Shown in pieces: positions 1 through 64,000 of a DNA stretch of 64,000 nt (positions within the stretch are counted from its first letter, which is position 1; the number at the start of each line of letters is the position of its first letter). Under the pieces are notes generated by a model. The model made no database searches and had not been told where the DNA came from. It saw only the letters and a program-made list of their open reading frames with translations. The translations under genes and the position numbers were made by a program. The DNA is from Dysidea avara (Eukaryota; Porifera; Demospongiae; Dictyoceratida; Dysideidae). The stretch is taken from contig NC_089277.1 of assembly GCF_963678975.1 (NCBI RefSeq), forward strand, positions 23,193,672 to 23,257,671, written 5' to 3'.

Positions 1-1020
1 ATATCCAGTACACCTTTGTACACTACCATCATCACTATACCAATTAAGTTACAGTTCCAAGTCAACTATTCAACTAGTGGAACCAAGTGGTTAAGAGAGT
101 ATGGTTACATACAGAAACTATTCCACTATCTAGTGAAATGATTCTGTCTCTGTTCATGTTTAATGCTATATTGTTGTTTGATGAGGTCCAAGTGTTTAGT
201 AAGGACCACTAAAATGTCAATATTGCTAAACTGGATTAGAACATAAGTATTGATCAGAAATGTGTTTTTTTTAATTTATTAATACTTTACAACACAAGTG
301 CTGAAGGTCTGCAAGACACTTGGTCCTACAGCTTTTTTAAAGATGTTATATTAAGTATTTTTTTAAAGTTGGAGAAAGGAGAAACAATCCATGATTGAAC
401 ATGAGCCTTACATGGCCATGGGCAGCCTTGAACCTGCAGCCATCCAATTTATTCTTGAACACTTACATGAGTCTGTGATGGTATTACTTTCTAAACTGTA
501 AACATTTTGACAAGTTGCATCACAATTATTGCTGTGGCTATTATTCATGGGTACATCCAACCAAATAAGAGCAAGATTTTCGCTTAGGCTTCTAGGCTAT
601 GGGTAAACACCTCGAACAGGCTCTGCTTTCTGTGTACACCCTCCAGTGCCTAACTGGTAAAGTAGATAATAACAACAATAACATAACAAATAGTCAAGAA
701 TTGTTTTATCTCTTCAATTATGCCACTTTGTGGTTGCTGCTCATATTCAATGAAAGTGAAACACTTAACGTAATCACAGTAAATGTACTGGTCGGTTTGT
801 CTTTCATTCAGTTTCTGTTAATTTTTGTTTATCACATGTTTACATTTGTAAGCCCCTGCAGCAAAACATTGACACAAACTAAAGCAATATGGAATTATAT
901 CAGAAATAATTGCAATTGCAGGAGACAAAGCATACAACAAGAAGATAATTTGAGCATGGACATCCCTGAAGTTCTCTGATTTTCGAGAGCCTTTAATAGG
1001 AGAAGATTAACTGGTTAGCC
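1..1020 (+). pseudogene. C-terminal remnant of a multi-pass membrane protein gene, paralogue of the 38.3-47.2 kb gene
   Basis: This stretch aligns by eye with 46430-47160. The first 50 bases match 46434 onward almost base for base, and the open stretch ending at 979 matches the end of the other copy (shared NVLVGLSFIQ, then FVSPCSK and MEIPEV). The encoded part has two hydrophobic segments and a short polar tail, as expected for the last transmembrane helices and cytoplasmic end of the family. It is broken: there is no continuous frame from 1 to 600, about 210 bases of repeat sequence lie between 264 and 474, and a second unmatched stretch covers about 585-685. The ATG at 599 therefore lies in inserted sequence and is not a real start. 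The gene continues to the left of the window. It is most likely a dead paralogue. Its function is unknown. Confidence 0.8.
264..474. repeat. SINE-tail-like insertion inside the pseudogene
   Basis: The paralogue at 46714 reads straight through this point, so the extra ~210 bases are an insertion. Part of it (about 270-385) resembles 8543-8665, with shared GTGCTGAAGGTCTG and TGGTCCTACAG, and more weakly the SINE 3' end at 56.0 kb. I see no clear target duplication. Confidence 0.55.
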
Positions 1021-1058
1021 ATAAACTATCGACAATGTGCGTAATGTATGTAGCTATG

Positions 1059-1968
1059 CAGGGGCGTAGCTAGCCAGAAGGTGATGGAGGGGCAGGCATG
1101 TCCCCACGAAACACTCAAAATCATTCAAAATTGCAAAAAAGGCTAATGACCCAATGGTGGGCTAGCCAACATACGGTGTTGTATTATTACAGCTTAAATA
1201 ACTAGCTACGTAACCATTTCAGTACAGACTGCTTCCAATCGAGGTAGCTATATTTGTCGAGCATCATCGCACGTGCCACAACTGTACTCCAACAAATTCA
1301 TCCACAGTCCGGTAGAGCTAATACTTTAGTGCAAATACAGGTTACTTTACGTTAGCCACAGCCTGTGCTGCAGTCCTAGCACACTGCTGATAGGATGACG
1401 TATTCACTCACTTCACTCAGCGAAATTGAAATGCCATGTATTGCACGAAATCCTACCTGTCTTGCTAGCAGAACTTGTAAGCTTGACTGATCCACCTGAC
1501 TGACTAAGTAAAAACAGACTGCACTGCCGTACGTACAAAGGTCCAGTGTGATCGACTCGCCATGATAAAATAAACTTGGTACATTTATTTAGCTAACACT
1601 TTATCACCTCGTAGACGGTAGGTTCATAGCGTCATCTGGTCTCCTTTGTCACTTGTGAGTTGTGAGTCCTGCCGTGGAGAAGCGGGTCACTCTTTTTATA
1701 TTCAAAAATGTTCTATCACGCGAGTAATCTAGGCTAAATATAGAAGTATGTGTCTAATATTTTCGTTCGATGGATTCGCGAGCGAGTTGAATGTTGTGTG
1801 TGCGCATTCACTAGCAGCCCCTGGTGATACCGCGTAGTAGTGTACATAATTTACAGTCATTTGCGTGTCAGTTTAATACTGGTAAACTTGTGACGAAGGT
1901 TTAAAAAAAATCATTTAGTGATGGGGGGGAAAATGCCCCCCCTTGCCCCCCCCTTAGCTACGCCTCTG
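1059..1968. mobile_element. hAT-type non-autonomous element (910 bp), perfect 8-bp TSD
   Basis: The ends are inverted: CAGGGGCGTAGCTA at the left and TAGCTACGCCTCTG at the right. The element is flanked by a perfect 8-bp direct repeat, TAGCTATG (1051-1058 and 1969-1976), the target duplication size typical of hAT transposons. No transposase-like ORF lies inside. It landed just 3' of the pseudogene's stop. Confidence 0.85.
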
Positions 1969-1976
1969 TAGCTATG

Positions 1977-2513
1977 TGCATTGCAAATTAATAATTATAA
2001 GTTTTTTATTTGCTCATTCAGAGTTCGTTTTGTACAGGGTGCTTATAAGTGCACTGCTAGCTACAGTATTCTAGTAACTTGTAATAAAAATTAATTTGTG
2101 ATCGTGATATGGTGTCAAATATTTTTTGGTGTTTGTACATTCAATATTTCTGTGTATAATTCCAAAGAAGCTCAGTTATATGTATACGGGTGTACCATCA
2201 TGCTTTCTCTGTAGGATTTACAAAAAAGGCATAAACCTGTATACACAAGGTGCTCACCCACAGTAAGGAATTCTGAGTGTTATATATTAAAAATCAAAAC
2301 AAATATGACTGTAAAACAACTGAGGCCTAAATCAATCTTCTGGCTTCCTCTGGCTTTCTAATCAAACAGTATGCCTATGATTGTTTGACAAATGAACATT
2401 TTTATAGCTATGAAAATATGAGAACTACACCGAATCTGCTTTCACATTAATGGGAGTCTAACTTTTGACTGATTCCATATTATAATAACTAACACTTCAT
2501 TTCTTTATACTAG
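1977..2513. other. No recognisable feature
   Basis: AT-rich sequence with no ORF of note and no repeat that I can match elsewhere in the window. Confidence 0.5.
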
Positions 2514-2636
2514 AACCATGCGCATCATGACTACACTATACACTGAAACAAGATTTGATCTGCTTGGTGCAGCTGCTACAGTAATTTTGATCCTCATGAG
2601 TACAACAGAACTGCTAGTGTTTACCAGAACTCCAAG
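2514..2636 (+). other. Possible isolated exon encoding a membrane segment
   Basis: A pyrimidine-rich tract ending in AG (TTTCTTTATACTAG, to 2513) precedes an open stretch that reads LGAAATVILILMSTTELLVF as a hydrophobic segment. A donor-like AAG|GTACTT follows at 2637. The composition looks more protein-like than the other short ORFs. I recognise no family and see no neighbouring exon, so this could be chance. Confidence 0.25.
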
Positions 2637-2937
2637 GTACTTTGGTAAAGTTAATAAGTTTTCTGTCTTTTCATTATTGAGAAAAGAGGATAGCCTAAGC
2701 CCCTGGCTACACCTCTGGCTCTGTTAGTCATTACATTAGTGCATAATAACATAATAACATGCCTTACAGCATTAGTATAGCCAAGTAGTTAAATGTAGTC
2801 AGGGGTGGAACCAGGATTTTGCTAAGGGGGGCACACAGGTAGAAGTCACTCCACAGTGTACAAAGCACACTCGACAAAATACAAAGCATAAGCTTTCTAG
2901 GGGGATCTGGGGGCATGCCTCCCTCTCCCCCCCAAAA

Positions 2938-3500
2938 ACAATTTTGAAAATTTAGGGAGATTGAATTTGGTGACAATTTTGAGTGAAATTTGTTGATAGT
3001 TCAAACACTGGAAGATACTGAGTTAAAAACCAGAATTAGTGTAAAGGCCTAGGCTGCTCCCTAAGGAAAGTTTGAAAATTTAATGTTCTGAGATCGAATT
3101 TAGTGGCAATTTTGACTGAAATTTGTTGATACATAGTTCAAACACTGGAAGATACTGAGTTAAAAACCAGAATTAGTGTAAAGGCCTAGACTGCTCCCTA
3201 AAGACATTTTAAAAGATTAACATTCTGAAATTGAGTTTGGTGACAATTTTGATTAAAATTTGTTGATAGTTCAGATACTGAGTTAAAAACCATGCAGAAT
3301 TAGTTTAAACTGCTCCGTAATGAAATTTTGAAAACTCACCATCGTGAGATAATTTTGACTAAAAGCTTATGAAAATTCAATGCTGGAAGCATGAATGCTA
3401 CAGAGCTGTAGTAGCTATAAAGAAATTTTGAAACAAATGACTATTGAGAATGATTTTGGTGCTAATTTTGGCTGAAATTAAATTGAAATTTTAGAAATAG
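2938..3500. repeat. Imperfect tandem repeat, unit about 130 bp, ~4 copies
   Basis: Phrases such as GACAATTTTGA, AAATTTGTTGATA and GATACTGAGTTAAAAACCA recur near 2970, 3110 and 3240 in the same order. A more diverged copy follows from about 3330. This is non-coding. Confidence 0.8.
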
Positions 3501-3687
3501 CATAAGGTACCCTGCACAAGCATCACAGAAAAATTAAGCGTATAGATAATCCTGGAATTTGGTGTGCAGCTGCATCTCCAGAGAATTTCTATAGTCACTA
3601 GGGTGTGGATAAAATCATTAACTCAAATTAGAACAGGTGTTTGGTTGTTTAAAATGACAAACAGTGTTTTATAATTATGTTACTCTT

Positions 3688-3734
3688 GACTGTTTTATTA
3701 GAGTAAATGACTGTTCTATTAGAGTATCTCGATT
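3688..3734 (+). repeat. Dispersed 'TATTAGAGTA' motif, two copies in tandem
   Basis: Two copies of the TGACTGTTCTATTAGAGTA motif, the second followed by TCTCGAT. The same motif occurs at about eleven other places in the window inside unrelated repeats. Confidence 0.8.
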
Positions 3735-3921
3735 TCTAAACATAGAGGGTGCTCTATCCCGCCTAGTTCCCCTTGTGCTATGTCAATATGGGTATTACTT
3801 TGCTACAGACACATTTATTATATTACATATAGTCATAAACTGCATAAAAATGTCTAAGGTGCCTAGCTATGTTCTATAAGCAACAATATAAAAAAATTCT
3901 GAAGGGGGAGCACTGCCCCTG

Positions 3922-5020
3922 GTAGTTTAGTAGGTAGTTAATAGTTCAAGGTTATATACTAATACAGAGCTGGCAACTTTTATTTGGAGGGCCACACGTA
4001 TATATGCATGCAGTATACTGTAGCTATGCCAGTCACTGAAAAGTTATATCAGAACTAGCTATATATTTAGCTGGAGGCTGTAGCTACATAGCTAAAGAAT
4101 GGATATTTGCTGGCACTGAACACAGTTACACAATTTAAACTATAACATACAAATGCCGACCATACAAAATTAGTGCACATCATACACTATATAAGTTCAC
4201 ATACTAGGATGGAGGATAAAACAATGCCATGTGAAGGTTCGTGTACTGAATGCAGTTACTCAATCAATTAGTAGCTTACACTTATGTAGTGAAGTCTGTT
4301 GCTGTGCTTATCAGAAGCTGACAAAGAATGGTATATAGTGTTGAATCAGATTAAATCTGTGAGATATTTGAGTGTTATTATTGACATCACCTAGGTCACT
4401 AAACATTTCTAGTATAGTTTCCAGAGTTAGACCACTGTGTTTGCTATATTCTACTTTTGTCGTACCAGTAACTATATACAGCCAGACACATGCAGAGAGG
4501 CCCATAGTCATACACATGCATTGTTAAAATTTTAGAGATGTTGCCAATTTGCTATCTGGAGAGATACCATTTGACTACTGTAATGTTGTGTACATGGTGT
4601 CCCACCACTGCAAAACTTACAACTATGCTTGAAAGGATGCACACTTAATAAATAGCTAACTACTGTTGCAGAGTCTTCTTATACTTTAACAAAGCATCAA
4701 AGGCTTCGTAACACTAAAGCTACAGATTTTCAACAAATATCACCTTCATATTTAATATTACATAACATATTTTCTTACTCAAAGGATATAATAGGGCACG
4801 TCACACGTAACATAACTCCTCGCATAACTCAAGTTAGCTATTTGTTCCAAGAGTTACTGTAGCTAATAACAAATTTGGAAAGTGGAGTTCCTTTTTAGTG
4901 GAGCTAGTTTATGGAATTCTTTGCATGATTGAGGCAACCAACTCGTCCTTGTCGTCACTTAGCTATACAAACTAGCTATAATATGCAGTGATTTAGCTAT
5001 ACCATATCAGCTTAGTATTA
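3922..5020. other. No recognisable feature
   Basis: AT-rich sequence. A 68-codon minus-strand ORF near 4.3-4.5 kb matches nothing that I know. I see no repeat structure. Confidence 0.4.
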
Positions 5021-5024
5021 GTAT

Positions 5025-5725
5025 TTTGTATTAGTAGTATTTGTGTTACAGGTAAAGAAGGCTCAAGGAGCCTGTAAAGCCTGATCTGTACAAAAAGAAT
5101 TTAACAAATTTGCAACTACATAGCAAAAACTTATATACAATAATAGTTAACTAATTAATAATCATACAATAAAGTAGACCAGCCACTGTCGAGAAAACTT
5201 TTAAAATCATTAAGTGTGGGTGCATTAACTATGTGATTGGGTAAACTGTTCCAGTCATTGATGGCTTGTACAGTGAAAAAAGTAGATCTCACTCTTGATG
5301 TTGCTTAAGGTTTAAATAACTTGTAATTGCGACCCCTAGTTGTTGATGAAGTTGCAGTAGTAAACAAATCTGATGTATCTAGACTGAAATGGCTGCGTAA
5401 TAGCTGATAGAACATTGTCATATCACCGCATAGTCTGTGGTATTTAAGTGATGGCAAGTTTAGAGCAGTGAGGCGATCATTATAATTATGTGTAGTTTTG
5501 AAGATCCTGGACCAATTTTGTGGCTCTTTTCTGTATCTTCTCTATTTGTTCTTGATCTAGAATGTATTGCGGTCCCCAGATGATGTTACCATACTCTAAC
5601 ACTGTGCGGATAGCTATATGGTTTATACAAGTTGATGAATGTAGCATGGTCGAAATTATTATTATTATTATTATTGTTACTGAGCAGACAGCACAGCTGA
5701 TATGCTCAGGAAAAAAAGCAATCAT
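5025..5725 (-). pseudogene. LINE remnant: C-terminal end of a CR1/Jockey-like reverse transcriptase plus 3' UTR
   Basis: Reading the minus strand, the sequence encodes the region just after the RT palm, with VLEYGNIIWGPQ and KIQKRATKLV. This resembles the usual 'LEYG..W.P....I..IQ+RAT' block of CR1-clade LINEs. A frame change follows, then LNLPSLKYHRLCGDM and finally INDWNSLPNHIVNAPTLNDF, the typical C-terminal 'WN.LP..IV.A.....FK' signature. The 3' end is AT-rich with short ACTAAT repeats near 5025-5050, like a LINE tail. It is 5'-truncated and frame-shifted, so it is dead. It lies directly beside a second minus-strand LINE piece. Confidence 0.8.
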
Positions 5726-5744
5726 AAAATGAATTTAGCTACGT

Positions 5745-6150
5745 AGTTACAAAGATTACAGTTATTGAGTTCCATACAATGTTTGCAGTTCCGCTGAAAA
5801 AGAGTCAATATTGTTGCTCTCAATGATGGAAGATGGTAAGTTGTTCCAATCCTTAATTGATCTGGAGAAAAAGCTCTGTTGGTATGAATAGGTAGACGAA
5901 TTTGGTAGAATAAAACGATGTGGGTGATATAGTCTGGTGGATTTTGTCATTGAAATAAAATTCTGAAGTCTTGTGAATAACTGCTAGTAGTCTGTTAGTT
6001 TTCTTGGCAACTGTGGTGGTAAGTCTTATGATCGTGAAACTTTAACGGATTGTCAATCATTATTCCCAAGTCCTTTACAACATCACAAGGTGTAATTGAG
6101 TGCCATCAATTACATATTTACCAAATCCGTGAGGTTTACCTAAGCTTGCT
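5745..6150 (-). pseudogene. Second LINE remnant with an internal deletion
   Basis: The minus strand gives KDLGIMIDNPLKFHDH and AKKTNRLLAVIHKT, the 'KDLGV..D..LKF..H' block found in CR1-like LINEs between the RT palm and thumb. It then jumps straight to the C-terminal block SFFSRSIKDWNNLPSSIIES. Roughly a hundred residues are missing between the two. The copy differs from the neighbouring LINE, so there are two insertions or two subfamilies. It ends about 160 bases upstream of the F-box gene start. Confidence 0.75.
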
Positions 6151-6311
6151 AGCTAAAACAGATTTCTCACTTTGGTTGTTGCGTTAATGATGTGTGTACG
6201 TTGTTTCTCAACTGAAAATCAGTGTTTTCACCGAGTGAATCACCACTATACATAAGACTGGCAGAATAAACCCACAATTGCTGCGTACGGGGTGCGGTTA
6301 CGCGAGTGGTG

Positions 6312-8213
6312 ATGGAAATAAACAAAGATAGTGACAAGTCTGAATCCTTGCAAGAATCAGAGGAACACTTTGTGAATATCTTAAGTCTTCCTGTGGAGCT
6401 TTTGGTGATCATAGTGTCGTTTTTACCTACGGCACGTGACAAAGCGAAGCTGCGATACGTTTCACGGAAATTACGGGTTGTGAGCGAAACACCATCACTA
6501 TGGACTAAGTTCATATGGCCACTTTATGACCGTCGAGAAGAGCGATCTGTAGTGAACGTGTTGAGAGATTTCGGAGACTACATTAACCTACTGATTTTCC
6601 CTGATCTCGTGACGGAATCAAAGCTAGTCAAGATGCTAAGATACTGTAACAGTGTAACACAGCTTGTACTGCCAGCAGCAACTAAGGTGGACTCTGAGAA
6701 ACTCAGAATTGCTGTTAAATACATGACAAGTTTAAAGCAGTTAGAAGTTCAGTTAAGCACAGACATCAAGCCGTTACTGCAGATTGTTGGGTTAACAGAG
6801 CTTGCAGTACATGTGCCATTGAATTGTCATCATTTCTGTGTTTCGTGGGTACGAAAGTGGATTGAAAATGCCTTCCGTCCATATAATTTAATTCTTTTCA
6901 CCCCAATGTTCAGCCTTGACACAGAAAATAGCATTTTAGAGTTTCTTTTAAGGTTTACTTATGTACCACTTCTGGGTTACAGATCTTATTTCACCTTGTG
7001 GTACAATTTTAAAGTGCCACTAAACTTGTTTCCATCTTTTCCAGAGTTTCAACTAGAAATAAGTGATAAGATTATCCTATCATGTGCAAAAGCTTGTAAC
7101 TTTGGATTGTTAGGTATAGGCTGGGATGTTTGTGTACTAACTGAATGTATTTGTGATGGTAGGCCTGTGTATAGAGCAAAGATTGGATCACATAGTTTAT
7201 TCGACATTGTACACTACAGAAAAATTCCTATGCATAATAAAGTGTTCAGCACTCTCGATCTTGTGACTGAATTTGACCTTGCATATTCTGAGGGATTTCT
7301 TTATTCTGGACACTTAGAACAACTTGCCATTGCATGTCCCAATCTACAGCGTCTTAACCTGCAATACAACCTGGAGTGCTTACGGAATTTACAAGGTCTC
7401 CGGATGATCGCTTGTCACTGTCAGAATTTGTGTGGACTAAACATGACATGTATTCCCATTGCAAATGTCCAAAGCCAGGTAGAATTGTGGAGTATACTGA
7501 GTGATATGAAACTCACATATCTGGTCATGCATGTTTGTTTATTTCATCCGGTGACTATCTCATATGAGCAACAGATGATTAAGTTGTTTCAAAAATGTTC
7601 TAGTCTACAAGCGTTCCAATTGGATGATTATTTTTCTGATCGTATGTGTCAAGTGTGTAATGAATGTAATGCTGACTGGTCACTGTTGTCCCATTTTCCG
7701 ACACTCAAGTACTGTACATTAGTTGGTAATCACTCTGACTTTGTGCAAGATGTTATTAGCAATTGTAAGGAGGCTATGATCTTGCTGTTTCACTCCAGTA
7801 AGATTTTAAACCTGTGCTCATCAATCTACACCTCCGATTTGCAACAACTGTCTGTTCAGTCAGAATATACTAATATCCCAGCAACATTCTTGGAGTCAGT
7901 GTCAGCTCATGGTGGACTAGTTCATGTTGTATTCTCGTCACAAGCAATCAGTGTTCAAGGAATTACTAATCTTACATTGAACTCTCCCGAACTTTTAACA
8001 TTAAATATTTATGCATACCAGTTTAATTGTGATCAACATGGGTCACTCACAGTCAGCAGTTTCAAAAGCACCGTGAAGAAAAGATGTCCTGATAGAAAAG
8101 TGTTTTCAGTGGGTTGTTTCATTGTGAAACATCATTATCTCATTCCATGTAACTCTGTGGCTGGAACTGACCTCTTTCCTTTATGGCCTTTTTATCATCC
8201 ATCTTTAATTTAA
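6312..8213 (+). CDS. F-box protein with degenerate leucine-rich repeats, single exon
   Basis: An uninterrupted frame of about 633 codons, the longest non-repetitive ORF in the window. The frame opens at two GTG codons (6306, 6309), so the first ATG is at 6312, in good Kozak context (G at -3 and +4). An F-box lies at about residues 25-70: LPVELLVIIVSFL, then KAKLRYVSRKLRVV and PSLWTKF. In this family the F-box binds Skp1 in SCF ubiquitin ligases. The remaining ~560 residues show irregular leucine-rich repeats (for example LEQLAIACPNLQRLNLQY, about residues 335-355), the presumed substrate-binding part. There is no signal peptide or membrane segment. Base composition is less AT-rich than the flanks, and the frame is intact, so it is probably functional. 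Intronless structure suggests membership of an expanded F-box family or an old retrocopy. The substrate cannot be predicted. Confidence 0.85.
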   Translation: MEINKDSDKSESLQESEEHFVNILSLPVELLVIIVSFLPTARDKAKLRYVSRKLRVVSETPSLWTKFIWPLYDRREERSVVNVLRDFGDYINLLIFPDLVTESKLVKMLRYCNSVTQLVLPAATKVDSEKLRIAVKYMTSLKQLEVQLSTDIKPLLQIVGLTELAVHVPLNCHHFCVSWVRKWIENAFRPYNLILFTPMFSLDTENSILEFLLRFTYVPLLGYRSYFTLWYNFKVPLNLFPSFPEFQLEISDKIILSCAKACNFGLLGIGWDVCVLTECICDGRPVYRAKIGSHSLFDIVHYRKIPMHNKVFSTLDLVTEFDLAYSEGFLYSGHLEQLAIACPNLQRLNLQYNLECLRNLQGLRMIACHCQNLCGLNMTCIPIANVQSQVELWSILSDMKLTYLVMHVCLFHPVTISYEQQMIKLFQKCSSLQAFQLDDYFSDRMCQVCNECNADWSLLSHFPTLKYCTLVGNHSDFVQDVISNCKEAMILLFHSSKILNLCSSIYTSDLQQLSVQSEYTNIPATFLESVSAHGGLVHVVFSSQAISVQGITNLTLNSPELLTLNIYAYQFNCDQHGSLTVSSFKSTVKKRCPDRKVFSVGCFIVKHHYLIPCNSVAGTDLFPLWPFYHPSLI

Positions 8214-8540
8214 TGTAATAGCTAGCTAAGCACGTGTAAGATTGTGTTGCATATAATAGTTCAATGAAAATTTGTAACATTGTAGTTAAATTATATAGTC
8301 ATGTCACATTATTTTGTTAATAGTTTATCTTTCATTCTTTATTTTAAGTCATAAAAAATTGTAGTTTATTACTATAGGCCATTAATAACATGTGTATAGG
8401 AGTAAGAATGATCAATTGATCACGTAACTGTTCATTTGAAGCTTTACAAAATAGTACTCTGCGTATACATATAATACCTACTATAATCATGAGTATGTCA
8501 AAGTAGGGCTAAAATGAATATTCTAAATTCCAATGAAACG
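8214..8540. other. 3' flank of the F-box gene
   Basis: AT-rich sequence containing the likely 3' UTR. I see no canonical AATAAA in the first 200 bases, so the cleavage site cannot be placed. Confidence 0.4.
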
Positions 8541-8542
8541 AA

Positions 8543-8665
8543 TTGTTTTAAAAAAAATCATTAATGCTTTACATTACCAGTGCTGAAGGTCTGTAGGACA
8601 CCTGGTCCTACAGTCTGCTCAAAGACATTAGCTACATAAGGTGTGTTTGAAAAGTTGCAGAAAAC
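8543..8665. repeat. SINE-tail-like repeat, same family as 270-385
   Basis: It shares GTGCTGAAGGTCTG, a TGGTCCTACAG block and the following AAAGA-rich stretch with 270-385. The core AGTGCTGAAGGTCT also matches the 3' part of the SINE at 55.8-56.1 kb. Confidence 0.6.
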
Positions 8666-8706
8666 AAATATTCTAAATGTATATAATTTGATTCACAAAC
8701 ACAATT

Positions 8707-8929
8707 GTGACCGGATTAGTGAAAAGGGGTCTTCCACACACATCCAATTCCATAAACTTTGGAGACCATAACTAAGTGTGTAGGTAACATATTAACCTGA
8801 AACTTTTACCACTTATTCAGCTATGTTGGTGCTCATGTCTGACCAAATTCTTTTCAATCTGAAGTTATGAATTGTCAAAGTTGGCAAAAAGGATGTGTGT
8901 GGAAGACCCCTTTTCGCAAATCCGGTCAC
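8707..8929. mobile_element. MITE of the GTGACCGG family (223 bp), 4-bp TSD AATT
   Basis: The terminal inverted repeats extend about 35 bp with a few mismatches: GTGACCGGATTAGTGAAAAG at the left and TTTTCGCAAATCCGGTCAC at the right. AATT flanks both sides (8703-8706 and 8930-8933). Two relatives with 4-bp TSDs sit in the BEL/Pao element at 20.5 and 21.4 kb. I cannot assign the superfamily. Confidence 0.85.
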
Positions 8930-8933
8930 AATT

Positions 8934-9927
8934 ATGTTTTCGTAGGAAATCAAACTGCTTCATTTGTTGATACAACAATTATACTGTATATACCGGCATG
9001 CACTGGCTCCATTTCTTTATATAAGAAAAAAACAATATATTTCATAAAGTTTTATACTTTATTGCTTTACCATTGTAAAGTATGTTGAATCTACTCCCAC
9101 AGCATCAAATATTTGAAATAATGAACTATTCGAATGATTAGTTTTAGCCCTAATGTCAAGTACATATAGTTATACTGACTGTTCTATTAGAGCATGTTGT
9201 TAAGGACCAAGATGTAAGCTGACTGAGATGCTAGATGCAGCAATGCTCTATCACTCCCAAATCCATCAACGGCTCCTTTCTGATCTGGTATAAGCTGTAG
9301 TCAACTGCTCATGTGGCGACACCCATCCTGTAGAGAGAATACACGACGATTAAGGTTGATTGATAATTCAATAATATCCTGACCTGTAATGAGCTTAATG
9401 GCTTCCATTTTAAAGCTCCTTACAAGACTCAATATCTAGGAGAATAAAGAAGGATGGTTGAATTGGTAGCTATAAGTATCAAAATTGTCTAGATATATAG
9501 TAGAGCAGCTAAGCAACAAATTTTGATGAAATCATTTATGATCACTTTGTGATTCAAGGCTTATTACAAGCACCAAATTTTCAGTAAGTTGACACTGCTT
9601 AAAGTTTCTTAGCTTATTGGAGTGGTATATCCCCAGTATATATGGAACAGTTAATAATTTACTCTTTTAGTAGCTTTTCAGTACACTGATGCTTTACTGA
9701 GAGTTTAAAACTTTGTAAACGATATGTTCCATACACTAAAAGTTACTGACATTTTACTATCAATAAAACTGGATACAACTACAGTAAAGCAGCTTAACAA
9801 ATTAGTAAACTAAGAATTTTTGAACAGTGTGAGTAAGGTATAGTAAATCATTTGAGATATGGAGCCACATCAAAATCATTACCTTGTTAGGGCATGTTAG
9901 AAACTCTAAAGCTAAGTTATAAGCCAT
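8934..9927. other. No gene; one short copy of the dispersed motif
   Basis: Nothing recognisable except GACTGTTCTATTAGAG at 9177-9192. Confidence 0.4.
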
Positions 9928-9935
9928 TTCTAGCC

Positions 9936-10313
9936 ATAGGCGGCGGAAAGGGGGGGCTAGGGGGCTAAAGCCCCCCTTCGGTCTGCTGAGGGGGGGCTTA
10001 GCCCCCCCCCCCCCCCCCTCAGAGAATGATATCACACCGAAATTATCTTTCTTGAAGACCGTGATAAAGATCGAGATACTTTAATAGAGCAGTCACTCTA
10101 ATAAAGTAGTCAGTGTGTAGCGAGCTATGTAAGGATTTTTATGTAGTTTATCAGCTAGAAATGGTAGCTGGTGAGGTGGAAAACTCTTGTCAGTTGGTTA
10201 TAACCTTTTTTTTTTTTTTTTTTTTTTTGGTCTCACCTTACCAAACTATAGAAATAAGTCTGGGTCAGCCCAGCGGAGCCCCCCCTCATATCAACTACTT
10301 CCTCCGCCGCTGT
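9936..10313. mobile_element. hAT-like MITE (378 bp) with G/C-run ends
   Basis: The inverted ends are ATAGGCGGCGGAAAGG and CTTCCTCCGCCGCTGT, each followed inward by long G or C runs. TTCTAGCC (9928-9935) and TTCTAGCT (10314-10321) form an 8-bp target duplication with one difference. The interior holds the dispersed TATTAGAG motif (10068-10111) and a 22-T run followed by GGTCT, an arrangement also seen in the element at 56.9-57.2 kb. Confidence 0.75.
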
Positions 10314-10321
10314 TTCTAGCT

Positions 10322-12291
10322 AATCAGGAAGCCATAGAAGTGTATTTAATATTATCGAAATTACAGCCAATAATCATTTTATGAGCACTACCATACATTA
10401 TCATCAGTGTTCTTTGTTTTCTATCCTTAGATCATGAAATGGACTGATCAAACCCCAATTCTTTGAAGGGTTTCAGACTGTATGGACCATTTCTTTGATT
10501 TCTCCAATACAAAATGAATCCATTTTATATCACCTTGTATCATCTAAAATAGCAAGACATAAGAACATTGTACAGATACAAACTAAACACAAAAAAACAT
10601 AGCTTTAATAGTTGCTAACTGTAAAAGAGGGAAATCCCCTAAACGAAGTCACTAGGAAACCACTAATATTGGTTATACAAATCACATAATATACGAGATA
10701 CAAATTAATGCTGTAAAAACATTACACCACAACCTTTCAAGGACGTAGCCAGAAGGGTTCAAATGGCTCAGACAAACCCCCCTTTCAGAGGCAGAATTTT
10801 TTAAAATTAAAAATCACACCAAATCTTACAGCCCTGGAGCTCTCCAGTAGATACTTGCCAACTGGTGCTCCTCTATACTACTCTTGGGGGTCACATTGCA
10901 TTAATGCTGAAATGTTGCATCACGTGATCAACTGCGCATGTGATACATGGTGGAAATCACATAGTATTGTTGGTTGGTTGGTTGAGACAAATTACAAGGC
11001 AATAGCTGCGATGAACGGTATCTGACTTTTGCTGACTAACTACTGAATGACTGCTTGCTATATAGTATTAGTATTTAATTTAATTCTTTATTAGTACTTC
11101 ATATACATGTATGAGTTTGTACAGAGTACAACAACACACATAGTGGGATGCTATAGGTCTACAGGCTTGTGCCTATAGCCTAAAAGGGAGTAATTATAAA
11201 ATTACACAGTAGACACAATGTATACTATTACAAATATTAGTGTATAGTTTACAGAGAAATGTTTGTTAACACATAGACTGCAGGGACAGAGGTAATACAG
11301 TCAAAAAGGTCAAGTTATGTGTAACGTGATTCTAGGAGCATGACTTAAATCTGTTCCTCATAGTGTTAACACATAGACTGGTTTTGAGTAATAGTAGAGT
11401 GACTTAGCCGAAATATTGTGCACTTGAAAGTATGAAACTTTGCACATAGTACCTACCTACCATGAAGTGTATTTTGAGATATGGAACCATTGCAGATTTG
11501 ACCTTTGGTGTCCTCTACAGTTCATTTTATGCTCAAAAATAGTGACCTTTGTCTATAATAATATTATATCACCCATACAACACTCAATTTGTTCAAACTA
11601 GGTGCTAAATTGAAGATCTTTATCCAATAAACAAGTTGATACTTGTTGCAAGTTCATAGCATATTCCATTTCAAAGTTATGGTAATTTTTACCAGCAGCA
11701 AATTCATATAAAGTCAACTGCCCACGCAATTACACTATTAATCTACATTCTTTTTTGCCATTCAATTATTTATTTTTAATCCAACCATGAGCATTGCAGG
11801 TTACATATACAACCAAAACACGGAGGAGAATACAGGAGTGAGCAGTGAGGCATAGGGGTTATGTACAATACTCCTGTGAGATAAATCAACAAACGTTATA
11901 ATTATTTGTCACCAGATTAAACTCAAATTTGAGGTTGTTTATGGCTATAATTTGCTTCTGTATATAAATATAACAATAATATTTTAATGCACCAAACTCT
12001 AAGGTTATACATGCTACTATCAGTCACATTTGCTGAAAAGCCTTATACGTATCTAACATACCGTATTGATGGCTAATTTTGCGAACTGACGATAGGGAGA
12101 TTATGGTCCTGAACTATACCTACATCTTGTATCACCTTAAAATATATATTTGTCTTAAGAGAGACACACACACCCTGGATTTAGTGGAGTCTGAGGGCAT
12201 AACCAACTAGACAATTTGTGTTTCACAATTTGGTTCTATATAGCAAATGTGTTTCATGTTTGCAAGTATAGCTAAAAGCTAACAACTTCAA
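10322..12291. other. Gene-poor stretch with a LINE 3'-end remnant
   Basis: At about 11070-11215 the minus strand resembles a LINE 3' UTR (AGGCACAAGCCTGTAGACCT, ending in AATAAAGAATTAAA), related to the plus-strand tail at 29.6 kb. A decayed copy of a CAGGGGCGTAGCCAG-type hAT end may lie near 10738. Nothing else is recognisable. Confidence 0.45.
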
Positions 12292-15251
12292 ATCAAGACA
12301 CACGATAGTGTGTCGTGCGGCCCAAGAAGCCGGCGCGTAACACCCGTGAGTATATTGACAGGAAGAAAGATAACGCAATTTTCGCAGCTCCGTAGCTCTG
12401 TGCTGCCTTGATGAAACAATACGATTTGTGCTGTGGAAACTCCCTCCACCTTCAGCACTCCACATTCCAAACTAGAGCAAAATCGCTTCAAGCGTTCCCG
12501 AGATATGCGACTTCAAAAATTGGCTTAGTTTCTTCGTTTTTTTTTCTTCTTATTTTTCTTCCTCTTTTCGCACACTTACAAAAACTGCTATAAAACGCGA
12601 ACGCTATATCCAATTGCCTTAAAATTTGGCACACAGAAGAGGGGTATAAAAGCGAATCTCTGTACCAACTTTGGCTAGGATACGATAAACAGGAAAAGAC
12701 TTATGATCGATTATTCACGAAAAATAACACCAATATGTTGTCACGCCTACAGGGTAAACCGCGTATGGGAAGAAGCTGAAAATCGGTGGGTGAATAGGTT
12801 AACTATTGAACCTCAAACCTTTTGTGGTTTGAAAGAAATCGAGCTAAAAACCAGGAAGATACAACGAAAAAACCAACAGTGTGTAATAATTACGCAATCG
12901 AGATTAGCTAATAAAAAACGACTACTTGCCACGCCTACCAGATAAACCGCTAGGGGGAATGCTTTGAAAATCGCTGTATAGAAGGAATAATAATCTTAGA
13001 AAAGCTCTTCAATGGTGTAGAAGAATCAGACTTAAAGCCACGGAGTTATAACACGAAATCCAACTTGGTGCAGCAAGTGCGAGATCGATATACTCTAATA
13101 GAGCAGTCATCCTAATAGAGCAGTTACCCTGAAGAGAATTCAAGAGATCAGCTAGAAACAAGTAACCTGTATACAGATCAGTTACAAACAAGTCACCCTG
13201 TAGAGAGATCAGCTACAAACAATTCACCCTGTAGAGAGATCAGCTAGAAGAAGTTACCTTGTAGGGAGTTCATGCAACTATGGAAAGAGATAGTTCAACT
13301 AGAAGAAATCACCTTGTAGAGTTCAGCTACAAAGAAACCACCATGTAGAGAGTTCAGCTACAAACAAATGGCCTTGTAGAGAGATCAATAGAAGAAGTTA
13401 CCTTGCAGAGAGTTCAGCTACAAAGAAACCATCATGTAGAGAGTTCAGCTACAAACAAATCTCCCTGTAGAGAGATCAGCTAGAAGAAGTTACCTTGTAG
13501 AGAGTTCAGCTACAAAGAAACCATCATGTAGAGAGTTCAGCTGCAAACAAATCACCTGTAGAGAGTTCAGCTACAAACAAATCTCCCTGTAGAGAGATCA
13601 GCTAGAAGAAGTTTCCTTGTAGAGAGTTCACCTTCAAACAAATCACCCTGTAGAAAGATCAGCTAGAAGAAGTCACCTTGTAGAGAGTTCAGTTACAAAA
13701 AAAACCACCATGTAGAGAGCTCAGCTACAAACTAGTGACCTTGTAGAGACATCAACTAGAAGAAGATACCTTGTAGAGAGTTCAGCTACAAAGAAGCCAT
13801 TCTGTAAAGAGCTCAGCTGCAAACAAATCACCTATACAGAATTCAGCTACAAACAAATCACCCTGTAGAGAGATCAGCTAGAAGAAGTTACCTTGTAGAG
13901 AGTTCAGTTACAAACAAATCACCCTATAGAAAGATCAGCTAGAAGTCACCTTGTAGAAAGTTCAGTTACAAAGAAACCACCATGTAGAGAGTTCAGCTAC
14001 AAACTAGTGACCTTGTAGAGACATCAGCTAGAAAAGTTACCATGTAGAGGGTTCGGCTACAGAGAAACCATTCTGTAAAGAGCTCAACTGCAAACAAATC
14101 ACCCTGTAGAGAGATCAGCTAGAAGGAATTACCTTGTAGATAGTTCAGCTACAAACAAATCACCCTGTAGAAAGATCAGTTAGAAGAAGTTACCTTGTAG
14201 AGAGTTCAGCTACAAAGAAATTATTTTGTAAAGAGCTCAGCTGCAAACAAATCACCTGTACAGAATTCAGCTACAAACAAATCACCCTGTAGAGAGATCA
14301 GCTAGAAGAAGTTACCTTGTAGATAGTTCAGCTACAAACAAATCTCCCTTTAGAGAGATCAGCTAGAAGAAATTACCTTGTAGAGAGTTCAGCTACAAAG
14401 AAACCACCGTGTAGAGAATTCAGCTGCAAAAAAAATCACCCTGTAGAAAATTCAGCTACAAACAAATTGCCCTGTAGAAAGATCGGTTAGAAGAAGTTAC
14501 CTTGTAGATAGTTCAGCTACAAACAAATCTCCCTGTAGAGAGATCAGCTAGAAGAAATTACCTTGTAGAGAGTTCAGCTACAAAGAAACCACCGTGTAGA
14601 GAATTCAGCTGCAAAAAATTACTCTGTAGAAAATTCAGCTACAAACAAATTGCCCTGTAGAAAGATCGGTTAGAAGAAGTTACCTTGTAGAGAGTTCAGC
14701 TACAAAGAAACCATTCTGTAAAGAGCTCAGCTGCAAACAAATCACCTGTGTAGAATTCAGCTACAAACAAATCACCCTGTAAAGAGATCAGCTAGAAGAA
14801 GTTACCTTGTAGAACATTCAGTTACAAACAATTCACCCTGTAGAGAGAGCATCTAGAAGAACTCACCTTGTAGAGTGTTCAGTTACAAAGAACCACCATG
14901 GAGATTCTGTAATCAATATAATAATATTATGTATTATATATATAAATTTGTACATTTACTGATAAAATATTTAAAGTACATCTACTTCATCTTTTCTTCT
15001 TCCTGTAGTAAAGAAAAAAGGTAGGTTAAGCCGGCCATAGGCCAGCTATACAAATACAAAAAGAAATCTAATCCAAAACAGTCAAGCTGTTACACACACA
15101 AATTCAGCTGAATTGTCATTATTAAAATTTTTACCATTAACCTACCATCACAGCCATTTCTTGGCCGCCACCTTGGATTTCACATCTTTTTTCACCATAG
15201 CCTTTTTGAGGGCCACACACTTTTTTATGGCTTGGCTGTTTTGGATTAGAT
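12292..15251 (-). mobile_element. HLE copy 3: composite Helitron-like element, reverse orientation, shortened
   Basis: Read on the minus strand, it runs in the same order as the copies at 23.1 and 40.5 kb: a foldback (15066-15251), a linker containing GGCCTATGGCCGGCTTA, a 31-bp repeat array, the 3' module, and the terminal hairpin GACACACTATCGTGTGTC followed by TTGAT. At 2.96 kb it is shorter than the ~5 kb copies because the foldback has lost its central part and the array has about half as many units. It is flanked by A on the foldback side and T on the hairpin side. There is no transposase or helicase ORF. The 80- and 67-codon ORFs near 12.3-12.5 kb are translations of the 3' module. Confidence 0.8.
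13129..14895 (-). repeat. 31-bp tandem array of HLE copy 3, ~57 units
   Basis: The repeat phrase on the plus strand is TGTAGAGAGTTCAGCTACA followed by AACAAATCACCC. Units vary by a few bases and some are 29-32 bp. Two unit types alternate irregularly (AGTTCAGCTACA and AGATCAGCTAGA). The count is an estimate from array length. Confidence 0.9.
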
Positions 15252-15322
15252 AATTATTATTATTGTATAACACACAACATGTACAACATGAGAAATTAAT
15301 TATTCTAAAACTATACCATAGT

Positions 15323-15712
15323 TCAGGGGTGTTCTGTTATAAATCTTCTTAGGATGTGGCAGGAACTTAATAGGATGATTTTCTGTAGTTTAGAAACCAA
15401 AGTTCCATAGTAGATGTTCAAAGATTGGAGATGCTTGGCCAAACACGTGGGGATCGATCCAGGGAACCAATCACAATTGGCACAACCACAGCACGCATAT
15501 TTCACATTCTCTGGATCTCAATTTTCAAGTCTGTATACTTCTGACATTTCTCATTAATCTTCTGACTAAGCTTGCTGTCACCAGGGACAGCTACGTCAAT
15601 TAAAAAAGCAGTATTATGTTCGTGGCTAACATACAAAATGTCAGGTCTGTTATGAGGCAATTAAATGACGATCAGTTTGGATGGTAAAATCCCACAAAAG
15701 TTTCATGGATGG
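15323..15712 (-). pseudogene. LINE C-terminal tail, 'VAVPGDS' type
   Basis: The minus strand encodes LLWDFTIQTDRHLIAS, then AFLIDVAVPGDSKLSQK and VVVPIVIGSLGSIP, ending near LQKIILLSSCHILRRF. This block (D-[FV]AVPGDS, ...VP.V.G.LG..., ...LGTA.ILRK) closes the ORF2 of a common invertebrate LINE family. It needs at least one frame change, so it is dead. A plus-strand relative lies at 34.66-35.09 kb. Confidence 0.8.
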
Positions 15713-15738
15713 GTTCTCCAACACAGGGGAGGGATGAT

Positions 15739-16102
15739 GACAGGGGCGGAGGAAGCAACTTTTTTTAGGGGGGGGGGGAGGGGGCTGCACATTCAGAGTA
15801 TAACTATGATGTAATACCAAGGCTTTTATTAAATCTTTATATACAATTGTATGCCTAATTATTTGGAGGTGGAAAATACTAATTAGTGTGGGAAGCACAC
15901 TAGCATGCGAAGCATGGCATGCAAAGTATGCCAACCCAGGGGGTCTGGGGGCATGCCCCCCAAGGAACTTTTAGAACTTTTATACTCTGAGCGGATTGAA
16001 TCTGGTGGCCTTTTCAAAGAATAACAATAGTTGTAAAAGTGTAATACTTGCAATGTGAACTGACTATAAACGGCCGCACGACACACTACCGTGTGTCTTG
16101 AT
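15739..16102. repeat. Decayed G-rich repeat with an HLE 3' terminal hairpin at its right edge
   Basis: It starts CAGGGGCGGAGGAAG and a long G run, resembling hAT-type ends. The middle shares GTCTGGGGGCATGCC with 2.9 kb. At 16072-16102 it carries the HLE 3' hairpin (GACACACTACCGTGTGTC, then TTGAT). No matching right end for the first repeat is visible. Confidence 0.5.
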
Positions 16103-16122
16103 TATTATTTATTATAAAGATG

Positions 16123-16150
16123 TGACTGTTCTATTAGAGTATCTCGATCT
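16123..16150 (+). repeat. Dispersed 'TATTAGAGTATCTCGATCT' motif
   Basis: One full-length copy, 20 bases after the HLE hairpin end. Confidence 0.8.
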
Positions 16151-16739
16151 TGAGAGGATTTCAAGGTCGTGCAAATGGCTTCTTTGCAAGCTAGCAACCA
16201 CCAGAACCGTTCATTTTTAGGTTTCATTGTGCTTTTTAGCAATGAGAAATAAAAGGCTCCATGAGAAGTTTCCAGAAAGCATCACACAAAGTGGTTTTGG
16301 AAAAATAATGACAATATTGACATGCAATGCAGTTGCCCAGACGTGATGCGGGCGGAGGACGGGAAACTACACTCTCATTTGGAGTGGCCTTAAGCTCGTG
16401 CGGTATAGAAGCTCAACAGTATGATAGCATTTTGATCCGGTGTGGATGTCAAAATTGCCTGCAGTCGCAGATGTTCGAATAGCTACGTGTAGCTAGAGTA
16501 CAGAACGAAGAATTGTGGGACATTACAGAATTCAGATTGAAGGTGATACAACTAGAGGCGGAGGCTATATATAGGGAATCAAGTGAAGCAACTTGTTTTA
16601 GTCTGTCATCAAAGCCACATATAGAATATCCGTCCACGGAATCCACATCCTGATTCATCAGACAGTTTCATCAATCAGTCAAACGTGTGTAGCTAGCTAT
16701 AGCTACTGTACTGGAAATCATTCTTCTGCATCCTGTTCC

Positions 16740-16890
16740 ACAGTCAAGGATATAATGGAACGTAAGGCTATATTGATACGTTCAGGGCGATGCTTCAACT
16801 GTCTCAAACCAAACCACCGATCTCAAGATTGTGACTGAATGAAGAAATTCCGTTTCTGCCAATGCCGCCATCATCTATCTATTTCCGAGA
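16740..16890 (+). pseudogene. BEL/Pao gag zinc-knuckle segment
   Basis: The sequence reads RCFNCLKPNHRSQDC, a CX2CX4HX4C knuckle, followed after a stop by FCQCRHHLSIS. The second piece corresponds to the 'C..C...HH..' motif that follows the knuckle in Pao-type polyproteins. A likely gag piece (ELWDITEFRLKVIQLEAE) lies at about 16510-16570. Confidence 0.8.
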
Positions 16891-16929
16891 GCCAGTCCAC
16901 TGAAACTCAAGAACCAGTTCTACCTGTAC

Positions 16930-18180
16930 CAACCACTCAGGCTGCAGCTATCAACACTTGTTCTAATATGAAGAACAGACAGCTGTTTCTTTTACAGACT
17001 GCTAGAGCGACAGCAGTAAACCAAGGAGAAAGGTGCTCCCAGGAAGTTTGTATTTCATTTGAAAGTGGCAGCCAAAGGTCGTAGCTATGTTATGAACAAA
17101 TTGAAAACTTAACTTGAATACCATCAAGATAGAACGGTTAAATCTTAACACTTTTGGAGAGGGTTGATTTAAAGCACAGAGTTGTGACATAGTTAGGTTG
17201 TGTTTGTGTAAACCAGGGAGCAATGTAGAAATTCCAATTGAGGCTTTGTGTTTTCCCACAATATGTTCTCCTACACCTAGCCATGTAGATTTGTCAAAAC
17301 TTCTAACATTACAAAACCTGAACTTGGCTGATTATTCAAGCTCCACATCACATGATGTCATTGATATACTTGTGGGCAGTGACTACTATTGGTCTATAGT
17401 CACAGGTGAAGCAGGGGCTAAAAAAGGGGAATAGTTGTGGCTAAAAAGCTAGTTGTAAAATGATGATTTGGCTAGTTGTAAAAGTCAGACTAAATAGCAA
17501 GCTGCACCACAAAAAAAGAACAAAGTCAAAAATTACATGCATTTGCTGTGCATGTTTCATGGGATTTGACTACAAGTACCTCAAGATGCATTCTATAGAC
17601 TGCCATTTTCAAAAAATTTCCACTTGTGGTCCACTAAATTAGCTGGTTATGGTCATTTCCCAGTCCACTATTGATGTAAAATAATTGCCTTAAAATCTTA
17701 TAAAACAATAGTTTGATCTAAAGAATTGGCTTGTACGTTTGTGTGCTATTGCCTAGTTCCAGGTCTCAGTCACTTATATATCTCAAATTACTTCTAGATT
17801 CAATCTTGCCACAATTGTGTTCCAACTAGGTAAATATACTCCCACACTCACTTCAATGATTACCTTCAATGGCATTTTGCTACATAACAATTGTGACAAT
17901 ATAGAACACAAAATACATAAAAGAAAATTATATGTACTACTCCCCCCTGTCTCAGGTTTGAGCTAGTTGTAAAAAAATAGTTTTTTAGCTACTGAGGTGA
18001 AGTCATAAAAACAGAAATGGAGCTGGTAGCAGTGAACAGCAAACTGGGTTGGCTATTGTCTGGACCAACAGATGCATGTACAACTGAGATTGTCACCCAT
18101 TCGAACCTTGTTATCAGTACAATCCATCCAGAAGTACAGCTAGTGTTAACTGAACCCTGAAGATGACAAACTGCATTCAA
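16930..18180 (+). pseudogene. BEL/Pao protease region, split by a MITE
   Basis: ILVGSDYYWSIVTGE (17370-17412) and KLGWLLSGP (about 18040-18065) are the conserved C-terminal marks of the Pao-type protease. They are separated by the 583-bp MITE. The part before the DYYW motif is full of stops. Confidence 0.8.
17412..17994. mobile_element. hAT-type MITE (583 bp), perfect 8-bp TSD
   Basis: The ends are CAGGGGCTAAAAAA and TTTTTTAGCTACTG. AGGTGAAG flanks it on both sides (17404-17411 and 17995-18002). It interrupts the BEL/Pao protease region. Related ends occur at 35556-35608 and 61308-61411 (minus), recognisable by AGCTAAAAAGGG and CTAGTTGTA. Confidence 0.9.
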
Positions 18181-18187
18181 TGCTGAA

Positions 18188-18935
18188 TTGCTTCTGGGGA
18201 CAGATTCCTATGGAACAAACCCTGAATTTATCCATATCATTCAAGATCAACTCGATACAGGAATTATTGAACCAGTTGATGTAACAGCACATGTAGTACA
18301 AACTGGTCATTATATGCCACAGCACCCAGTTATTTGTGACAACAAGAAAACCACCAAAGTAAGGGTGGTGTACGATGGATCAGCCAAAGTGGTTAATTCC
18401 TTGTCTCTTAATGGTTGTCTTCAAAAGGGCCCCAATCTTACTCCAAAACTGTTTAATATCTTGATCAAGTTTAGAAGCCATGCCATCACCTTGATAGCTG
18501 ACATTGAAAAGGCATTCCTGATGATTGGAATCAATGAAAGTGACTGAGATTATCTGCGTTTTCTGTGGCTCAAACACCCAAAATATATAGAGAGTGAGGT
18601 GATGCATCTAAGGTTTACACGTTTAGTTTTTGAGATAAAACCATCTCCTGCTGTGTCAGGGACAGTAATTGCACATCATGTTGAGAAGTATATACCATGA
18701 AACATATTCTAAAGAAGCAGGTCTCCTTGAAGAATCTTTATATGTTGATGATCTTGTTGCTGGTGTAGATTCACTTGATGAGGCGTTCAATCTTAACTTG
18801 AATTGTAAGACATTGATGAAAGAGGGAGGATTCAATCTGAGAAAATGGAACAGCATTTCCACTACATTAAAAAGCAAAATTGAAGATCATGAGGGTGCTG
18901 CTGTTGAACATCAGGTGAGACTTTCACATTTGAGG
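18188..18935 (+). pseudogene. BEL/Pao reverse transcriptase region
   Basis: VRVVYDGSAK and LIADIEKAFLMI mark RT fingers and palm (catalytic D in ADIEKAF), and SLYVDDLVAG carries the YVDD catalytic pair. NLRKWNS follows, as is usual in Pao elements. There is a stop at 18545 and a frame change near 18.66 kb. Confidence 0.9.
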
Positions 18936-19219
18936 TGATTGATGATGACGCCAAACTACTTGGAGTACAGTGGGATAGTGAGACAGATATCTTTCAATTT
19001 GACTTCATTGAATTGCAGAACTTTGTCCTGAATTTACCTTTGTGTAAACAATCTACATTACGTGTTTCAGCAGGAGTGTTTGGCCCCTTGAGGTTTCATG
19101 ATCTTTCAGTTGCTTTGTATCAGCAGACAGGGTTGGGATGAACCGTTAGAAGGAGAGCTACTAGGAAAATGGAAGACTATCATTGAAGAATTAATTCTCC
19201 TTAACCATATCACTATAAT

Positions 19220-19700
19220 ATGCAAAGGTACTATTTCAAACAACAGGACCCAGTCCAGGTACAATTACGTGGGTTTTGTAACGCTTCCAGGGATGCTTAT
19301 GTTGCCGTTATTTATGTCTGCTCTCTGTATGCTGACAGAACTGTTGAAATGAGATTGGTTGCTTCTAAGACCAAGATAGCACCTGTTAAACATCAATCAA
19401 TACCACGTTTGGAATTGTTAGGAGTCTTAATTTTTGCCAGGTTAATCAGTTATGTTAAGCCTTATATCCAATCTGTGGTAGAATGTTTTCTTTGGACTGA
19501 TTCTATGACTGCTCTTTATTGGATCAGAAATTGCAAAGTATGGAAGCAGTATGTTCACCATCGAGTGGAAGAGATAAGAAGGCTAACAATAACATCTGAT
19601 TGGAAGCATTGTCCAGGTAGTTAAAATAAACCCTGCTGATTTGCCATTGCGTGGCATCACAGCTCATGAATTAGTCCACAGTAAATTGTGGTGGACAGGC
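19220..19700 (+). pseudogene. BEL/Pao RNase H region
   Basis: PRLELLGVLIFARLI and LWTDSMTALYWIR contain the E and D positions of the Pao RNase H. A stop near 19621 is followed by ADLPLRGI, a remnant of the linker to integrase. Confidence 0.85.
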
Positions 19701-20507
19701 CCTCCATTTTTGCAGCAAGAGGAGCAACTGTGCCCCCATCAAGGAGTGTGTGAGAGCACTGGTGAAGTGAACACTGAGATGTTGAAGAATTCTCCCCCGA
19801 TCACATTGTCAGTGGTAAAATTGTCAATGCTAAAAACACTTCTTGTATCACACAATCATCAGTTGATGAAGTTATTAATTGCACAAAATACAGTAACGTC
19901 CATCATTTGCTCCATGTTACCACAAATGTTTAAAATTTTGAAGGCATGAATCAAGAGAGATAATTTGGAACCTTGTCTCATAAAGGCAGCTGAGATGAAA
20001 GAAGTAGAGTTGATATGGATTTGAATCATTTAATCAAAGGCATTTGCTTTAGAAATTTAATTTATTTGTAACAACAATGCTGATGAACAACAAAAGTATT
20101 TGCATGTCAGTCAATTTGGGCTATTTTATGATGAAGCAGATCATGTTATTAGGTGTCGAAGACGAATCAACAACTCAATTACCAACAAACGTTAAGAATC
20201 CAATTTTTTTTGCATCATCACCACCTTGTTGAACTTCTTATTCAAAGTGCACACATCAAATTGATGCATGGTGGAGTGAGGGATACTCTGGTACAACTTC
20301 ATGAGAGATATTGGATATTGAAGGGTCGTCAAGCTGTCCGTTCTGTTATTTGATCTTGTGTGATTTCCAAAGGTATGAAGGGGCCTTCTACCCATCCATT
20401 CTTTCATCAGATCTGTCTGAAATATGTGTGTCAGAAGATCTCTGGACCCTTGTTTTTCCAGTCTACCTCCAGTGCCCGTGACAGTGTAAAGGAAAAAGCA
20501 TACATTT

Positions 20508-20756
20508 GTGACTGGGCCTGCAATAATAGGGCATGTGGGCACATGATTTTTGCCTACTTTTTCACAATCTCATCACTCATAACTTTTTGTACCATTATGC
20601 TATGGTATTGCAATTTTCAGCACTTAGTAAGCATTTGATTGGCATCATGATGCAGGTTACAGAATGCAAAACTACTATTCCAGCACTGCGATATGACCTG
20701 AAGAGTGATGGAGTGTAATTTGTGCCCACATGTCCTGTTTTTGCAGAGCCGGTCAC
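20508..20756 (-). mobile_element. GTGACCGG-family MITE (249 bp), TSD ATTT
   Basis: Terminal inverted repeats of ~35 bp begin GTGACTGGGCCTGC and end GAGCCGGTCAC, with TGTGGGCACA inside. ATTT flanks both sides (20504-20507, 20757-20760). Removing the element and one ATTT restores the integrase reading frame. It is opposite in orientation to the copy at 21435. Confidence 0.9.
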
Positions 20757-21434
20757 ATTTGTTTATTTACATGTGCATCTACCAGAGGCATACACTTAGA
20801 ACTAACTCATCAATTAGATGTGAAGGAGTTTCTGATGGCATTCCAATGATGTACTGGCCGGCAAGATGTTTCTGCAACACTAATATCAGATAATGCTAAA
20901 ACATTTAAAGCTTCTTCCACACAGATTGCCAAGATTCAGTGTTCAACTGAAGTTGCACGTTACCTGATTGACAACCAGATCACCTGGACTTTTATAGTTG
21001 AAAGGGCTCCCTGGTAGGGTGGGTTCTGGGAGAGATTGATTCATAGTGTTAAAGTGGTGTTTGCACAAAGTTATTGGCCATAATATTTTGAGATTTGAAC
21101 AATTAAGAATGTTACTTGTAGAAGTAGAAGGCATAGTTAATGTGTTGACATACGTTCATGATGACACTGAAGGCATCAGTAATACCCTTTGTCCTGCCCA
21201 CCTCCTATATGGAAGAAGGTTATACCATACTCCCAACAGCCAACACTGAGATTTTCAGCACATTTCAGACCCTAACAAAGAAGTAGAAGAGCCATAAACA
21301 ACTGTTGAACCAATTACAACTCAGTTGAGGAAGGACTATCTCCTTAACTTGAGGGAATGTCATGCAGTGAGCAGCAAGAAGGGGTCATGTCCCATGTTTG
21401 AAGTAGGCCAGTTGGTGGTTTTGAAAGATGATAT

Positions 21435-21684
21435 GTGACCGGGCTTGCGAAAACAGGGCACGTGGGCACAAACTACATCCCCTCACTCTACAAGTCATAT
21501 CTCAGTGCTGAAACAGAATATCCGCATTCTGTAACTTGCATCATAATGGCAATTAAATGCTAACCAAGGGGCTCAAAATTGCATCGCAATAGCATAATGG
21601 TATAAAAAGGTATGAGCGATGGCAGTTTGAAAAAGTAGGCAAAAATCATGTGCCCACATGCCCTATTTTCACAGGCCCAGTCAC
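21435..21684 (+). mobile_element. GTGACCGG-family MITE (250 bp), TSD ATAT
   Basis: It begins GTGACCGGGCTTGCGAAAAC and ends TTCACAGGCCCAGTCAC. ATAT flanks both sides (21431-21434, 21685-21688). Excision would rejoin the integrase C-terminal frame. It has the same internal sequence as 20508-20756 but inverted. Confidence 0.9.
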
Positions 21685-22028
21685 ATATGACTAAATGCAT
21701 TTTCTGGAAGCTTGCAATAGTAGATGAGCTATATACTCCCTGGAAGAGATGGGAAGATTCAAGCTGTCAAAGTTAAGGTACCCAATGAGAAAGGTTCAAC
21801 TTCTACTTTGCGGCGTAGCATTCAGTATTTGATTCCACTGGAAATCAAGACATCCATTGAATGATTTGTGGACTGTAATATAGGATTTTGTACTAGATCA
21901 CACATACATTATGTAATACACTATAACTATATTGTGTAATGCATCATGTGTGTATTGTTGTAATATTTTCATTAATAACATTTTGAGTTTGTGAGAAGTG
22001 CTAACTACCATCCGTGGTGAGCCATTCC

Positions 22029-22275
22029 TCAAAATATTGAACAAGTGTAGACAGAATAGACAGTGTAGACATGGTAGACAGTGTAGACATGATAGACAGT
22101 GTAGACGTGATAGACAGTGTAGACATGGTAAACAGTGTAGACATGATAGGCAGTGTAGACACAATAGATGTTGTAGGCTTGGTAGACCGTGTAGACAGTG
22201 TAGACATGATAGACAGTGTAGACATATGCATGGTAGACAGTGTAGGCATAGTAGACAGTGAAGGCATGGTACACT
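22029..22275. repeat. 9/18-bp minisatellite (TAGACAGTG TAGACATGA)
   Basis: About 13 units of an 18-bp repeat made of two similar 9-mers. Because the unit is a multiple of three and lacks stops in several frames, it stays open in four or more frames, which creates long but meaningless ORFs on both strands. Confidence 0.9.
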
Positions 22276-22525
22276 TAGCATGCCATGTTCCACATTCCTT
22301 GAAGAAGCAGTTGAACCAAACTGTAGATTCCAATGTGATGTCAGGAGTTCTGTGCAAAGTTGATCAGCCTAATGATTGGGTAAATAACCTAGTAGTCGTT
22401 GAGAAAGCTAATGGGTCTCTCAGACTCTGCCTAGATCCAAAGGATGTGAACAAGGCTATTAAACGAGAACATCATAAAATTCCCACAATTCAGGAGATCT
22501 CAAGTGAGCTAAATAATTCTTCTAT
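22271..22525 (+). pseudogene. Gypsy-type reverse transcriptase N-terminal fragment
   Basis: The frame that runs through the minisatellite continues into VDQPNDWVNNLVVVEKANGS and LRLCLDPKDVNKAIKREHHK, the finger/palm start of a Ty3/Gypsy RT (typical pattern: W.N..V.V.KPNG.LR.C.DP.DLNKAI.R). The match stops near 22525, before the catalytic YxDD, so it is a truncated fragment. The start at 22071 is not meaningful because it lies inside the minisatellite. Confidence 0.85.
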
Positions 22526-23148
22526 AGCTATAGCGAATAGAAAGTTTATTGGGCCTGTTTTAAGTGAACGTAGCTGTAAATTTTCGGCTATGCAGATAAT
22601 ACTGCTATGCTACCATGTCTCAGTTGTTTTAATTCCCCTCTAACAGGTGGAAATGAAACAGTGGCATCTGGAATCCCAATTGGGCCTCATCAAACAGCTT
22701 CCCCCAGGTTCCTGCCAGCTCGTAAATACTGTCTCCTCCCTTGTGAAGTTTCCTCTATCAAGATGTTCTCACCCATGTCTTCAGTGAAGATCATCCAACT
22801 TTACTATTAATGATTATTTCAAATGACTATCACACTGACAGTACTACACTTGTGCAATATTTTATGTTATGTATTGTTGTGTTGTATCCTATTTAATGCA
22901 ATGTGGCTGTAAACAATTTTCAATCAATATTCATATTAGTACTACTGTTAATTTACTGCATGGTATTTGTGGTATAGTAATTAAAATTAATTGTAAACCA
23001 CTAGTCTGGGCTAAGAAATATGTGGATATAGCTACGAATGTTCAACTGAGGTACGTAAGTGTTATATTAACGCTATAATATAGTTTGTCCTTGCTGCATG
23101 AGCATGAAAATTAAGTAGAAAATAAGCTAGATATTACAGTAATAATAA
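22526..23148. other. No gene; dispersed repeat next to HLE
   Basis: 23037-23148 (GTTCAACTGAGGTACGTAAG..., AT-rich end) matches 30692-30800. The remainder is unrecognised. Confidence 0.5.
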
Positions 23149-23472
23149 ATCTAATCAAAAACAGCCAAGCTATAAAAAAAGGTGCGGCCCCCAAAGAGGC
23201 CATGGTGAAAAAAGATGTGAAATCCAAGGTGGCGGCCAAGAAATTGCTGTGATGGTAGGTTAATGGTTACATTTTAATAACGACAATTCAGGTGAATTTG
23301 GTGCCAAGACCAAGTGGCACAAAATTCACCTGAATTGTCGTTATTAAAATGTAACCATTAACCTACCATCACAGCCATTTCTTGGCCGCCACCTTGGATT
23401 TCACATCTTTTTTCACCATGGCGTTTTTGGGGGCCGCACCTTTTTTTACAGCTTGGCTGTTTTTGATTAGAT
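23149..23472. repeat. 324-bp foldback at the 5' end of HLE copy 1
   Basis: The two arms (about 150 bp each) are near-perfect inverted repeats, from ATCTAATCAAAAACAGCC to GGCTGTTTTTGATTAGAT. The loop is GTGCCAAGACCAAGTGGCAC, itself a small inverted repeat. Other copies: 40471-40794, 59718-60050, and a 186-bp shortened one at 15066-15251. Confidence 0.95.
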
Positions 23473-23689
23473 ATCACTTCTTTTTGTTTATGTATACTGC
23501 AAAGTCGGCCTATGGCTGGCTTTGAGGCTTTTTTAACCTATGTATTTTTTTCTTTACCACAGGAAGAAGAAAAGAACTTAATGAAGATTTGTAATACTTC
23601 AATTATTTTTGATTTTATTAGTAATTATACAAATTATATACATATATTTATTACATGCCCATTATTCCCCACAGGATATTTTTTTGCAG

Positions 23690-26600
23690 CTGATCTCTCT
23701 ACTGGGTGACTTGAAATGTAGCTGAACTATATACAGGATGGTGTCTTTGTAGCTGAACTCTCTACAAGGTGACCTCTTCTAGCTGGTCTCTCTACAGGGT
23801 GATTTGTTTGTAACTAAACTCTCTACATGGTGGTTTCTTTGTAGCTGAACTCTCTACATGATCGTTTCTTTGTAGCTGAACTCTCTATAAGGTGACTTCG
23901 TCTAGCTGAACTCTCTACAGGGTGATTTTTTTGTAGCTGAACTCTCTACAGGGTGATTTGTTTGCAGCTGAACTCTCTACATGATGGTTTCTTTGTAGCT
24001 GAACTCTCTACAAGGTGACTTCGTCCAGCTAATCTCTCTACGGGGTGATTTGTTTCTAGCTGAACTCTCTACAGGTGATTTGTTTGCAGCTAAACTCTCT
24101 ACATGGTGGTTTCTTTGTAGCTGAACTCTCTACAAGGTAACTTCTTCTCTACAGGGTGATTTGTTGTAGTTGAATTCACTACAAGGTGGTTTGTTTGAGG
24201 CTGAACTCTCTACATGGCGGTTTCTTTGTAGCTGAACACTCTACAGAGTGATTTGTTTGCAGCTGAACTCTCTACATGATGGTTTCTTTGTAACTGAACA
24301 CTCTACAAGGTGACTTCTTCTAGCTGATCTTTCTACAGGGTGAATTGTTTGTAGCTGATCATGAACTATCTACAAGGTAACTTCTTCTAGCTGATCTCTC
24401 TACAGGGTGATTTATTTGTAACTGAACTCTCTACATGATGGTTTCTTTGTAGCTGAACTCTCTACAAGGTGACCTCTTCTAGCGGATCTCTCTACAGGGT
24501 GATTTGTTTCTAGCTGAACTCTCTACAGGTGAGTTTTTGCAGCTAAACACTCTGCATGGTGGTTTCTTTGTAGCTGAACTCTGTACATGATGGTTTCTTT
24601 GTAGCTGAACTCTTTACAAGGTGACTTCTTCTAGCTGATCTTTCTACTGGGTGATTTGTTTGCAGCTGAACTCTCTACATGGTGGTTTCTTTGTTGCTGA
24701 ACTCTCTACAAGGTGAATTCTTTTGCCTGATCTCTCTACAGGGCAATTTGTTTGTAACTGAACTCTGTACAAGGTGCGTTTTTGTGGGTGATCTCACTGC
24801 ATCTTGATTTGTTTGTAGCTGAACTCTCTAAAGGGTGATTTGCTTGTAGCTGAACTCCTTGCATTGTGTCTAGTTTCTAGCGGATCTCTCTACAGGGTGA
24901 TTTGTTTGTAGCTGATCTCTCTATAAGGTGATTTGTTTGTAGCTGATCTCTCTGCAGGTTGATTTGTTTTAGCTGAACTCTCTACAGGGTGATTTACTTG
25001 TAGCTGAACTCCTTACATTGTGTCTAGTTTCTAGCGGATCTCTCTACAGGGTGATTTGTTTGTAGCTGATCTCTCTACAAGTTGATTTGTGTGTAGCTGA
25101 TCTTTCTACAGGTTGATTTGTTTGTGGGTGATCTCACTGCAGGTTGATTTGTTTGTAGCTGAACTCACTAAAGGGTGATTTGCTTGTAGCTGAACTGCTT
25201 ACATTGTGTCTAGTTTCTAGCTGATCTCCGTACAGGGTGATTTGTTTGTAGTTAATCTCTCTACAAGTTGATTTGAGTGTAGCTGATCTCTCTGCAGGTT
25301 GGTTAATTTGTAGCCGATCTCTCTACAGGGTAATTTGTTTGTAGCTGAACTGTCTAAGGTGATTTGTTTGTAGCTGATCTCTCTGCAGGTTGATTTGTTT
25401 TAGCTGAACTCTCTACAGGCTGATTTACTTGTAGCTGAACTCCTTACATTGTGTCTAGTTTCTAGCTGATCTCTCTACAGGTTGATTTGTTTGTAGCCGA
25501 TCTCTCTACATGGTAATTTGTTTGTAGCTGAACTCTCTATAAGGTGATTTGTTTGCAGCTGAACTCTCTACATGGTGGTTTCTTTGTTGCTGAACTCTCT
25601 ACAGGGTGTTTTGCTTGTAATTGAACTCTCTGCAGGGTGATTTGTTTCTAGCTTATCTCTCTACAGGTTGATTTGTATGTAACTGGTCTCTCTACAAGCT
25701 GATTTGTTGTAGCTGATCTCTCTGCAGGTTGATTTGTTTGTAGCTTATCTCTGTACAAGTTGATTTGTTTGTTGCTGATCACTCTAAAATTTGATTTGTT
25801 TGTAGCTGAACTCTATGCAAAGTGTTTTGTTTGTAGCTGACCTCTCTTCAGGATGATTTGTTTCTCTCTACAGGGTGATTTTTTTATAGCTGACCTCTCT
25901 TCAGGGTGATTTGTTTCTAGCTGATTGCTCTACAGGTTGATTTGTTTGTAGATGAACTCTCTACAGGGTAATTTGCTTGTAGCTGAACTCCTTACATTGT
26001 GTCTAGTTTCTAGCTGATCTCTCTACAGGGTGATTTGTTTGTAGCTGATCTCTATATAAGTTGATTTGTGTGTAGCTGATCTCTCTGCAGGGTGATTTGT
26101 TTGTAGCCGATCTCTCTACAAGGTAATTTGTTTGTAGCTGAACTATCTATAAGGTGATTTGTTTGCAGCTGATCTCTCTGCAGATTGATTTGTTTTAGCT
26201 GAACTCTCTACAGGGTGATTTGTTTCTAGCTTATCTCTCTACAGGTTGATTTGTGTGTAACTGATCTCTCTACAAGCTGATTTGTTTGTAGCTGATCTTT
26301 CTGCAGGTTGATTTGTTTCTAGATGATCTCTCTACAGGTTGATTTGTTTGTTGCTGATCGCTCTAAAGATTGATTTGTTTGTAGCTGACCTCTCTTCAGG
26401 GTGATTTGTTTCTAGCTGATATCTCTACAGGGTGATTTTGTGTAGTTGACCTCTCTTCAGGGTGATTTGTTTGTAGCTGATCTCTCTATAAGTTGATTTG
26501 TGTGAAACTGATCTCTCTGCAGGTTGATTTGTTTTAGCTGAACTCTCTACAGGGTGATTTGCTTGTAGCTGAACTCCTTACATTGTGTCTAGTTTCTAGT

Positions 26601-27190
26601 TGATCTCTCTACAGGGTAATTTGTTTGTAGCTGAACTCTCTATAAGGTGATTTGTTTGTAGCTGATCTCTCTGCAGGTTGATTTGTTTTAGCTGAACTCT
26701 CTACATTGCTTGTAGCTGAACTCCTTACATTGTATCTAGTTTCTAGTTTATGTCTCTACAGGGTGATTTTTTTGTAGCTGAACTCTCTACAGGGTGATTT
26801 GTTTCTAGCGTATCTCTCTACCGGTAGATTTGTGTTGATTTGTTCATTGCTGATCGCTGATTTGTTGTAGCTGAACACTCTGCAAAGTGTTTTATTTGTA
26901 GCTGATCTCTCTACAGGGTAATTTGTTTGTAGCTGAACTCTCTCCACAGTGACTTGTGTGTAGCTGAATTCTGTGTAGCTGAATTCTCTAGAGAGTGACT
27001 TAATTGTAGCTGAATTCTCTACAGGGTGCATGACTTGTTTATAGCTGAACTTTCTTCAGTGTGACTTGTAATGTTCTGAATCTCTATAGTGATATATTTG
27101 CTTAACTCTCCACATGGTAACTGTCTTCTTGCTGAACTGTCTATAAGAATAACTGTTTGCAGCTGAACTCCCTACAAAATAACTTGTGAT
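23690..27190 (+). repeat. 31-bp tandem array of HLE copy 1, ~110 units
   Basis: The unit core is TGTAGCTGATCTCTCTACA followed by GGGTGATTTGTT. TGTAG and CTACA within each unit are inverted repeats. Variants cluster: an early zone with GGTTTCTTTGTAGC, a middle zone with the block CTCCTTACATTGTGTCTAG recurring every few hundred bases (higher-order repeat), and a diverged right edge. Confidence 0.95.
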
Positions 27191-27631
27191 GTAATAAAAT
27201 TCTATAATGGAGTAAATAAATTAGCCGAATGCTCTATTAGGGTGACTGTTCTATTAGAGTATCTCGATCTCGCATTTGCTACACGGAGTTGGCTTTAGAA
27301 TCATAACTCAGTGGTTTGTAATCCGATTCTTCTGTACTACTGCAAGGACTTTCTATGAAGATTATTCCAGCTATGCACCGATTTTCAGCTCATTGCTCTA
27401 AGCGGTTTGCCTAGTAGTCGTGAAAACTAATACTTTTTTTATTCGTAAAAATCGATTGCGTAATTGTGACACAGGTTGGGGTTTGTGTCATATCTCCATG
27501 GTCTTTATCTCGATTCCTTTTAAACCACCAAAAGGCACTCCTACGATGATTACTTCATCTACATAGCAATGTTCAACTCATTCCATGAAGCGGTTTACCC
27601 TGTAGGTGTGACAACAAATCGATCTTGTTTT

Positions 27632-27741
27632 ATTATTGCTTTATGGTGTAAACACACCAAAGGTCTGTTGGTAACATGTACCAACAGCCGCGAAAGTACA
27701 TTACATTACATTACTTATTTACCTACTTACTTACTTATTTT
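27632..27741. repeat. Insertion in HLE copy 1 ending in (TTAC)n, TSD TTTTA
   Basis: Copy 2 reads GTTTTACGCGAATAAT at 45416 without interruption. Copy 1 has about 110 extra bases between two TTTTA repeats, ending in TTACTTACTTA. It looks like a short retroposed sequence. It contains a small hairpin, TGTTGGTAACATGTACCAACA. Confidence 0.75.
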
Positions 27742-28254
27742 ACGCGAATAATCGGTCATAACTCCTGAACCATTCATCGGAGTTGTACCAAATTTGATGC
27801 TAGGATTCGCCGTTGGACTCCCTTTCTGTGTGCCAAATTTCATGGCGATCGGAGTACGTATTTGCTTGTTATAGCAATTTTTGCAAGTGTGCGAAAAGAC
27901 GAAGAAGAAAAAAAACGAAACTTTGGCAGCTCGTATCTCGGAAATGGCTGTAGCGATTTCCTTCAAATTTGGAATGTAGACTCCCCTGGCTGGCGGGCAA
28001 CTGTGTAGCAAGTTTGGTTCCAATCGGATAAGTGATCACTGAGATACACAGGTGTGAAAATGACGTTTTCGTTCTTCCTGTCAATACACTCACGGGTGTG
28101 GCGCGCCGGCTTCTTGGGCCGCACGACACACTACCGTGTGTCTTGATATATACGTGTCGTAGTGCCATTTTATATCACAAAGCTAGCTACTAGCATGTGA
28201 TGTTGGCGATGGAATTGATTATGAGCTGACATAGATATTGATTCAATAATATTA

Positions 28255-29317
28255 GGCCAGGCCAAGTTGATTCACAGTTTATCGTCCGGGATGTTTGAAA
28301 AAGTCACGCGGGCTGGAGGTCATTTTCCATATTTCATAATTTTTTTAACGTGGAAAAACATATTAAAAGTAGCTTCACACAGTTGCTAGCTACTTTAACA
28401 ATAATTGCAAGCTTATTTGATTACGTCACTGTTAATACTTAGCTACTCGTTTATGCAATCTCTCCTTTAGAAATCCATTTATTATTATTATTATTATTAT
28501 TATTTAATGGGCTTGTAGATGCCAAGGCAAGCTAACTTGCCAGGCTAGGCCACAGGCCTTTGAAGGTGCCCATATCTAGATTGCTTCCAAAAATTATCCA
28601 AGCGCAGCTTGAAGGTTGCAACTGTTGGTGCTATTGAAGGTTTTAACGGGTCCAGGCTAGGGATAATTGTCACGTTTGTTGCACGCACCATGTTTAAATA
28701 TACAAAAATGAGTTCGGAAGCGTCAGCAATGATTATCTATGATATTATGTTCCTTGTCAAAGCTTTACAACAGCCATCTTCTCAATTTAACATATACAAC
28801 TACATATCATTTAGCTCTTCCAACACCAGGTCTTCGTCTACTAACAAACTAAATCATGTCCGCACTAATAGTAACTATGCCAGAAACTTTACTTTAATAG
28901 AATTCCCAGGATATGGAACCAATTACCTTGCATTGACATCAACCAGTCCCTACCAGTCATCAAAGCTACTATTCAGAACTATTTATGGCAACACTTCACC
29001 ACAAATTTCTCTCCTGACAATCCCTGCACCTATCATTACTGCTGTAGATGCAGCAAGTGCTATGATTCTGGACTGACAATTAACTTTACTATATAAGTTT
29101 AATTAACTCCCGGCTGCCAGCACAGGTTGCTGGCAGACCATCAATGCAACTTTTTCTTCATCTATACCCACCTACACATGTATAATTGTAATTGTATGTT
29201 GCATTGTAAAGCATTAATAATAATCACGGGAGAAATAATGAATTATGAAATTATTGTTCTATTCCTAAAAACCCATGCGGACGGTGACGATAGACTGTGA
29301 ATTAACTTGGCCTGGCC
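28255..29317. mobile_element. PIF/Harbinger-like element (1063 bp), TSD TTA
   Basis: The inverted ends are GGCCAGGCCAAGTT (left) and AACTTGGCCTGGCC (right). The similarity extends inward through ATTCACAGT and TATCGTC. TTA flanks both sides (28252-28254, 29318-29320), the usual Harbinger target duplication. The interior carries no transposase but does contain a LINE tail (about 28780-29090) and an (ATT)n run. Confidence 0.75.
28780..29090 (+). pseudogene. LINE C-terminal tail inside the Harbinger-like element
   Basis: After a one-base frame change near 28890 the plus strand gives RIPRIWNQLPCIDINQSLPV and YLWQHFTTNF, then CTYHYCCRCSKC. This is the C-terminal 'R..RLWN.LP.ID...S...I......W.HF...F' block followed by the Cys-rich end of a CR1/L2-like LINE. 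The 155-codon ORF starting at 28609 is out of frame for most of it and is not a gene. Confidence 0.75.
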
Positions 29318-29344
29318 TTATTAAGACCGGGCTGTATGGGACTA

Positions 29345-29757
29345 TAGCTATATAGCTATTAACTTTTACTTTATAAGGATATGTCGTTTATGGAATGCGC
29401 TTCCATTAATTGACATTAATCTGTCTATTGACACTATCAGGAACAGAGTAAGGTCCCACTTCTGGAATCATTTCATTCATAACTTTGACTCCCTCAATCC
29501 CCAGACACTGCACTACCACTGTCCCTGTAGTCGGTGTGTTACTGATCATTTCTCGATTAACTACACACTGTTTCAGACAATTTATCATGTGATCTTTTAT
29601 TATTATTTTATAATTACTGCTTTTGCAGGTAGGCACAAGCCTACAGACCTTTAGTACACCATATGTATTGTCAATTCTTGTATCTGTGTGTGTACCTAAG
29701 CTCATGCTTGTATGTGTGTACTATAAAGCATTAATATAATAAATAAATAAAATAAAG
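29345..29757 (+). pseudogene. LINE C-terminal tail with 3' UTR and (AATA)n tail
   Basis: The plus strand encodes RLWNALPLIDINLSIDTI, SHFWNHFIHNFDSL and YHCPCSRC, the same family as the preceding LINE tail. The 3' UTR contains AGGCACAAGCCTACAGACCT and ends in repeated AATAAATAAA (to 29757), a complete LINE 3' end. The minus-strand 99-codon ORF here is spurious. Confidence 0.8.
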
Positions 29758-29759
29758 CG

Positions 29760-30690
29760 AATTGACTGGCTTTTTGCATGGGCTGCTAGTGAATGCAAAG
29801 GCAATTGACTGCTATTGCATTTCTGTGGAGATCTGCGAAATTTTTACCCTCGAAAATATTAAACCTTCTACACGTGGTAGTATGCATGCAGAATTTTCGT
29901 CGCATGCAAGGTTCGTCACTTGATAAAATGAATGGAAACTGCAGAACATTTTGTGTAGCTAACTATATCGCTTCAGTCAACATCTTGGTTGACATCTAGA
30001 AAAAAGGACATCATGTGAAGCTTGACTATCTGATAACTACACGGAGCACACCACTTAGTAGGATATTGTTAACGAACTGCTAGCTATAACGGCTAATTTC
30101 TGCTCGTCCATATGATAAAGAAAACATGCAGATGCATGACTGTGTCAAAATAACCTTTCTTTTTAATCCGGCAGTAGCTAACTTTCTACGATCAACACCG
30201 GATAACCAGCTTTATTTTGTTGATCACTGCAGTTGACCATCACTGGAGACTGGGTCGAGTTCTATAGAGAACTAACACAAGGAACATTGCAATGTAACTG
30301 GGTACGTATACTCGTGCTATAGCTATTACCTGACCACATCTGCATGTATGTTGTATCATTCCCTGTAGATTCAGTCTCCAGAGCAAGTGCTTAAGCATGC
30401 ATGGAGCTTGCGACTCTCGGAAGTTCGTAAATGAAGACTGATGCTATTAATGTAGGGATATACAACTCCAAGGATCCGAAAGGATATGATTAAACACTTG
30501 CACCAAATAGCGAGTTTGTCGACTGGGTGCCGACAAACTTCAATACATATAGCTACACGCAAGTCTATAGTCAGTCCAGCACTAAATAACATCAGTGCTG
30601 GGGGAGTGGAGGAAGGGCTGTCCATCTAGCCCGGGCTGACAAATGTGTGGAATTACTATAGCTACTAATAAGAAGTGTGGAATTACTGTA
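29760..30690. other. No recognisable feature
   Basis: Only short chance ORFs on both strands. I recognise no family. Confidence 0.4.
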
Positions 30691-30691
30691 G

Positions 30692-30800
30692 AATGTTCAA
30701 CTGAGATACGTAAGTGTTATATTAACACAAAAATATAGTTTGTCTTTGCTGCATGTGCATGAAAATTAAACAGAAAATATGCTTGCAATATTACAATAAT
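30692..30800. repeat. Dispersed repeat, copy of 23037-23148
   Basis: It shares GTAAGTGTTATATTAAC, ATATAGTTTGTC and GCATGAAAATTAA in the same order and spacing. Confidence 0.75.
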
Positions 30801-30865
30801 AATAACGCTGTTGATATTTAGCCGGACACGGGACGCTCGCTTTAACCCTAGCTCACCTCGAACTC

Positions 30866-30902
30866 ACCCAGAACTTTTTTTTTTTTTTTTTACCCAGAAC
30901 TT
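30866..30902 (-). repeat. Poly(T) run flanked by 11-bp direct repeats
   Basis: Seventeen T's lie between two copies of ACCCAGAACTT (30866-30876, 30892-30902). This looks like a target duplication around a bare poly(A) tail, meaning an extremely truncated retroposition. Confidence 0.6.
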
Positions 30903-31038
30903 ACCTTCATGCAACTAGTGTGTTTGATAATGGTGACACTTCTTAACGTTTATACAGCAAACGATCGGCTAAATATATTTGCACCGTGACCTGTGGTCGG
31001 CTAAATATACACTTCGTAATAATAAATATATACGTACT

Positions 31039-31040
31039 GA

Positions 31041-31074
<34 letters not shown>

Positions 31075-31115
31075 GCACTTTACAGTGACCAGCACTGAAG
31101 GTCTGACAGCAAAAT
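31039..31115 (-). repeat. SINE 3'-end fragment with (ATT)n
   Basis: (ATT)n is followed by AGCACTTTACAGTGACCAGC and ACTGAAGGTCTGACAGC, the same end as the SINEs at 56.0 and 56.3 kb. A second (ATT)n lies at about 31128-31150. Confidence 0.75.
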
Positions 31116-31150
31116 TATACACTTCATACTTATTATTATTATTATTATTA

Positions 31151-33900
31151 ATGCCGTGCAGCATTGACTCCTATGGCATGTCTGTGTATGCAATACTTCA
31201 TGTATGGCATGGGCATGGCATGCTTTCACATTAAAAGTTTATACTTAATATAGTCATTGCTGCATAGTAATCTTACTATATACACAGATGATAATAAATA
31301 ATATTATATGTTTATATGCGTGCTACATCTCATGCTGTATACATATAGTTAATCCAAAGGAAATTAAACCAGAGACAGTGAAATATCTGTCAAACAAAGA
31401 GTATCCAGCTAAATCAGGACTGATATGAGTGAACCTGTAACAGAATCAAAGGAGAATTAAAATCATTTCCATACACTTTTCTCTGAAGCCTGAAGCAGGA
31501 GATAAATAATTGCTTCACAGTATAAGCAGAATAGAAATCAAATTAGCCTCAAAGGTCCAATTTCATTATCTCAAGTGATTTGCATTGCTTCAACAAAGAA
31601 TCAGTAGTCGATTTTGGATTTCAAAAATTGTCACATTTTAGATGCTGGATTAAAAATGCTCCATCAGCCACTAACTACTAATGGCAACAATTGATAAAAA
31701 TTGATTTACATCAAACTCATTGACATCAGTACAAGTAGCTAACATCAGAAAATTGATCAAAAATCAGATAATTTACTCATCTAAGGCAACTACTCAGTGC
31801 TTGAGATTGCACATGTACCATGACTTATTCTCCTAAAAGAAGTTAAACAATCATTTTCTACACCAACCACAAAGCTCTTACAATTTACAGTAAATTTATT
31901 GATGATAATATGATGTCTGAAAGATCAATTATCTACAATGGATTGGCTGGATTTTCCCTCTGAAAACCTACTCACATAAGGATTAATCAAAACATTTCAG
32001 CTTTGAGAAACAATAAACATAATAGATTGGAAATAGCATGTATTAATTGCAACCATAGCAGCAAGGAGGAAGGAACTTAAATAGCCTTTTTTTGAGGCCC
32101 TACAGCACTGTTAAGACTTTCAAATTGTTTATGCTGTACAATCTGTTGAATTTTGCAAAAGAAGGGTTTTCTATGTCCAAGTCTCAAATGGACTTCCTGT
32201 TTCCAAATGTGAAAACTACTGCTTTATCATTGCCTTCACTAAGGCTAAATGAATGGGGAACACTATTGCTGAAAAACTGTGACAAATTCAAAATAATTCT
32301 GTTGAAGTATGTACATTATGACATACGAGACAAGCTACATGAAAGTTAGAGAATATGTCAAACTGAGAAAAGATATACATGTGGATTCACTGATGGAAGC
32401 ACGTGTAGCAAAGTAGCAGCTATACTGTAACAGTTGTATAACACTAAAATGAGATAGACCACTTACATGCAGCAGGTGCTTTGTTGTAAAATCAGAAAAG
32501 TAGAAAAGTAGTTGGTGATTTTACATTTTGGATACTTTGTGAGAATTTCTCAAAAGCCTAGTTCCTTTAGAATGTGCTCTGTGTAACAGATTAAACTCTT
32601 GTTAGAGTTTGTGTAACTATATAAACATAACAAATACTATATTGGATATATATATATATGCATGCATATTAATTAACTACTGTACATGTGTATGTTTAAA
32701 GCTACATGCATTGTGTATATTTTTATTTACTGTATGTAACAAAAACAGTCAAAAATAAATAAAGCACAAGTAAGGGACATGAAATGTATGGCAAACATAC
32801 TGTGTTTTTTAGCTATGCGATGGAACAATATAGTAGTATTTTAAATTGATTTTTCAGAAATAATAATAAAGTGAATGGGTTGTGAACAACAAATCAAGTT
32901 AGTTGACATGGCCTTATAACAAGAATTTAGTTAGTTCTGCAATCCATTTTTGGCTTAGTTGCACTAACCAGCACTGTGAGTAATGTTAGCCAGTTTCTGG
33001 GTATTTCACAATGGGAAAGAGCAAAAACTAGGCCCTACCATTAAAATAAATGGGTGGACTTTGTACCATGACAACTTAAAGTACTTGGAACTGACAGTGA
33101 CCACAGCTACAGTTTACAGAAAACAAGAAACATAAGCCATTGCAGCTTTTTGTCCAATCTCAGCTGTGCCATAATACATATAGCTGACTATACCAGAGCT
33201 GGAAGGTGATTCATTAGCACAAATCCAGATCTGCCAATGCAATTTAGTTACACTGCCTTCACAACTTCCTTACATGCCAATAGCTTTTGCTATTGACCCT
33301 TCACAGGCATGTATCATTTACTTTTTTGATAGCTTTTGCTGGTACTTGTGTATATTCATGCTTAGCTAGCTAACAATTTTCAAAGCACTTTGTAAGTGCA
33401 AATATTGATACAATGACAATCATGAAACCAGTGATGACATGTAAAATGGTATACAGGGGCTAAACATCACTAGTTGATATATATAGTAAGGAACAAAGTC
33501 CAAGTCTTTATGTTTTTGCACTGTATGCATGTACATAGGTGTAGATTGTTACTCAGACAAAAAGCTTTCAAACTTCAATGCATTCAAATATTACTCCTCC
33601 AAAGCCTCGCCACTGTGGATATCAACATATCCCAGTACTGAATGTACAATTGTTTCTTAATGTGGTGGCTTGCATTAATATATTTTTTGGAGTAGATATG
33701 GCTTAAGCTCCTTTTATACTGTACTGCAGCTACAACAAAGTGTGAGAGCCTGCTACTACAGTGCATTCATATATATCAGCAACAGAACTTTGGAAAAAAT
33801 CTACCAGAGGGAGCTTCAGAGGGTATATAAGCGATTTCACTCCTACCTTAGTGCTATCACCATCAATCAACAGATAACAGATTTGTCATAGTAATGAATA
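31151..33900. other. Long stretch without a recognisable gene
   Basis: AT-rich. An 85-codon plus-strand ORF (32092-32349) has a moderately protein-like composition but no family that I know and no neighbouring exon. Short (TA)n near 32650. Confidence 0.4.
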
Positions 33901-33904
33901 TTGA

Positions 33905-34015
33905 CAGTAGTTATTGTTATTAGAGCTTTACTGTGACCAGCACTGATGGTCTGACAGCAACATGAGCTATAGCCTTGGATTACCTAACCTAACAAACTGG
34001 AACTATAGACTTAAA
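33905..34015 (-). repeat. SINE 3'-part fragment
   Basis: CTGTGACCAGCACTGATGGTCT and TGGATTACCTAACC match the 3' half of the minus-strand SINE at 56.25-56.5 kb. Confidence 0.7.
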
Positions 34016-34442
34016 CATTACTTATGTAATTACTCTACAGTAGCTACAATAAGGTGAAACAGAAAATGAGACAAAGAAAGGAAAAGTAGCAATGCCACTT
34101 GTGATATACAGCACCTGTACTTGTACAATAAGGTGGCGTGTACATAGTGCATCTTTGTGCACAAATCTACCCTTTGATTTCATGTGTAAACAACACATTA
34201 CATAAGGTACTTCCCCTTGGAAAATACCATGACTAATATAATTCTGTTCCCCAGCATTCTTGACTTTACACAACAAGGTTACATCACAACCAAAAGAATT
34301 TGAGTTATTAACCTGTGAAGATATTATGAAAACATCATTTATTGTAAACAACCTTATCAAGATGAATAAAAAATTGGAAATTTTAAAATGGGAATAGGGA
34401 TCACTGAAAAAAGACACCAAACAAGAAGGGATCACTGGGGTG

Positions 34443-34553
34443 GTAATGTAAACCACAAATCCCTATTTTGACTCTGTGTCATAATTATTTAGTTACATGC
34501 TCCCCTGAGTCATTTTAAAATGAGTCAAAATAGGGATTTGTGGTTTGCATTAC
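34443..34553. repeat. Inverted repeat with 32-bp arms
   Basis: Arms at 34443-34474 and 34522-34553 (one ends CCCTATTTTGACTC, the other begins GAGTCAAAATAGGG), differing at one or two positions. The 47-base spacer also contains TTTTAAAA. No target duplication is obvious. Confidence 0.85.
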
Positions 34554-34654
34554 TAAGACACAATAGTGTAGCCAAATACGTACATCCACTTGCTGTTGTG
34601 TGGTAAATATGGCATGCTATGGGAGCATCACTGGTGGAAGCACAACCCCAATAG

Positions 34655-35095
34655 TGTTACAGAGAATGACTTTTCAAAAATACTTTGGGACTTCAATATT
34701 TTTGTGGACCACATGATATCAGCAAGGCAGTCAGATATTGTGATTATTGACAGTGTTTCTGCTCTTATCACAATGATTGCAATTGATGTAGCTATCTATT
34801 CCTGCTGAAAAGCATCTGAAGAGGAAAAGCTCTCTAAGTACCAGAACTTAAGAGTTGAACTAGAAAGATTCTGGTGAAAGAAAACATTGATGGCTCCTGT
34901 AGTGACTGGATAAGAGCTCTTGGCTCTATTTCTAAGAGATTTCAGGTTTTCTTTGCAACTTATGAATCTTACCACGTTAAATATCTACTTATTACAGAAG
35001 ACAGCTCTATTGGGAACCACAACCATCTTAAGAAAAGTTCTTCAGCTTTCAAGTGTGGGTATACACTATATAGCTGTCCAAACAGTAGAGAGGGT
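34655..35095 (+). pseudogene. LINE C-terminal tail, relative of 15.3-15.7 kb
   Basis: The plus strand gives WDFNIFVDHMISARQSDIVI, then KLSKYQNLRVELERFW and LLIT/LQKTALLGTTTILRK in neighbouring frames. These are the same landmarks as in the copy at 15.3 kb. Stops and frameshifts break it, so the two ORFs at 34.6 and 34.9 kb are pieces of one dead tail. Confidence 0.8.
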
Positions 35096-35555
35096 AAGTG
35101 GGAGTGAAGAGGGAAAGTAGACTGACTCACCAGTGTATGGAGTGCATGTGCACTCAGCTGTATATAATTCTCCAGCTAGGGGGGCTATAGATCTGGTGGC
35201 ATATATACTCCCAGACCCCTGCAATTGTTTAGAAAATGATTATCACAAGATTGAATCTAGAAGCTATTTTTAACCAAATCTGGGTACAAGATAAATGAGT
35301 TCAGGTGGAAGTAATTTTAATTAAAAAATAGAACTATACACAGACACTGTTTCTTGTTATTGGGTTTTAAGAAAATGTATAATAGTGGTTTGTCAAAGAG
35401 AATAAAGAATGTATAGTTAGTTGAATGTAAGGTCAAGGAGAATATTTAAAAACACAGGTTGGATCTTCTTCATATGTAGCCACTGTTTTGAAGTGCAGGT
35501 TGCTATTTCAATCTAACTTTAATGATGAATCCATCCATCATTATAATTGTTTTGC

Positions 35556-35608
35556 AACTAGTCTACAAATACAACTAGTTTTGGCCACAACTATAAGCCC
35601 TTTTTAGC
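35556..35608 (-). repeat. End fragment of the 17.4-kb hAT MITE family
   Basis: On the minus strand it reads GCTAAAAAGGGCTTATAGTT then CTAGTTGTA, matching the left end of 17412-17994. Confidence 0.55.
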
Positions 35609-36108
35609 ACACAATGATCTTGACAACATAAATGCTGCAGTATCATTTAAGCTTAAAGTTGAGCTTCAAGGGATTTGATGGTGCAAACTCCAGAAGCTGC
35701 TATAGATTTATACAAATGTAGCATGGGATTTGATCAAGCAAGAGAAACAAAAATGAATAGTTCTCAGATGTTACAGCCTTGTGAACTTTATTAAATTTGC
35801 TATTATATAAGACTATTGTTTTACTTGCAAGAGAAGCATTTAAACCCAAGAATCAAGTTTGTAGAGGAGCCTTAAAAACTTAAACTATTTGACAGAAAAG
35901 GTTATTTTCAGAATAGATTTTCAATTAATGATGTTTTATACAATTTATAGTACATTAAAGGTATAAATCTTTTAACTGAAGTGATTGGTACATGGCAGGA
36001 TGTTTGGTACAATGGTGAGGATATAGCAGTGCACAGGTCTAGAAGAAAAGGTTTAATTTCAGCTTACACTCTGGTAACTTCTTGAAAATTATAGTTTTAA
36101 TGTTGGGT

Positions 36109-36150
36109 ATTCTATTAGAGTATTTGACTGTTCTATTAGAGTATTTCGGA
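36109..36150 (+). repeat. Dispersed 'TATTAGAGTA' motif, two copies
   Basis: TTCTATTAGAGTATT occurs twice in tandem, 20 bases apart. A G-rich repeat end (CCCCCCTAAATCCGCCC) lies 200 bases downstream. Confidence 0.8.
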
Positions 36151-36469
36151 TTTAGCAACTTCTAAGGTAAGACTTACTCCAAAAGTATAATTGTGAACCC
36201 CTCATAGTAATAATTATTGTATAGGATTAGCTATTCCCCTTGCTCTTTCTATCTTTTCATATGTATAAAATGCAACTGCACCTGTACTACAGCTTCTAGA
36301 AGCTTCCTAGCTTGTTCATTGTAAATTTTTGGAGGGGGGGGGTGATTCAGCACCCCAAGTCCCCCCTAAATCCGCCCTTGTTTTACATGTTTCTGTAATT
36401 AATTTAATAATAATAATCACAATGGTTATGGCAATGCTTTGGTAACCTTATGAAATAAATGGAAGTGTT

Positions 36470-36625
36470 GTATTTGTGGCCCAAGAACAGGTCTTATCTA
36501 CAAAATGCTGTTAAAGCTTATTATCTATAAAGCCCCATGCTCAGCTAGATGCCAACTTTGTGGTTCTTTTGGTGAGACCATTGACCATCTTGTAAGTTGT
36601 TGTTCCTTTTTATCACAAATTACAA
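36470..36625 (+). pseudogene. LINE zinc-binding segment
   Basis: CSARCQLCGSFGETIDHLVS followed by CC fits the CX2CX8HX4C motif found after the RT in some LINEs. Only this short piece is left, abutting a minus-strand LINE. Confidence 0.7.
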
Positions 36626-36629
36626 GAGT

Positions 36630-37025
36630 TGCACCACGGATCCCATGATGTGACAATTTATAACACAAAAATTGATGTGGGACTTTATCAAATGCTTTTT
36701 AAAAAAAAATCTAGCAGCAACACATCAGTTTGTAGACCTAAATTCAAATTCTGTAAAAAGTCATCCACTGTTGTTATTAATTGTTTTTCACATGACTTAT
36801 CTCTTCTGAAACCACTCTGATTATTGCACAAAATATTTCTGGTGTCTAAGTGCTTAAAGATGTTGGAGCGTATAATTTATGTTCAAGAGTTTTACAGCAA
36901 ACACAAGTAAGGGAGACTAGACAATAGTTTAGCGTACTTGATCTAACATCTATTTTGTAAATAGCTATAGGGACTACGTACATTAGCGTGTTTCTATTCC
37001 TGAGGCAGTTGGCCCTGTCCCACAT
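36630..37025 (-). pseudogene. LINE reverse transcriptase fragment (RT motifs 1-3)
   Basis: The minus strand gives YCLVSLTCVCCKTLEH, then NILCNNQSGFRRDKSCEKQL and TDVLLLDF. These are the RT finger motifs 'Y.P.SL......+E' and 'GFR+..S.E.QL' and the first catalytic D region (LLDFSKAFD in active relatives; the SKAFD part here is damaged). It is truncated at both ends. Confidence 0.8.
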
Positions 37026-37029
37026 AGCT

Positions 37030-38280
37030 AAACTAGGTGCAAACTCAAAGGCTTATAAATTTATAAACCCCATGCACACATTCATAATGTGTGCATGAGT
37101 ATAATATCAATACAACAATGTAGTGAAACCTGTAGAACTGTACCTACTGTAACAATAAGGTCACCTCTCTATTTTATCTATGGTAATCTCAAATGTGCCA
37201 TTTGTGTACAAGTGACTGACCTAATGCAGCCATCTGGTTAATGAGGCCTGAAGATTCCAAGGCAATTGGAATAGTCTGCAGGTTTCATTGTACATATTAT
37301 GGCTTTGGTTTGTATACTTTACATGCATGCAATACATGCTATACATGTCATACACATAATGTAACAATACTAACACATACATATCCACATTAATTATACA
37401 CTCATGACGTACAATACAGTATATTCATAATCCATCTACTATGATATACAAAATTAATATTTATAACATGTGTAATTTAAAAAGACACAGCAATTTTTAT
37501 GATATTGAGTTAATGCAGTTAATACCTGCAATCTTGATGTGTATGTACGTACAATATCATGATATATAGAAGAGAAGAATTGTACAATAAAATTATACAC
37601 TTATTATCCAATTTCATACAGGTAGTAAAATATACTGTATTGACACAATACTGCATTTTAGGGATTTCTGTTTTCAAAAGTAGATTTTGCATTTGAAATG
37701 CTAAAATCCTTCCATAATTTTGTGGCAGCATTTTAGGGTGCCATTTAGTTTGGGGGAGATGCCAGTACTATAAAACTTATACAGTAGCATTGTACTGTAT
37801 GATTGTAACATGTTTATTTGCTGTCTTAATTACTTGTGTACAAGTACATATTAAATTACACATGTTAAATACAAAGCTCGACATTTTGAAAGTAATGTAA
37901 CAATTAATAAAACTGAAATTTCAGTACCTTTGTATATTTAATAATTTAATTATTCTTTACAATATTGTATTGCATTACAAACTTTCATTTTCCATTGAGA
38001 TACAGTTACAAATCATAACCAAAGCTAGAGTATAAAATGTGATAAATGATTGTTGACTCTATACAGTAATGTATTGTAAACATTAATTGAGTATACCAAT
38101 TGCTGTGATCACTATTGTAAAACTAAAATCAAGGTATATAGTGCAATGGGGGCACTGACATTGTCACTTTTGTATACTATTAAGTTCATAAGGTTGTAAC
38201 TGACAGTTGTATGCAGAAGAAAGAATGCACATAATATAATTATATGAAAATTCTTTTGTAATTCCAGGAATAGCTCCTCA
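37030..38280. other. Upstream flank of the membrane-protein pseudogene
   Basis: Strongly AT-rich with short repeated CATAC/ATACAT words. No gene is recognised. Promoter elements cannot be assigned with confidence. Confidence 0.4.
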
Positions 38281-40470
38281 ATGTTATACAGTATAACAAC
38301 CATGTTCTATGCTGTCTTTGCTGGAATACTAGCAGTGGTAGGAGCAACTGATCATTATTATGTTCAGCCCGATAACATGGCTACATGCTTGAAGTCACGA
38401 TGTCCTAGATTACATGTCATCATTGATTATCCTTATAAGTATATTAAGTCTAATACAACCTTGCATTTCAGTAAAGGAACATATCTCCATAAATCATCAG
38501 ATTTTGTAGTTATGAATGTTAAAAACTTTTCACTCAGTGGTACACCAAATGCTCACGATGCTGCATCACCTTTGAGTGTTATTAAATGCACTCCAGATCA
38601 TCCTATATATTTTTATAATGTCAGTAATCTGCTGATAAAATATTTGAAGTTTGAAGAATATGGCAGCACACCACCCAGGTTATCTCATATATACATTGCA
38701 AATAAAAGATTGTGGACGATATTACTGGGCTAGTATAGCTTTTCACTATTGTACTAATGTAGAAGTTGTGAATGTATCCATTACTCATCCAGTCGGCTAT
38801 GGTATAAGAGGTGTAAATGTATTTGGAAACAACTCAGTTGAAAATACTACAATTATAATGAGCAGAAAACAATTATTTAATAATCTTGTTTCCACATGTA
38901 GCTATGGAATACACTGGAGTTATGGTGGAAGTGGTGAAACTAACAATGGCACCTTCAACGTCTCTGTCATTAATATAATGTTGAAACAGACTGGTTTCTG
39001 CATGGGCAGTTCACAAGATTTGTTTGTATTACAGTTACATCAATTTAGTGTATACATTGTAAAAAAGAACTCAGATTTTACTAACTTAAGAGCCAGCTTA
39101 ATAAAACTTGATGTGGCTTCATTATCACAAAGCAGTATTGAATTCTATAAGTGCAACTTCAGCTTAAATACTGTATCATATGTTATTTACTTCCAGTATC
39201 AGTTGCCTCCAGTTGATGTTAATAATATACCCACTCCAAAAATAGATGTAAAATTTGTAAATACAACTTTTTCATCAAATACTTACCATTCAGCTTACTT
39301 ACATAATAGCTCCATCTTACGGTTAGTAATATCATCACACATCCAAGTTAACCTGAATGTTGATTTTGTATATGTTTTGTTTTATAAAAATGAGGTTACC
39401 TTATTGAGCATATACTCGTCCACTTCATTATTGGGCCATCAACCAGCTGTATCGATCTCCACTACAGGCTATTTTGTAGCAAAGCAAAATCAAAATTTTG
39501 CATGTGACAACAACTTGATATCAATAATGGAAGGACAAGTCCATTTTAATGGAATTACTGAATTTACAAATAACCAAGTAACTGAAATTCTTCATTCATC
39601 ATCATCGCTAATCATTTTCTCTAACATAACATTGTTTGCTACAAATATATGCAAACATTTAGTATCTCTCAATTGCAGACAATGTTACATTATTTTTTAA
39701 AGAAATTCTCATTTAATTTACGTTCTTTCATAACACAGTACAAAAGGAATTAATAAAATTGCCCATCCACCACAATAATCCTAAACCTTATTGTTTATTT
39801 CAGTTTTATGATCCGATCAATAATGAATACAAAGATTTCAGAATTGATCTACAGTTCTTAAGTGTAACAAGTTTAAAAGCCAATATCCCTGAAGTAAATA
39901 AATTAACATAATATTGTAAATGGGCCCCTGGTGTAGCATTTCAAAATATTGCTCCTTAAGTTGTAAACAATAACATCATTTCTTTGAACCTAAAAATGTG
40001 ACATCTTATACTTTAAATGCTCACACCACAATTTGTTACTGCCCACATTCATCACATTACAATTGTAGTATTGAACAATTAGGCCCTATATACCCTGGAC
40101 AAAACTTAACTGCCTTCCTTATAACAATGAAGAATTTGGTATTTTGTATGCAGAGACATACAATGATAACCTGCCAAAATCTGCTTGCAAACTTAGGAAT
40201 TATGGGAGCATGAAGCACATTTTTCATCAAGGGCAAAGTGAAAGAGTGTCTTTTGCTATTGCTTCAGAACAACGTACAGGTTGTGAACTATTTCTCACAG
40301 CTCAACCAAACTTGTATACTGCTTATGATGTCTTTTATGTCCACCTTCTTCCATGTCCATTAGGATTTACATTACAACATGGAATTTGTGACTGTGATCC
40401 TGATCTTGAAGAATATATTTATGAGTGTAAAATAAGTAGCCAAACTGTGAGATGATTTTCTGGTGTATAT
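38281..40470 (+). pseudogene. 5' half of a broken beta-helix/multi-pass membrane protein gene
   Basis: The first frame (38281-38733) starts with a signal peptide (FYAVFAGILAVVGA) followed by DHYYVQP and KSNTTLHFSKGTY. That is the N-terminal pattern of a large family with repetitive, Asn-rich beta-helix-like ectodomains, annotated in sponges and cnidarians, often as uncharacterised or 'outer membrane protein pmp-like'. A frameshift near 38.69 kb leads into the second frame (38651-39700), which continues the N-glycosylation-rich ectodomain. The coding signal is lost between 39.70 and 40.0 kb. It resumes in two frames to CPLGFTLQHGICDCDP (40350-40400), the family's juxtamembrane Cys motif. Just after SSQTVR a stop occurs, and HLE copy 2 begins at 40471. 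Molecular role unknown; presumably a cell-surface receptor or adhesion protein. Confidence 0.8.
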
Positions 40471-40794
40471 ATCTAATCAAAAACAGCCAAGCTGTAAAAA
40501 AAGGTGCGGCCCCCAAAAAGGCCATGGTGAAAAAAGATGTGAAATCCAAGGTGGCGGCCAAGAAATGGCTGTGATGGTAGGTTAATGGTTATATTTTAAT
40601 AACGACGATTCAGGTGAATTTGGTGCCAAGACCAAGTGGCACAAGATTCACCTGAATTGTCATTATTAAAATGTAACCATTAACCTACCATCACAGCCAT
40701 TTCTTGGCCGCCACCTTGGATTTCACATCTTTTTTCACCATGGCGTTTTTGGGGGCCGCACCTTTTTTTACAACTTGGCTGTGTTTGATTAGAT
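40471..40794. repeat. 324-bp foldback at the 5' end of HLE copy 2
   Basis: Nearly identical to 23149-23472, with the same length and the same loop. Confidence 0.95.
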
Positions 40795-41019
40795 ATCACT
40801 TCTTTTTGTTTATGTATACTGCAAAGTCGGCCTATGGCTGGCTTTGAGGCTTTTTTAACCCATGTGTTTTTTCTTTACCACAGGAAGAAGAAAAGAACTA
40901 AAAGAAGATTTTTAATGCTTCAATTATTTTTGATTTTATAAAATTATTAGTAATTATACAAATTATATACATATATTTATTACATGCCCATTATTCCCCA
41001 CAGGATATTTTTCTGCAGT

Positions 41020-44000
41020 TGATCTCTCCACTGGGTGACTTGAAATGTAGCTGAACTATATACAGGATGGTTTCTTTGTAGCTGAACTCTCTGCAAAGTG
41101 ACCTCTTCTAGCTGGTCTCTCTACAGGGTGATTTGTTTCTAGCTGAACTCTCTACAGGTGATTTGTTTGCAGCTAAACTCTCTACATGGTGGTTTCTTTG
41201 TAGTTGAACTATCTACATGATGGTTTCTTTGTAGCTGAACTCTCTATAAGGTGACTTCGTCCAGCTGATCTCTCTACGGGGTGATTTGTTTCTAGCTGAA
41301 CTCTCTACAGGTGATTTGTTTGCAGCTAAACTCTCTACATGGTGGTTTCTTTGTAGCTGAACTCCCTACATGGTAACTTCTTCTCTACAGGGTGATTTGT
41401 TGTAGTTGAATTCTCTGCAAGGTGGTTTGTTTGAGGCTGAACTCTCTACATGGCGGTTTGTTTATAGCTGAACTCTCTACAGAGTGATTTGTTTGCAGCT
41501 GAACTCTCTACATGATGGTTTCTTTGTAACTGAACACTCTACAAGGTGACTTCTTCTAGCTGATCTTTCTACAGGGTGAATTGTTTGTGGCTGAACTATC
41601 TACAAGGTAACTTCTTCTAGCTGATCTCTCTACAGGGTGATTTGTTTGTAACTGAACTCTCTGCATGATGGTTTCTTTGTAGCTGAACTCTCTACAAGGT
41701 GACTTCTTCTAGCTGATCCCTCTACAGGGGAATTTATTTGTAGCTGAACTCTCTACAAGTGATTTATTTGCAGCTGAACTCTTTATGTGGTGGTTTCTTT
41801 GTAGCTGAACTCTCTACAAGGTGACCTCTTCTAGCTGATCTCTCTACAGGGTGATTTGTTTCTAGCTGAACTCTCTACAGGTGATTTTTTGCAGCTAATC
41901 ACGCTACATGATGGTTTCTTTGTAGCTGAACTCTGTACATTATGGTTTCTTTGTAGCTAAACTCTTTACAAGGTGACTTCTTCTAGCTGAACTCTCTACG
42001 GGGTAATTTCTTTGTAGTTGAACTCTCTATATGATGGTTTCTTTGTAACTGAACTCTCTACAAGGTAACTTCTTCTAGCTGATCTTTCTACTGGGTGATT
42101 TGTTTGCAGCTGAACTCTCTACATGGTGGTTTCTTTGTTGCTGAACTCTCTACAAGGTGAATTCTTCTACCTGATCTCTCTACAGGGTAATTTGTTTGTA
42201 ACTGAACTCTGTACAAGTGCATTTTTGTTGGTGATCTCACTGCAGGTTGATTTGTTTGTAGCTGAACTCACTAAAGGGTGATTTTGCTTGTAGCTGAACT
42301 CCTTGCATTGTGTCTAGATTCTAGCTGATCTCTCTACAGGGTGATTTGTTTGTAGCTGATCTCTCTACAAGTTGATTTGTGTGTAGCTGATCTCTCTGCA
42401 GGTTGTTTAATTTGTAGCCGATCTCTCTACAAGGTAATTTGTTTGTAGCTGAATTGTCTATAAGGTGATTTATTTGTAGCTGATCTCTCTGCAGGTTGAT
42501 TTATTTTAGCTAAACTCTCTACAGGGTGATTTACTTGTAGCTGAACTCCTTACATTGTGTCTAGTTTCTAGCTGATCTCTCTACAGGGTGATTTGTTTGT
42601 AGCTGATCTCTCTACAAGTTGATTTGTGTGTAGCTGATCTTTCTACAGGTTGATTTGTTTGTAGCCAATCTCTCTACAGTGAAATTTGTTTGTAGCTGAA
42701 CTCTGTACAAGGTGCTTTTTTGTAGGTGATCTCACTGCAGGTTGATTTGTTTGTAGCTGAACTCACTAAAGGGTGATTTGCTTGTAGCTGAACTCCTTAC
42801 ATTGTGTCTAGTTTCTAGCTGATCTCTCTACAGGGTGATTTGTTTGTAGCTAATCTCTCTACAAGTTGATTTGAGTGTAGCTGATCTCTCTGCAGGTTGA
42901 TTAATTTGTAGCCGATCTCTCTACAAGGTAATTTGTTTGTAGCTGAACTGTCTATAAGGTGATTTGTTTGTAGCTGATCTCTCTGCAGGTTGATTTGTTT
43001 TAGCTGAACTCTCTATAGGCTGATTTACTTGTAGCTGAACTCCTTACATTGTTTCTAGTTTCTAGCTGATCTCTCTACAGGGTAATTTGTTTGTAGCTGA
43101 ACTCTCTATAAGGTGATTTGTTTGCAGCTGAACTCTCTACATGGTGGTTTCTTTGTTGCTGAACTCTCTACAGGGTGTTTTGCTTGTAGCGGAACTCTCT
43201 ACAGGGTGATTTGTTTCTAGCTTATCTCTCTACAGGTTGATTTGTGTGTAACTGATCTCTCTACAAGCTGATTTGTTAGTAGCTGATCTCTCTGCAGGTT
43301 GATTTGTTTCTAGCTGATCTCTGTACAAGTTGATTTGTTTGTTGCTGATCGCTCTAAAAGTTGATTTGTTTGTAGCTGAACTCTCTGCAAAGTGTTTTGT
43401 TTGTAGCTGACCTCTCTTCAGGGTGATTTGTTTCTAGCTGATCTCTCTACAGGGTGATTTTTTTTGTAGCTGACCTCTCTTCAGGGTGATTTGTTTCTAG
43501 CTGATCTCTCTACAGGGTGATTTTTTGTAGCTGACATGTCTTCAGGGTGATTTGTTTCTAGCTGATTGCTCTACAGGTTGATTTGTTTGTAGATGAACCC
43601 TCTACAGGGTAATTTGCTTGTAGCTGAACTCCTTACTTTGTGTCTAGTTTGTAGCTGATCTCTCTACAGGGTGATTTGTTTGTAGCTGATCTCTATACAA
43701 GTTAATTTGTGTGTAGCTGATCTCTCTGCAGGGTGATTTGTTTGTAGCCGATCTCTCTACAAGGTAATTTGTTTGTAGCTGAACTGTCTATAAGGTGATT
43801 TGTATGTAGCTGATCTCTCTGCAGATTGATTTGTTTTAGCTGAACTCTCTACAGGGTGATTTGTTTCTAGTTTATCTTCTACAGGTTGATTTGTGTGTAA
43901 CTGATCTCTCTACAAGCTGATTTGTTTGTAGCCGATCTCTCTACAGGGTAATTTGTTTGTAGCTGAACTCTCTATTAGGTGGTTTGTTTGTAGCTGATCT

Positions 44001-44990
44001 CTCTGCAGGTTGATTTGTTTTAGCTGAACTCTCTACAGGGTGATTGCTTGTAGCTGAACTCCTTACATTGTGTCTAGTTTCTAGCTGATGTCTCTACAGG
44101 GTGATTTTTTGTAGCTGAACTCTCTACAGGGTGATTTGTTTCTAGCTTATCTCTCTACAGGTAGATTTGTGTTGATGTGTTCATTGCTGATCGCTCTAAA
44201 GGTAGGGACCCGCCGATTATGCTCATAATTTTACCTATTATGCTGCTCAAAATTCACCTATTATGCTTAAATTAATGCTCAATATTTACCTATTATGCTC
44301 GATTATGCTCAATGTTCATGCCTTAGTTCATATGCTACGCTACTAGTTTAACACTGTATAGAAAGAAAAAAATGAGTGGCTGGAACACAAATAGTGAATT
44401 CTTGCTGCATGTAAGAGAAAAGATCGATATACTCTAATAGAACAGTCAGTTGTATGATTGTACTATTAGAGTTACTGACTGCTCTATTAGAGTATATCGA
44501 TCTTATTTTGCAATTGTCATTTTCCAGCAAGAATTTATACTATCGTACAAATATTTAACCTATTATGCTGGCATTATGCTCAATGCTTTTAGGTACCTAT
44601 TATGCTCAAAATTATGCCAGCATAATCGGCGGGTCCCTATCTAAAGGTTGATTTGTTGTAGCTGAACACTCTGCAAAGTGTTTTGTTTGTAGCTGATCAC
44701 TCTAAAGGGTAATTTGTTTGTAGCTGAACTCTCTCCACAGTGACTTGTGTGTAGCTGAATTCTGTGAAGCTGAATTCTCTAGAGAGTGATTTAATTGTAG
44801 CTGAATTCTCTACAGGGTGCATGACTTGTTTATAGCTGAACTTTCTTCAGTGTGACTTGTAATGTTCTGAATCTCTATAGTGATATATTTGCTTAACTCT
44901 CCACATGGTAACTGTCTTCTTGCTGAACCGTTTATAAGAATAACTGTTTGCAGCTGAACTCCCTACAAAATAACTTGTGATGTAATAAAA
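41020..44990 (+). repeat. 31-bp tandem array of HLE copy 2, ~114 units
   Basis: Same unit and same zone order as copy 1, including the recurrent CTCCTTACATTGTGTCTAG block. The MITE at 44203-44639 interrupts it. The unit count is estimated from length after removing the MITE. Confidence 0.95.
44203..44639. mobile_element. hAT-type MITE (437 bp) inside HLE copy 2, perfect 8-bp TSD
   Basis: The ends are TAGGGACCCGCCGATTATGC and GCATAATCGGCGGGTCCCTA. TCTAAAGG flanks both sides (44195-44202, 44640-44647). The interior has repeated ACCTATTATGCT words and, at 44421-44503, two inverted copies of the dispersed TATTAGAGTA motif. Copy 1 lacks it, so it postdates the split of the two HLE copies. Confidence 0.92.
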
Positions 44991-45829
44991 TTCTATAATG
45001 GAGTAAATAATTAGCCGAATGCTCTATTAGGGTGACTGTTCTATTAGAGTATCTCGATCTCGCATTTGCTACACGGAGTTGGGTTTCGAATCATAACTCA
45101 GTGGTTTGTAATTCGATTCTTCTGTACTACTGCAAGGACTTTCTATGAAGATTATTTCAGCTATACACCGATTTTCAGCTCATTGCTCATAGCAGTTTGC
45201 CTAGTAGGCGTGAAAACTAATACTTTTTTATTCATAAAAATCGATCGCGTAATTGTGACACTGGTTGGGTTTTGTGTCATATCTCCGTGGTCTTTATCTC
45301 GATTCCTTTCAAACCACCAAAAGGCACTCCTACGGTGGTTACTCCATCTACATAGCAATTTTCAACTCATTCCATGAAGCGGTTTACCCTGTAGGCGTGA
45401 CAACAAATCGATCTTGTTTTACGCGAATAATCGGTCATAACTCCTGAACCATTCATCGGATTTGTACCACATTTGATGCTATGATTCGCCGTTGGACTCC
45501 CTTTCTGTGTGCCAAATTTCAAGGCGTTCGGAGTACGCGTTTGCTTGTTATAGCAATTTTTGCAAGTGTGCGAAAAGACGAAGAAGAAGAAAAAAAACGA
45601 AGCTTTGGCAGCTCGTATCTCGGAAATGGCTGGAGCGATTTCCTTCACATTTGGAATGTAGACTCCCCTGGCTAGCGGGCAACTGTGTAGCAAATTTGGT
45701 TCCAATCAGATAAGTGATCACCGAGATACAAAGGTGTGAAAATGACGTTTTCATTCTTCCTGTCAATATACTCACGGGTGTGGCACGCCGGCTTCTTGGG
45801 CCGCACGACGCACTACCGTGTGTCTTGAT

Positions 45830-47160
45830 ATTGGGTACTGCATCAAATAATTCATCAAGATATTCTGTTTCACCAAACTGTCCTATTGACTATTGTCTAC
45901 ATAAAACAGCCACTCTTAATTTACATCATCCTGATGCTCAATGTCAACCTCACAGAACCAGTTTGCTGTGCTCACAGTGTACAGTAGGTCCACCCAGTGT
46001 AGAAAATGCTCAAATATACACTTGTTATTTATTTCATTTATTTTCTTTGCTGGTTTGCTTTTAATGGTCATTCTTTTCTATCTTAATTTGACAGTGACAT
46101 CAGGAACTATTAATGGTCTGATATTATACACTAACATTGTTTGGATTAATAAATCTTATTTCCATTTACATGATAGATTAATGGCATTTATACACGCCTA
46201 TATTTCCACTACTAATCTAGGATCTCCTTTTGAAATGTGCTTTTACAATGGGATGAACATGTATGCTAAAACATGGATACAATTTGCTTTCCCATTTTAT
46301 TTGATATTGATTGCTACCACATTATAATCTTAGGTAGTCAATACTCCACCAAACTTTATCGGTTAACATACAACAGAGCACTACTACTAGCAACCTTGTT
46401 TATGCTTACTTACACTAGTATACTACAAGCCATATCTAGTACACCTTTGTACACTACCATCATCACTATACCAAGTCACAGTTCCAAAAATCTTTGGTTG
46501 CTTGATCCAATTATTCCACTATTTGGATGGAAGTTTTTTCTTTTAATCAGTGTATGCTTGTTGTTGTTTCTGTTCTTGCTAATGTTCAATGTCATAATGC
46601 TGTTTACTAAACCACTGATGAGGTTTAAATGTATCCATCGCTTTAAACCATTGATAGATACTTTTCAGGGTCGATTCAGAATTCGTTATTATCGTTGGAT
46701 TTGAGTACAACTATTGATCAGAAATGTGATGATGCTGCTTTCTGTTTTAAGTCAAACTGTGAACATCATAGTAAGCTGCATTATGATTATAGTTGTTGTT
46801 ATTGTTCAAGGTTACATTCATCCTTACAAGAACTCTTTAGTAAATGTCCAAGATTTGGTTCTCCTTTTTATTTATATCATGCTGTGTTTTTTAGTCTTAC
46901 TCAACAGAAGTGAACTACTAAATATAATTATAATAAACATTTTGGTTGGTTTATCATTTATTCAGTGTCTGGTTTACCATACCATTGCCTTTGTGAGTCC
47001 TTGCAGTAAAGCGCTAAACACAGCCACAGGTTTAATTAAGAAATACTTCAACTACAGGAGACCAGAATTAGAAGAACATCAACAAAGTACTGGCATGGAA
47101 ATTCCAGAAGTGGCCTTTAACTTTGCCAATTTTCAAGAGCCATTATTAGGTGAAGATTAA
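45830..47160 (+). pseudogene. 3' half of the broken membrane protein gene (multi-pass region)
   Basis: It continues the gene cut at 40470. The first frame gives SPNCPIDYCLHKTATLNLHH and CQPHRTSLLCSQC, the Cys-rich end of the ectodomain. A frameshift at about 45.98 kb leads to QCRKCSNIHLLFISFIFFAG (first transmembrane helix), then LTVTSGTINGLILYTNIVWI and MNMYAKTWIQFAFPFYL. A second shift near 46.32 kb leads to LYRLTYNRALLLATLFMLTY. A third near 46.7 kb leads to the last helices with NILVGLSFIQ and the tail ending in LLGED at 47160. About six hydrophobic segments are visible. These are family landmarks recognised from memory. With three frameshifts plus the insertion it cannot encode one protein. 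Confidence 0.82.
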
Positions 47161-47220
47161 CTGGCTAATAGTATACTCCGGAATGAGTGTTCAGTATTGT
47201 ATTTTGCAAATTTTGATATT

Positions 47221-47280
47221 AATAAAATAATTAATGAGCTCTGATATTTACAGTACATAGAGTCTACTGAGTCAAATAAA
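47221..47280 (+). terminator. Two AATAAA polyadenylation signals after the pseudogene
   Basis: AATAAA at 47221-47226 and 47275-47280, 60 and 115 bases after the stop. Confidence 0.5.
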
Positions 47281-47660
47281 GCATATACATACAAGTATAC
47301 ATAACTGTGCATACACATGCAAGTTTACTGTTAAAGGTTCTATCTTTTTATTGGAATTGGTAGAAAAATACCATCCAGTAGTGACTCCGGCAATCTTGAA
47401 ATTTGTGCTTAATATGTAGCAATAAATTGCAATGAGATGTCAGAAAATTACAACAGCTAACAGCTAGGTAGGCCATTCAATGATGTCAGAATCGTTGCTT
47501 GATTTATTCTTATAATTTCATAAGTAAGCCAGCCGATTGGGTTACTCTTTACTATAGGGATAAAATAATGATATTTTAATTGCTTGTTTAGCTACATCTT
47601 CATTTTAACAATTTTATTTTGTAATTTACAATCATGTTGTTTGATCATATTTAATCACAT
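47281..47660. other. No recognisable feature
   Basis: AT-rich spacer between the pseudogene's polyadenylation signals and a decayed HLE array. Confidence 0.4.
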
Positions 47661-47669
47661 TTATCACTA

Positions 47670-48390
47670 CCCAGGTTGAATATAGTTTGCAGCTGAATAC
47701 TCTACAGGGAAAGGTGTGCATAACTAAAAATTTCTACAGGAAGACTTGTAATGTAGCTAAACTCTTAGACGACATGGTGAATGGTTTGAACTTCTCCAGA
47801 GTGACTCATAATCTAATCAAATTCTCTGCAGAAAGAATTGCAACCTAGCTGAATTTTCTACAGGACATGGTTTTTTATGTAGCTGAACTCTCTATTGGGT
47901 GCCTTGTAACATAACTGCACAAATTCTTTACAGGGTGACTTGTTTCCAGCTGACCTCTCTGAAGGGTGACTTGTTTGTATAGCTGCATGATCTCTCTATA
48001 CAGAGGGCAAATTGAAATGTGCTCTACAGGGTTTTTCTCTGATCTCTCTACATGGTTACTTGTAATCTCTCTGGTGACTTGATTCTAGCTGATCTCTCTA
48101 CAGGTTGACTTGATTCTAGCTCAAGTATACTTGTTTCTAGCTGATCTATCTACAGGTCGACTTGCTTCTAGCTGATATCTGTACAGGATGATTTGATCTC
48201 CCTGTACAGGGTAGCTAAATTCTCCACACGGTGACTCATTTCTAGCACTCTCTACAGGGTGACCTGTTTCTAGCTGATCTATTTACAGCTTGATTTGTTT
48301 CTAGCTGATCTCTCTACAGGGTTATTTGTTTCTACTGTAGCTGATCTTTCTACAGGGTGACTTGTTTCTAGCTGAACGCTCTAGATGCAG
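47670..48390 (+). repeat. Decayed HLE-type 31-bp array
   Basis: Phrases such as TAGCTGATCTCTCTACAGG and GTGACTTGTTTCTAGCTGA recur irregularly. There is no foldback or terminal hairpin, so this is an old remnant. Confidence 0.75.
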
Positions 48391-48870
48391 TACTGCTGTC
48401 CTGTAAGTTATGTGTCCAATGCTGCAATGCATCAATAATGGCTGAAGTGCAAGTGCTGAAATAATGACATCACAATTCAATAAACATGCAGATAGCACAC
48501 TCAACTGTCTTTCCAAAAATTCTGTTATTACCACAGAACTTTATGCAATGCTGTCTTCAAGTGTATTGTTTGATAAAGGGACTGCATTCCTGACAGGATG
48601 TAATTATTGCAAGATTCACATAAATACAGTGTAATTCCCTATTACAACATAGCAATTTTCAGTGTTCCACTTTTTCAGCTAATAATTATGATCATGTGTA
48701 GGCCTAATAGAACAGTCAATGCTTCTAACATAAGGAAGAAGAGGTATAGTATTATGTAAACGGCTCAAGAAAAATGAAACATTACGTATTTTTGTATTTT
48801 ATTGTGATTAGAATTTAAAAATCACAAGTGCAAATGAGCAATCTGATTTTTAAAAATAATTGAATAGTTA
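48391..48870. other. No gene; one partial dispersed motif
   Basis: CCTAATAGAACAGTCA at 48703-48718 only. Confidence 0.4.
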
Positions 48871-48878
48871 GTTGAGCT

Positions 48879-49727
48879 CAGTGTTTATTCTAGGATTTCT
48901 CCTTTGGGGGGAATCAGAAATTTTGGGGGTGACCAGGTGCCTGAGAGTCTACATCTAGTTGTTCAAGTTCACTATAATTTAAAACAGTTGAATTAGTTGT
49001 GAAACTTGTTAGTCATGTAAGGCTGTGTCATGAGTGTTGAATATGATTTTTGTGCGGATTGGGTGAAGCCAGATCCTATGGTTGGTACCTAGAGCACACA
49101 TAGTGATGAAATAATGATGTAATATCTAGGACAACCATGTGCACCTCATGTATGCAATTATTCTATTAATAGTGCATTGTGTTTGGTAAATAAACAATTT
49201 GTGTGAGAATACTAACTTCAAGATATTGTATTGACTATCATTACATATACCAACAACATGGGTGGATGCCTTCCAAGAAACTTACAGGCTGTTTCAAATT
49301 GAATATAAGGGTCTTTTCAAGGTTATGGATTTTTTATTAAATCAGGCTTTCTGAGATTTACGTAATCTGGCAGTATATTTTGCTGGCTGTGCATGCCATT
49401 TTGGCTTAGTTTCTTAAATAGCATGCTATTTAAGAAACTGGGTAAACTTAGGCTCTCATTGTAAATGTACCCTAGGAAACTTTAAAAAATTAAATGATCT
49501 GTTATTGAATCTGAGAGCATTTTAAGGTTGCATGTGCAATTTTTAACCTGGGAAATTTTACATAATAAACACTCTTGAGATTGAATCTGATAAAGTTTTG
49601 TGTGCCATTTTAAAAACAAGCTTAACCTAAGTATAGTGTAGCAGTCGCTCACAATTTTAGGGGGTGAGTCTGAGATTTTAGGGAGGGGGGAATCCCCCCC
49701 ATAACAGCCCTAGAATAAACAACACTG
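48879..49727. mobile_element. hAT-type non-autonomous element (849 bp), 8-bp TSD with one mismatch
   Basis: The ends are CAGTGTTTATTCTAGG and CCTAGAATAAACAACACTG, with G runs inside. GTTGAGCT (48871-48878) and GTTGAGTT (49728-49735) flank it. There is no transposase ORF. A perfect 32-bp palindrome lies at 49408-49439. Confidence 0.82.
49408..49439. repeat. Perfect 32-bp palindrome
   Basis: AGTTTCTTAAATAGCA is immediately followed by its exact reverse complement, with no spacer. Confidence 0.95.
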
Positions 49728-49735
49728 GTTGAGTT

Positions 49736-51415
49736 AAAAATGTTGCTATAGTAAACCTTGTTTTAGCAACCACCTGCATAGAAAGGCCACCTCTATAATA
49801 ACTCAACCTTGACTTCCCAAAGTGAAAAGATAAGCTACAAACCAACCTGTTTAAAGCAGCCATCTGCCTATAAAGACCAAGAAATTTTGGCCCAAAAGTG
49901 ACTATATAGGTTAGACAGATTTCATTGTATTACATTTACTTTTGGTTAGTGTAGACAGCTAGCATATTGTGCACTCATAACTTTCTTAGTAAAACTTTTG
50001 TAATTGTCAACTCTAAAAGTTATTATAATTAATGCATAACATTCCATTTTTATTTGAAGCAGCATTCACATATCTAGATTAACTCATTCAAACCCCTTAC
50101 CTTGCATATTCCAAAATTCTGCAAAAGTATACTAAATTAAAATTAACTAACACTTAGTCTAGTGCTGTATGCTAGTACATAACCACCATAAGACATCTCT
50201 AGTATACTTGAATATAACAGCTTGATAATTTATGGTATTTGACTGATTGAGCTTGCTATAGGCTAAGGTCATTTACCAAGTGAATGTCTCCCCTCAGCAA
50301 GTTGTATGTACAACAATTTGTAAAAGAAAAGGATAATTCATTTTCATGCAGTGGTCAGGTGGACTTAAGGTGAAGTTTGTGCTAAATGAATTGTGGGCTG
50401 TACCACAAATCCATAGTACAAAGTTAAATCGAAGACGAAGACAATGAAAGGAATGACACAACCACTACATAGCCCTCAACTCCATGAAGGAATTGGCTAC
50501 ACAATTAGTCAAAATCAACTAGCTCATAAATAGGAAAACTTCATTATTGTCATTGAGTCATTATGGCCACAGACCACTTAGTATACTTGTAGTGTAGAAA
50601 CGAGGCACAGAAAACCGGATTGAGCAGCAATGCACTATCATACAGTGAGACCATTATACAAGCGTAGTTATATGAAAGTTAGCATAAAATTTCAGTGGAT
50701 AGAACATTGGAGTGAGCTAAATATGTAGTAAACAAGATGAATAACTCAGACACATGGCAGGAACCCACCCAGACCACTTTCATCTACTTGAATTTTGAAA
50801 GATTGAATAGAGCAGTCATAAAACTGTCATCATGATACTGTAATAGAGCATTCAGTAGAACATATCCACTGCCAAAGCCATTATAGCTATGGTACTTCTC
50901 AAACATTCCAGTGAATTATATGCTTAGCACTAATATTATGAATCATACAATTATGTATTAACAATCTTGCATTAGCAAATTGCTTCTAAATCTCAAAGAA
51001 CTAACTTATACTTATTGCATAAGGATAAAATTGTCTAATAGTTACTAGACATGAAATTGAATTAATTGGTACTGCATAGCACATAAGTAGGTACACCTTG
51101 GATGGAGAAGAAGGAGAAAGAGTTTTTGTATGTAAAATAGCCACCAGTTGCCATTCTGATCATCTGTTTTCAAAAAATTTTCCGGGGAGCATGCTACCAC
51201 ACCACCTAGCATTGCATGCTTATACATGCAGCATGTGGGGTTTCTGGGCTTTGGCCCTGAAATCAATCATATTGCAAATTCCATAAAACTACAACAGGCT
51301 ACCTACTCTTTGTGATGGTAAGCTATGGTATAAAACCAATCATGAAAATCAGTGAAAATTTTAAATTAGGTAACATTGCTCGATCTCAAAAATTTCTCTC
51401 ATTGAAATACGATAT
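49736..51415. other. No recognisable gene; two partial dispersed motifs
   Basis: GAATAGAGCAGTCATAA and TAATAGAGCATTCAG occur at 50801-50856. Otherwise no feature. Confidence 0.4.
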
Positions 51416-51419
51416 GTGC

Positions 51420-51867
51420 ATACTTATGTATGTGTATACGTATGTATGTGTGTGTGTGTGTATGTATGTACTGTATGTATGTATGTATGTATGTATGTAT
51501 GTATGTATGTATGTATGTATGTATGTATGTATGTATGTATGTATGTATGTATTTATGTATGTATGTATGTATGTTTGTATGTATGTATGTATGTATGTAT
51601 GTATGTATGTATGTATGCATGCATGTATGTATGTATGTATGTATGTATGTATGTATGAATGTATGTATGTATGTATGCATGTATGTATGTATGTATGCAT
51701 GCATGTATTTATGTATGTATGTATGTATGTATGTATGTATGTATGTATGTATGTATGTATGTATGTATGTATGTATGTATGTATGTATGTATGTATGTAT
51801 GTATGTATGTATGTATGTATGTATGTATGTATGTCTGTCTGTCTGTCTGTCTGTATGTATGTATGTA
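51420..51867. repeat. (TATG)n microsatellite, ~450 bp
   Basis: A nearly pure tetranucleotide array with a few TTTG, CATG and GAATG interruptions, ending in (TCTG)5 and TATG. It is open in several frames on both strands. The ORFs of up to 192 codons here are artefacts of the repeat. Confidence 0.98.
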
Positions 51868-52129
51868 TGTCTATTTTTGCTTTGTGTTAAAATTTATGCC
51901 TTGCCAGGGCTCCAGTTTAATATAATTATTATATTAAACCCTGTTAAAATAACAATTGAAAAAAGAAACTTGGTAGCTAGAGTCTATTAGTAAGGGAGAG
52001 ACATCTGTTAAGACAATATACAACATAATTGCAGGGGTTTAGACTCAGGGATAGTACACTATTATTAATAAATTACAATGTAAAAATAATATTTATGGCA
52101 TGTAGAAGAGTTCAGTTTAGGCAAACCAA

Positions 52130-52880
52130 TAGGTTTCAGTCCGTGGAGGCACTAGTACAAATCCTGTATGAGCAGGAGGTAGCAATGCGAGAAGACTGTT
52201 CAAACAGGAACCTTATAGACTCAGTCTTCTTCTTCATTTCACAAGCATCGGCCACTTGGGAGGCATAAAGTGGCCTAAACAACCAAGAAAATTAGATTAA
52301 CAGATAAGCCAGAAAGCTGAAGGTCATATTGTAAACAACCATAACAATCTTTCTTCTGAACTCTAGCATCAAACAAAAGTTGCTGGGTATTGGTAGGGAT
52401 AGTTAATTAGTTTGAACAAACAGATGGAACTATAGGAAACCAACACTAGATCGGGTCTGCTAAGGGTGGAGCAAAGATTGCTTGGAATGGTGCTGGGAGG
52501 GAAGACACTAGCAAGATATCCTGAAAGGTCAGCATAGAGTTTATAATTGTCAGGTAAGTGCTGTTGGAGTCCGTGAACAAGAATCTGTAGGACTAAATCA
52601 TGTTTCCAGGTATGTATACCTTGCCTTGATCAAGAGCAACAAGATATTCAGTCAAGATATGGTTTGTTGTGGGCTGGAGAGCTTGACAAAGGGCACATAT
52701 AGGGCTAGTATGTTGTTTCACCTAGCCAGGTTCATAGGAGTTGGTGGAGTATCACAACCAGCACAAAGCAAGAAGGACAGCTGTTTCTCAGGGAGGCCAT
52801 ACATCAATCTCTTCCATAAAGAACCAGCTTGCTCCAGAGTGACAATGTCTAAAAAATTTATTTTGAGCAGTCAATGTTAT
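52130..52880 (-). pseudogene. LINE ORF fragment of the 'LPEKQLSF' family
   Basis: The minus strand gives GLPEKQLSFLLCAGCDTPPT followed by PMNLAR, then, in other frames, KLSSPQQTIS (the decayed zinc-binding site) and, near 52.2 kb, KKTESIRFLFEQSSRIATSC followed by SYRI. These landmarks occur in this order in a LINE family common in sponges and cnidarians. It contains many stops. Confidence 0.7.
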
Positions 52881-52981
52881 GAATTTTGATTCCCAATAAT
52901 CGACATGATCATGATGTGCATGGTTCTTGAATTTATTTATTTATTTATTTATTGTTTTAATGCACAAATACCTTAGTTATG

Positions 52982-52982
<1 letters not shown>

Positions 52983-53072
<90 letters not shown>
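52983..53072. repeat. (TG)n microsatellite, ~90 bp
   Basis: A pure dinucleotide run. A short (TTTA)n run lies at about 52930-52953. Confidence 0.98.
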
Positions 53073-53077
<5 letters not shown>

Positions 53078-53099
53078 AGCTATTTAATTTGAATGTCAT

Positions 53100-53300
53100 T
53101 TACATTAATTTTACAGCATTAACAATTTCGGCAGGGAGTGAGTTCCAAATTCTGATGGCCAATGGCAAGAATGAATAGTGGTAGCAGTTGACTCTGGTAT
53201 AGAGATGGGAATGAACCTTTGTTGATGACCACACGTAATGGAGGATGATGGGTTAAGAAACTGTAATAAATGTAGCAGAGCGCCGTAATAGGTACTACAC
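53100..53300 (-). pseudogene. Short LINE C-terminal tail
   Basis: The minus strand reads VNCYHYSFLPLAIRIWNSLP then AEIVNAV, the C-terminal 'F.P..IR.WN.LP..IV.A' signature. Confidence 0.65.
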
Positions 53301-53633
53301 CTATCACCTATGTTGTCTAAATCTTAGATTAGATTGATTAAATTATCAATTTTTGTCAAAGACATGGGTACATAGAAGACATAGCCTGCAAAAGTGCTCC
53401 CAAACAAACATACAAATACACATACACAACACATTAACAATTACAACAACAGACAAAAACAGGACAGTTAAAAATACAGAGTTTACACAAAAAGAAAATG
53501 ACAAAGTGCAGTCTGGAATGCAACTGGAATTGACAGTTAGAGGATGCGAAGGGAAATTGTGTTCCATAGGAAGGGAGTGTTAACAAAAAAAGAGAAACAG
53601 AGAGGATTAATAGTTGAGGATGGGATACATAAT

Positions 53634-54156
53634 CAGTGTTGGGAGTAACGCGCTACTTATGTAACGCGTTACGTAATATTATTACTTTTGTGGTAACAAA
53701 GTAATATAACGAAATACGCTATAAAAACAGGTAATATAACGCAAGCTACTTTTCTTACAAATGTAACGCGTTACCTAAGTAATATAGTTACTGTAACGAA
53801 TCTAATATTACATAATATTATTACTACAAGTAAAGAAGTTACTAATCTCGTTAGTTATCCTCTGAGTAATGCTCAGCCACAGCGAAGTAACGAGGCCTAC
53901 TGAATGAAGCTTATTCACCAGCTTCTTACTTATAACCAAAATTTGCATATTGTCCAACAGCGCAATCATGTCACGTAATAAGGTGATAGTTTCACACGTG
54001 ACAGCTTAAGGCTGTGGACACAAAGTAATGTAATATGTAATATTATTACAGTTACTTTATTTTATGGGTAATATGTAACTGTAACTAAATAGTTCAGTTG
54101 CAAGTAATATGTAATATGTAACTAGTTACTTTTACAAAGTAACTTGCCCAACACTG
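53634..54156. mobile_element. hAT-type MITE (523 bp), perfect 8-bp TSD, CAGTGTTGGG family
   Basis: It begins CAGTGTTGGGAGTAACGCG and ends AAAGTAACTTGCCCAACACTG-like (final bases CCCAACACTG). TACATAAT flanks both sides (53626-53633, 54157-54164). The interior is rich in GTAATATGTAAC words and in ACGCGTTAC. The same words fill the subterminal region next to the hAT transposase at 61.9-62.05 kb. Confidence 0.93.
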
Positions 54157-55009
54157 TACATAATGTCATTGGATGAGATCTAGTGATGGTGGTAAAAAAC
54201 TGAAAATATCTAGAAAATGAGGTGGCAACTCTACTATGTAAGATATCATGTGTCAGACTAATAGAAAAGAAAGATCTCCTGGTATGAAGTGGTGACCAAT
54301 CAAGTTCTTGCATGCAAAAGTTTGAAGACTTAGGCCAATTACTACTGACAGTGCTCCATCTACTATTGCACACCCAATGTGCAGCACGACGTTGAATCAA
54401 TTCTAGTTGAGACACATCTTTTGCAGAATGTAAGCACCAAACTGGAGAAGCATACTCTAGAACTGGTCTGACTGCAGCTTTGTTGTATGCAGTTGTTTTG
54501 ACCGATGCAGAACATGAAAACAGTGTATGGCACAGGTAATTCAGTGAATGGGGTGTCTTGGTTGCTAATTGGTTCATATGATCACCCCATTTGAGCTGAG
54601 AGTTAATAAAAATTCCTAAGTACTTGACTACTGACTTAAACGGAATTTGTTGGCCACTCAGAAAATAGCGGGGGGATGCTATACAATACTTTCACACTTG
54701 AGAAGATTTAGCGTAAGGTACAGTATATATTATCTATGGTGGTACGTATTGTGTTCATGTAGGAACTTTTGTTTGCAGCATAATTATTGGATAATGAAGG
54801 TAAAAGATTAGTGCCATAGGTCTGGTTTCACCAGATGGGCCTATTTCGCATCACCACAACCTTGTTACTAGTCTTTATATAGCTAGTGGGCATTTGTATT
54901 GTATGCATGTAGCTAGCTATGCCCCACTTCAGAAGTTTATGATCATTAGGAGACACGATTTCCTTGTAAAGTGCGATATTATCAGAGATGCCAACCTCTG
55001 AACAATTTT

Positions 55010-55310
55010 AGGAGTGAGACCTCAAATACTACCAGCAATGTGGACCAGACTCCAGTGCAGCTCCAGAATTTTTGGTAGTGAAGACCAAAAAAAAAAAAAA
55101 AGGTCGCTGCATGCTCAAAGTACAAACATAAGTACAGGGCTGTCCAATTTTAAGCACAGGGCTAATGATGAAGCAGATCAGGTGTGACAAATGCGTGAGA
55201 ACTAAGCTAATAGAGTGAGAAACAGAGGGTTAGGCGTGAGAGCGTGAGATTACTAGCCAAAGAGTGAGACTCACGCCTAATGCGTGAGAGTTGGCATGTA
55301 AATTAGCAAA
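55010..55310. repeat. Unclassified insertion in the LINE
   Basis: It contains an A run and repeated GTGAGA/GCGTGAGA words. It lies between LINE pieces, so it is inserted. Ends are not clear. Confidence 0.4.
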
Positions 55311-55839
55311 GAGTTTGATGCTGCTGTGTTGGATAATTTTATGCAGCTGAACAACAGACAACACACAATATAAAAAACAAAAGGGGGTGATCCTTGAGGC
55401 ACCCCAGATCTGACAGGCAACCATTCAGAAAAGCTGCCATTAACCACAACTCCCTGAAATCGTTTGGTTAAGAGCGGATGAAACCATGATAACTTACGAC
55501 GATATCATCATCAAAGTGATAATAGATTATGTAACATGCTACCAGATTCTGACCACACCCTGTATGAAAATGATAACGTTGGCGTGCATAAAATTATTTT
55601 TGGGCAACGTGTTTCAGCAGATCAGCGTCCGGTTGAGATTTTTCGCTCAAGGGTTGGGTCTTTTTGTAGCTCTCTCACTTTAATGGAGTTAACGTTGATT
55701 CTGCAATGGCAGGTGAGTTTCTAGTATAGGTGTACTAACCCCAGGTAATTGGGTTGGTATATCTATGGTGTAATGCCGGCACCTATCCATGTATTGCCCC
55801 ATCGCCCCCCACTCCACTTCCCCCCCCCCCCCCCTCGGG

Positions 55840-56090
55840 CATGTATGGGGCTATGGTGGGGATTTGACACAGCCCGACACTAGACATTGGGTGACCTGCA
55901 GTTCGATTCCTGGGGTTGGAGGGATTTTTTTCCTTACTTTGGCCCCTTTTCTGTTACACCTTTCCAGCTACTGTATAAGTCATTAAGTCTAAGTCCTTGA
56001 AACTAGGTTAGGTAATCCTAAGGCTGCAGCACATGTTGTTGTAGACCTTCAGTGCTGGTCACTGTAAAGTGTTAATAATAATATACCATA
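55840..56090 (+). repeat. tRNA-related SINE, plus orientation
   Basis: A pol III B-box-like AGTTCGATTCC lies at about 55900-55910, in tRNA-like context after TGGGTGACCTGC. The body contains TACTTTGGCCCCTTTTCTGT and AGACCTTCAGTGCTGGTCAC and ends AGTGTTAATAATAAT. A mirrored copy follows at 56246. A C run lies just upstream. Confidence 0.75.
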
Positions 56091-56245
56091 GAAAGTTACA
56101 ACAAAGAAAATATTTGGGCGCTTAATGAACGATCGTCAAATGCCCATGGTGGGGCAGCAGTTTCGTCTCAATCCCCCCTGTAAGGCCCCGCTTACGCCCG
56201 AGGGGTGGGGCAACACATTGATAGGTACATTAGGACTGTTCGATT

Positions 56246-56520
56246 ATTTATCTATTATTATTATTATTAGCACTTTACAGTGACCAGCACTGAAGGTCTG
56301 ACATCAACATGTGCTGCAGCCTTAGGATTACCTAACCAAATTTCAGGGACTTAGACCTAATGACTTGACTTACTGACTGACTGATAATGTGTAACAGAAA
56401 AGGGGCCAAAGTAAGGAGAAAAAAAAATCCCTCCAACCCCAGGATTCAAACTGCAGGTCGCCCAATGTCTAGTCGGGGCCACACTCAGTCTTCCTCCGGG
56501 AGATTGAGGGGTGTAGCTAG
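56246..56520 (-). repeat. tRNA-related SINE, minus orientation
   Basis: Reverse-complement of the 55.9-kb SINE over its length, starting with (ATT)n and AGCACTTTACAGTGACC. Its B box is changed to AGTTTGAATCC. Together the two form a ~600-bp inverted pair. Confidence 0.75.
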
Positions 56521-56913
56521 TCCAATGGTGATCCAATTTTAAACAAGCAAGCCAATTACCAACGATCTCTCTCGAGGGTTTGTATGAAAGCAACAATAAC
56601 ATAAACGTGAATTTGTTGTGCTGACTTGATAGCACTGCTGACACGTGATTTGACACCGTTACAAGATGGCGGCTTTACCGATTAAAAGAATAACCAGAAA
56701 ATAATGGAACAATAGCTTCGGAATAATAGAATGTTTAGAGCTGACAGTAACCAGAGGCGGTGGACAGGAAACAGAGAATTTGTTTGGAGTGGCCTTACAG
56801 AGAGTTATGGAGAGTTAGCTAATTAAATTGTCCTACCTCCTTATTGTAATATTCGACCGCTCACATATATAACCTGGTTAGAACACAGCAATATTTCTGA
56901 CATAATACCATTT
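56521..56913. other. No recognisable gene
   Basis: It contains AGGCGGTGGACAGGAAAC and TTTGGAGTGGCCTTA (56756-56810), which resembles 16349-16395, so a short dispersed repeat is likely. Confidence 0.4.
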
Positions 56914-57228
56914 CGGGGGCAGATCCGGGGGAGGGGGGTTAAAAGGATTTCATGGAACCTCAGTTTTGAACTTACTCGAGATACTCTAAATAGAGCAATC
57001 AAGATCGAAATACTCTAATAGAGCAGTCGCAGTATTCTTAAGGGAGGCTACGTGTGGAGTCATAAATAGGGAAATATAGGTGATGAGGGTATCTATGGTG
57101 AGGGGCAGCTATTGTCAGCAGGTGATGACCTTTTTTTTTCTTTTTTGGTCTTTGACATACAGCTATAAGCTGAAATCGCAATTCCAGAGTGGAACCCCCC
57201 TTTTAGAAAGTCTGGATCTGCCCCTGCG
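56914..57228. mobile_element. Short TIR element (315 bp) with G-rich ends
   Basis: Inverted ends are CGGGGGCAGATCCGG and CTGGATCTGCCCCTGCG. Inside are the dispersed motif twice (56976-57029) and a T run followed by GGTCT, as in the element at 9936-10313. I find no convincing target duplication. Confidence 0.6.
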
Positions 57229-57533
57229 CTTGCTTTTGGAAAAAAAAAACCATTTGAAGTACCACGCAAGCTGTCTCATTAACCATGTCTTACTACCTGA
57301 TTAATATGTGCGTGTATATTAAATTGTCTAACGTTTTGCTGTTTGTAGTTGTCATCAGTTTTCATGTGTTCTTCGTTTTGTACTTTGTCTTTGTGTCAGT
57401 GCTTTTATATACTGACATGAAGAACGGCTATGTCGAATGTCATGAATTTAAAACAAAAAAAAAATCCAAATCGAATTATGTTCTCTGAGTGCTGTTGCAA
57501 CCATTTTAAAGCCAATAACTTAATTGGTAAATG
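57229..57533. other. No recognisable feature
   Basis: A 67-codon hydrophobic ORF (57285-57488) is present, but nothing supports it as a gene. Confidence 0.35.
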
Positions 57534-58910
57534 CTAGAGGCGTACCGATATAAGAAAACTCAATACCGAACCGATATGGATTGATCATTTTGAAACCGAT
57601 ATGATACCGATTCGATATACCGATATAACTAAGTGTAGCTATTTATATTTGAGGAACCACATAATATAATGACATGTTTAACTATTTTCAACTACTGAAG
57701 AAACTACTGAAGACAGTCTTAAGATGATTGGCTATGCTTGGTTACCCATGGTGGTGTGGCCTCTATTGACAGCTCAGACTATAAGGCACCCATAAATATT
57801 TTAATACATGCCCCTGCCAAGGTTAGTCCGGATTACTCTGCATTTTAATGGTTTGTAGAGATGGTTGGTTGTTTTATGCTGTGCTCTTGGTTCATCTTAT
57901 TGCTGTTTCCCCAGGCACACCACTATGAGTGTTTGTTGTATGATTGGTAAGCTTTGTGACAACAAAATAGTAATTATCCATGCACTTAGATGGCTTCATG
58001 TAGCGTACTGTGTGCTTTTAGACAAGGAAATAACTACTGTTTCTTTCCCTTGTTAGCTAAATAATAGGGTTTATAATGGGGCTTAATCATTGGAGTCTCC
58101 TCAAGATAGTTCAGTTGTGTATCGGTGTATCGTATCAGTTTTTAGCTGCAATATTGGCTCCAACCGATATAGTAGAAATCAGTGTTGAAACCGGGTCACT
58201 ACTGCTGACCCGGATGACCCACTGACCTGGATAGCAATCCGGGTCAGACCCAGATGTGACCCGGATTGACCCAGATTAAATAAAGCCGAGGCGTGCGATA
58301 AGAGCTATGTTTTGGGTATAGTCTCGAGCGAGCAAACGAGACTACGTTTTGAGCGTTCGATTCATGTTGAGTAAATGAGTAATTATGTGATAACTAAGCC
58401 GGTAAGTTTATAATTTAAAATCAGTCAGTGGGTTTGGTTCCACGTAGCTACTGTGAGTTACAGACAGCAATTGAATGTGGCTTCGTACATACTTAGTATT
58501 GCAATTTCCCAACATATTAAATGGGTTTGGCTCACAAAAGTACTTATCCTGCTGCAAGACTGGACCTAGACTATATACAACTCATACAATAATCGATCAG
58601 TGGGCGTGGCTCCACGTAAGCTTGCAGACAGCAACGGACACAGTTTTGTGCTACAGACTGCACTTACTAATAAATGGGCGTGGCTGAACGTATGTTTGTA
58701 ATGCAATAAGTGGGCACGAAAGAGCTACGCGACTAGCGTTTATAGGTTCCACGTCATCAAACAATCAATCCGGGTCAGATCCGGATAATTTGTAAACCGG
58801 ATGACCCGGAGAAAATGTGACCCAGATGACCCGACCCGGTTTCAATGCTGGTAGAAATGTCTATATTGGCCGCCAATACAATATGTATCGGTATATCGAT
58901 ACACCTCTAG
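57534..58910. mobile_element. Outer MITE with CTAGAGGCGTACCGATA ends, hosting a second MITE
   Basis: The ends are CTAGAGGCGTACCGATAT and ATCGATACACCTCTAG. ACCGATAT-type words repeat near both ends. The central part is displaced by the 671-bp element at 58180-58850. I see no clear target duplication. The ends resemble hAT-type ends. Confidence 0.7.
58180..58850. mobile_element. hAT-type MITE (671 bp), perfect 8-bp TSD, nested
   Basis: The ends are CAGTGTTGAAACCGGGT and ACCCGGTTTCAATGCTG. GTAGAAAT flanks both sides (58172-58179, 58851-58858). GACCCGGAT words recur at both ends as subterminal repeats. A partial internal duplication (CAGTGGG-TGG-TCCACGTA) occurs near 58425 and 58600. Confidence 0.93.
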
Positions 58911-59717
58911 CAATGTTAATTTGTTCTCACTACTACTGCTCCAGTAGGTCTGGTACAGTACAGCTCAGTATTAACTTTGTTAATTGTGACAGTCGAATTG
59001 TGCTAATAGTCCGGCAGACAGGAGGGTGAAGTGTACACAATGGTCTATAGTTTATATGAATGCAGTTTTAGGTTGTCCTCTATGCTTAAAACAATATTCC
59101 ACCTGCTGGACAGGTGTCAACAATGAGCATTTGCCATAGCAACAATGAGCGTTTGCCATAGTAACAAAAGTAAATAGCTACATAGCAATACTACAAATTC
59201 TATTAACAAAATTGTGCTTAACTTTTACCAAAACTTGCTTTATTCAAACCTAAGCAAATTTGGACTAGCAACAATTAAAATTGATGTCATAAATTGAATA
59301 GGCATATACTATGTACGTGTTGGGCTGGATCCTTGAAACTTTTAATACGCTCAGGAATGAAATTATGCAAGTTCGTTAAGTTTGGCTCGTTTGTAGTACT
59401 ATTTAACCACTTCAATTTCTTTTCATTCGTGACACTTTATTTACAATGAATGAAAATATTCCCATTGTATATATTTCCAATGGGGAAGCCATAAAATTAC
59501 TTAATCTGTTACAGCCCTTTCCTGAACTTGTATATATGGAGTTAAACTGAACATGTTTCACATTTACTGTCATCTAGTTGGATAAAATGTTACTCCTCTT
59601 GAGAACATATCCAATGTTCATTATTTAAGCTACAGTACATGTACACTGTATTTTATCAGGGTTCAGCTCAACGTGTACATACTAGTTACCTCAGAAGACA
59701 AGTCAAGACAAATGTAT
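58911..59717. other. No recognisable gene
   Basis: A 23-24-bp word (CAATGAGCATTTGCCATAG) is doubled near 59120-59165. Otherwise featureless. Confidence 0.4.
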
Positions 59718-60580
59718 ATCTAATCAAAAACTGCCAAGCTGTAAGAAAAGGGTGCGGCCTCCAAAAAAACCACGGTGAAAAAAGATGTGAAATCCAAGGT
59801 GGCAGCCAAGTAATGGTTGTGATGGTAGGTTAATGGCAAAAATTTAATAATGACAATTCAGGCGAATTTACTTTGCCTCTTCAAAGATTTGGTCCCAAAT
59901 TCACCTGAATTGTTGTTATTAAAAAATTTTGCCATTAACCTACCATCACAGCCATTTCTTGGTCGCCACCTTGGATCTCACATCTTTTTTCACCCTGGCT
60001 TCTTTGGAGGCCGCACTCTTTTTTTACAGCTTGGCTGTTTTTGATTAGATATCACTTCTTTTTATAATTTTGTACCAAAAGCCAGCCTATTGCCAGCTTT
60101 GGGTATTTCTTTTAACTTGTATTTTTCTTGCATATAGGAATAATGATTATTAAGAAGAAAATTATTATTATAATTGTTTAGCTATACATGCACATTTAGC
60201 AATATCTTAGTAATTAGTACAATTGTGTTGATTAATTCTGTACAGGATGAATTGCTAGCAGCTGAAATTGGAAATGTGTATAAAACTGAAATTTGGAAAT
60301 ATGTAGGTAGCTGAAATTTCTATAGGAGGAATCATAATGTAACTGTGTAACTGTACTGTTAGACTACATAGTGAGCAGTGTGTAGTTGAACTCACCACAG
60401 AGTGACTAGTAACCTAACTATACTGTACAGAAAGAATTGCAAGATACTGTAGCTGAACTTTCTACAAGCTAGTTTTCTTATAGATGAACCCTCTACTCGG
60501 TGACATGTTTCTAGCTGAACTCTCTACAGGGTGACTTGATTCTATCTGATTACTCTACAAGGTGATTTGTTTCTAACTGA
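59718..60580 (+). mobile_element. HLE copy 4, decayed 5' part
   Basis: A complete foldback (59718-60050) starting TCTAATC after an A, then the linker (AGCCTATTGCCAGCTTTGG), then about 340 bases of strongly diverged array (TAGCTGAACTCTCTACAGGG at 60515). There is no 3' module or terminal hairpin, so it is 3'-truncated. Confidence 0.8.
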
Positions 60581-60589
60581 TCCTAAATT

Positions 60590-61890
60590 TTCACATGTTT
60601 TATACCAATTCCTTAACTTCCAGGGCATCCACTGTGCAAGTAGCCAACATCTAAGTTTCCCACCATTTTAGATAGTTTTTAAACTGTGGTTGATTGTATC
60701 AAGCAAGCTCCAAAAAGGGAGGGAGGCGGGGCCTGGAAGGAGGGCAAGAGGCTGTTCAAAGGAAGGAATAAGAATGAGTTATGGGCCATTTAGGTTTCAA
60801 AACTGACTACAATGGAACGAAATTCACAGCAGAGGTATTTATTCAACACCACAGAGCTGTACAGCTACATACAGCCATCTCTAGGCTGACTAGAGCTCCA
60901 TTAAGGCCCCGCACTGTACACTCAGATTTCCACTGGGCTTGTGAAAAGCAGCCAGCAAAACCAGACCACTCAAATCTAGCTGGTTGTGATTGTGAAAGTT
61001 GTTTATTCATGTAGCTTTGTGTTCTGTGTGAAAAATCCGATTTGCTGACATGTGTGATAAGACCGGTTTCCCGGGCTGGGTCACATTTATATACAGTGAC
61101 ATACAAGCCAATTCTTTGGATCAAACTATAGCTTTATTTAATTTTCAGGCATTTATTTTACATCAGTGGTGTACTGTAATAAAGACCATAGCTACAAGTT
61201 TGGAGCAAACTTTTGAAAATGGCTAACTTAAGATTGGATCTTGAGGTACTTTTACTCAAATCCCTGCATTAGAATGCATAGCACATTATATGTAATTTTT
61301 CTGTGGAACAGCTTACTATTTTAGTCTGCTAGCCTGATCACCATTTACAACTAGCCAAAAGTAATTTACAACTAGCCTTTTAGCCACAGCTAGATCCCTT
61401 TTTAGCTTCTGTAGGAAGGTCTAAAGCTACAAGTTTGAAATTTTCACTGTGAATATGGTGAACCACTTTAATTCATAGTAAGTTAGCTGGTGATATAACC
61501 ATAATTTTGAGTATCGGTTATGATGGTATCTGTAACACAAGCATGTCACCATGGGTGGTGGTGGGTAGTCAATTCGTATATAAGCAGAAAATGGCAATGT
61601 AGGTCATATGGTGTCTCTAGCCTTTAAAATTGGACTTTGAAACCACCTGTGCCCCTGCAAATGAGTGCAATTTATGTACAAAATATCTGTCCAAGGCTGT
61701 TCATAAGTCTTTAGCCTTCTGTTTTAGCTGGCCAGTAGCATTTCAAGGTGCCTGAGTGCTCCCAGTGGCAGAAAAGCAGCCAGAGCAAATTGGTGACATG
61801 ACTGTGTATTGTATTGGCAGAATTGGAGTCATTACATTAAAAATGTTGTTACTTTCAATAATTGTAATATATTATAGTTTCATTTTACTT
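60590..61890. other. Mostly unrecognised; fragment of the 17.4-kb MITE family
   Basis: 61308-61411 (minus) carries CAGAAGCTAAAAAGGG and CTAGTTGTA, as in 17412-17994. A decayed GTGACC-type end may lie at about 61070-61087 (GGGCTGGGTCAC, then ATTT). The 77- and 93-codon ORFs near 60.8-61.1 kb are opposite strands of the same sequence and match nothing I know. Confidence 0.45.
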
Positions 61891-61893
61891 CAG

Positions 61894-62060
61894 TGTACAC
61901 CGTAACTAGTTACTCGCTACTTTTAAGTGTTTTAATACATTACAGTTACATATTACACTGGTGAAAATGTAACTAATTACTTATTACACGTTACTATTTA
62001 GTGTAATATTACTACAGTTATTGCAGTTACACATTACTTTTCATTAAAACTTTTACAGCT
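61894..62060. repeat. Subterminal region of the hAT element at the right edge
   Basis: Dense GTAAC / GTTAC words (GTAACTAGTTAC, GTAATATTACTACAGTTA). It starts with CAGTGT, which resembles the end of the 53634-54156 MITE. Confidence 0.65.
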
Positions 62061-62065
62061 GATTA

Positions 62066-63980
62066 CTAATGACTGTTGAAAACCACAAAGCAAATAAACT
62101 TTTCAAGCCTAGCATCAGTTAGTCTGTTTGTTTTAGGTGTCAACACCAATCCTCCAAGGCTAAACAGCCTCTCCACTGAGGTACTAGATGGTATGGTCAT
62201 ATTGTATTCTAGAAACAGCTTCATACTTGTTAAGGCATTCATATTGCTTTGCATTATTCAAATAATCATTCACTTCAGATCTATGTAACTCTGAGTGGTA
62301 CAATCTTCGTCTGAATCAAAGTCATAAAAATGATCTTTCTCATTGCTACTAGCTTGTGATTCTGGTTGCCATGACTGATTCTCAGTCACTATGACATCAT
62401 CACCATTACATAACCTAACTTCGTGAATTAGAAGTTGCTTGTACTGATCTTTCTTTGACTGATCATCAACACACCTCAACCTGAATTTAGGTAGTGTAAT
62501 TGCTGCAACAATAGCACCATCGCTATGAAATACAGTAGCAAACTGTCATGTAGTCAAGGTCTCTATATTGCGTCAACCATTCCCACAGTTGTAGAAGATA
62601 GTTAAGGGATCAAAGCCTTTGTTTTTATAATTATCATCGTCAATGTTGGCAGTAATGTACCGTAAAAGCAACTGTCTTCCCCCTGCAGGATGTCTAATCC
62701 TCTGGCTACAGGTTTCATGACAGAACGGTATTCCTTTAAGAAAACAATCTCTCTTTCAACAAAAGAGAGATTGTTTTCAATTCTAGTATGAAGCTCATTC
62801 AGCTCTGATGTCGTGTTTTCTGTGATTCTCACTACAACATCATAATTATTGTGAATTCCAATGTGTTTGCTGGGTACAAGAATTTTCTCTTTGCTACTTC
62901 CTGAGCACTATCAGATGTAACAGTTGAGTGGCTGACTTTATTTCAAAGAGCTGAACACTTGGCTAGGGAGCTTCTGTAAATGGTTCTTGAATTTGGAGAT
63001 GTTGACAGATACTTGTCAATATCTGTACTGGCTACTAAGTCAGTGTGTGTGCAGCACACCTCTCATGGGCTGGTAAGTCATACTGAACTTGGGTTAGTTC
63101 ATCTTTTGTGTCCATGGTTAGCAATTGATCCATGTTCTCGAAAGTGACCTCATCTGAACCCTCTAGAGAACCATGTGAATCATCTTCCATGGTGAAACTT
63201 GATGTTGCTACTTCCTCTGTAGAGACTGATAATTGATCTGATGTTTGATGAAATAATGAAAAAGCCTTAATGAAATTTGAGCCATTATCAGTTATAGTTG
63301 CTGTAATTTTTCCAGTAAGACCATAACTATTGTGTATCTGCTCTATGCTGGCACCTAGGACATCATATATGTGGTGGCCCGCTACTCTGGTACAGGCAAG
63401 TGCTGCCTTGCATCGCTGTAAAGTAACTGGGTCTATCCAATGTGCTGTCATTCCTAAGAGACTTCTGTTGTGAGCAGACCACACATCAACTGTGGTTGAA
63501 ACATAATTGACATTATCTAAAGCCTCCTCAACTTGTTGGACCATGTGATCATATAATGTATCCAAATACAAGGTAAAAGACTTTCTGTCTGGCATTTGTG
63601 TGGAACAGAGACCACCAATTAACTTTCGAAATGCAGGAGATTCGACAGTCGATAATGGTAGCATGTCCTCAATGACATAGTCTGAGAAGAACTGACGAAG
63701 TCTTGTAAATGAAACATTATTTCCTGTTAGCATGCACTGTTTCTTTGGCTGACTTCCTTTTCATTATCATCAACTTTCTTTCTCTTCCCACTACTTAATA
63801 GTGGAACTTCCTTTGCAACTAATGACACTTTTTGTGAACCCTGGAAAGGCGAGTTTTAAAATTTGAAGTCGTGTTGTGTGCACTAAATAGGGTCTTGCTT
63901 CTGGGACATAGAGTGCAACTAATGTTCTTGCTTCCCTCTTCAAGAATTTCAAAATTGTGGCTATATTTCCAGCCATAAAA
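62066..63980 (-). pseudogene. hAT transposase with BED zinc finger, broken
   Basis: Reading right to left on the minus strand: a BED-type finger (SCTLCPRSKTLFSAHNTTSN, then RLSRVH, about 63840-63940); a long open frame (63035-63733) with YVSTTVDVWSAHNRSLLGMT (the first catalytic D lies in TTVDVW), then TATITDNGSNFIKAF (second D) and [10 protein letters not shown] (the RW/H region); LKEYRSVMKPVARGLDILQG (62650-62720); and the C-terminal hAT dimerisation block SVERLFSLGGLVLTPKTNRL (about 62100-62190), which normally includes the last catalytic E. Stops at about 63.03, 62.8-63.0, 62.48-62.6 and 62.26 kb interrupt it. The N-terminus may extend past the window edge. It acts on DNA in the nucleus in active relatives. 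Related to ZBED-type transposases. Confidence 0.85.
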
Positions 63981-64000
63981 GGTTGCAGTAGACCCAGTAG

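Follow-up and report, generated by a model that had tools for sequence, protein, structure and literature searches.

The window, a stretch of 64,000 nucleotides of the Dysidea avara genome, carries copies A, B, C and D of a repeated element whose parts follow a fixed order: a foldback, an inner segment, an array of 31-bp units, a 3' module and a terminal hairpin. Copies A (23149-28147) and B (40471-45829), both on the + strand, are full-length. The element proper of A extends from T23150 to A28146, with target bases A at 23149 and T at 28147; in B the foldback occupies 40471-40794, the array starts at 41046 and the module continues to 45829. Copy C (12292-15251, - strand) represents a different subfamily and has lost most of the inner foldback arm. 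Copy D (59718-60580, + strand) is truncated past the foldback and about four array units, and because it ends within the array the later parts are missing. A decayed remnant, E (about 47546-48390, + strand), consists of inner segment and array, and its ends are not recognised. An earlier note, made from the sequence alone, had described two full-length copies, one reversed and one truncated, with a common order of parts; all are present, and the outer coordinates of the copies fit exactly, the flanking AT included at each element end. Its remark that no open reading frame explains mobility is borne out as well: no frame of at least 120 aa with an ATG, GTG or TTG start is found inside copies A, B or C.

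The distinctive feature of the element is a 324-bp inverted duplication of its 5' end. In copy A, whose features are all given on the + strand, this foldback (23149-23472) presents the 5' end twice, head-to-head, each ending AT|CTAATC. Aligned with its own reverse complement it is identical in 308 of 326 columns, and the corresponding figures are 302 of 326 for B and 288 of 347 for D; about 29 bp of the inner arm is left in C. A small hairpin lies at 23161-23173 (consensus ACAGC-CAA-GCTGT, the last part being GCTAT in A), followed by the subterminal inverted repeat GTGCGGCCC at 23182-23190. Among 30 sampled 5' arms, 21 carry this 9-bp repeat in exact form, and 27 match its first 8 bases if C/T changes are tolerated at three places. 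Next to the foldback is the conserved inner 5' segment (23473-23663).

The 31-bp minisatellite of copy A (23679-26972) comprises about 108 units, with degenerate units continuing to about 27185. With boundaries as cut in this analysis, the arrays span 3522 bp in A, 3764 bp in B and 1762 bp in C. The conserved 3' module (27186-28115) is devoid of any 120-aa open reading frame with a usual start and leads into the inverted repeat GGGCCGCAC (28116-28124), the complement of the 5' GTGCGGCCC, the terminal hairpin GACACAC-TACC-GTGTGTC (28125-28142) and the final TTGA. The two ends of the element read TCTAATCAAAAACAGCC...GGGCCGCAC-hairpin-TTGA. The 3' stem-loop has a 7-bp stem 4 nt from the element end, which is CTTGA, and the last 131 bases of A, folded as single-stranded DNA, beat 199 of 200 shuffled sequences (z -2.75). 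The two ends are unequal; each has a small hairpin, and the 9-bp inverted repeat is common to both.

Do these parts constitute one mobile unit? The earlier note had proposed searching the genome with the two ends separately, and in this 550.8-Mb genome there are 10,182 occurrences of the 3' end and 21,400 of the 5' 25-mer, against none of either reversed-pattern control. The 5'/3' ratio of 2.1 matches the expectation of one foldback, with two arms, per element. The copy number is roughly ten thousand, and by extrapolation the family makes up roughly 48 Mb, or 9% of the genome, with about 226,000 detectable 31-bp units. Mean identities of 92-94% within and 72-81% between three groups of copies point to at least three subfamilies. 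Within 9 kb of 100 exact 3' ends, a foldback lies on the element side in 35 cases and on the outer side in 7, about 5 (5.4) being expected by chance; the linked share is 35 of 100 3' ends and 35 of 60 foldbacks. Judged from genome-wide densities, the exact lists capture about 32% of all foldbacks and about 55% of all 3' ends, and with lists so incomplete this is what near-complete linkage predicts. The array is on the body side of all 30 5' arms sampled (18 distinct foldbacks). Of 30 3' ends, 28 have it on the element side, the other two (L009 and L020) having no array within 1.5 kb.

These two 3' ends, together with remnant E, where the array stands without ends, might be taken to mean that foldback, array and module occur mostly apart, and that their order arose by chance or segmental duplication. 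This was the refutation the earlier note had allowed for, and it failed: the reading is contradicted by the end linkage, by the 2:1 ratio of arms to 3' ends, by the clean flanks and by the empty sites, and is highly improbable. The search with separate ends, given its counts and the clean flanks, confirms a single mobile unit.

The junctions are sharp. By eye, the DNA beyond CTTGAT is unrelated among all 30 3' ends sampled, and among 13 5' arms classed as outer, T precedes in all and AT in 12. When the joined flanks of copy B were used as query, 28 of 33 matches covered them almost whole and represent empty sites; all seven paralogs of the site that were fetched and aligned fit AT once. A paralogue of the left flank of copy A (30669-30805) diverges from the right flank of A right past the junction. 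The joined flanks of copy C gave no empty site among 40 scored matches of 105 candidates: 38 are right-side matches with query starts at 74-87, C's own right flank included, and the other two, one of them C's own, cover query positions 1-85 only. Sharp ends, linkage and empty sites together indicate one mobile unit inserting at AT, a dinucleotide present once before insertion and at both ends afterwards. No longer target duplication recurred, by eye, across ten elements with both flanks.

AT at both ends is equivalent to insertion between A and T (A|T) without duplication, but it could alternatively be a 2-bp duplication from cut-and-paste transposition, as the two look the same at both junctions. 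Is the element then a foldback-type DNA transposon whose ends are the substrate of a DDE transposase? The large foldback and an ATC readable from both ends would suit such an origin. Nevertheless, apart from the 9 bp and some terminal nucleotides the ends are not mutual inverted repeats, the foldback is confined to the 5' end and hairpins lie near both tips, all of which make it unlikely.

Unequal ends, hairpins and the 9-bp inverted repeat point instead to non-autonomous rolling-circle transposition by a HUH Rep/helicase. The element is a high-copy non-autonomous transposon that is probably mobilised in trans by a Helitron-like enzyme of this type. On structural grounds, Rep would nick the 5' TC end, one strand would be displaced and copied, the 3' hairpin would act as terminator, and the strand would be joined to the DNA at a new A|T site. 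The array of 31-bp units may be passenger DNA, its size shifting via replication slippage or unequal exchange. The 324-bp foldback presumably arose by inverted duplication of the 5' end before the subfamilies split, after which the element would begin with two opposite-facing 5' ends. Could both be active? An undescribed Helitron-like branch can be imagined in which the 5' end is an inverted pair of initiation sites forming a bidirectional rolling-circle origin: inward initiation would move the element, outward initiation would copy flanking DNA to another 3' hairpin, and this would have aided the spread of the element and its 31-bp array to about 9% of the genome. Such an origin is conceivable, with the chances well against it.

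Where is the autonomous partner? Helitron-type Rep genes are abundant in the genome (of 230 candidates, 150 were scored as matches, and many of these lie in open frames above 1000 aa) and fall into eight groups. Five of the eight, G1, G2, G6, G7 and G8, were sampled with one to a few genes each, and the element's ends were not found in the few kb beside these representatives. One Rep gene (G000:C1:25861987), with a 2078-aa frame and Helitron_like_N, PIF1 and OTU domains, has a foldback and a 128-unit array directly upstream, the sole Rep gene so placed. It was rejected as partner, since two close relatives (L079 and L080) have its 5' start without foldback or array, which shows a nested insertion. 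Downstream of a G8 gene, a 29-bp match to the 5' arm (L082:629-657; 86%, E 8e-5) faces away from the gene and has no inverted repeat, and was taken as chance or decay.

A gene-less, rolling-circle-like element that spreads a minisatellite genome-wide, with units in the hundreds of thousands, offers a direct route for the origin of dispersed tandem repeats. The doubled 5' end constitutes a natural test of the requirements for a Helitron initiation end, and by combining an AT target with hairpins like those of Helitron2 the element blurs the lines between the accepted Helitron classes.

At the level of titles and abstract openings, the literature search found no account of the element, nor of any element built in this way from a sponge. 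The exact 31-base 3' end had no match in genome_contigs or viral_contigs, a weakly informative result because these hold other kinds of organisms and perhaps not this genome. It is plausible that the family is undescribed. In design it resembles gene-less rolling-circle transposons of flies and oysters; the mirror-image duplication of its own start is unusual. The foldback arms of Tetris form its two termini, whereas both arms of the present element share one end. Tetris, a Drosophila foldback element with tandem repeats that is named in PMC7492417, is similar in combining foldback and internal tandem repeats within one non-autonomous element.

The earlier note had compared the element with Helentron-related types with internal satellites. 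That likeness of design stands, but the Helitron/Helentron label is unproven, given the AT target, the non-canonical 3' end and the lack of a partner in the sampled groups. HINE/DINE-1 elements, described in PMC4067079 as non-autonomous Helentrons, are likewise non-coding and high-copy, with inverted repeats near both ends, a stem-loop at the 3' terminus as here, central tandem repeats in some members and no ordinary target duplication. According to the same description they have a TT target, unlike the AT seen at outer 5' flanks and the empty site, and subTIRs of 11-15 bp, where the repeat here has 9 bp; the 324-bp 5' foldback also sets the element apart, and no endonuclease-bearing partner was found in the sampled Rep groups. 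In bivalves, Cg_HINE/Pearl elements similarly have a satellite-like array flanked by left and right modules, the right one with an inverted repeat and a palindrome; they differ in the TT target, the lack of a foldback in the account given and, for Pearl, an array with at most six repeats, each about 160 bp long, as against about 108 of 31 bp in copy A (PMC7492417).

The Helitron2-type FoHeli1/2 of Fusarium oxysporum share the 5' TC start, a hairpin at each end, a 3' inverted repeat at some distance from the terminus and a target containing AT (PMC5148889). Hairpins are indeed found at both ends here; as to the asymmetric terminal inverted repeat of Helitron2, the 9 bp that the two ends have in common lie subterminally in each. 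FoHeli1/2 differ in their end sequences, end in ATTTT and are described with transposase genes, and their description in PMC5148889 includes no array or foldback; the target reported there for Helitron2, TTTT followed by T or C, differs from that of the element.

Might it descend, with an altered 3' end, from the canonical Helitron1 elements that this genome also contains (groups G1/G2)? The 5' TC, the A|T insertion (a 2-bp AT duplication being possible) and a 3' hairpin are shared with canonical Helitrons as characterised in PMC4067079 and PMC5148889, and groups G1 and G2 include many genes with long open frames. However, these sources give a 3' CTRR and a hairpin about 11 nt from the end, while the element ends in CTTGA with its hairpin 4 nt away and has an extra 5' hairpin; and one G1 and one G2 element, in which by eye a hairpin precedes the final CTAG by some nucleotides, have no end sequence in common with it. 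Such descent is doubtful. For each class compared, be it Helentron/HINE, Helitron2 or Helitron1, a tested feature fails.

The ends of the minisatellite element agree across aligned copies. The 5' end follows a target AT and reads CTAATC(A/C)AAAAC(A/T)GCC in all four window copies (A, 23149-28147, and B, 40471-45829, forward; C, 12292-15251, reversed; D, 59718-60580, forward), and the 3' end reads GGGCCGCAC-GAC(A/G)CACTA(C/T)CGTGTGTC-TTGA, with the junction before a T, in the three copies that reach it, D being truncated. The two ends are unequal, yet alike in build: each has a small hairpin near its tip and, inward of the hairpin, an inverted repeat. The 5'-side GTGCGGCCC is complementary to the 3'-side GGGCCGCAC. 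Of 30 5' arms sampled for an exact match over their first 25 bases, 21 carry GTGCGGCCC unchanged and 23 carry its first 8 bases unchanged; the latter number rises to 27 if C/T changes are tolerated at three places. In copy A, the 5' end is duplicated in inverted orientation over bases 1-324, with identity at 308 of 326 aligned columns. The second arm of this foldback terminates on its inner side in GATTAG, followed by AT; just ~29 bp of it are left in copy C. The foldback is followed by a conserved inner segment, then by the 31-bp array and finally by a module of ~900 bp.

Do these parts travel as one unit, as the earlier note proposed, with separate genome-wide queries for each end as the check? 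The genome assembly comprises 550.8 Mb in 108 contigs, the window being G000:C6:23193672-23257671. The 3' end (last 32 bases, up to 2 mismatches) has 10,182 matches (5,045 + 5,137) and the 5' 25-base consensus, at the same tolerance, 21,400 (10,693 + 10,707); backward-read controls of both patterns have none genome-wide. The 5'/3' ratio of 2.1 is the expectation for two arms per element. Linkage was sampled with the first 100 exact 3' ends of contig C1, spanning 9.8 Mb, where 88 of the first 100 exact arms make up 60 foldback units. When 9 kb to either side is considered, a foldback unit lies on the element side of 35 of the 100 ends, 2.1-6.9 kb away, and on the outer side of 7; chance predicts 5.4. 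Judged by the full counts and assuming even spread, the exact lists capture ~32% of all foldbacks and ~55% of all 3' ends; with 35 of the 100 ends and 35 of the 60 units in linked pairs, linkage looks near complete. Module sequence is present at 30 of 30 3' loci, with merely 46-49 bp at locus L009, and the array lies within 1.5 kb on the element side in 28, the exceptions being L009 and L020. Every one of the 30 sampled arms, which represent 18 distinct foldbacks, also has the array on its body side; four arms (two foldbacks) have it on the opposite side too, as expected where copies are closely spaced. By extrapolation from the mean linked length of 4.7 kb times 10,182, which includes some chance pairs, the element would total ~48 Mb, or 9% of the genome. 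An array 30-mer (up to 3 mismatches) has 226,588 genome matches and its control none; the three window arrays give 78 matches from ~292 units, and scaling from them, if other arrays are alike, puts arrays at ~26 Mb genome-wide.

Other features of the window are an F-box gene, a fragment of a Pao-type retroelement, a TATG microsatellite of 111 copies (51425-51870) and a gene from a family that is clustered locally, which looks sponge-like. Copy B (flanks 40271-40470 and 45830-46029) interrupts a gene whose family is grouped on C6 at ~22.4-24.8 Mb. The joined flanks of B have 33 matches, mostly in the C6 family near the window: 28 cover almost all of the query, one other spans the junction, two are the halves belonging to B itself and two show the left part only. 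Seven paralogs were compared, and in each the site is as long as the flanks of B with a single AT included (the query itself lacks AT). The target is therefore AT; cleavage between A and T with no duplication and a duplication of AT fit equally. The base preceding CTAATC is T in 13 of 13 outer arms, taken as those lacking the conserved inner flank, with A before it in 12. By eye, the flank past CTTGAT is unrelated in all 30 sampled 3' ends, and no target duplication of greater length recurs in ten elements taken to have both flanks, namely the window copies A, B and C plus seven from C1; a further two listed pairs, in which the inner arm was used, were left out. The joined flanks of copy C gave no empty site among scored matches. 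Its 3' flank (12200-12291, the right side) is part of a dispersed repeat, 38 of 40 scored matches lying on this side, and as copies of that repeat mostly start at the junction or within ~10 nt of it, copy C seems to be abutted by another element.

Comparison of the last 532 bases in 33 copies separates three groups, of 8, 10 and 12 members, from the outliers L009, L020 and L031, with mean identity of 92-94% within groups and 72-81% between them, single pairs reaching 99%; the 30 genomic copies, preselected by exact ends, are uninformative on terminal conservation. With bases 1-652 of copy A as query, the best 40 of 4,716 candidates are A itself and 39 at 97-98%. Copy identities thus suggest fairly recent activity with an older history.

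How might such an element move? The structure favours mobilisation in trans by an HUH Rep/helicase through rolling-circle transposition: the ends are unequal, hairpins lie near both tips, insertion is at AT with no ordinary target duplication, and the family is high-copy and gene-less in a genome with many Rep genes. The enzyme would nick and displace a strand, and the 3' hairpin would act as the termination site before joining to the target. The foldback probably has a single origin that predates the subfamilies. Strand switching at the 5' end could have produced it, or a second 5' end could have inserted head-to-head, and the AT next to the inner arm fits this second route. Array length differs among copies, so the array is likely passenger DNA.

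The Helitron-type Rep domain PF14214 has 150 scored matches of 230 candidates in this genome and none in 14 control genomes; on two small contigs, C14 and C15, low-scoring matches look common. Scores served to split the matches into eight working groups, G1-G8, and flanks of a few kilobases were inspected beside genes of G1, G2, G6, G7 and G8, among which no partner sharing the element's ends was found. By eye, the ends of the one G1 element and the one G2 element inspected are canonical, a hairpin then CTAG with the junction before T, and neither shares an end with the minisatellite element, whose ends are likewise absent from the flanks of one G6 gene (L073, L083) and one G8 gene (L071, L081, L082). 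A long stretch of GT-rich tandem repeats, unlike the 31-bp unit, lies directly upstream of the G8 gene (L071:213-2979). A G7 gene beside a foldback and array was considered as partner and rejected as a nested insertion, because two relatives occur without both. It encodes a 2078-aa Rep/helicase/OTU protein in a Helitron-like element (L074/L072/L075, G000:C1:25851000-25871000), and is nested in the module of a copy whose minisatellite has ~128 units. Two more genes were taken as G7, L077 with a reversed array upstream and L078 with none.

The 20-mer TGACTGCTCTATTAGAGTAT, whose core is palindromic, has 94,083 genome matches (up to 2 mismatches; reversed control, 1), and is far commoner than the element's 3' ends. 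In the window, at up to 3 mismatches, it lies at 3687, 3708, 9176, 16123, 27243, 36125, 44476 and 45033 on the forward strand and at 10076, 13090, 44429, 50835 and 57010 on the reverse; several of the listed places are pairs 27 bp apart. It also occurs within the element's module, and a variant form is found upstream of two canonical Helitrons.

As far as the cited descriptions extend, HINEs/DINE-1 have subTIRs, central repeats, a 3' stem-loop and TT targets (PMC4067079), bivalve elements carry satellite-like arrays (PMC7492417), and Helitron2-type elements start with TC, form a hairpin at each end and insert into a target that contains AT (PMC5148889). The minisatellite element works like all of these. 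It differs from each class in a tested feature, inserting at AT where Helentron/HINE elements, as described, use TT and Helitron2 uses TTTT, and lacking the 3' CTRR of Helitron1; for this reason it is kept out of all three, as a Helitron-like variant.
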